From Opitutaceae bacterium (lineage in GTDB: Bacteria > Verrucomicrobiota > Verrucomicrobiia > Opitutales > Opitutaceae): a DNA stretch of 33,928 bases. Below the pieces are notes generated by a model that saw only the letters and a list, made by a program, of their open reading frames with translations, was not told where the DNA came from and did not search any database. The translations under genes and the position numbers were made by a program. This document shows positions 1 to 33,928 of this stretch, in pieces. The DNA lies in NCBI GenBank assembly GCA_024711005.1, contig JANJTQ010000299.1, forward strand, positions 1 to 33,928. Reading direction: 5' to 3'. How positions within the stretch are numbered: the first letter of the stretch is position 1; each line of letters opens with the position of its first letter.

Positions 1-42
1 GCCGCCGCCCTCTTTTACTTCCCCGGCTCCTAAACCAACTTC

Positions 43-2070
43 ATGTCCCCCATTCATCGTATCTCCGTGTCATCCTCCCGAGTCCTCCAACGTCTGCGGA
101 CGCCTTCCCGCCTCATGTCGCTGGCCCTTTTGTGCGGGGCAAGTGTCTGGGCGCAGGTCGGCGGCATCGCCCCGAAGTTTTTGGTCGATCCCAATTCACC
201 CAAGGCGGCGGCCCAGATCACGCCAGGCAGTGAGCAAGTGAGCGTCACCACCGGCAAGGACGGTATCACCGTCAACATTGCGGGCGGTGCCGCTGAATAT
301 CCGGGGTTTTTCATCAAGCCGGAAACCGGCTCCTCGTGGGATCTCACCCCGTGGGGACGCATTGAGGCCAGAGTTACCAATCTCGGGACCGGCAATCTCC
401 AGCTTAGCATGCGGGTGGACAACAAGCCGGACGGCAGCAGCGGCAACACCGAGGCCACCACGATCAAGCCTGGCGAAACCAAGACACTCAAAGTCATCTT
501 CGGCTACTCCTATGGTTTCAAGCCGGGCTTCCAGTTAAAGCCCGGATCGATTCAGGACATCCTCTTTTTTTCCGCCGGGAAAAAGGATGTAGCGAGAGCC
601 TTCCGCATCGAAGACCTGCAAGCCTCCGGTTCAGCCGGTGAAAAGCCCCCCGTCGATCCCGGCACCGTGCGCATCAAACCGGAAAACGGCGTGCTGCTCG
701 GCAAAGGCATCACCATCGATGCCGCCAAACAAGTGGTGGCCAGGGGAACCGCCAAGGCGGATGTCACGACCGACGGCGCACTCCGGATCGTCTTCACCGG
801 CGGATCAAAACCCGAATCCGTCACCTTCAAACCCGCCCAGGGAAGCTGGCGGTTGACCGAGGCGTTTCAGGTTCAGGTTAAACTCAAGAACACCGGTAAT
901 GCACCGGTGACCCCGTCCGTCCGCCTCAACAGCAAAGGCGGCAACAGCGACACGATCACCGCCGCCACCCCGCTCGCCCCGGGAGCCGAGACCGTGATCA
1001 CCGTTCCTTTCGCCGCCGTCGTTTCGCCGGTCCTCCCAACCGACCCCAAACAAGAGGTGTATTCCAAGGGCACATGGAGCGAAAACAACTGGGAGCCCAA
1101 GACCGGCACCGGCACCAAGTTCACCAGCGACTGGGCCAAGGGCGTTGTGATCACCGCGGACAAAACTCCCGGCGCCAAAAGCCTCGTCGTCACCTCGATC
1201 ATCGCCAACGTCCCCCAATCCGACATCCCCGCCTGGGTCGGTCAGCGTCCTCCCGTGGACAGCGGCTGGGTCCAGACGCTCAACGAAAACTTCGACGGCG
1301 ACGCCATCGATCTCAACCGCTGGAACGTTTACACCGATAACTTTTGGGACAAACGAACCCACTTCAGCAAAGACAACGCCATCGTCAAAGACGGCAAACT
1401 CGTCCTCCGCTACGAAAAGAAAACCGGGTATCACAACGACGACCCCAACGACAAGAAAACCGTCGGCAAGACCGACTACGCCTGCGGCTTCGCCGACACC
1501 TATGGCAAGTGGCGCCAGCTCTACGGTTACTTCGAAGCCCGAGTAAAGTTGCCGAAGGCCCCCGGACTCTGGCCGGCTTTCTGGACCATGCCGGACCGCG
1601 GCCCCGAGGCCGGTCCCCAGTGGGCCCGCGCCGACACCAAAAAGGGCGGCATGGAGCACGACATCCTCGAGTTCCTCTCCGGCTGGGGCCCGTACCGCTA
1701 CAACCTGGCCTTTCACTGGGACGGCTACGGCAAGGAGCACAAATCCGCCGGCACACCCTACCACTATGTCCTTCCCGACAAGGACGGCTACATCACCACC
1801 GGCGTTTACTGGGTTCCGGGCCTTTCTATTTACTACGCCCAGGGCAAGGAAGTCCTCCGCTGGGAAAGCCCCCGCGTCTGCACCGTCCCGTCCTATATCA
1901 TGTTCAACATGGTTTCGGGCGGCTGGGACAACCAGCCCCTCGAAGACGCCAAGCTCCCGGACGATTTCGTGATCGACTACGTCCGTGTCTGGCAGCGCAA
2001 GGACCTCGCCTCCCCGCTTGACGGGCCGATGCCCAACAAGGGCCTGCCCTCCTCGGTTTCATCCGAGTAA
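43..2070 (+). CDS. Secreted GH16-family glycoside hydrolase with N-terminal beta-sandwich modules
   Basis: This encodes a 675-aa exported endo-acting glycan hydrolase. The N-terminus is basic, then hydrophobic (about residues 24-37), with a plausible signal peptidase site after VWA at residue 37; Met25 is an alternative start. Residues about 45-195 and 210-400 look like two beta-rich carbohydrate-binding modules. The catalytic domain spans about 410-650, opening with NENFDGDAIDLNRWNV and closing with the IDYVRVWQRK strand typical of GH16. The GH16 active-site signature ExDxxE is present as EHDILE, giving Glu538 as expected nucleophile, Asp540, and Glu543 as acid/base. The family cleaves beta-1,3/1,4-glucans or galactans (laminarin, agar, carrageenan, porphyran); the substrate cannot be told from sequence alone. 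No Shine-Dalgarno site is visible. It converges on the AraC gene downstream. The family call is secure; the substrate is open. Confidence 0.9.
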   Translation: MSPIHRISVSSSRVLQRLRTPSRLMSLALLCGASVWAQVGGIAPKFLVDPNSPKAAAQITPGSEQVSVTTGKDGITVNIAGGAAEYPGFFIKPETGSSWDLTPWGRIEARVTNLGTGNLQLSMRVDNKPDGSSGNTEATTIKPGETKTLKVIFGYSYGFKPGFQLKPGSIQDILFFSAGKKDVARAFRIEDLQASGSAGEKPPVDPGTVRIKPENGVLLGKGITIDAAKQVVARGTAKADVTTDGALRIVFTGGSKPESVTFKPAQGSWRLTEAFQVQVKLKNTGNAPVTPSVRLNSKGGNSDTITAATPLAPGAETVITVPFAAVVSPVLPTDPKQEVYSKGTWSENNWEPKTGTGTKFTSDWAKGVVITADKTPGAKSLVVTSIIANVPQSDIPAWVGQRPPVDSGWVQTLNENFDGDAIDLNRWNVYTDNFWDKRTHFSKDNAIVKDGKLVLRYEKKTGYHNDDPNDKKTVGKTDYACGFADTYGKWRQLYGYFEARVKLPKAPGLWPAFWTMPDRGPEAGPQWARADTKKGGMEHDILEFLSGWGPYRYNLAFHWDGYGKEHKSAGTPYHYVLPDKDGYITTGVYWVPGLSIYYAQGKEVLRWESPRVCTVPSYIMFNMVSGGWDNQPLEDAKLPDDFVIDYVRVWQRKDLASPLDGPMPNKGLPSSVSSE

Positions 2071-2134
2071 CAATCCCATCATGAACGGGCGGACGCTGTC
2101 GCACGATGGCTACTTCGCCCGCCTCCGCCGCGCC

Positions 2135-3007
2135 TCAGCGTTTTTTCATGCGCCACGCGCGCGGCGAAACGCCCGCGCGTTCGATGAACCAATTGGAAAA
2201 ATGCGGCGGGGAACTGAAGCCCAGTTCGAACGCCACCTCCTTCACCGGCAATGAACTCTTCGCCAGCGCGTGCCGCGCCAGCTCCATCCGGCGGCCCTCA
2301 TAATACTGAAACGGCGATACTCCCTGCCGGGCACGAAACAGCCGACCGAGTTGGTTCACGCTCAACCCGCAACGCCGCGCCAGCTCCGCCTCCGAGAATT
2401 TGTCACGCATGCGGTGTTCCTCGATCAAGGTCAGCGCCTTGGTCACGCGCGGATCCCCCTCGGTTGCCGCCTCCGGCGTCTCCCCCGCGGCCTCCATCGC
2501 CTCCACATAAAATCGGAGCCAGTTCATGAACGCCGATTCGATACGAAAGTTGTCCACCAGACTCAGGCGGTCCCGCGCCACATAGAGAGTCCCCGGCGCA
2601 TCCACCCGCTCGAATTCCGCCACCAGCCGCCTCGCCGCCTCGCGCAACCGGCCACCCATCGCACCCGACACCACCACGTCCTTCGCCCGCGTGAAAAGCG
2701 GCTTCCCTCCGCGCAGACGCAAGTGGAACCGCAACGACATCAAACGAGCCCCTTGCGTAAAATGTTGCCGTCCCTCGTCGGCCCGCAGGAACAACCACTC
2801 GCCCGCCCCGGCCCGCACTTTTTCACCTCGCGCGTAAGCCACCGTCACCGTGCCGTGCTCAATGAACCACGCCACCGTTTCCACCGAACTGGCCGTGACG
2901 TCCATGTCCAAATACCGCTCCTCGATCGCACGTTCGTTCGCCCACATCAGACGTGCCTGCAAGCCATAGATATCCAGTTTGAACGGACCCCGACGTCGAT
3001 TTGCCAT
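2135..3007 (-). CDS. AraC-family transcriptional regulator
   Basis: This is a 290-aa DNA-binding regulator. Residues about 15-120 look like a cupin-type ligand-sensing half (short beta strands, FLRADEGRQHFTQG). Residues about 190-288 hold the AraC double helix-turn-helix: FSEAELARRCGLSVNQLGRLF is the first recognition unit and VKEVAFELGFSSPPHFSNWF the second, ending in the usual AGVSPRAWR. The length is normal for the family. It is divergent from the PEP-CTERM gene that starts at 3133 and convergent with the GH16 gene, so either could be its target (inference). The start at 3007 gives a natural N-terminus for the family. The ligand is unknown. Confidence 0.9.
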   Translation of the reverse strand: MANRRRGPFKLDIYGLQARLMWANERAIEERYLDMDVTASSVETVAWFIEHGTVTVAYARGEKVRAGAGEWLFLRADEGRQHFTQGARLMSLRFHLRLRGGKPLFTRAKDVVVSGAMGGRLREAARRLVAEFERVDAPGTLYVARDRLSLVDNFRIESAFMNWLRFYVEAMEAAGETPEAATEGDPRVTKALTLIEEHRMRDKFSEAELARRCGLSVNQLGRLFRARQGVSPFQYYEGRRMELARHALAKSSLPVKEVAFELGFSSPPHFSNWFIERAGVSPRAWRMKKR

Positions 3008-3051
3008 GGCAGGATTTCGTAACTTTTAGGATAGTTTCTACAAGCCCTAAC

Positions 3052-3078
3052 GCTTCCCTTTCGCAGTCGGGCGGAAGC
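3052..3078. promoter_or_regulatory. Inverted repeat in AraC/PEP-CTERM divergent region
   Basis: GCTTCC (3052-3057) and GGAAGC (3073-3078) form 6-bp inverted arms 15 bp apart, inside the 125-bp divergent intergenic region between the AraC start and the PEP-CTERM start. It could be a regulator site, but arms this short occur by chance in GC-rich DNA. Confidence 0.25.
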
Positions 3079-3132
3079 ATGCTGACGTACACGAATCCTC
3101 TGGTTTTTCGCCACGTTCCCAATCCTGCCTGC

Positions 3133-3948
3133 ATGAAAAAGCTGATCACCGCCCTTCCTCTACTGGCTTTCGCCACCCTCGGCTTTTCCGCCCCGCTCTT
3201 GGTGGAAAATTTCGACAGCCTCAACATCGCCGACCTCAACGGCCAAAACGGTTGGACCGCCAATGCCGCCCTGGATGTCGCATCCGGCGGACTGTCCTAC
3301 TCGAACGGCGCCATCTCGATCGCCGGCGGCGACAAACACGCCACGTGGTCGGGTGCGGATGTGCAGCCCCTCGGCTTCAAAGCGTTCGCCAGCCAGTCCG
3401 GCGAGGTCTGGTTCAGCCTCACCATCAACGTGACCGCGACCGACACCTCGAGCCGCTTCTGGTTCTACGTCAGCAACGACGCGGACCTCGGCGATGCCGG
3501 TGTCGTCGGCCAGATCAACAACAATAGCACGGCACTCGCCGCCGGCTCCCGAATCGGCTCGTCCCAGGCAATCTCGGGCAACAGCTCGCTCAATGCCGGC
3601 AACACCTTGTTCATCGTGGGACGTTTTTCCCAGTCCCAGACCGGCGGCACCGCCGCGGTCGGCGACTATGACAAGATGGAGATGTGGGTGAACCCCGATT
3701 CGACCACCCTCGGCGTCGCATCCGCCGCCATCAACACCACGGGAACCGGCATCACCAGCGGCATCGATACCTTCGCCCTCACCGCGCTCGGCACCGGATC
3801 CACCGTGCTCTGGGACAACCTTCGCGTGGGCACCACCCAAGCCGATGTGCTGGACGTCTACACCATTCCCGAGCCCTCCAGCTACGCCGCCCTCGGAGGC
3901 CTCGCCGCCATGAGTCTGGCCGCCCTTCGCCGTCGCGCCACGCGCTGA
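3133..3948 (+). CDS. PEP-CTERM sorting-domain protein
   Basis: This is a 271-aa exported surface protein. The start is placed at Met 3133 because it opens a clean signal peptide (MKKLITALPLLAFATLGFSA); the open frame extends 44 codons further upstream but that part overlaps the AraC start and looks non-coding. The body (about 20-240) is Ser/Thr/Gly/Asn-rich and beta-strand-like, resembling lectin-fold verrucomicrobial surface proteins. The C-terminus is a classic PEP-CTERM signal: IPEPSS, a hydrophobic stretch (YAALGGLAAMSLAAL), then RRRATR. Such tails are recognised by an exosortase, which is not in this window. A strong intrinsic terminator follows the stop. The divergent AraC gene may control it. 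The molecular function of the body is unknown. Confidence 0.85.
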   Translation: MKKLITALPLLAFATLGFSAPLLVENFDSLNIADLNGQNGWTANAALDVASGGLSYSNGAISIAGGDKHATWSGADVQPLGFKAFASQSGEVWFSLTINVTATDTSSRFWFYVSNDADLGDAGVVGQINNNSTALAAGSRIGSSQAISGNSSLNAGNTLFIVGRFSQSQTGGTAAVGDYDKMEMWVNPDSTTLGVASAAINTTGTGITSGIDTFALTALGTGSTVLWDNLRVGTTQADVLDVYTIPEPSSYAALGGLAAMSLAALRRRATR

Positions 3949-3960
3949 TCGTCCCTTTTT

Positions 3961-3974
3961 CACGCTTCCGCGTG
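3961..3974 (+). other. Small hairpin upstream of terminator
   Basis: CACGC TTCC GCGTG forms a 5-bp stem with a 4-nt loop, 12 nt after the PEP-CTERM stop and directly ahead of the strong terminator hairpin. It may stack with it or protect the 3' end of the mRNA. Confidence 0.4.
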
Positions 3975-3980
3975 CTCACG

Positions 3981-4007
3981 CCGCCGTCCTTCGGGATGGC
4001 GGTTTTT
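3981..4007 (+). terminator. Intrinsic terminator with UUCG tetraloop
   Basis: CCGCCGTCC (3981-3989), loop TTCG (3990-3993), then GGATGGCGG (3994-4002) form a fully paired 9-bp stem with one G-U wobble, followed by TTTTT (4003-4007). This is a textbook Rho-independent terminator for the PEP-CTERM gene and sits between two convergent genes. Confidence 0.9.
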
Positions 4008-4026
4008 CCATGTCATCTCACCGACC

Positions 4027-5013
4027 TCACCCACCCGCCGACTGGCGAGCCTGACGTTGGAACTCACCCGGAGGCACCCCGGCGATCCGCCGGAAGGCTT
4101 TGCTGAAATGTGAACGGTCCGCAAACCCCGCTCCTTCCGCCGCGTCCTCGATGCTCAATCGCGGATTCGCCAGCAACCGCTTCGCCAGTCCCACCCGCGC
4201 CTGCAACAGATAGACGCTCAGCTCCGTGCCCATCGATTGCTTGAACTTCCGCCCCAAAAAATCGGGATGGCAATGCAGGTGGTCGGCCAGATCCTTCACG
4301 ATAAAAGGCTCGGACAAATGCGCCGTGATATAGGCGATCGCCTGTCGCACCACGAGCGGCACATCCTGCGGGTCGAGATAGGGGAAGCGCAACGCCCGCA
4401 CCTTGTAGAGCTCCGGCCGCACACCGCTCGCTTCAAAGAAAAACCGCGCCAGTCGCGCCACCGTCTGCAACGTGCGCCGGTGCCCGGGAATGCTCTCGGC
4501 CTCGATGCGCGCCACCGCCGCCAGAGCCTCCAGGTAAAGCGCGGCATCCAGCCCCGCGCGTGCACAATACCGTTGGACGCGCGCCTCCGCGCGCCGCTCC
4601 TGTCCACGCACCACCACCGAGCCGTAGTAAAACACGCCCAGCACCCGTCCGCCGACGATGAGCGGTTCCGCGAGATCGAACAGTCCGAGATGGCACAGCC
4701 CCTCCAGCCCGGTGCGCCGTCGCACCACGAGCCGATTCACCGCAACCTTGTTTCGGGTGCAGTCCTTCCCCCAGTCCGGTTTCTTCGCCAGCTGGCAATA
4801 GGCGCACACATGGAACTGGTGCCCCGCATCCAGCCGCATCGCCGGCACATCGGTATGCGCTCCGTTCAACATGCCGGTCAGGTCATCGAAGCTCATGCGC
4901 ATGCCGCTCCCGAACTCAAACGACTCCATCAGCTCTTGGAGCAAGGGCTGGAGCGGAGCGTCAGGAGAGTCGTTGTGGGGTTCGGCCTGCACCCGACCAT
5001 CGAAAGGACCCAT
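4027..5013 (-). CDS. AraC-family regulator with PocR-type sensory domain
   Basis: The start is set at ATG 5013 (328 aa) because a good ribosome-binding site, GAGGA, lies 7 nt upstream; a longer frame starts with TTG at 5133 but looks non-coding there. Residues about 20-170 form a PocR-like sensor with Cys70, Cys73, Cys85 and Cys107 and a final LIVGGRVLGVFYYGSV strand pair. PocR domains are known as predicted sensors of small hydrocarbon-type ligands. Residues about 225-325 are the AraC helix-turn-helix pair (FIVKDLADHLHCHPDFLGRKF; IEDAAEGAGFADRSHFSKAF), ending GVPPGEFQRQ. The stop faces the terminator of the PEP-CTERM gene. No target is evident; the neighbouring genes are an RNA ligase and a surface protein. 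Confidence 0.9.
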   Translation of the reverse strand: MGPFDGRVQAEPHNDSPDAPLQPLLQELMESFEFGSGMRMSFDDLTGMLNGAHTDVPAMRLDAGHQFHVCAYCQLAKKPDWGKDCTRNKVAVNRLVVRRRTGLEGLCHLGLFDLAEPLIVGGRVLGVFYYGSVVVRGQERRAEARVQRYCARAGLDAALYLEALAAVARIEAESIPGHRRTLQTVARLARFFFEASGVRPELYKVRALRFPYLDPQDVPLVVRQAIAYITAHLSEPFIVKDLADHLHCHPDFLGRKFKQSMGTELSVYLLQARVGLAKRLLANPRLSIEDAAEGAGFADRSHFSKAFRRIAGVPPGEFQRQARQSAGG

Positions 5014-5228
5014 TCCCGGTTCCTCAAGCGAACAAGCGCGAATCGCGCGATCTGGTCGGCAGATCAATCCGTTTCCAAACCCGGATCGGAGACACCGCAC
5101 CGACCCGGACTCCATCTCCCGCGCGCTGATCAAGGGACGCCGGATCGCCGAGGCCTACGGAGGAGGTGAATTCGAGATCGTTCAAGGTCGCCAAGGGTGG
5201 AACTCAGCAAGTGCAAGCCGCAAGCGCG

Positions 5229-6761
5229 TTAAGGCTGAGCCTCCGCATTACCCTCCCGGCGCTCGGCTTTGTGCGCGGCGCGCTTTTCGCGACGGACACG
5301 TTGCCAATGCGGTTCGGGTGCCTCGCCGGCCATGATACAACCTTGCGGGTGGATCTCGCCCACGACCGTCGCGAGACCGAAGCGGGCGATCTGGGCCTTC
5401 ACCTTGCTCGCATCTTTGTAGCCCAGCGGAGACTCCGAAAGGTCCGCGGTGCCGTTATACCAGCGTACGTCGATTCCCTTCGTCACCGCCGACAGGACTT
5501 CCTTCAGGCGCGCCGGATCGATCTCGCCTTCGGTATCCTTGTAGGGACGCAGCATCGCGGTGCGCGACAAATTGCGACCGGCGCCGTGCGGACAAAACGA
5601 CAGGTAGTCGGTGTTGTCCGCGCCGAGCACGAGCAGGATTTCACGCGCCATGTTGAGCGGGATCAGCCCGAGCAACGGACGCCCTTGCTCATCACGCCAG
5701 GCGGGCGTGGCTCCTTTTCCATGGAAGAACACGTGGCCGCGTTTCCACACAAAATTATGCTCGTTGCCGATCTGCACGAGGGCGCGCTGACCGAGGCGGC
5801 CGAGTAAGGCGGCATGGATCTGGGCATGGTTCTCCCGCGTCCAACGTCCGATGTATTGCAACGCATCCCAGTAAGCGCGGCCTTCCTTGGAATCCGCCGG
5901 CAGCCAGACCGCCGCATCGGGAATCCCCTGGGTGTTCTCATCGCACCAGCGACGAGCCGCGATTTGCCCGCGTTTGTAGAGGTCAGCACCAAGTCCGCGC
6001 GAACCGTGATGCGTCACGAGCACGCTGAACTTTCCTTCACGACGATCGATCCACTCGGCCAGCTCCATGTAACCGGCTGCCTCGATCGCGCGGCGTTGCT
6101 CCTCGGTGAACTGGATGTGTCCGACATAGGCGAAATGGTTTCCGTCGCCTTGCGTACCCAGAAAGTCCTGGGCACGGCTCCGCAGACCCGAGAGAAACGG
6201 GTTATCCCACACCGGCTCATCGAGCACCGCAGACGTGAACTGCTTTCCGCGCGGACGCCCGCCGGCACCAAAATGTGTCACCTTCTGCAGATGATCCATC
6301 ATCTCGCCGACCGGGTGATTGGCGTCGAAAAAAGTCGCGAACATCGAGCAGCAGATATCCGCCGAGTGCGCGCCGGGAATGATGGCGTTTTCAACCGCAA
6401 TGGCTCCGCCCACCGGAATGGTCGCGGCGCCTCCGCCCGTCGGACAGGTATCGGGCATCAACGCGCCCCGCTGCACCACCGGCACACGAAGCAGCTCCTT
6501 CATGCGCACGCGGGACGAAGCCACATTGGCGGCCTCCTCGGGCGTATCGGCTTCGATGGCTTCCGCCAGCGGAGCGGCCACCGAACGCGGCTGGATCAGC
6601 GGCGGCTGCTTCGGAAATTCCCGTTCGAGTTGGGCAAAGATAAGGGCGCGGCCGACGCCTGCGACGTCGAGTTCGCGGGCTCGGCGCAGGGCCGATCCGA
6701 GACGGCGACCTTCGAGCCAGCCGGCCGCGATCAGGTCGCGGGCTTTGATTTCCATGGTCAT
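5229..6761 (-). CDS. rtcB: RtcB-family RNA ligase
   Basis: This is a 510-aa member of the RtcB family, which joins RNA 2',3'-cyclic-phosphate or 3'-phosphate ends to 5'-OH ends with GTP and Mn2+ in RNA repair or tRNA splicing. Recognisable blocks are GGAIAVENAIIPGAHSADICCSMFA with Asp135 and Cys137/138 (metal site), GDGNHFAYVG, VTHHGSRGLG, NEHNFVWKRG, FCPHGAGRNLSR with His392 as the expected guanylylated residue, and the C-terminal GEIHPQGCIMAGE. It is about 100 residues longer than the compact E. coli type, mostly at the N-terminus. No archease, RNA cyclase or release-factor gene is adjacent. No Shine-Dalgarno site is visible before the ATG at 6761; a second ATG two codons in is possible. 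The family call is secure; the cellular substrate is unknown. Confidence 0.92.
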   Translation of the reverse strand: MTMEIKARDLIAAGWLEGRRLGSALRRARELDVAGVGRALIFAQLEREFPKQPPLIQPRSVAAPLAEAIEADTPEEAANVASSRVRMKELLRVPVVQRGALMPDTCPTGGGAATIPVGGAIAVENAIIPGAHSADICCSMFATFFDANHPVGEMMDHLQKVTHFGAGGRPRGKQFTSAVLDEPVWDNPFLSGLRSRAQDFLGTQGDGNHFAYVGHIQFTEEQRRAIEAAGYMELAEWIDRREGKFSVLVTHHGSRGLGADLYKRGQIAARRWCDENTQGIPDAAVWLPADSKEGRAYWDALQYIGRWTRENHAQIHAALLGRLGQRALVQIGNEHNFVWKRGHVFFHGKGATPAWRDEQGRPLLGLIPLNMAREILLVLGADNTDYLSFCPHGAGRNLSRTAMLRPYKDTEGEIDPARLKEVLSAVTKGIDVRWYNGTADLSESPLGYKDASKVKAQIARFGLATVVGEIHPQGCIMAGEAPEPHWQRVRREKRAAHKAERREGNAEAQP

Positions 6762-6799
6762 AGTGAAAAAGAATCGGGGATAAATCTGTTGTGGAGAAT

Positions 6800-6848
6800 A
6801 TCAGGTAAGGCGCCTGTCACATAGCGCTCTGCGCACACAATACCTGAT
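6800..6848. promoter_or_regulatory. Inverted repeat upstream of rtcB
   Basis: ATCAGGTA (6800-6807) and TACCTGAT (6841-6848) are perfect 8-bp inverted arms separated by 33 bp, about 40-90 bp upstream of the rtcB start. The spacing is wide for one dimeric operator, so it may be two half-sites or an mRNA leader fold. Function unproven. Confidence 0.35.
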
Positions 6849-6918
6849 TAAACGGTAATGATTGTTCCGGTGTCGTTAGCTTATCGAGGAATACACGGAG
6901 CGAAAGCGACCGGGGACT

Positions 6919-7058
6919 TTACTCCCCGCCGCGGCTGAAGAAGGATTGCCACAGGGCGAGCACAACGAAGTCGGCACGGAGTTTTTCTCGCCGGCTTCAC
7001 GAATTTGGCGAACGCGTTCGCGCGAGACGCCCAGTTCGACGGCGATGTCGGTGGCCGT
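6919..7058 (-). pseudogene. Remnant of a sigma-like helix-turn-helix protein
   Basis: The minus strand reads TATDIAVELGVSRERVRQI then REAGEK from 7058 down to 6984, matching the region 4.2 helix-turn-helix of sigma-70-type proteins (GVSRERVRQI is the hallmark). The frame is preceded immediately by a TAA stop (7061-7059). It is broken at a run of five A residues (6986-6982): after a shift of frame it continues LRADFVVLALWQSFFSRGGE to a TAA at 6919-6921. Both halves look protein-like and the junction restores the usual EKLR ending of the motif. No intact start or upstream domain is visible, so this appears to be a decayed gene end. A sequencing error in the A-run could explain the shift but not the upstream stop. 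Confidence 0.45.
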
Positions 7059-7112
7059 TTAGGACGCGCGCCGATGCCGCAGCGCCGGGCCATCGGGTCC
7101 AAGCGGCGCGCC

Positions 7113-7349
7113 TGCCAGACATTCCCGCAGATATTGAGCGCCGTCCGCGCAGGCGGCTTCGCCGCGATTTTGACCACCCTCGCTTTGGACGATCTGCCAT
7201 CCAACTCCTACGTAGTAATCAAAGCCGACCCACTCAAACAACTGACCCGAAAGCTGGCCTTGGTTTGGAGCCGGAGCTCCACCCACATCCGACCGACCGC
7301 AGCCCCCTTGGCACAGCGGCTGGTGAAGGCGTTTAAGATCGAGCACTGA
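7113..7349 (+). pseudogene. 3' fragment of a LysR-family regulator
   Basis: The frame reads FPQILSAVRAGGFAAILTTL then LTRKLALVWSRSSTHIRPTA and ends AQRLVKAFKIEH before TGA at 7347-7349. This matches the last 75 or so residues of a LysR effector-binding domain (the final helix-strand pair with the 'LVWSR-S-H--P-A--L---L' ending). The helix-turn-helix and the rest of the effector domain are missing: upstream of about 7110 the frame runs antisense through the other remnant and is not LysR-like. No start or ribosome site is visible. It is best read as a truncated pseudogene, convergent with the solute-binding protein gene. Confidence 0.55.
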
Positions 7350-7372
7350 TCAACCAAGCCGGGAACACCAGG

Positions 7373-8986
7373 TCACCGTTGAACTTGAGATAGTATTTCG
7401 GTCAGCCATGCATGTGTGGCCTCCTGCTCGTTTTGCGCCTCCGTCGCCTTGCCGATTCGGAGGGCAATATCGGCAACGGAATACGCCCCTTCCGTCGGCT
7501 GCCCCATCACCTGACGGTTAGCCGCAAGGGTGATGTCCTGCCTTACAACGTTCTCCAAAATGATGCGCGCCTGATGGGCCATGTCCTTGGAGACGGCGGT
7601 CTTGAATTCCGGAAGGATCGCTTCCTTGAAAGCCTCGATCGAACCATAGGGTCCGGAAAGCAGATGGTAATTCTTGTCGATGGTCCGCTTGGTTTCGCCT
7701 CCCAAGGCACGCAGAGAAAACCCGTTGATGTAGCCGTCGGAGAGCGGCGCGAAGGACTGAAGCGAACGCGGCACGGCGACATCGGCAACGGCCGGCATCC
7801 AATCGCTCAGTTCGCTGAAACGGGCATTCACCCTCGACGAGGTAAGGTAGCGCAGGAAATCGAGAGCCGCCTCCCTTTGCGTGGACAAGCGCGTGACGCC
7901 GAACGTCAGGCCGGTGTTCACTCCCAGCTCCGATGCGGGACCCAACACGTTGCGTCCGAATCGGGGGGCATCGCGACCGGGTACCGGAACATTGAATACA
8001 TCGATGTTAAACGTCGCCTGCAGGCGGAAACTCGGCGCATCCCAACTCCCGGTGGTGATGAACATCGCGCGTCCCTGAAGAAAATGGAACGCCGCATCTT
8101 CACGGGAAACCTGCATGTACCCGGGCTGCATTCGCATGGCGACCTCGCGTTCGATCGCAAACAGGTCGCCGATCTCCGGCGTATCCAAGTCCCAATCTCC
8201 CCGCAGATAACCGAGCCCGATATCGATCGCTCCATTTTTAAGCGCATTCTGTCGCACGATTTTGCGAACCAGTCTCTGGGTCTGGCTCGAGGCGATCCGG
8301 TCGATCAACATCGGACCGTTGTTCTTCGAGCTGGCGATGGGAATCAGCGAGACGCCCCGCCGCTTCGCATACGCGCTCACGTCATCGCACCGGGCAATGA
8401 ATTCTCCGTAATTGGCGGGCACGGGAGCGTCGCCGAACAGCTCCTTCCAAAGGTCAACGTTGTAGTAAACCCGGACCGTGTGCAGCGACAGCGCGACGCC
8501 ATAGTAGTCCAGGAGATTGGGCCGGTAGTTATACCCGCCCGAAAGACCATCCACAAAGGTCTCCCGCCACGGCATACCCTCGATGGAGGTACCTTCGTTA
8601 TACGGATTGGGTTCGTCGACGACGGCCGTCAACGGCGTGAAGAATCGGGCAAGCATTTCGTCCTCGTTGTTTCCCATCATCCCCAACTGGAGAATATCCG
8701 GCGCCATCTCACCCACCAGTTGAGTGCGCATCCATTGCGGGTAGACCCGCTCCGGAATGGCAATTTGCTTCACCCTTACGCCGGGATGAAGCGCCTCATA
8801 TTCCCGCGCCAGGGTGTCGAAGGCATCCCGCAGTTTGCCCTCAAGCTGCCAATGCGCGAAGCGCAGGGTGACAGCCCCTTCCTGGCTCTCCTCGCGTTCG
8901 CGAGTCATGATGCCCACCAGCGAAAACCCGAAACACGCGAGCAGGAGAGCCAGCCCGATGCCGTTGCCGATGCGTTCGCGTTTCAT
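7373..8986 (-). CDS. Family 1 extracellular solute-binding protein (sugar ABC type)
   Basis: This 537-aa protein would capture sugars or oligosaccharides outside the membrane. It starts with MKRERIG and one hydrophobic segment (about residues 9-27) that could be an uncleaved anchor or signal peptide; the embedded LLAC is only a weak lipobox because hydrophobic residues continue after it. Residues about 40-450 fit the family 1 fold: VTLRFAHWQLEGKLRDAF, FDTLAREYEALHPGVRV, MAPDILQLG, an FLQGRAMFITTGSWD strand and the LDFLRYLTSSRVNARFSE helix near the C-terminal lobe. The length is somewhat above the usual 400-450. Its ATG overlaps the stop of the preceding gene (ATGA), so the two are probably translationally coupled. 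No permease or ATPase gene is in the window, so it would need a partner transporter elsewhere. Confidence 0.85.
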   Translation of the reverse strand: MKRERIGNGIGLALLLACFGFSLVGIMTREREESQEGAVTLRFAHWQLEGKLRDAFDTLAREYEALHPGVRVKQIAIPERVYPQWMRTQLVGEMAPDILQLGMMGNNEDEMLARFFTPLTAVVDEPNPYNEGTSIEGMPWRETFVDGLSGGYNYRPNLLDYYGVALSLHTVRVYYNVDLWKELFGDAPVPANYGEFIARCDDVSAYAKRRGVSLIPIASSKNNGPMLIDRIASSQTQRLVRKIVRQNALKNGAIDIGLGYLRGDWDLDTPEIGDLFAIEREVAMRMQPGYMQVSREDAAFHFLQGRAMFITTGSWDAPSFRLQATFNIDVFNVPVPGRDAPRFGRNVLGPASELGVNTGLTFGVTRLSTQREAALDFLRYLTSSRVNARFSELSDWMPAVADVAVPRSLQSFAPLSDGYINGFSLRALGGETKRTIDKNYHLLSGPYGSIEAFKEAILPEFKTAVSKDMAHQARIILENVVRQDITLAANRQVMGQPTEGAYSVADIALRIGKATEAQNEQEATHAWLTEILSQVQR

Positions 8987-9852
8987 CCCCCCTCCTCCGC
9001 TGTTTTCGTCGGCGCGATGGTGGCGGTGGCAGGCGGTGCGCCCGCATCATTCGCTCCACCGAGTTCCCGACGAATCTCACTCACCATGTGATACCGATTA
9101 TCCCTCCGATAGCCTGACATGAATTTGCCGCAGTATTCCCGGCATAGATCCGCCCGGCCGAGCGATCGAGCCAGGTTTAAGATGTTCACATACACGTCCG
9201 CCTTCAGCGCGCTGCGCGCCACCCCCGCCTGCTCGACGGCAAGATAGAATCCCAGGATCAACTCCGGATCAAAACGGTAACGCTGGCCCGCCTGCGCCAG
9301 CAGCAGATTCAGATCGCGACGCGCTTCGCTCGTTACCAACGAGCCGACCTCGTTCGTATAACCCGTCCAGACCTTGCGGCGTTCGTCAATCGACAGATCC
9401 GGGGCGTAAATCTCGATGATACCCATCTTCACCAATGCCTGCTCCGCGAGTGGATGAATCGGATTGGTCGCGCGCAGCCGCCGGTAGTGGGCCATCGCCG
9501 CCGGTAGATCGGGCGTTCGCCGATGAACCTGTTCGATGCGGCCAAGATAATAACAGGCCGCCAGGCCGAGTTCGTCGCCGGCATCGTCTTCCATGATGCC
9601 GGAGAGCAACTCCACCGCGCGGGTGAGACTTTTCACGGACCTGGTCTGGGCTCCGAGCAACGACAGCGCCTGACCCAGTTGCGCGGCGCGTCCCTCGTAT
9701 CGCTCGAAGACCTCGCGCGCTTCGCCACCACGTCCGATTGAGGCGTTGTGCCACGCCTCGGCGAGCGCGACGTCTGCGGCATCCCCGCTCCAAGCCGCCG
9801 TGGCGGACGAAACCCAGGCGACTCCTACAATCAAAACCATCCGGGTGATCAT
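8983..9852 (-). CDS. Exported alpha-helical repeat (TPR-like) protein of unknown function
   Basis: The start is placed at ATG 9852 (289 aa): AAGGA lies about 8 nt upstream inside the end of the SGNH gene, and the protein then opens with a signal peptide (MITRMVLIVGVAWVSSATAA). The mature part is helical with degenerate tetratricopeptide-like pairs: ALAEAWHNASIGRGGEAREV, LGLAACYYLGRIEQVHR, HPLAEQALVKMGIIEIY, SARRDLNLLLAQAGQRYRF. The tail is Ala/Pro/Thr-rich. It sits 4 bp after the SGNH gene and overlaps the solute-binding protein gene by 4 bp. The tight coupling suggests it is a periplasmic partner of that protein, for instance a scaffold. No catalytic motif is seen, and the exact family is not recognised. 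Confidence 0.7.
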   Translation of the reverse strand: MITRMVLIVGVAWVSSATAAWSGDAADVALAEAWHNASIGRGGEAREVFERYEGRAAQLGQALSLLGAQTRSVKSLTRAVELLSGIMEDDAGDELGLAACYYLGRIEQVHRRTPDLPAAMAHYRRLRATNPIHPLAEQALVKMGIIEIYAPDLSIDERRKVWTGYTNEVGSLVTSEARRDLNLLLAQAGQRYRFDPELILGFYLAVEQAGVARSALKADVYVNILNLARSLGRADLCREYCGKFMSGYRRDNRYHMVSEIRRELGGANDAGAPPATATIAPTKTAEEGG

Positions 9853-9856
9853 GTGG

Positions 9857-11101
9857 CTAGTCCTTGAGGGCCCGGGCCAAAGCCCCGGCAATGGCCGCAT
9901 AACCCGTGCGGTCGAGATGGGCGTCGGTCTTGCGGCCCTTGTCGTAGTGTTTGTTGGCGATCATCTCCGCGTAAGGAACCAACGCGGGCAGATCGATCAT
10001 CGATGCGTTCGGCAGCCGGGCCGCAAGTGCCCGCGCGGCCCGGCGATAGGATACGAGTTTCGCATCGTCCGGATCGCCCAGCACGTGGCTGGGCATGAAC
10101 GCGAAGTGCAACGTCTCCGGCGTGCCGCCCGCCGCAATCCAAGCCTCGGTGAGCAACTGCACGATCCCTTCAAGATTGTCGGCATAACCCTCGGGCGTGT
10201 TGCTGACGAAGCCGCCCGCGGGTCCGATGCTCGGGTTCGACCGGTTGCGGTCATTCAAACCCGAATGAATCATCACAACCGCGGTCTGTTGTCCGTTCAG
10301 CAGCGTGCGAACGTCGGTGAAATAATTGGCCAATTTCCCCACGCCACTGCCGCGCAGCGAGGTGAGCATATCGCGTAACGAATGCCCACCCACCCCATAC
10401 AGCGTGTGATAGGCGAGTCCGTTTTTACGGGCCGTGTTTTCGGCCACGGCCTGTGATGCGAAGAAGGGACCGACGATCGGTTCCTTCACGTTTTGCGGCA
10501 TGAATTGCACCGGGTAATTACGCGACGCATCCGCGGGGAGATCGAGTGTCAGACGCTTGAGACCCAACGTGCCGGTCACCGGTTTCACCGGAGTCTTCAT
10601 TGACGCAAGGATCGTCCACGGCGGCTGGTCGCGGCGCACAACCGGCTCGAACGAGCCGCGCCCCGATTCGAAGGTCCCATAGGTAAAATGAAAGCGCAGT
10701 GGTCCACGCACATCCAAGGGGTGATCCGCCGGAATGATCAACAGACCGCCCTGCCAGCTCACTTTTCCCGTTTCGCCTTCGGGGATGTACCAGTGAAACG
10801 CCTGCTTCGCCAGCGCCTCCGGTGCCTTGGCGGGCGCGGGACCGTCCTGCTCCTTCCATTGCCGGTAAAGCAACAGGTCGCTGGCATAAATGGGTGCGAT
10901 CGTCGCCAGCGCCGTCGGCATCGCCACGGTGTAGCCGTGACCACCGAATCGCTGGTTGGAATCCCCGATGCCGATCACCGCTACACGTTCGTTCTTCGCC
11001 CGCGCAATCGCCGCCTTCAGATTATCTCCGACAACCGGTTCACCAAGGCAGGCGGTCGCGGCCGTCGCCGCGCAAAGTGTCATTATCCATGCGGTCTTCA
11101 T
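9857..11101 (-). CDS. Secreted SGNH/GDSL-type hydrolase
   Basis: This 414-aa exported protein (signal peptide MKTAWIMTLCAATAATA) is a likely carbohydrate esterase of the SGNH superfamily, whose members often remove acetyl or other acyl groups from polysaccharides. Block I is VIGIGDSNQRFGG with catalytic Ser48 in GDSN; block III is VVMIHSGLNDRNR (Gly and Asn of the oxyanion hole); block V is KTDAHLDRTGYAAIA with His395. The Asp-His spacing is D-x-H (Asp393, His395) instead of the usual D-x-x-H. The middle (about 100-240) is an inserted beta-rich part. The gene lies in the seven-gene cluster, 37 bp after the 836-aa gene and 4 bp before the helical-repeat gene. The superfamily call is good; the substrate is unknown. 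Confidence 0.75.
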   Translation of the reverse strand: MKTAWIMTLCAATAATACLGEPVVGDNLKAAIARAKNERVAVIGIGDSNQRFGGHGYTVAMPTALATIAPIYASDLLLYRQWKEQDGPAPAKAPEALAKQAFHWYIPEGETGKVSWQGGLLIIPADHPLDVRGPLRFHFTYGTFESGRGSFEPVVRRDQPPWTILASMKTPVKPVTGTLGLKRLTLDLPADASRNYPVQFMPQNVKEPIVGPFFASQAVAENTARKNGLAYHTLYGVGGHSLRDMLTSLRGSGVGKLANYFTDVRTLLNGQQTAVVMIHSGLNDRNRSNPSIGPAGGFVSNTPEGYADNLEGIVQLLTEAWIAAGGTPETLHFAFMPSHVLGDPDDAKLVSYRRAARALAARLPNASMIDLPALVPYAEMIANKHYDKGRKTDAHLDRTGYAAIAGALARALKD

Positions 11102-11138
11102 AATAGTTTAAAAATGTAGTTTATAACCAAATACGATT
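11102..11138 (-). promoter_or_regulatory. AT-rich leader before SGNH gene
   Basis: This 37-bp gap is strikingly AT-rich against GC-rich surroundings; on the minus strand it contains GGTTATAAACTACATTTTTA just before the ATG. It may be an internal promoter (TATAAA-like -10) or an unstructured ribosome-loading leader, since no Shine-Dalgarno site is present. No convincing -35 box is seen. Confidence 0.3.
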
Positions 11139-13649
11139 CTACGAACGGCCCGCCCAGAAGGCATGCAGCGCCGCGATAAAGCCCCCGTCTTTCCACCAAT
11201 GAATGAGCGAGGTTTGGTCCGAGCGGATCTCGAAGGAAACCCGTCCGCGCGCGTCGAGGTCGCGCGCCGTCACCTCCACCGGGAAAAACGCCTCGGGTGC
11301 TTCCGCGACCACGGGCACTTCCCACCGGCCCACCGCGCGCTTTTCCGGTCCCACCGCAACGCGATAGGCCGCGCCCAACCCCTGCGGATCAAACGAGTGC
11401 AGCAACACCGTCCAGCGTGCGTCCGTGGTTTCCGCGCCGTCTTTCAACCCGGTGATGCGGAAATGAAGCCCGCGAGGATGATACCAGAATGCACGGCCCG
11501 GACCGAAGGAGATGACACCATCCGCATACTCGGACGCATTGACTCCGGCTTGGTGAGGCAGGACGCGATCGTGCGCATACGCGCGGCTGCGTGTTCCCAG
11601 CGGAAGCGCGGCGCCACAATGCGCGGAAATCACCCGTTGTTTGCCGCGGAGAGCGGGGTGACTCCACGCCGTCGCATCGAGCGCGGCGGCGTGCCGGCGC
11701 GTCTCTTCCGCCGCGTCGGCGGCCAGCAACACGCCCGATTTCCCCAGCACGGCCTCGATTTCCTCGGTCGGGAGGATGTCGGCGACGCCACAGCCCCAAA
11801 AACGATACCATCCCTGCAACGGGCCAAACTCCAACACCCGTTCGCCCGCCGGAACCGCGCCCAGCGATTGTTTGGCATCATCAAGCACACAGGCCTTGGC
11901 CAATCTCACCGGAACGCCCACCGCCCCCGTGAGCGGCGCATCGAGATGCAGGTAGGTATGCATGGTTTCTCCTTCCCCGAAGGTCTGCATAACCCAGCGA
12001 TCGTCCCGCCGGGTTCCCCGTTCGCTCCCGACGATGCGCAGCGTCAGCTCACGACGGCCGGTCCAGCCGGCGGGTGCTTCAAGCAGCGTCACGGTGCGTC
12101 CGTCGTCGAGCGCGCCCAGCGGCAGGCGCACAAACTCGCCCAGGCCGGAATCGTCCACCTCGGCGTCCCACACCACAAACGGCGTCGCGCGCGTCAGCGG
12201 CGCGCGTGCCTCCAGGCGAAGGCGACCGGCGGACAGCGGTGTCACCGCCAGCTCCAGCGCCAAGGCCGCGGCAAAATCCATCGGCGCATGAATGTCCGCC
12301 GTGGGGAACTCCCAGCGAGTCCGATAATCGTAGTAGAAAAACGGCAGGTGTGCGCCTTCGCGGATCAGCGCCTTGTAATCGCCACGCTCGATCACGACCG
12401 AGTCGCCGGCCTGGCCCGGTTTGCCGTTTACGGTCACGCCGACCCAGTTGTCGCGCTGACGGAAAGCGCGGTCGGGAAGCCTTGCCACATGACGGTCGTA
12501 ATAGGCGCGCACATCTCCGCTGGTGACGAAGACAAGGTTCTCCGTTTTCGGCAGGGCCAGCAGGCGCGACAGACCTGCGCGATTGTAGGCGGTCATGTTT
12601 GCCGTGCCGAACGTACGGCCAAATTCAAAGCCGGCCACGAAGAAGAAGGGGGCCTCGCCCAGCGGAGAACCACCCTTGATCGTGTCGGTGAGAAACTGCC
12701 GGAAGCGCGACGACTCGTCGCCCGAATCCACCGCGCGAATCCAGCGCGTGAAGTGCGACGGCGACAACACGAAGTCGCCCCAGTGGGTGAGGTGCGGCAA
12801 CAGCACCTGATAATGATTCATGGTGATGCCGAGCACCCCGTGTTTGTCGCGCGCGCCGGCCTTGCGGAAATCATCCGGAGCGATCCAAAACGGGCAAGTC
12901 GGCATGCCCCAGTGATTGATGGCCCACTCGCCGTCGGACCAGTTCTGCTCCGGACACAACGAGTGCACGACGCGAATACCGGCCGCGCGGCAGGCCCGTG
13001 TGAACACATTGCAAGGCGTGTAGGTGGCGATGCGGTCGAGCGGCGCGTAACCTTGCGCCTGCCACCATGCCTGCAATACGCGCAGTCTCGCCTCGATCCC
13101 GGCCAGCGGCAGCGACTCCCAATTCGGATCGTCGTGCGCGAACTCCGAAGCGATCGCGCCGACATCCTTCGCCATGACGTGCGGATGAATCGCATCTCCG
13201 TGCAACCGCTCGTAATCGCGCCAGCGCGGATCGACGGCCGAGAACGCGCCGTCGGCGGCTCTCGACCGAAGCGTCACATAATAATCCGCCGCCACCCGCG
13301 CCTCGTGGATCAGGTCCGCAAAATCCTCCGCCGTGAACGCGCCCACCGTGATCTGGCACACGGCCCATGCCCGATCCACGACCGCGAGCGGACGCCGCAG
13401 CACCTCGCCACCGGCGTCCGCCGTGAATTCGAGCGCGTATTGTCCGCATGCTTCCGGCCTCCACGTCCACGCGGCATCCGCGGTGAGCCGCATGCGGGCG
13501 ATCTCGGCGAAGCCGCCGCGCGCGCCTTCTCGCACGACGAGTTCGCCGGCTCCGTTCGCGGACACCACGACCGACTCGCCCGCGTGCAGAAGCCCGCCCG
13601 GCGATATGCCGAGACGAAGCGCCTGATGAATGCACAAATCGTTTTTCAT
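11139..13649 (-). CDS. Large unrecognised protein, possible (beta/alpha)-barrel carbohydrate enzyme
   Basis: The start is placed at ATG 13649 (836 aa, MKNDLCIHQALRLGIS); an upstream extension would overlap the GH2-like gene in another frame and is Arg-rich, unlike real coding sequence here. No signal peptide is visible, so the protein is probably cytoplasmic, unlike its neighbours. Residues about 20-110 look like an N-terminal beta-sandwich. About 115-450 alternate strands and helices and could be a deacetylase/glycosidase-type barrel: VCQITVGAFTAEDFADLIHE, YTPCNVFTRACRAAGIRVVH, CPEQNWSDGEWAINHWGMPT and GDFVLSPSHFTRWIRAVD, followed by FVTSGDVRAYYDRHVARLPD. The C-terminal half is mostly beta-rich (WEVPVVAEAPEAFFPVEV). 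I do not recognise a named family. Cluster position suggests a role in glycan breakdown, but this is inference. Confidence 0.65.
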   Translation of the reverse strand: MKNDLCIHQALRLGISPGGLLHAGESVVVSANGAGELVVREGARGGFAEIARMRLTADAAWTWRPEACGQYALEFTADAGGEVLRRPLAVVDRAWAVCQITVGAFTAEDFADLIHEARVAADYYVTLRSRAADGAFSAVDPRWRDYERLHGDAIHPHVMAKDVGAIASEFAHDDPNWESLPLAGIEARLRVLQAWWQAQGYAPLDRIATYTPCNVFTRACRAAGIRVVHSLCPEQNWSDGEWAINHWGMPTCPFWIAPDDFRKAGARDKHGVLGITMNHYQVLLPHLTHWGDFVLSPSHFTRWIRAVDSGDESSRFRQFLTDTIKGGSPLGEAPFFFVAGFEFGRTFGTANMTAYNRAGLSRLLALPKTENLVFVTSGDVRAYYDRHVARLPDRAFRQRDNWVGVTVNGKPGQAGDSVVIERGDYKALIREGAHLPFFYYDYRTRWEFPTADIHAPMDFAAALALELAVTPLSAGRLRLEARAPLTRATPFVVWDAEVDDSGLGEFVRLPLGALDDGRTVTLLEAPAGWTGRRELTLRIVGSERGTRRDDRWVMQTFGEGETMHTYLHLDAPLTGAVGVPVRLAKACVLDDAKQSLGAVPAGERVLEFGPLQGWYRFWGCGVADILPTEEIEAVLGKSGVLLAADAAEETRRHAAALDATAWSHPALRGKQRVISAHCGAALPLGTRSRAYAHDRVLPHQAGVNASEYADGVISFGPGRAFWYHPRGLHFRITGLKDGAETTDARWTVLLHSFDPQGLGAAYRVAVGPEKRAVGRWEVPVVAEAPEAFFPVEVTARDLDARGRVSFEIRSDQTSLIHWWKDGGFIAALHAFWAGRS

Positions 13650-13680
13650 GATCAAAGATTGCTGCGTGGGAACTAACTCG

Positions 13681-13706
13681 CTCGCGCCGACCGATCGAAT
13701 CGCGAG
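13681..13706. repeat. Inverted repeat between GH2-like and 836-aa genes
   Basis: CTCGCG (13681-13686) and CGCGAG (13701-13706) are 6-bp inverted arms 14 bp apart within the 82-bp gap between the two genes. It could form a weak hairpin affecting readthrough or mRNA processing. No T-run follows, so it is not a typical terminator. Confidence 0.25.
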
Positions 13707-13731
13707 CAAGCGACCTCCCTCATTAAGCGCC

Positions 13732-16700
13732 TCACCACGGATTGAACCGATACGGATCATCTTCCGCACCCAGCGGGCGGATGTAGAACGGATCACGAGT
13801 CTCGATGTCGGGCTCCGCCCGCAAGGTCTCCGGCGCAGGCACCGATGAAGGCGCCGCCTTGGGAGTCGTCTCGAACACGGCGTCACCGGGGTTGCTCACC
13901 ATCGCCCAGAAACCAAAGCCGCCACTGCCGGATGCCACTTTGGCTTCGAGCAGGGTCCAGCCGGCCTTCAACTTCGCCTTGAAACGAAACTCGCCGGAGA
14001 ACGGCGTGCGTGACGCGCGCCGCTCCTTGCTGTGATCGATACAGGCCTTGCCGTTGACGCGAAACACCAGCCAGTTGTCGGCACCGACGGCGAAGAGCGC
14101 GTCGCGTTCACGGCTGCTGTAAACATAGGTGCGGGCGTAGCCGATCTTGCCGGTCTGCGCGGGCGACACCCAGTCGAGGTGCACGCGTCCCGTGCTGCCG
14201 CGCGGACCGTAGGTGCGCCAGCCCGCACTGCTGGAGGCGACCGTTAGGCCGGCTTCACCGACCTCTCCCTCGCCGATATTCGCCGAGACGGAGCTGTCGT
14301 CGCTCACGCCGCCGCCGGCGTCGGCGGACGCGGCCCTGTCGGACTCCATCGGGAAACGTCGTGCGAGCCCGGGGAACGTGCCGTCTTTCGTGACCGGCTC
14401 GACCTGTGCCACACTGTTGAATACGCGCCACACCGACACGTTCATCAACGGAGCCACGCGGCGCGGAGTGAAGAGCGCGGCCGCGACGTCGTTATTCGTG
14501 CGTGCCCCCAGATTCGTGAGCAACTGGCGATAAAACTGCACCGTGTGCCATTTCGGTTTTTCAAGGTTGGGCGAACCGTCGGCAAACGCGGTCCAGTCAA
14601 GCTGGCTGAACACCAGTCGGCCTCCCCCCTTCGTTTGATCGAGCACCAATCCATCGAGCAACACCCGGGCGCCGGCGGGCTGCTCCTCGCGGGTGAAACG
14701 TTGCTGCGTGACAAAGGTGCGCCACGCCAGCAGTTGCGGACCGACACCGCGCAACAGCGACGCATCCCCGGGCGCGGCGCGGGCGGCTTTGACCTCGATT
14801 GTCCTCAACACACCGGCCGGTTGCGGCAACACCAGCACGATGCCGCCGGCGGATGCGAAGGTCTCGGCGCGGGCGCGTTGTGACGGCCACGCACCGGGCC
14901 CGACAACCAACAGATCGGTCTGCGGATTCAACTCGCCGGAACCGGCGCGCTCGGCGGCCAGCTCGATGGCGCGCACATAGTCCCACCCGGTGTCATCGCC
15001 GGCATAACGAATGAGCTTGTGGTTGCTCGTCGCGTAAGGTCGATCGAGCGCACGGACAAGATTGCCCGCCACACGACGCGCGATCGGATCGAGCGCAGTG
15101 CGCCCCGTGAGATCGAACTGGGAGAAAATCACGCCGCCCTGCCCGTGGCGCCACTCCAAGAGCGGACTGTGGGCGAGATCGAACTCGGCTTCGACCAGCG
15201 GCGTGAATGCGCCGTGGGCCGGCGTTTCGATCACGACCGAGGCGACCGCGCCTTGGTTGCCCCAATGCGGTGGGCGCGCCAACGGCCAGGGCTTCATGCC
15301 AACCTTGGTCTTCGGCAGGAGATCCGGTTCGCCGCGCCAGTTGGCAAAGTCGACGGCGGCAAGTCCGCGCAACGCCTCGTGCGTCCGGTCGCGCGGGAAG
15401 GCATACCTCGTAACAATATCCTGGATACGCAGGCCGATCGATTCCAAGGCGACGGGATCTTGCTCCAACACCAGCACACGCAGGCCGCGAGCGATGTCGG
15501 TCGCGTCAAAGGGCAGGTTTTCGACCAGACCCTCGCGGGCGATCACCAGCACCTCGATGCGATTGCGCGACAGGTCTGCGCGGTTCTTCACCGGCACGGG
15601 GTTCGCGCCCAAGGAACGCAGCCAACCGGCGGATTTCCCCTGCGGATCGAAGAGTCCCCAGCGCGAACGGATGGCCACGGGCTGCTCCTCGGGCCAAAAA
15701 GAGAGATCCATGCCGTCCTCGATGCGCGTGCCGTCACCGCTAATGACGAGAGTCAGGCGGGCCACGGTGCGTTCGGCGACAACCGGGGCGGTCAACGTGA
15801 AGGGTTTTTTGACGATATCACCGGGCTGGAGCGCGATTTCAGTCGAGCCTTGTTGCAGAACCTTGCCGTCGGTTTCGAGGCGCCATTCGGCCTGAAGGGT
15901 GCGGGGGGCGTTGCCGTCCCAGACGACGACCGCGGTCTTCTCGAACGTTTCGCCGGAACGGAAGGCGTGGTCCTTGGCGGTGAAGCGCGCGGACGGCCCG
16001 CCGAGATAGGCCAGCAACGGCTGCATGGTGGCGCGGTAGGCGTGATAGATCGGGTTTGCCCATTCGGGCGCAGCGGCGAGCGTGGCGCGCGCCTCGGGCT
16101 CGGTGAGTTCGGTGTAGGAATAACCGTCCCCCTTTTTGGGTTTTCCCTGAATCGCGGGCGGCACGCCGTAGCCGATGTTGAAGTTCCATGGCTTCCAACC
16201 GCCGGCCACGCCCCAGGCGCGCCACGCGCGATTGGTCTCGGTCGTGAAGAGCGTGTCGAACTCCCAATGCAACGTGAGATCCGCGAATTGCCCCCACTCT
16301 TCGGGCCGAGGACGCTTGGCGTTTCGGGAGAGAAAATCGGTGACGAGCGTCACGTAGCCGTCGGACTCGGCCTGGTAGGCGCGGTCGCCAAAATAGACCG
16401 CGTGCCATTCGGTGAACTGCGGGATCTTGAGCGGCTTCAGGAAATTCGCCAGGTACGGCGTACCGTGCTCGATTGCGCCCCAGGGGATGTCGCCGTTCGC
16501 CGCCCAATGGGAGGGAAACTCGATGCGTTCCTGCAACGGAAGGAAGTTCAGGTATTGGTTGGGATAGTCGATCTCGCCGCCGGGGCCGCAGTGCTGCGCG
16601 ACGATGCGCGTCGGGTCGACGGACTTGATGATCTCAGTGGAACGGGTCGCCCAGCCGGGCACGCGGTCCTCACCCTCGGGCAGCATGCCGAGTCGCTCGG

Positions 16701-18108
16701 CGTTTTCACGAGAGGAGCTTCCGGTGTTCATCGACGGGTTCCACATGATGATCGAGGGATGGTTGCGCAGGCGCTTGAACCACAGGCGGCACTCGCGTTC
16801 GTAGGCGGCCCGTCCCTCTGGCGAACCCATCGCGCCGCGCACGAGGCTGACCAAGGGCGAAGGCATGAGCAGGGCGAAACCGCGGCGGTCGGCGTTCTCT
16901 ATCACATCGGCCGCGATGCGCCGCTGGCCGGGGTTGTCCTCGTCGGAAATGATCAGCGAGCGCAGGCCGTTTCCAAGGAACCAGGATCCGCCGTTGGGAT
17001 GCCATTGGGCCGCGTTGAAGCCGATGCCCTCCCAGAAAAGCAGCGCCGGCCAGCTGACGGAAATAACGGGCGCGAGGCGCAGCCGGATCGGACGGCCGTT
17101 CATCATGATCTCGCGACCGGCGACCCAGACTTCGCGGAAACCAAACGGCTCGGGGTCGGGCTCATGAATGACCCGCCCCTGCACGTCGAGCAACGAGGTC
17201 TTCACTTGATACAGGTAACCGTCCCCGAGTTGCCAGAGGCGCGGAGACGCCCATGGAATGACGACCGTCTGCGTGCCCGCGCCGGTCAGGGCGAGCGGCA
17301 CGGTGACAGCGCCCGGAAGTTGTCCGCCCCGCCCAGCGGTATCCATTATCTGAATGCGCAGGGAGGCGGATTTGGCGGCGAGCGCCGACTGAACGTCAAC
17401 GTCGACCGAAATGTTTTTTTCACGGAAAGAAGGACGGGCGAACACGCCGGTGATCTCGGCCGCGGCGGGACGCACTTGAAGGGTGACGTAACCGGAGAGG
17501 CCGGCGGGGATGGTCTTGCGCACGGCGTCGAGCCCGCCCTTCGTGCGGAGGGCGCTGGTCTTAAGCGCCTCGCGGCGCAACGGTGCATCATCCATGGTGC
17601 GCGGAAGATCGCGCCACCAACGCGTCACCCACAGGCGCACGGTCGCGTCTTGTCCGGGGTTGATGCGGGACGTGATGTCCACCCGAGCCTCGGGACCGGC
17701 CAGGAGAATCGGTTCGCCGCCGTTCACCCAAAGGAGGGCGTCGCATTCGATCTGATCGAAGGCGAGCCAGACGCGTTGCCCGCGCCAGGCGGCGGGAACC
17801 GAGATCGTGCGCTCGAACCAACCGTTGTCTTCGGCACGCCACTTGTTCGGGTTCTTCGCCCAGTCGGAGAGCGAACGGTCCGCGGGCTCGAGCATACGGG
17901 ATCCGCCACTCGTCCAGAGGAAGGGGACCTTCACGGCCTCCCAGGTTCCGGCCTGAGGTGGCTTCGCGACGGCTTCGCCTGGCTGGAAGAGCCACTCGCC
18001 GATTCGGCTGTCCTCACCCTCGGGAGCGAACGCGGGCAGTGTCCCGGAGGCGAAGGCAGGAAGAGCGGTTAACAGGCCGAAGACGAGGGCCGGGAGAACT
18101 CGAAGCAT
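13732..18108 (-). CDS. Very large secreted GH2-like protein
   Basis: The start is taken as ATG 18108 (1458 aa), which opens a signal peptide (MLRVLPALVFGLLTALPAFA); a TTG five codons upstream is less likely. Residues about 25-230 are a GH2 sugar-binding jelly roll (WRGQRVWLAFDQIECDALLW). About 230-340 is an Ig-like domain and about 345-700 the TIM barrel. The HPSIIMW strand is present, but where GH2 enzymes have the acid/base Glu (W-S-x-G-N-E) this protein has WNPSMNTG with Asn461. PQFTEWHAVYF offers Glu567 as a nucleophile candidate. About 720 to the C-terminus holds beta domains, a Rossmann-like region (QTDLLVVGPGAWPSQ) and a late PA14/jelly-roll-like module (WLVFRVNGKACIDHS). It is far longer than simple beta-galactosidases. 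Position in the cluster supports glycan binding or cleavage; activity is uncertain. Confidence 0.8.
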   Translation of the reverse strand: MLRVLPALVFGLLTALPAFASGTLPAFAPEGEDSRIGEWLFQPGEAVAKPPQAGTWEAVKVPFLWTSGGSRMLEPADRSLSDWAKNPNKWRAEDNGWFERTISVPAAWRGQRVWLAFDQIECDALLWVNGGEPILLAGPEARVDITSRINPGQDATVRLWVTRWWRDLPRTMDDAPLRREALKTSALRTKGGLDAVRKTIPAGLSGYVTLQVRPAAAEITGVFARPSFREKNISVDVDVQSALAAKSASLRIQIMDTAGRGGQLPGAVTVPLALTGAGTQTVVIPWASPRLWQLGDGYLYQVKTSLLDVQGRVIHEPDPEPFGFREVWVAGREIMMNGRPIRLRLAPVISVSWPALLFWEGIGFNAAQWHPNGGSWFLGNGLRSLIISDEDNPGQRRIAADVIENADRRGFALLMPSPLVSLVRGAMGSPEGRAAYERECRLWFKRLRNHPSIIMWNPSMNTGSSSRENAERLGMLPEGEDRVPGWATRSTEIIKSVDPTRIVAQHCGPGGEIDYPNQYLNFLPLQERIEFPSHWAANGDIPWGAIEHGTPYLANFLKPLKIPQFTEWHAVYFGDRAYQAESDGYVTLVTDFLSRNAKRPRPEEWGQFADLTLHWEFDTLFTTETNRAWRAWGVAGGWKPWNFNIGYGVPPAIQGKPKKGDGYSYTELTEPEARATLAAAPEWANPIYHAYRATMQPLLAYLGGPSARFTAKDHAFRSGETFEKTAVVVWDGNAPRTLQAEWRLETDGKVLQQGSTEIALQPGDIVKKPFTLTAPVVAERTVARLTLVISGDGTRIEDGMDLSFWPEEQPVAIRSRWGLFDPQGKSAGWLRSLGANPVPVKNRADLSRNRIEVLVIAREGLVENLPFDATDIARGLRVLVLEQDPVALESIGLRIQDIVTRYAFPRDRTHEALRGLAAVDFANWRGEPDLLPKTKVGMKPWPLARPPHWGNQGAVASVVIETPAHGAFTPLVEAEFDLAHSPLLEWRHGQGGVIFSQFDLTGRTALDPIARRVAGNLVRALDRPYATSNHKLIRYAGDDTGWDYVRAIELAAERAGSGELNPQTDLLVVGPGAWPSQRARAETFASAGGIVLVLPQPAGVLRTIEVKAARAAPGDASLLRGVGPQLLAWRTFVTQQRFTREEQPAGARVLLDGLVLDQTKGGGRLVFSQLDWTAFADGSPNLEKPKWHTVQFYRQLLTNLGARTNNDVAAALFTPRRVAPLMNVSVWRVFNSVAQVEPVTKDGTFPGLARRFPMESDRAASADAGGGVSDDSSVSANIGEGEVGEAGLTVASSSAGWRTYGPRGSTGRVHLDWVSPAQTGKIGYARTYVYSSRERDALFAVGADNWLVFRVNGKACIDHSKERRASRTPFSGEFRFKAKLKAGWTLLEAKVASGSGGFGFWAMVSNPGDAVFETTPKAAPSSVPAPETLRAEPDIETRDPFYIRPLGAEDDPYRFNPW

Positions 18109-18142
18109 GAGGATGGAGAACAAGGGAACGAAGAAAGACGGT

Positions 18143-20107
18143 TCAGACGGCGCGGCGACGACGCGACAGGCCGGCGGTCAGCAGACCCGCGATCCCGATG
18201 ATCAACGCGACGCTGCCCGGCTCCGGAATGGCCACCGCAATGGCGGTCAGGACCAGATCGTTGCCGTCGCCGCCCAGATAGCTGGCCTGCCACGTGATGC
18301 CGTTGGCTGTAAACTGCCCTTCGTCGGCGAGGTTCGAGAAGGTGCCGGCGATGGACGAAACGCCGCTGTTACTGAGAACGACAAAGCTGTCGTTGAGCGA
18401 AACGCCGCCGCCGTCCCCGATGTCGATGAAGTTAAGAAACGCCGAGTTGCCAATGGTGACGCCGTTGGCTGCGATGAAGCCGCCGGTGCCGGTCGTGCTG
18501 TTAAACGTGAACAGCAACTCGGCGTCGGATTTAAACTCCAGTGCTCCCGTTGTGGAGAAACCGCCGACGTCCGCGCCGACCGCGAACACGGCGTCGCGCG
18601 TGCCGGAGGCGTTGCCGATCATGACATCGCCCGTAGTGGAGCCGGCTCCGCCGAACACGCCGGCGTTGACGATCACCGCGCTGGTGAGCGTGCCGTCGAC
18701 GAACAAGGTGCCCTCCTGGACGGTGGTGTTGCCGGTGTAGGTGTTGGTGCCGGTGAGTATCCACTTGCCGGCGCCCAGCTTGACGAAGCTGGTGGTGCCG
18801 GAGCCGTTGTTGCCGAGTGAAAGTGCGAAGGTGTTGTCGCCGGTATTGGATCCCAACAAACGCAAGGTCCGGTTCTGATTGCCCGTTCCACCAAAGGCCA
18901 CCGCACCGGTGTTGGTGAAGTTCAGCGCCCCCGTGCCGGAGGATTCGATGTTGCCGCCGCCGGTATGGTTGAGACTGAACAGGCGATCGGTGGAGTCTCC
19001 CTCGCCCAAGTAGCGCAGCGTGCCCGATAAGCTTCCGTTGTTGCCGAGAACGAGATTGGTCGCGGCATTCGACGATTGGCCAATGGAACTGGCGAGACCT
19101 CCGTCGGCGAGCTTCGTAACCTCGAGAACACCCGTCTGGACCTCGGTGCGGCCAAGGTAAGTATTGGCGACGTTCTGGAATACGGTGGTGCCCGTCCCGC
19201 TTTGGTAATTGACCAACATCCGGGTCGCGCCGGTGGTGTTGGAAATCGCACCCTCGAAAACGAGTTTGGCACCGGCGACGGCGCCCGTGCGAAAATCGCC
19301 CGTATAAGTGCCGAACTCCAAGTCGGTGGAATAGGTGAGCGTGCCGCCCCCGCCCTTGTGCTGGATGGCCACCGGACCGGCGGACAAACTGCCAAACACA
19401 ATGGCGCGATCGGTGGTCTGGTCGGTCGAGCCAATATAGCCCAACGAAGAGTTGCGCCCCATGGTAATGGTTCCGTTGGCCGCGCTCGAGGCCGCGCCCA
19501 ACGCGGAGGGACCGCCACCCACGGAGCTCACCGAAGTGAAATTGAGAATGCCACTGTTGATAAAGATAGGCGCGTCAAAGGTGTTCGCGGTGTTGTTGAC
19601 GGTGACGACCGTGTTGGCGCTGGTTCCTCCAAACGTAATCCTTCCGCTTCCGGACGCAGTGCCGGTGAGCAGGCCGTCGACGACCAACCGCCCGGTGCCC
19701 GTGCTGCCGTCGTTAAACGTGCGCGCGGCAGAAATGTCGCCCAACGCCAATGTCACACCGCTGCCAATGGTGATCGGGTTTCCGCCTTGGCTGACCTGCG
19801 GAAGAAAGACGCTGCCTCCCAAATTGATCGTACCGGCGCCACCGAGGGTCAGGCCGACGCTCGAGGTGCCCCAACGGAAATCCAATGACGTCAGCGTCGC
19901 ATCGCCTGACAGGTCCGCGAACGCGCTCGAGGTGTTGCCCGTGAAGTCGCCGTTGATCACCCCACCGGTCCAGTTTGCGGTGTCGTTAAAATCGGTGCCG
20001 GATCCACCGGCGCCGGATCCAATCCATTGGGCGTTGGCGGTCGAAAGTCCCAGGAACAACGGGGCGCCCAAAAAGGCGGTGACTGCTTTGAGTACGTGTT
20101 TTTTCAT
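18143..20107 (-). CDS. Autotransporter-associated beta-strand repeat protein with PEP-CTERM tail
   Basis: The start is placed at ATG 20107 (654 aa), giving a signal peptide MKKHVLKAVTAFLGAPLFLG and then AQWIGSGAGGSGTDFNDTAN; the open frame upstream looks non-coding. The body is Gly/Asn/Thr/Ser-rich, low in Cys, and predicted to be a long beta-helix. The repeat typical of this family appears as GKWILTGTNTYTGNTTVQEG then TLFVDGTL, with related strands such as RTEVQTGVLEVTKLADGG. The C-terminus is PEP-CTERM: IPEPGS, a hydrophobic segment (VALIIGIAGLLTAGL), then SRRRRAV. No autotransporter barrel is present, so surface anchoring would rely on exosortase. It lies between the prepilin-like and GH2-like genes. 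A role in adhesion or a glycan-binding surface layer is inferred. Confidence 0.88.
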   Translation of the reverse strand: MKKHVLKAVTAFLGAPLFLGLSTANAQWIGSGAGGSGTDFNDTANWTGGVINGDFTGNTSSAFADLSGDATLTSLDFRWGTSSVGLTLGGAGTINLGGSVFLPQVSQGGNPITIGSGVTLALGDISAARTFNDGSTGTGRLVVDGLLTGTASGSGRITFGGTSANTVVTVNNTANTFDAPIFINSGILNFTSVSSVGGGPSALGAASSAANGTITMGRNSSLGYIGSTDQTTDRAIVFGSLSAGPVAIQHKGGGGTLTYSTDLEFGTYTGDFRTGAVAGAKLVFEGAISNTTGATRMLVNYQSGTGTTVFQNVANTYLGRTEVQTGVLEVTKLADGGLASSIGQSSNAATNLVLGNNGSLSGTLRYLGEGDSTDRLFSLNHTGGGNIESSGTGALNFTNTGAVAFGGTGNQNRTLRLLGSNTGDNTFALSLGNNGSGTTSFVKLGAGKWILTGTNTYTGNTTVQEGTLFVDGTLTSAVIVNAGVFGGAGSTTGDVMIGNASGTRDAVFAVGADVGGFSTTGALEFKSDAELLFTFNSTTGTGGFIAANGVTIGNSAFLNFIDIGDGGGVSLNDSFVVLSNSGVSSIAGTFSNLADEGQFTANGITWQASYLGGDGNDLVLTAIAVAIPEPGSVALIIGIAGLLTAGLSRRRRAV

Positions 20108-20153
20108 AACGAGGGGTTTGGGTTGGCGTAAAAGTTGGTTGAAGATTTCAGCG

Positions 20154-20169
20154 CATCGCGGAGGCGATG
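20154..20169. repeat. Perfect short hairpin between prepilin and beta-repeat genes
   Basis: CATCGC (20154-20159), GGAG, GCGATG (20164-20169) form a perfect 6-bp stem with a 4-nt loop in the 114-bp gap. It may attenuate transcription after the prepilin-like gene or serve as an operator. No T-run follows on either strand. Confidence 0.35.
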
Positions 20170-20221
20170 GCCGGACGCTTGGACGGTCGGCAGGCAGGTT
20201 CCGGAGGGAGTGCAACTTCGC

Positions 20222-20914
20222 TCACCACCAACGCCAGCGATTGCCATTATCGAAGGTGCCGGTCGCGACGAGTTGGGCACGGCCCAGCGCCTCGACGTGC
20301 CCGTCGCAATAGCCCATCAGCGCCTTGGTACCCTCGGCGCGGCGGAACCCCGGAAGCGCGCCCTGATTACTGGCCGCCGTCGTCTGGTCGGCGCGCAATC
20401 CGCTCACCTCGTCGACGTTCTTCTCTTCACATTCGCCAAGCAAAATGATGCGCGACGGATTCGGCACGACGTTCAATCGATAATCCCAGTTTGAACTACG
20501 GAGTTCCCAGTTCCGGGCGATGGACGCCGCGGCCGCGGAACGCTCGTCGAATGGTTTGCTGTCGGGAACGTTGAAAACAGTGGACGGATCCTGGCGAAGA
20601 CGCCGCTTGCCGGCGCCGTCGTTCGGCACGGTGACGTTGAGGTAGGGTGCCAGAGTCTCCTGCCACACGGGTGAACTCCCCGCGGTGTACTTAAGCGGCA
20701 CCTTCCCGCGGTGGTCGGCGGCATAGGCGATGTGCGCGGTGACGAGCTGACGAATGTTGCTGATGGCTTTCGCCGTGTTGGCTTTTTTCCGCATGCCACC
20801 CACCACCGGAATGGTGATGGCGACCAGTACGCCGATGACCGCAATCACCGTCAGCAGCTCCACCAACGTGAAGCCCGCGACGGGACGGACGGCAAAGCAG
20901 GATCTCGATTTCAT
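20222..20914 (-). CDS. Prepilin-like protein (type II secretion/type IV pilin N-terminal motif)
   Basis: The start is set at ATG 20914 (230 aa). After a short basic leader (MKSRSCFAVRPVAG) comes the prepilin peptidase site G^FTLVELL, with Glu5 of the mature protein and the hydrophobic helix LLTVIAVIGVLVAITIPVVGG. The rest is a soluble domain with WQETLAPYLN, WDYRLNVVPNPSRIILLGE and a final MGYCDGHVEALGR, close to the DG-H motif seen in the large pseudopilin-like families of planctomycetes and verrucomicrobia. A dedicated prepilin peptidase or secretion apparatus is not in the window. It is the first gene of the seven-gene cluster and is divergent from lacI. A role in a pseudopilus or surface assembly is inferred from the motif. 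Confidence 0.88.
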   Translation of the reverse strand: MKSRSCFAVRPVAGFTLVELLTVIAVIGVLVAITIPVVGGMRKKANTAKAISNIRQLVTAHIAYAADHRGKVPLKYTAGSSPVWQETLAPYLNVTVPNDGAGKRRLRQDPSTVFNVPDSKPFDERSAAAASIARNWELRSSNWDYRLNVVPNPSRIILLGECEEKNVDEVSGLRADQTTAASNQGALPGFRRAEGTKALMGYCDGHVEALGRAQLVATGTFDNGNRWRWW

Positions 20915-21010
20915 GGGGTAAAAGTGAGGCGCTGAATGAGGCTCGAAAACGCGCGCCCCCAGACAACGGCAAGAAGCTCCCCGGCTTGAATGATCGGCGC
21001 AATCATCGCG

Positions 21011-21030
21011 GCACTCATCACGATGAGTGC
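21011..21030. promoter_or_regulatory. Candidate LacI-family operator
   Basis: GCACTCATC and GATGAGTGC are perfect 9-bp inverted arms around a 2-bp centre, 50 bp upstream of the LacI-family start and about 97 bp upstream of the prepilin-like start. Size and symmetry fit LacI-family operators. The core CTCAT-N4-ATGAG recurs upstream of the beta-helix gene (26082-26095) and was not found elsewhere in the window by eye. Confidence 0.65.
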
Positions 21031-21080
21031 TTGCAGAGTAGCGGATGCCCGACGTTTGCTTCTGATCACATCGACACCCC

Positions 21081-22097
21081 ATGCCGAACCAACGCTCCAT
21101 CGCCGCCGAGCTGGGCCTCAATCAGGCCAGCGTCTCCCTCGCCCTGCGCGGTCATCCATCGATCCCGGAAGCCACCCGCAAACTCGTAGCGGAAACCGCC
21201 ACCCGCCTCGGGTACCGGCCCAACGCCTACGTCTCCTCCCTGATGACGCACATCCGCTCCGGCCGGCCACTCCGCGACCAAGGTTGCATCGCCCTGCTGT
21301 TCAATCGCGCCTCGCTTGAGGAGGACTACAGCACCCCCAACCAGAGCTTTCACCGTCAGTTGCAGGGAGCCGTGCGACGCGCGGAGGGACTCGGATTTCA
21401 TACCGAGAATTTTTTTCTGCGAGGTCCGGGTATGAGTGCCCGCCGCATCAACCGCATTCTGCACACACGTGGTATTCGCGGCCTCGTGCTGATGCCCGCC
21501 GGCCATCACGCGGACATCGCCGGCATCCACTGGCCCCACCACGCCTGCGCCACCGTCGCCTACAGTTGGTCTCAACCGGAAACGCACCGCGTGGCCACCG
21601 ACCATCGCCATCATGTCGATGTCGCCTACCAGACTTTGCTCGACCGTGGTTGCCGGCGCATCGGCTTCTGTCTCGCCCCCGAGGCCGAGGAGGGCGTCAA
21701 CGGCGCGTGGACCGACCGCCATCTCCTTTGGCAGAAACGTCTCGCCTACAAAAAACCCATTCCGCTCTTCGTCGGAAAACCGGGACTGACGCCTTTCGTC
21801 GAATTCAAACGTTGGTTCGCCAAGTCCAAGCCCGACGCGCTCATCACGCTCATCGGCCACGAAGACGAGTGGCTTGAACGCATGGGCCTGCGCGCACCCG
21901 ACGACCTCTCGCTCGTCTGCCTCAATCGTCCGCCGAACAGTCGGTTCTCCGGCATGGAGGAAAACCACGAGGTCATCGGCGGGACCGCCGCCGAACTTGT
22001 GATCACTCAAATCCTCCACAACGAATACGGCCTGCCTTCACATCCCCGCCTCATCCTGATCAAAGGAATGTGGTTCGAGGGCGAAACCATCGGCTGA
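21081..22097 (+). CDS. LacI-family transcriptional regulator
   Basis: This 338-aa regulator has an N-terminal helix-turn-helix (SIAAELGLNQASVSLALRG then HPSIPEATRKLV and the hinge helix region ATRLGYRPNAYVSSLM), followed from about residue 65 by a periplasmic-binding-protein-like effector domain (GCIALLFNRA, RGIRGLVLMPAG, VDVAYQTLLDRGCRRIGFCL, DALITLIGHEDEWLERMG, APDDLSLVCLNRPP). Length and order are normal. Such proteins usually repress glycan-use genes until a sugar binds. It is divergent from the seven-gene cluster, and a strong palindrome lies in the shared region, so control of the cluster and of itself is likely (inference). No Shine-Dalgarno site is visible. Confidence 0.92.
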   Translation: MPNQRSIAAELGLNQASVSLALRGHPSIPEATRKLVAETATRLGYRPNAYVSSLMTHIRSGRPLRDQGCIALLFNRASLEEDYSTPNQSFHRQLQGAVRRAEGLGFHTENFFLRGPGMSARRINRILHTRGIRGLVLMPAGHHADIAGIHWPHHACATVAYSWSQPETHRVATDHRHHVDVAYQTLLDRGCRRIGFCLAPEAEEGVNGAWTDRHLLWQKRLAYKKPIPLFVGKPGLTPFVEFKRWFAKSKPDALITLIGHEDEWLERMGLRAPDDLSLVCLNRPPNSRFSGMEENHEVIGGTAAELVITQILHNEYGLPSHPRLILIKGMWFEGETIG

Positions 22098-22168
22098 AGA
22101 TCGACCAGAGAACCACCAGTCCAGACATGGAACACGCTCCGTGTGGGGAGGGTAAAAGCACGCGGAGT

Positions 22169-23014
22169 TCAAGCCTCCGTCCGTCGTTTCTTCCGAAAAG
22201 CCGAGGGTGTCGTTCGCGCCTGCTTGCGAAAAAAACGATGGAAATACTGCGATGACGAGAACCCGCACTCCGTCGCGATGTGCGCGATCTTGTGAAAGGT
22301 TCCCTGCAACAGTCCGCGCGCCCGCTCCATGCGCATCGCGTCCCTCAACTCCACGAACGAACTCCCCGTCGCCTCCCTCACCGCGTGCGCCGCGCGCGTT
22401 GTCGACAGCCCAAGGTGCTTCGCCAGATCCGACAGCGAGGCATTCTCGCGCAGGTTCTTCTCAAGGAACCGGTGAATCGCCTCACTCCTGAATCCGCGCG
22501 AGCTCTCCGACACAAAACGAGGCGTCCGCAATCGTTCACCCAGGTAGGCCGCCAGCAATCGCGACAATGCCTCCACCTCGGCGAGCTTCCTCTTGGACAA
22601 CCGCGGCAACTCCTCCGGCTGGTCCTCCCTCATACGAAACTGCCCCACATAAACCAACGCCGACAACGCGTCGTCCACGAACAACGGAATGATCACCTCG
22701 CCCGCACCCGCATGGCACACATGCGAAAACACGCCCCGCTCCCGTTCGCACCGCGCCGGCACGTCACGCAAATCGCACTGCCTGCACCGCGCGTTGCGAG
22801 TACGCTTCACCTCCAGACAAAACGCCGATCGATGCAGGTTATGCCGCGTCGATATCGTCTCCATGCCCGTCCCGGCTCGACTGCTTTTCAGGAGCTTGAA
22901 ACACACCGCCAGGCCGGTCACCGCACGAAACGCCTGCAATCCTTGTTCAACCTCTTCGATCACATCGGGGGTGGCTGCTCCCCGCGCATACCGGACTTTT
23001 TGTTTTTTAATCAT
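22169..23014 (-). CDS. AraC-family regulator with PocR-type sensory domain
   Basis: This 281-aa regulator has a PocR-like N-terminal sensor (about 15-160) with Cys66, Cys77, Cys80, Cys89 and Cys100, including the SAFCLEVKRTRNARCRQC segment and the IIPLFVDDALSALVYVGQFR strand pair. The AraC helix-turn-helix follows (about 180-278: ASLSDLAKHLGLSTTRAAHAV; IAHIATECGFSSSQYFHRFF; then RKQARTTPSAFRKKRR). It is divergent from the FAD protein gene with 85 bp between starts, so that gene is the likeliest target. The start ATG at 23014 fits the family; no clear ribosome-binding site is visible. Confidence 0.9.
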   Translation of the reverse strand: MIKKQKVRYARGAATPDVIEEVEQGLQAFRAVTGLAVCFKLLKSSRAGTGMETISTRHNLHRSAFCLEVKRTRNARCRQCDLRDVPARCERERGVFSHVCHAGAGEVIIPLFVDDALSALVYVGQFRMREDQPEELPRLSKRKLAEVEALSRLLAAYLGERLRTPRFVSESSRGFRSEAIHRFLEKNLRENASLSDLAKHLGLSTTRAAHAVREATGSSFVELRDAMRMERARGLLQGTFHKIAHIATECGFSSSQYFHRFFRKQARTTPSAFRKKRRTEA

Positions 23015-23099
23015 TTTCCGTTAAAAACAGCAAAATACTACACATCTATAGCCGATAGCACCACTATGAACCATGAAGGCCTCACGCTAAGATGATGTC

Positions 23100-25982
23100 G
23101 TGAAATCCACCGTCCCCGCCGAGTCTCCCTTCGTCTCCGTCTTCGATCACGTGTTCGACGCCGTTGTCTTCGGCGCCGGATTCATCGGCTTCGCCTCGGC
23201 CCGCGCATTGGCCAACCAAGGAGTCGATACACTGCTCGTCGAAGCTTCCGGCGATCTTCTCTGGGAATCCACCCGCGCATTGGAGAACACCTGCGGTTCA
23301 TTAGGAGTTTCCGTCGACTGGGATCTTTGGGTCGACACGCTGCGCATTCGCAAAGGCGCGAACGACCGGTTCTTCGACCCCGCCCTCGCCGAGATCCTTT
23401 CCGCGCACGCGCTCACCACCTGTTCCGCCCATCCGCGCACGTTGCTTTACGCATCTCCCGTCACGATCGAAACCACGGCGGATGACATCGCCTCGGTGAT
23501 CGTCGCCACGAAATCAGGCCCGCGCCGTCTGCATGCCCGCCACTGGATCGACGCCACCGAACAGGGCATCGTTGCCCGCCTCGCCCAACCATCACTCACC
23601 CCGCGTGCGCCGCAGTCGGTCCACCGCAGTCTCGTGTTACACACGCTCGATCCGGAGAAACTCGACGCCGCCTTCCCTCAACTCAGGGTGCGCCATCCCG
23701 GTCTCGAATGGTGCCCGTCCGTCCGCACCAGCGAACGCCGCCTGCGCTGGCCGGTATCCGGTGCCGAAGACGCCTGGCACCGCAAGGTCCCCGCACTGGT
23801 CACAGATCTCCGAACGCTTCTCTCCGCCGAGGGCGAACCCACGGTGCATTTCGTCGTGAGTCACGGTGCGATGAGGGATTTCCCCGTCTATGCCGCGGCT
23901 CCCGCATCCCCGCTCTCCGGTTTGCCCGCCAACCTGCTGGTCGCGAGCCCGGCCTTGCGCGATGAATCGCTCGTCACCCCTGCGGACAGATTTTCACTCG
24001 GCTGCCGGATCGTGTCGGCGGCAACGAGCGGCCTCGAAAAAATCCCGCCGTTGTCCGATCGGCGCACCGGGATTAAACAATTCTCCGCTCCCTTGCTGCC
24101 CGCCGCCGCGGAAACCATGCCCGCCTACGACGTGCTCGTCGGCGGCGCCGGCACCGGCGGTGCCGTCGCCGCCATTGTCGCGGCTCGCAACGGTGCCCGG
24201 ACGCTTGCCTTCGACTTCACGCCCTACCCGGGCGGCATCGGCACCGGAGCAGGCATCTGCAGTTACTTCCACGGAGCCAAAGGCGGCCTCCAGTCCGAGA
24301 TCGACGAACGCGTCCGGACGATGACCACCCTTCTCAACGGCGCACCCGCCGGTCTCAACAGCTGGCATCACGAGGCAAAAAAAATCGTCCTCCTGTCGTT
24401 CTTCGACGAGGCCGGCGTCAGGTTCCTCGGGGACGTCCTGCTCGCCGGCGTCGAACGCGACACCTCGGGTCGCGTGCTCGCCGCGCTTGCCGTGATCGCC
24501 GGCCGTCTCACCCGGCTTCCTGCCGCCGCGTTCATCGACGGCACGGGAGACGGCGATCTCGCCGCCTTTGCCGGAGCGGAGTTCGCCACCGGTCGCCCGG
24601 GCGACGGCCGCATGCTCGCCTACAGCCAGTCCATCTTCTCGCTTTCTCAAAGAGAAAACCGCCTCGAGCTGCGCGCATGCAATTTCGACGCCGGCTGGGT
24701 CGATCCCACCGATCCCGAAGACCTCTCCCGCGCCCGCCTCGCCGGCATCGCCCAGCATCTCCAACCCGACTGGACACAATCCGGCCGTGCCGTCGCCGTG
24801 TCGCCCTTGCTCGGTCTTCGCCAATCGCGCCAGATAAAAACCGACTATCAAGTCACGATGGCCGACCTCGTCGACCACGCCCGCTTCAACGACTCCATTG
24901 GCGAGGTCGAGACCGTCGCCGACACACACTCGGTGGACTTCGAGTTCGAAACCGACGAACTCGCCTTCTACTACTGGACCTGCCGGGGCTTTCGTCATCC
25001 GCTTCACAGTGAGCTGCCCTATCGCATGTTGCTCCCGCGCGGACTGACAAACCTCTGGATCGCCTGTCGAGCCGCCGGCATCGAGGTGGACGCCGCCTAC
25101 GGTCTGCGCATGCAACGCGAAATGCAGCGCCTCGGCGAAACCGCCGGGATCTCCGCCGCGCTCGCAGTGCGTGAGGGGACGGACGCCCGGGGCATTGATC
25201 TCCCCGCGCTTCAACGCGAACTCGATCGCAGCGGCTGCCGTCACGCCAACCGCGAGGAAGATCCCGTTGCTCCGAACACCGATTGGCTCGCCTCGCTCGA
25301 CCAAGGCATGCCCGGAGTTCACCTCTGGCACCTCTTTCGCCAATCCGGTCCTTTGCGCGATGCCGTGCATGCGCGACTGGCATCGGACAATCCGCGTGTT
25401 TCGTTCCATGCCGCCGTGCTGCTCGCCATGTGGAACGATGCAGCCGCCGAGCCGCGCCTGTTGGCTGCTCTGCAAGCGCGCGACGACGGCCCCACGCCGG
25501 AAGAACATCCCGTTCCCGGCGCTTTCGGGCAATGCATCGACATCCCCTTCTGGTTGCAGGCCGTGCTGCTGCTACGTCGGGTGGGCACCACGCGCTGCCT
25601 GCCTGGGCTCCGCGATCTGGCGGCCACCCCCGCGAACCCGCTCAATATCCGCACGCTGCTGGCGCTCACGCTTGAGCGCATCGCCACCCGGGTCGGTGCA
25701 CACGACGATCTCATAAGCGCGCTCGACGCGCTTTTCACCGACGATATCCCCGACGCATTGCTCCCGCCCTCGCGCTCCCTCTGGCGCACGCTCCACCGCG
25801 AACCGCAAAAAAAATTGACCAATGATCGCGGGGCACCCGTCGCGCAGGACCACACGTGGCAGCTCCATCTTATCGGCGCACGCACGCGGCGGGCACTCAA
25901 ATTGGCCGCGCGTGCCGAATCCGCCGCGTTCTTGAACGACCCGCGTGCCTTTGTCCGGCAAGCCTTCTCAGAGGTCATTTGA
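23100..25982 (+). CDS. FAD-dependent oxidoreductase with two Rossmann-type folds
   Basis: The start is GTG 23100 (960 aa); two nearby ATGs at 23092 and 23095 are out of frame. The first dinucleotide-binding motif is VVFGAGFIGFASARALANQG near residues 23-42. A second begins at Tyr343: YDVLVGGAGTGGAVAAIVAA (Gly348 onward), followed by the FAD-family hallmark PGGIGTGAGICSYFHGAKGG. The second half also has the conserved end of the FAD_oxidored family, YRMLLPRGLTNLWIACRAAG and GETAGISAALAVREG (about 640-700). Beyond about residue 740, helical pairs such as DNPRVSFHAAVLLAMWND and GLRDLAATPANPLNIRTLLA suggest HEAT-like repeats. Single-fold relatives of this family occur in verrucomicrobial carbohydrate clusters. 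There is no signal peptide. Redox substrate unknown; an AraC-type regulator is divergent. Confidence 0.82.
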   Translation: MKSTVPAESPFVSVFDHVFDAVVFGAGFIGFASARALANQGVDTLLVEASGDLLWESTRALENTCGSLGVSVDWDLWVDTLRIRKGANDRFFDPALAEILSAHALTTCSAHPRTLLYASPVTIETTADDIASVIVATKSGPRRLHARHWIDATEQGIVARLAQPSLTPRAPQSVHRSLVLHTLDPEKLDAAFPQLRVRHPGLEWCPSVRTSERRLRWPVSGAEDAWHRKVPALVTDLRTLLSAEGEPTVHFVVSHGAMRDFPVYAAAPASPLSGLPANLLVASPALRDESLVTPADRFSLGCRIVSAATSGLEKIPPLSDRRTGIKQFSAPLLPAAAETMPAYDVLVGGAGTGGAVAAIVAARNGARTLAFDFTPYPGGIGTGAGICSYFHGAKGGLQSEIDERVRTMTTLLNGAPAGLNSWHHEAKKIVLLSFFDEAGVRFLGDVLLAGVERDTSGRVLAALAVIAGRLTRLPAAAFIDGTGDGDLAAFAGAEFATGRPGDGRMLAYSQSIFSLSQRENRLELRACNFDAGWVDPTDPEDLSRARLAGIAQHLQPDWTQSGRAVAVSPLLGLRQSRQIKTDYQVTMADLVDHARFNDSIGEVETVADTHSVDFEFETDELAFYYWTCRGFRHPLHSELPYRMLLPRGLTNLWIACRAAGIEVDAAYGLRMQREMQRLGETAGISAALAVREGTDARGIDLPALQRELDRSGCRHANREEDPVAPNTDWLASLDQGMPGVHLWHLFRQSGPLRDAVHARLASDNPRVSFHAAVLLAMWNDAAAEPRLLAALQARDDGPTPEEHPVPGAFGQCIDIPFWLQAVLLLRRVGTTRCLPGLRDLAATPANPLNIRTLLALTLERIATRVGAHDDLISALDALFTDDIPDALLPPSRSLWRTLHREPQKKLTNDRGAPVAQDHTWQLHLIGARTRRALKLAARAESAAFLNDPRAFVRQAFSEVI

Positions 25983-26056
25983 AACGCCCTGACGGCGAAT
26001 CCCGCCATTCCCGCCCCGCCTCCGATGGATGACCGGACGACTGTAGTCAGATAACG

Positions 26057-26076
26057 GATACGTCGTACGCTGTATC
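26057..26076. promoter_or_regulatory. Palindromic site upstream of beta-helix gene
   Basis: GATAC (26057-26061) and GTATC (26072-26076) are inverted 5-bp arms 10 bp apart, directly upstream of the CTCAT-N4-ATGAG site. They could bind another regulator, but short arms make chance possible. Confidence 0.25.
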
Positions 26077-26081
26077 GACGG

Positions 26082-26095
26082 CTCATCGCTATGAG
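26082..26095. promoter_or_regulatory. Second copy of the candidate LacI operator core
   Basis: CTCATCGCTATGAG has the same CTCAT-N4-ATGAG core and spacing as the palindrome in front of lacI (21014-21027). It lies 65 bp upstream of the beta-helix gene, a usual operator position. The outer arms do not match the first site, so affinity would be lower if it is bound. Confidence 0.5.
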
Positions 26096-26116
26096 TCCGG
26101 GCGCCCTTGTTTCGAC

Positions 26117-26139
26117 CTCCCGCCCATACTAATCGGGAG
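26117..26139 (+). other. Leader hairpin before beta-helix gene
   Basis: CTCCCG (26117-26122) and CGGGAG (26134-26139) pair across an 11-nt loop, ending 20 nt before the ATG. It may shape the mRNA leader of the beta-helix gene. No ribosome-binding site at normal spacing is seen. Confidence 0.3.
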
Positions 26140-26159
26140 TCCGTTCACTCCCACCCCCC

Positions 26160-27674
26160 ATGACATGTTCACCCCTGCCGTCACTCCGCGGCGTTAATCT
26201 TCGGAGCCTCCTTCGGAGCGCACTCGCTCCTCGCGTATCGTTCCTCGCCCTCACCCTCGCCTGCCTTCTGCCCGCGGCCTCACGCGCCGAGATGGATGTC
26301 ATCTCGGTCGCTGAATACGGGGCCACCGGCAATGGAACCACCGACGACTCCCTCGCGATCCAAAACGCGATCAACGACGCCGTCACGTTTCGCAAAAGTG
26401 TCTTTCTCCCCGGCGGCACCTATCTCATCAACACCCGGATCAACCTCGGCTCCACCACCCTCACCGGCGAAGGCACCACCGTGGAGGGCGGCACGCAGCG
26501 CTCGCTGCTCAAGGCAGGCACGGCCGGAATGACCATGCTCTTGTGCGGATCGAAATCCCAGGTCCGCAACATCGGCCTTCAAGGCGCCAACCTCGCCAAC
26601 ATCGGCGTCAAGCTGAGCGGTGTCCGAATCTCGCTCTCCGACATCGAGGTCTACCGCTGCCGCAAGACGTCCTATCTGCTCCCCTCCACGCAAAACAGCA
26701 CGCTCACCAACTGCTACAGCGCCTACAGCGTCACCGCTTTCACCCTCGCGAACGGGGCTCGCAACAACAACTTTTACAACTGCACCTCCAACAACATGGT
26801 GCAGTATTACAACGAAGCCGCGATGGGCGTTCCCTATGCCGATACCCGGCTCCTCTATTTCGTCATCGATACCGCCGATCCCGATTACGGAACCTCCGTC
26901 ACGCAGAACGGCAACGATCGCAACAACTGGTTTGGAGGCATCCACGAACGTGCCCCGACCGCCATCGTGTTCAAAAACCTCAGCGGCTACACCGACAACG
27001 AGGCGGTGAACACCCAGTTCTACGGTGTGGAGTTTTCCACCAGCCAGATCCTCGACACCACCGGCTCCTCCTCGCCCGGGGTGCTGCTGTTGGATTCCTG
27101 CTCGGTCGGATGGAGCAACGAGGTTGCCTTCGGTGCCGGCACAACCGGTTTTGTCAACTTTCAAGGATGCGGCTACTTTACCGGCGGCAACAGCCTCGAC
27201 AATCGGGGCATCACCCAAGCGAGCAACTATCCCGCGCGGTTCGTCATCGACACCGATTCTGTCTTCAAGGTGTCGTCCTATCGGGGCGGCAGCCTGATCA
27301 CGAACACCACAGCCAGATCGGTCACCATCAATGGCGGCAACGCGACCGTCGGCGCGCGCTTCTCTCCCATCTCGCACGGCAACATCGCCAATGAGGAGGC
27401 CTCCCGGCGTGTCGGCCGCCCCATCGGCTTCAACGCGCTGCTCACCTACACCGTCACCGAGATCATCGGTTCGAATCCCGTGCTGTTCATACTCGAACTC
27501 GATCAGACGCCCAACCGACGCACGATCGCCACCGCGACCGCGCCCGGCACCTACTCCGTACCCGTGCGCATCGGCCAGCATGTCGGCGACACCTTCAACG
27601 TCATCGTCTCCGCCAACAACAACACGTCCTGCACGGTCAAAGGCGTCTCCCTCCGCGCCGTCGGCTACCCATGA
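26160..27674 (+). CDS. Secreted right-handed parallel beta-helix protein (pectate-lyase superfamily)
   Basis: This 504-aa exported protein has a long signal peptide (hydrophobic FLALTLACLLPAASRA, about residues 28-43). The mature start VISVAEYGATGNGTTDDSLA matches the opening of the pectate lyase superfamily 3 / phage-tailspike-like beta-helix, in which such proteins bind or cut acidic polysaccharides. The body is full of Asn-rich turns and short strands (SQVRNIGLQGANLANIGVKL, NSTLTNCYSAYSVTAFTLAN). The C-terminus has a beta-sandwich (VRIGQHVGDTFNVIVSANNN). Catalytic residues cannot be assigned. It stands alone between the FAD gene and a repeat-rich gap, with a LacI-type palindrome upstream. 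Lyase activity is plausible, not proven. Confidence 0.85.
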   Translation: MTCSPLPSLRGVNLRSLLRSALAPRVSFLALTLACLLPAASRAEMDVISVAEYGATGNGTTDDSLAIQNAINDAVTFRKSVFLPGGTYLINTRINLGSTTLTGEGTTVEGGTQRSLLKAGTAGMTMLLCGSKSQVRNIGLQGANLANIGVKLSGVRISLSDIEVYRCRKTSYLLPSTQNSTLTNCYSAYSVTAFTLANGARNNNFYNCTSNNMVQYYNEAAMGVPYADTRLLYFVIDTADPDYGTSVTQNGNDRNNWFGGIHERAPTAIVFKNLSGYTDNEAVNTQFYGVEFSTSQILDTTGSSSPGVLLLDSCSVGWSNEVAFGAGTTGFVNFQGCGYFTGGNSLDNRGITQASNYPARFVIDTDSVFKVSSYRGGSLITNTTARSVTINGGNATVGARFSPISHGNIANEEASRRVGRPIGFNALLTYTVTEIIGSNPVLFILELDQTPNRRTIATATAPGTYSVPVRIGQHVGDTFNVIVSANNNTSCTVKGVSLRAVGYP

Positions 27675-27709
27675 TCGCCATTTGATACGGCTGATTGGCT
27701 CGCTAGACA

Positions 27710-27740
27710 AAGTGTGACCGGCGTCCCGCCGGCCACACTT
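27710..27740. terminator. Strong hairpin after beta-helix gene
   Basis: AAGTGTGACCGGCG (27710-27723), loop TCC, CGCCGGCCACACTT (27727-27740) form a 14-bp stem with one A-C mismatch, 36 bp after the stop. No long T-run follows on the plus strand; on the minus strand TTTGTCT follows. It may end or stabilise the beta-helix transcript or act as a boundary element. Confidence 0.55.
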
Positions 27741-27810
27741 CGGGCCGGCACATTAGTAGCTCGTATCATTCTATGTTTCGGCAGGCGAATACGCGTCCAG
27801 AAATGAATTT

Positions 27811-27932
27811 TGCGTCACGGAGAACACAGAGCACCGACACCGGGTGCACAGAGTCAATCAGCACCCATGGAATCCTGACGGCCTTTCCTCTGTGACCTCT
27901 GCGTCCGCGCTCCGGCTCGGCTCTGTGACTCA
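27811..27932. repeat. Palindromic CACAGAG-type intergenic repeat
   Basis: GTCACGGAGAACACAGAG near 27814 and its inverse relative CTCTGTGACCTCTGCGTC (about 27888-27905), plus GCTCTGTGACTC (27920-27931), flank an irregular centre that also has GTGCACAGAGTC. The CACAGAG motif recurs in both orientations. Similar intergenic repeats of the form 'CACGGAGAACACAGAG' are common in planctomycetes and verrucomicrobia as I recall; copy number in this genome is unknown. Confidence 0.55.
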
Positions 27933-28040
27933 TCCGAAAGAGAATCCGATGCAGCCTACTAAACAGAGCGTCATAAATTTATGCCGATCAAAATGGGTGC
28001 CCGGTGCCGGCACACGTCCGCACCGTCATAAATCGGAATT

Positions 28041-28157
28041 GGGCAAAAAAAATGGATGCAGAAAAATTTCGGTCCCCAATCCCTGGCATTTGACGAGCGC
28101 GCCGAGTTCTTTTTCCAGCTCCAATCCGGCGATATTTCTGCCCCCATGTTTCTGCCC
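28041..28157. repeat. GGGCAGAAA-type inverted repeat element (MITE/REP-like)
   Basis: The left arm (28041-28067) begins GGGCAAAAAAAATGG and continues with GCAGAAAAAT. The right arm, read as its complement (28157-28132), begins GGGCAGAAACATGG and continues GGGCAGAAATAT. The arms match at about 21 of 27 positions with one gap and flank a roughly 60-bp centre. The right arm also contains a direct repeat of GGCAGAAAYAT. There is no coding capacity. This fits a small non-autonomous repeat. Confidence 0.55.
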
Positions 28158-28183
28158 ATTTCCCGTCGGATCGCTCCGCTGAA

Positions 28184-28207
28184 CATCATGAGAAAAAACT
28201 TATGATG
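28184..28207 (-). terminator. Hairpin after the receiver gene
   Basis: CATCATGAG (28184-28192), AAAAAA loop, CTTATGATG (28199-28207) form a 9-bp stem with one G-U pair, 6 bp beyond the stop of the minus-strand receiver gene. No T-run follows the stem on the minus strand, so it is either a weak terminator or a 3'-end stabilising hairpin. Confidence 0.4.
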
Positions 28208-28213
28208 CTGTGT

Positions 28214-28651
28214 TTAGCTTTTCTCGGCCTTGGTCAGGTTGTGCTTCAGCCAGAAATCGTTGATTGCCCGGACCAGCTCCACCAGCCCTTCGAAATTCCC
28301 CGGCTTGCTCAGGTACGCGTTCGCACCCAGGCGATACGCCTCGGCGATGTCCGTCGGATCTTTCGAGGAACTCAGGATCACGACGACCACGCTGCGCTCG
28401 GTCAATTCACGGACCCGCTTGAGCACGTCCAATCCTTTCACGTGGGGCAGCTTCAGGTCCAACAACACGAGGGAGGGAAACGGAAACTCGTTCCGGTTGG
28501 AATATCCCTCATGACCTTCGAGATAGTCGAGTGCCTGCTGCCCGTCGCTGGCCACATGCAGCGGGCTTTCGATGCCCAGTTTCGTGAGCGCGCGCGTAAA
28601 GAAGAATACGTCGTTCTCGTCGTCCTCCACCAACAGAATGGATTTTGTCAT
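28214..28651 (-). CDS. Stand-alone response regulator receiver (Rcp-like)
   Basis: The start is ATG 28651 (145 aa), chosen because GGAGG lies 8 nt upstream and the ATG overlaps the TGA stop of the kinase (ATGA). It is a single receiver domain: the acidic pocket is VEDDENDVFFFTRAL, the phosphoacceptor Asp is in LVLLDLKLPHVKGLDVL, the switch Ser in VVILSSSKDPTDI, and the conserved Lys in AYLSKPGNFEGLVELV. There is no output domain. This matches small receivers of the Rcp1 type that pair with phytochrome-like or PAS-type kinases. Coupling to the kinase upstream suggests it takes phosphate from it; its target is unknown. Confidence 0.92.
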   Translation of the reverse strand: MTKSILLVEDDENDVFFFTRALTKLGIESPLHVASDGQQALDYLEGHEGYSNRNEFPFPSLVLLDLKLPHVKGLDVLKRVRELTERSVVVVILSSSKDPTDIAEAYRLGANAYLSKPGNFEGLVELVRAINDFWLKHNLTKAEKS

Positions 28652-29838
28652 CGGGAATCCTCCGTTTTCAATTGCAGCCAAAATTTACTACCCTGGCCCA
28701 AGGCCGATTCGAACCCGAATTGACCGTTCATCCGCTCGACGGCCTTGCGCACGATCGCCAGCCCGACACCGGTGCCTTCGTATTCGCCCGGCGCATTGAT
28801 CTGCTCATAAAGCCCGAATATCCGCCCATGGTTCTCGGGCGCGATTCCGATGCCGTTGTCCTCCACCCACACGCGGACCTCCGACTCCACCGGCTCGGCC
28901 CAGATCCTCACGCGGGCGCGATTGCCCCGGGCTTGGAATTTAACCGCGTTGTCCACCAGATTGGACAAACACTGGGTCAGGAACGCTTCATTACCCATCA
29001 CGTTCGGCAACTCTCCTTCGATGCACACCTCCACATGCGGAGGCTGCCAGTTCGGGTAGGTCGCCACGATGTCGCGAGCCAGTCGATCCAAGTCCACCGT
29101 CACCATCGGGGCGGAGGCACGCAGGACTTTGGTGTAGCTCAACACGTCTTGAATGAGACGGTCCAGACGCGTGGCCGCGCAATCGATCCTGCGTAAATAC
29201 TCCGAGCCCTGCGGATCAAGCTGGCTCGCGTGCTCCGTACGAATGATGTGGGCGAACCCTTGCATGGCTCTCAACGGAGCGCGCATGTCGTGGGCGATGC
29301 TGTAGGAGAACGACTCCAATTCCTGAATCATCTCGTGTAGTTCGGCGGTTCTTTCGCTCTTGAGCTGGTTCGCTTCCTGTAGTGCCGCCTCAACTACTTT
29401 TCGCTCGGCAATCTCGGATTCAAGCGCGCTGTTGGCAATCTTGAGCGCACGATTTTTCCGGTAGAGATCGGCGAAAACGGCGACCTTGGATTGCAGGATG
29501 GCCGGATTGAGCGGCTTCGTCACGTAGTCCACCGCGCCGGCACCGTAGCCGCACAAAATATCTCCCTCGGCGTCATGATGGGCGCTCAGAAAAATGATGG
29601 GGACGTCGCGTGTTTTCCGACGCTCCTTGATGGCCCGCGCCAATTCGATGCCGTTCATCTCGGGCATCTCCACATCCAGCACGATCAAAGCGAATTCCTC
29701 CTTGAGCAACGCGATCAGCGCCTCGCGCGCGGAAGTGACCGAAGTCAGGCGATAATCGGAATGCGCCAGCAAACTTTCCAACGCGATGAGGTTTTCGCGC
29801 TGATCGTCCACGAGCAACAGGTTCAAATGAGATTCCAT
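28648..29838 (-). CDS. Receiver-histidine kinase
   Basis: This 396-aa protein has an N-terminal receiver (about 5-125) with Asp55 in LIVLDVEMPEMNG and Lys108 in DYVTKPLN. A coiled-coil linker follows (about 125-175). The HisKA domain has His183 in SIAHDMRAPLRAMQGFA, a form common in phytochrome-type and bacteriophytochrome-like kinases. The ATPase domain (about 265-395) shows FLTQCLSNLVDNAVKF (N box), VEDNGIGIAPEN and GTGVGLAIVRKAVERMNG. There is no transmembrane segment, so it is cytosolic. Its own receiver is likely phosphorylated by another kinase, and the large hybrid kinase ends only 20 bp upstream. Its stop overlaps the start of the stand-alone receiver. Confidence 0.92.
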   Translation of the reverse strand: MESHLNLLLVDDQRENLIALESLLAHSDYRLTSVTSAREALIALLKEEFALIVLDVEMPEMNGIELARAIKERRKTRDVPIIFLSAHHDAEGDILCGYGAGAVDYVTKPLNPAILQSKVAVFADLYRKNRALKIANSALESEIAERKVVEAALQEANQLKSERTAELHEMIQELESFSYSIAHDMRAPLRAMQGFAHIIRTEHASQLDPQGSEYLRRIDCAATRLDRLIQDVLSYTKVLRASAPMVTVDLDRLARDIVATYPNWQPPHVEVCIEGELPNVMGNEAFLTQCLSNLVDNAVKFQARGNRARVRIWAEPVESEVRVWVEDNGIGIAPENHGRIFGLYEQINAPGEYEGTGVGLAIVRKAVERMNGQFGFESALGQGSKFWLQLKTEDSR

Positions 29839-29858
29839 AATGGAGAGGGTGCCGTCGC

Positions 29859-33928
<4,070 letters not shown>

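Follow-up and report, generated by a model that had tools for sequence, protein, structure and literature searches.

A seven-gene cluster in the genome of an Opitutaceae bacterium (assembly GCA_024711005.1, contig JANJTQ010000299.1) is, on balance, probably a glycan locus without SusC/SusD that is switched by a LacI-family regulator and that takes up sugar through a TPR-like protein and a solute-binding protein (SBP) – a TPR-SBP pair – together with a permease that is encoded elsewhere and is common to many such TPR-SBP modules. SusCD-less glycan loci in Verrucomicrobiota are already described (PMC8857213), so the absence of SusC/SusD is not by itself new. The main new point is the missing permease at the locus.

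Gene content and layout of the cluster

The window – the whole stretch of 33,928 nucleotides that was analysed – contains the following features in and beside the cluster:

21081–22097, plus strand: LacI-family regulator (Peripla_BP_3 37.5 bits; LacI 21.3 bits, under the cut-off of 27)
21011–21030, no strand: operator-like palindrome with 9-bp arms and a 2-bp spacer, in the gap between the LacI and pilin genes
20222–20914, minus strand: prepilin-like protein, 230 aa (Pfam N_methyl 24.5 bits, cut-off 21.2)
18143–20107, minus strand: PATR (beta-strand-repeat) protein, 654 aa (PATR 47.5 bits; probable C-terminal PEP-CTERM, sub-threshold)
13732–18108, minus strand: GH2-like protein, 1458 aa (Glyco_hydro_2 37.3 bits; probably secreted, from the N-terminus by eye)
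11139–13649, minus strand: 836-aa protein (no Pfam match; predicted barrel; no signal peptide by eye)
9857–11101, minus strand: SGNH/GDSL hydrolase, 414 aa (Lipase_GDSL_2 31.6 bits; probable signal peptide by eye)
8983–9852, minus strand: TPR-like helical-repeat protein, 289 aa, the partner of the SBP (TPR_8 16.9 bits, under the cut-off of 25.7)
7373–8986, minus strand: SBP, 537 aa (SBP_bac_8 38.5 bits, cut-off 27)

The sequence-only reading had described seven tightly spaced minus-strand genes under a LacI regulator. An ORF check of the window bore out this layout: all seven ORFs are on the minus strand, and the intergenic distances in the order of transcription, from pilin to SBP, are 114, 34, 82, 37, 4 and −4 bp, the last being a 4-bp overlap of the SBP gene with the TPR gene. 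The LacI gene is also real; it has a Peripla_BP_3 match and a sub-threshold match to the LacI domain itself. Because this gene is divergent and points away from the cluster, the unit consists of seven genes and the regulator lies outside it.

The identities given earlier to the prepilin-like, beta-strand-repeat, GH2-like and solute-binding proteins hold, each with Pfam support, and the 836-aa protein is indeed unrecognised by Pfam. The SGNH hydrolase and the helical-repeat protein are both present, but their own Pfam scores are under the cut-offs, slightly so for the hydrolase (cut-off 32.9); homologues of the TPR protein do pass theirs (TPR_6 35.9 in genome G051, TPR_14 29.5 in locus L055). 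A single-sequence model of the TPR protein is all-helical, but its confidence (mean pLDDT 55.6) was too low to make a fold search worthwhile. The N-terminus of the SBP is a hydrophobic stretch.

A Pfam scan of 18 window proteins showed no SusC/SusD pair, as had been claimed, so the cluster does not qualify as a polysaccharide utilisation locus of the Bacteroidota type. It also showed no permease and ATPase of a MalEFGK-type ABC sugar importer, which rules out an overlooked permease in the window, while the window SBP is of the SBP_bac_1/8 type that such importers use. An Rfam scan gave no match reaching gathering scores, and promoter and terminator scans yielded no more than shuffled sequence.

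Conservation of the cluster and its palindrome

A gene order unique to this genome is ruled out by an orthologous locus in another genus (genome G005). There the genes for LacI (51% identity), pilin (48%), the PATR repeat protein (51%), the GH2-like protein (61%, full-length) and the SGNH hydrolase (55%, adjoining the GH2-like gene) are kept. The 836-aa, TPR and SBP genes are absent from that locus, so these three are non-obligate members of the unit.

The palindrome at 21011–21030 is the sole such site within the window. Its counterpart in G005 (L211:2906-2921) has 6-bp arms and is at the aligned place, and the two differ by one symmetric pair of base changes, with both arms altered to match. 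None of the other LacI gaps that were scanned has a palindrome in common with the window. We infer that it is a putative operator to which LacI would bind.

Contig C62 of this genome carries a related cluster, in which the genes for a LacI-type regulator and a pilin diverge; with them are a gene for a 1314-aa protein that shares the C-terminal region of the GH2-like protein, the other copy of the 836-aa gene, and an MFS transporter gene. The proposal that the genes act together, for which conserved order in relatives had been named as the check, thus stands in part: the partial order in G005, the palindrome with its counterpart and the C62 cluster speak for it, but three of the seven genes are missing in G005.

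TPR-SBP pairs and a proposed shared permease

Nine SBP matches are found on nine contigs of the genome, or eight if those on C271 and C159 are two halves of one gene. Eight of the nine have a TPR gene directly upstream with a 4-bp overlap, and the start of the ninth is at the edge of its contig. The assembly comprises 351 contigs (96.6% complete) and several SBP stretches stop at contig edges; gene calls outside the window, made with a caller that learned codon usage from the window's genes, are approximate. A search for ABC-permease domains near these TPR-SBP pairs found none. The genome has 18 BPD_transp_1 domains, and only a pair on C189 shares a contig with one of the nine SBPs, ca. 16 kb off and beside another SBP gene. 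In 59 chosen stretches the arrangement recurs: a TPR gene is directly upstream of 51 of the 64 SBP genes (38 with the 4-bp overlap), and MalF is within three genes of six.

A Pfam-confirmed MalF-MalG-MsmK operon is on C227, a 6.7-kb contig with no SBP. All six MalF found near SBPs are of the C227 type. In G075 the order is TPR-SBP-MalF (82% identity)-MalG (73%), and MalF identity is 80% in G123, 76% in G094 (divergent), 65% in G012, 56% in G051 and 55% in G033. In G051 the 836-aa gene comes after TPR-SBP-MalF-MalG-MsmK on the same strand, with the SBP and MalF reading frames interrupted. The genome's own SBP on C271/C159 is of the kind linked to MalF in G075 (59% identity over 155 residues, 50% over 361).

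Among 150 genomes of the family, a close MalF is present in all 35 with an SBP at E<1e-50 and in 2 of the 115 others – raw counts, with kinship considered by within-genus comparison only: in the sampled genomes of genus g1, four have both SBP and MalF and five have neither. Permeases are fewer than SBPs, as these 35 genomes have at least 161 SBP matches (E<=1e-3, up to nine scored in each genome) and one close MalF each, or two in two genomes. In G117 the only SBP match belongs to the clade of the window SBP, and MalFGK is on a different contig; G111 lacks an SBP match but does have a close MalF.

In a quick tree that leaves out the incomplete SBP rows L059 and L060, the window SBP is in a 22-row clade (SH-aLRT 97) with no member beside MalF, and the six MalF-adjacent SBPs fall outside it. 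The pairing of this clade with C227 is thus based on co-occurrence, not on linkage. From the sequence comparisons as a whole we infer that one permease may be common to many TPR-SBP modules. A cluster without any transport system is rejected, since the SBP family tracks one MalF type. The earlier statement that there is no permease is correct for the locus but does not describe a permease-free system: the permease of the TPR-SBP pair is likely encoded elsewhere.

Alternative explanations

The TPR-SBP pair could be a sensor or scavenger, and not part of a transporter, that captures a fragment of glycan for signalling or to concentrate it, with uptake via secondary transporters such as MFS. MFS genes adjoin TPR-SBP in C53 and in G097, which makes a non-ABC partner conceivable; the C62 cluster has its MFS gene in place of the window's TPR-SBP, and the window SBP clade has no linked permease. 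We nevertheless consider this rather unlikely, because one MalF type tracks the strong SBP matches in 35 of 35 genomes, and in presence and absence within g1, and lies no more than three genes from 6 of the 64 SBP genes. It is also unlikely that the seven genes are neighbours only – a LacI-pilin-repeat-GH2-SGNH glycan locus to which the 836-aa and TPR-SBP genes were added without a common substrate. The G005 locus does hold just that smaller set, and TPR-SBP adjoins gap-pgk-tpi genes in L058 (by eye also in L109 and L112), but the seven genes are all co-directional, no gap between them exceeds 114 bp, and in G051 and C62 the 836-aa gene sits with sugar importers.

The cluster had also been described as an alternative, exosortase-linked glycan-use system. 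The PEP-CTERM signal of the PATR protein scores 14.0 bits against a cut-off of 20.7; PEP, a hydrophobic stretch and RRRR are visible by eye at its C-terminus. In a genome-wide search at E<=1e-3 the only PEP-CTERM match within the window is another protein, at 3862-3936. The genome (5.01 Mb) has 51 pilin-domain and 55 PEP-CTERM matches, so that neither domain is rare, and a random 14-kb stretch would have at least one pilin with p ~0.13 and at least one PEP-CTERM with p ~0.14. With the signal sub-threshold and PEP-CTERM matches common across the genome, the exosortase link is weakly supported for this cluster. A surface-structure operon, with pilin, repeat and exosortase-anchored proteins for adhesion or matrix and with enzymes that remodel the cell's own glycan, is highly improbable. 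It would account for the pilin-like and beta-repeat proteins, and Exosortase_EpsH has four matches over the cut-off in the genome, but the LacI control, the SBP and the links of the 836-aa gene to sugar importers elsewhere point to catabolism, and the PEP-CTERM match is the sub-threshold one.

Proposed function and relation to known systems

In the preferred reading, a SusCD-less locus served by a distant permease, LacI on the palindrome would repress the seven genes until released by a sugar ligand. Outside the cytoplasm, the GH2-like protein and the SGNH hydrolase would carry out trimming and de-esterification of a polysaccharide that the pilin-like and beta-strand-repeat proteins may help to bind or hold. 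Oligosaccharides would then enter the periplasm by a route without a candidate in this analysis, as nothing found here explains passage of the outer membrane. The SBP, presumably anchored in the membrane, would capture them together with its TPR partner and pass the sugar to the MalF-MalG-MsmK of C227, common to the other TPR-SBP pairs of the genome, and the 836-aa barrel protein, presumably cytoplasmic, would process what is imported. The TPR-SBP pair would act as a plug-in specificity module – one permease, many binding proteins.

Multiple or orphan SBPs reportedly feed into one ABC importer (Thomas 2010; Chen et al. 2010; both cited in PMC12838199).

The cellodextrin importer of A. bescii has two SBPs and MsmK (PMC12838199). 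The proposed system is similar in having several SBPs per permease and an MsmK-type ATPase; it differs in that the eight or nine SBPs are dispersed, have a TPR partner gene, and are in several cases in separate glycan loci. According to PMC8857213, Verrucomicrobiota lack SusCD, some of their loci contain putative sugar transporters that could take its place, and transport across the outer membrane needs to be studied. The present cluster resembles those loci in its co-localised glycan enzymes without SusC/SusD (GH2-like and the sub-cut-off SGNH, beside a LacI regulator, with part of the set kept in G005) and in sugar transporters as the proposed stand-ins; here, inner-membrane uptake would fall to a TPR-SBP without its own permease that uses a distant one. 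No description of a TPR-SBP/shared-permease system in Verrucomicrobiota was found in titles and abstract openings of the open-licence PMC literature, among the matches listed.

More tentatively, and as a possibility that we put forward without favouring it, Opitutaceae may have many glycan loci with no inner-membrane importer of their own, whose TPR-SBP cartridges (often with the 4-bp overlap) dock to one MalF-MalG hub, with TPR as docking adaptor and the loci competing for the hub, and the 836-aa protein may found a new family for intracellular glycoside processing. Such a hub, served by TPR-SBP modules that can be exchanged, concerns the inner-membrane step only. It offers a testable reason for the absence of permeases at such loci and makes the TPR-SBP pair a marker to find them; if it is true, deleting two genes should abolish growth on several sugars together.

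The 836-aa and GH2-like proteins

The 836-aa protein has no sequence match in Pfam, NCBIfam or PDB, and a profile of its family finds nothing among PDB sequences at E up to 1. A spurious ORF is ruled out by homologues in 11 public loci and in G046, G051 and G097 (the last apparently the same as L022, one of the 11), and by the second copy in its own genome. An AlphaFold2 model (mean pLDDT 79, under 50 in the barrel loops) has an N-terminal beta domain, a (beta/alpha) barrel at ca. 94–450 and a C-terminal CBM35-like beta domain. The model aligns with PDB 3lm3, the putative glycoside hydrolase/deacetylase BDI_3119 (Z 19.4, rmsd 3.8, 338 aligned), with GH57 (Z 13.3, 227-230 aligned) and with CE4 (Z 12.2, 178 aligned); the Foldseek list for the whole model has low TM-scores, so that the fold call rests on this Z-scored comparison and families off the list may also apply. 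The protein belongs to a rare, unannotated family, predicted from the model to have a deacetylase/GH57-like barrel. It is like the CE4, GH57 and 3lm3 proteins in predicted barrel fold and unlike them in its added N- and C-terminal beta domains and in having no PDB sequence match. Candidates for new enzymology are this family and that of the GH2-like protein, in which the usual acid/base Glu appears to be missing.

In the GH2-like protein the Glyco_hydro_2 match is above its cut-off of 23 and GH2 structures were also matched, while the profile of the GH2 barrel itself is weak (12.9 against a cut-off of 21). A motif comparison of nine sequences showed that the Glu at the nucleophile position is retained in the 1458-aa protein. 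At the acid/base position, where the Glu of glycoside hydrolase family 2 is that of the 'NE' motif, all nine sequences have a residue other than Glu (Thr, Val, Ser or Ala). Compared to the beta-glucuronidases and beta-galactosidases of that family, the protein thus shares the domain profile and the nucleophile Glu, with the acid/base Glu replaced.

Layout and regulation of the cluster

The seven minus-strand genes that the sequence-only reading had placed at 7373–20914 are present there, as judged by ORFs and Pfam matches. Intergenic distances, from the pilin gene to the solute-binding protein (SBP) gene, are 114, 34, 82, 37, 4 and −4 bp.

Genes of the cluster and its regulator
20222–20914, minus strand, pilin (first of the seven in transcription order)
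18143–20107, minus strand, beta-strand-repeat protein
13732–18108, minus strand, GH2-like protein
11139–13649, minus strand, 836-aa protein
9857–11101, minus strand, SGNH hydrolase
8983–9852, minus strand, helical-repeat (TPR) protein
7373–8986, minus strand, SBP
21081–22097, divergent from the seven, LacI gene

A 20-bp palindrome (9-bp arms, 2-bp spacer) lies at 21011–21030, between the LacI and pilin genes, and is the sole such place in the window. At the aligned place in the orthologous locus of G005, a relative from another genus, there is a shorter palindrome with 6-bp arms, in which a C-to-T change in one arm is paired with a G-to-A change in the other. From these two loci, the palindrome is read as a putative LacI operator. 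Scans for promoters and terminators did no better than shuffles.

Elsewhere in the window, a separate PEP-CTERM protein, above the curated cut-off, is encoded at 3001–3948, adjoining AraC-type and PocR-type regulators and a GH16 gene. A hybrid sensor kinase at 29859–33902, open at the window end, has five HAMP stretches, GAF, HisKA and HATPase domains, and three receiver stretches (Pfam).

Gene order in relatives

The proposal that these genes belong together held in one relative for five of the eight genes, since G005 keeps LacI (51% identity), pilin (48%), the repeat protein (51%), the full-length GH2-like protein (61%) and SGNH (55%). The pilin-GH2-SGNH order with a divergent LacI is as in the window, with the repeat-protein gene on the opposite side of LacI. 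It did not extend to the 836-aa, TPR and SBP genes, which are absent among the called genes of that neighbourhood. Across ten GH2-like neighbourhoods (the window, G005 and eight further stretches, L212–L219) a pilin gene occurs in seven, or in seven of eight without the two most distant; from the pilin density of the source genome, a 19-kb stretch would be expected to have about 0.18.

Contig C62 of the source genome has a cluster with a plan like that of the window's cluster and a different uptake part. Its second copy of the 836-aa gene (65%) is accompanied by a pilin gene with a LacI-type gene pointing away from it, an MFS gene, a gene for a 1314-aa GHL10 protein (Pfam) that has a C-terminal region in common with the GH2-like protein, and, by eye, a GH29-type gene whose counterpart in the relative G097 is Alpha_L_fucos (Pfam).

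A proposed shared permease encoded elsewhere

In the source genome (5.01 Mb, 351 contigs, 96.6% complete) the SBP matches number nine, each on a different contig, although two may be parts of a single split gene. For eight of the nine, the gene immediately upstream is a TPR gene that overlaps the SBP gene by 4 bp; the remaining match begins at a contig edge. There are 18 BPD_transp_1 domains in the genome, and only the pair on contig C189 shares a contig with any such SBP; this pair is ca. 16 kb from the TPR-type SBP and adjoins another SBP gene. Contig C227 has one MalF-MalG-MsmK operon (Pfam BPD_transp_1, BPD_transp_1, and ABC_tran with a MalK OB fold) and no SBP. In the relative G075, a single contig encodes TPR-SBP-MalF-MalG, with MalF 82% and MalG 73% identical to those of C227. 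Source contig C148 (L063:1870–3879) encodes another MsmK, 82% to that of C227, just after a MalG-like gene (31%); no MalF or SBP was called in this 8-kb stretch.

Co-occurrence was assessed in 150 family genomes, of which 48 had any SBP match and 35 a strong one (E<1e-50). A close MalF (at least 48% identity; in G135, a contig-edge fragment at 79%) was found in 35 of the 35 strong-SBP genomes versus 2 of the 115 others, G111 and G063 (Fisher's p = 3.5e-32, with relatedness ignored). G063 has a weaker SBP match (3e-20) just upstream of its close MalF. At E<=1e-3, with up to nine candidates scored per genome, the strong-SBP genomes total at least 161 SBP matches. Each has a single close MalF, apart from G012 and G033, which have two. 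Among the sampled genomes from the genus of the source, G000, G041, G097 and G117 have both genes, while G134, G150, G164, G178 and G190 have neither, the SBP hits of the last two being no stronger than 1e-5 and 5e-4. G117 has a single SBP match, in the clade of the window's SBP, and MalFGK on a separate contig. All of this is consistent with a single permease that would serve many TPR-SBP modules. It is fairly probable that the cluster is a glycan locus whose TPR-SBP pair uses a permease encoded elsewhere for the inner-membrane step.

In at least seven of the 35 strong-SBP genomes, among the matches listed, an SBP lies within 10 kb of the close MalF (G012, G033, G051, G075, G094, G123 and G140). 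In G051 the reading frames of SBP and MalF are both interrupted. Ten further genomes were picked for the absence of a nearby listed SBP, and the 11- to 19-kb stretches around their close MalF (L176–L185) contained no SBP. In a quick tree of 62 SBPs and an outgroup (SH-aLRT supports only), the seven complete SBPs of the source genome fall in a 22-row clade (SH-aLRT 97) with no member beside MalF, and six MalF-adjacent SBPs fall in other clades, intermixed with unlinked ones. The pairing of the window's SBP clade with the MalF permease is thus inferred from co-occurrence, since no clade member adjoins MalF.

Verrucomicrobiota MAGs are reported to lack SusCD and still to have PUL-like units; the same paper proposes the sugar transporters in five such units as a possible SusCD replacement and calls for outer-membrane transporter study (PMC8857213). 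Two freshwater MAGs have carbohydrate loci with TonB receptors (PMC5615132). A permease common to several SBPs is an established principle, going by references in PMC12838199. Its combination with many TPR-SBP pairs and one distant permease type is not described among the literature matches listed; we therefore take the combination as an apparently new variation on a known principle.

The TPR-SBP pairs

A wider survey covered 64 SBP genes in 59 chosen stretches. A TPR gene was directly upstream on the same strand in 51 (38 with a 4-bp overlap) and within three genes in 55; MalF was within three genes in 6. An N-terminal hydrophobic stretch is found in 56 of 59 full-length SBPs; an AxA motif comes after it in 12, and 4 have a lipobox-like motif. 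Because the stretch is common and the motifs few, most SBPs look membrane-anchored from their sequences.

Several pairs of the source genome have glycan genes as neighbours: L053 has GH31, L055 and L057 encode proteins with CBM9 (Pfam), and a gene in L054 resembles the GH16 of the window. At L058:4175–6555 (source contig C182) a pair adjoins the glycolysis genes gap-pgk-tpi (Pfam); a glycan locus is therefore not the home of every pair. By eye, pairs also lie beside gap-pgk-tpi in L109 (G097) and L112 (G041). An MFS transporter gene directly adjoins the pair in two loci, L054 (source contig C53) and L111 (G097), which counts against the shared-permease reading. In L054 and L108, the gene two upstream of TPR adjoins a GH16-like gene and encodes a protein of ca. 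1200 aa whose start looks prepilin-like by eye. In L105, L150 and L156 (G049, G021 and G059), a couple of SBP genes and their TPR genes lie near one another.

The 836-aa and GH2-like proteins

Comparison with Pfam, NCBIfam and PDB sequences gave no match for the 836-aa protein. The protein is rare: 5 of 200 family genomes gave a match, which in one was short and had stops, and among 177 order genomes only the source genome did. A scan of GTDB contigs gave 11 loci, by record from Rariglobus, Verrucomicrobium, Verrucomicrobiales (two), Lentisphaeria, Kiritimatiellae, Victivallis vadensis, Omnitrophota, Armatimonadetes and two uncultured bacteria. A model from 10 sequences, with a mean pLDDT of 79 but values under 50 in some loops of the barrel, best matched 3lm3, a putative glycoside hydrolase/deacetylase whose fold the predicted barrel resembles (Z 19.4, rmsd 3.8, 338 aligned, model residues 88–529), followed by GH57 (Z 13.3, 227–230 aligned) and CE4 (Z 12.2, 178 aligned); the modelled C-terminus matched a CBM35 fold (Z 9.1, 122 aligned). 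Residues invariant in the ten sequences include H115, D152, Y210, N214, D239, H246, D260 and E342. In G051 the 836-aa gene begins ca. 4 bp past MsmK, by called start. The protein is a putative cytoplasmic enzyme that would act on sugar after its import. By eye, its relatives in L029 (Kiritimatiellae) and L031 (Omnitrophota) seem to carry signal peptides.

The GH2-like protein has a clear beta-domain profile and a weak barrel profile. All nine GH2-like sequences keep Glu at the nucleophile position. In the acid/base motif, canonically 'NE', Asn is followed by Thr, Val, Ser or Ala in all nine. The protein may use another acid/base, or may not hydrolyse ordinary glycosides. A C-terminal DPY-x-F-x-x-W motif occurs in seven of nine rows (window 13732–18108 and L212–L218); of the two without it, one is truncated at the edge of its stretch and the other has a different end.
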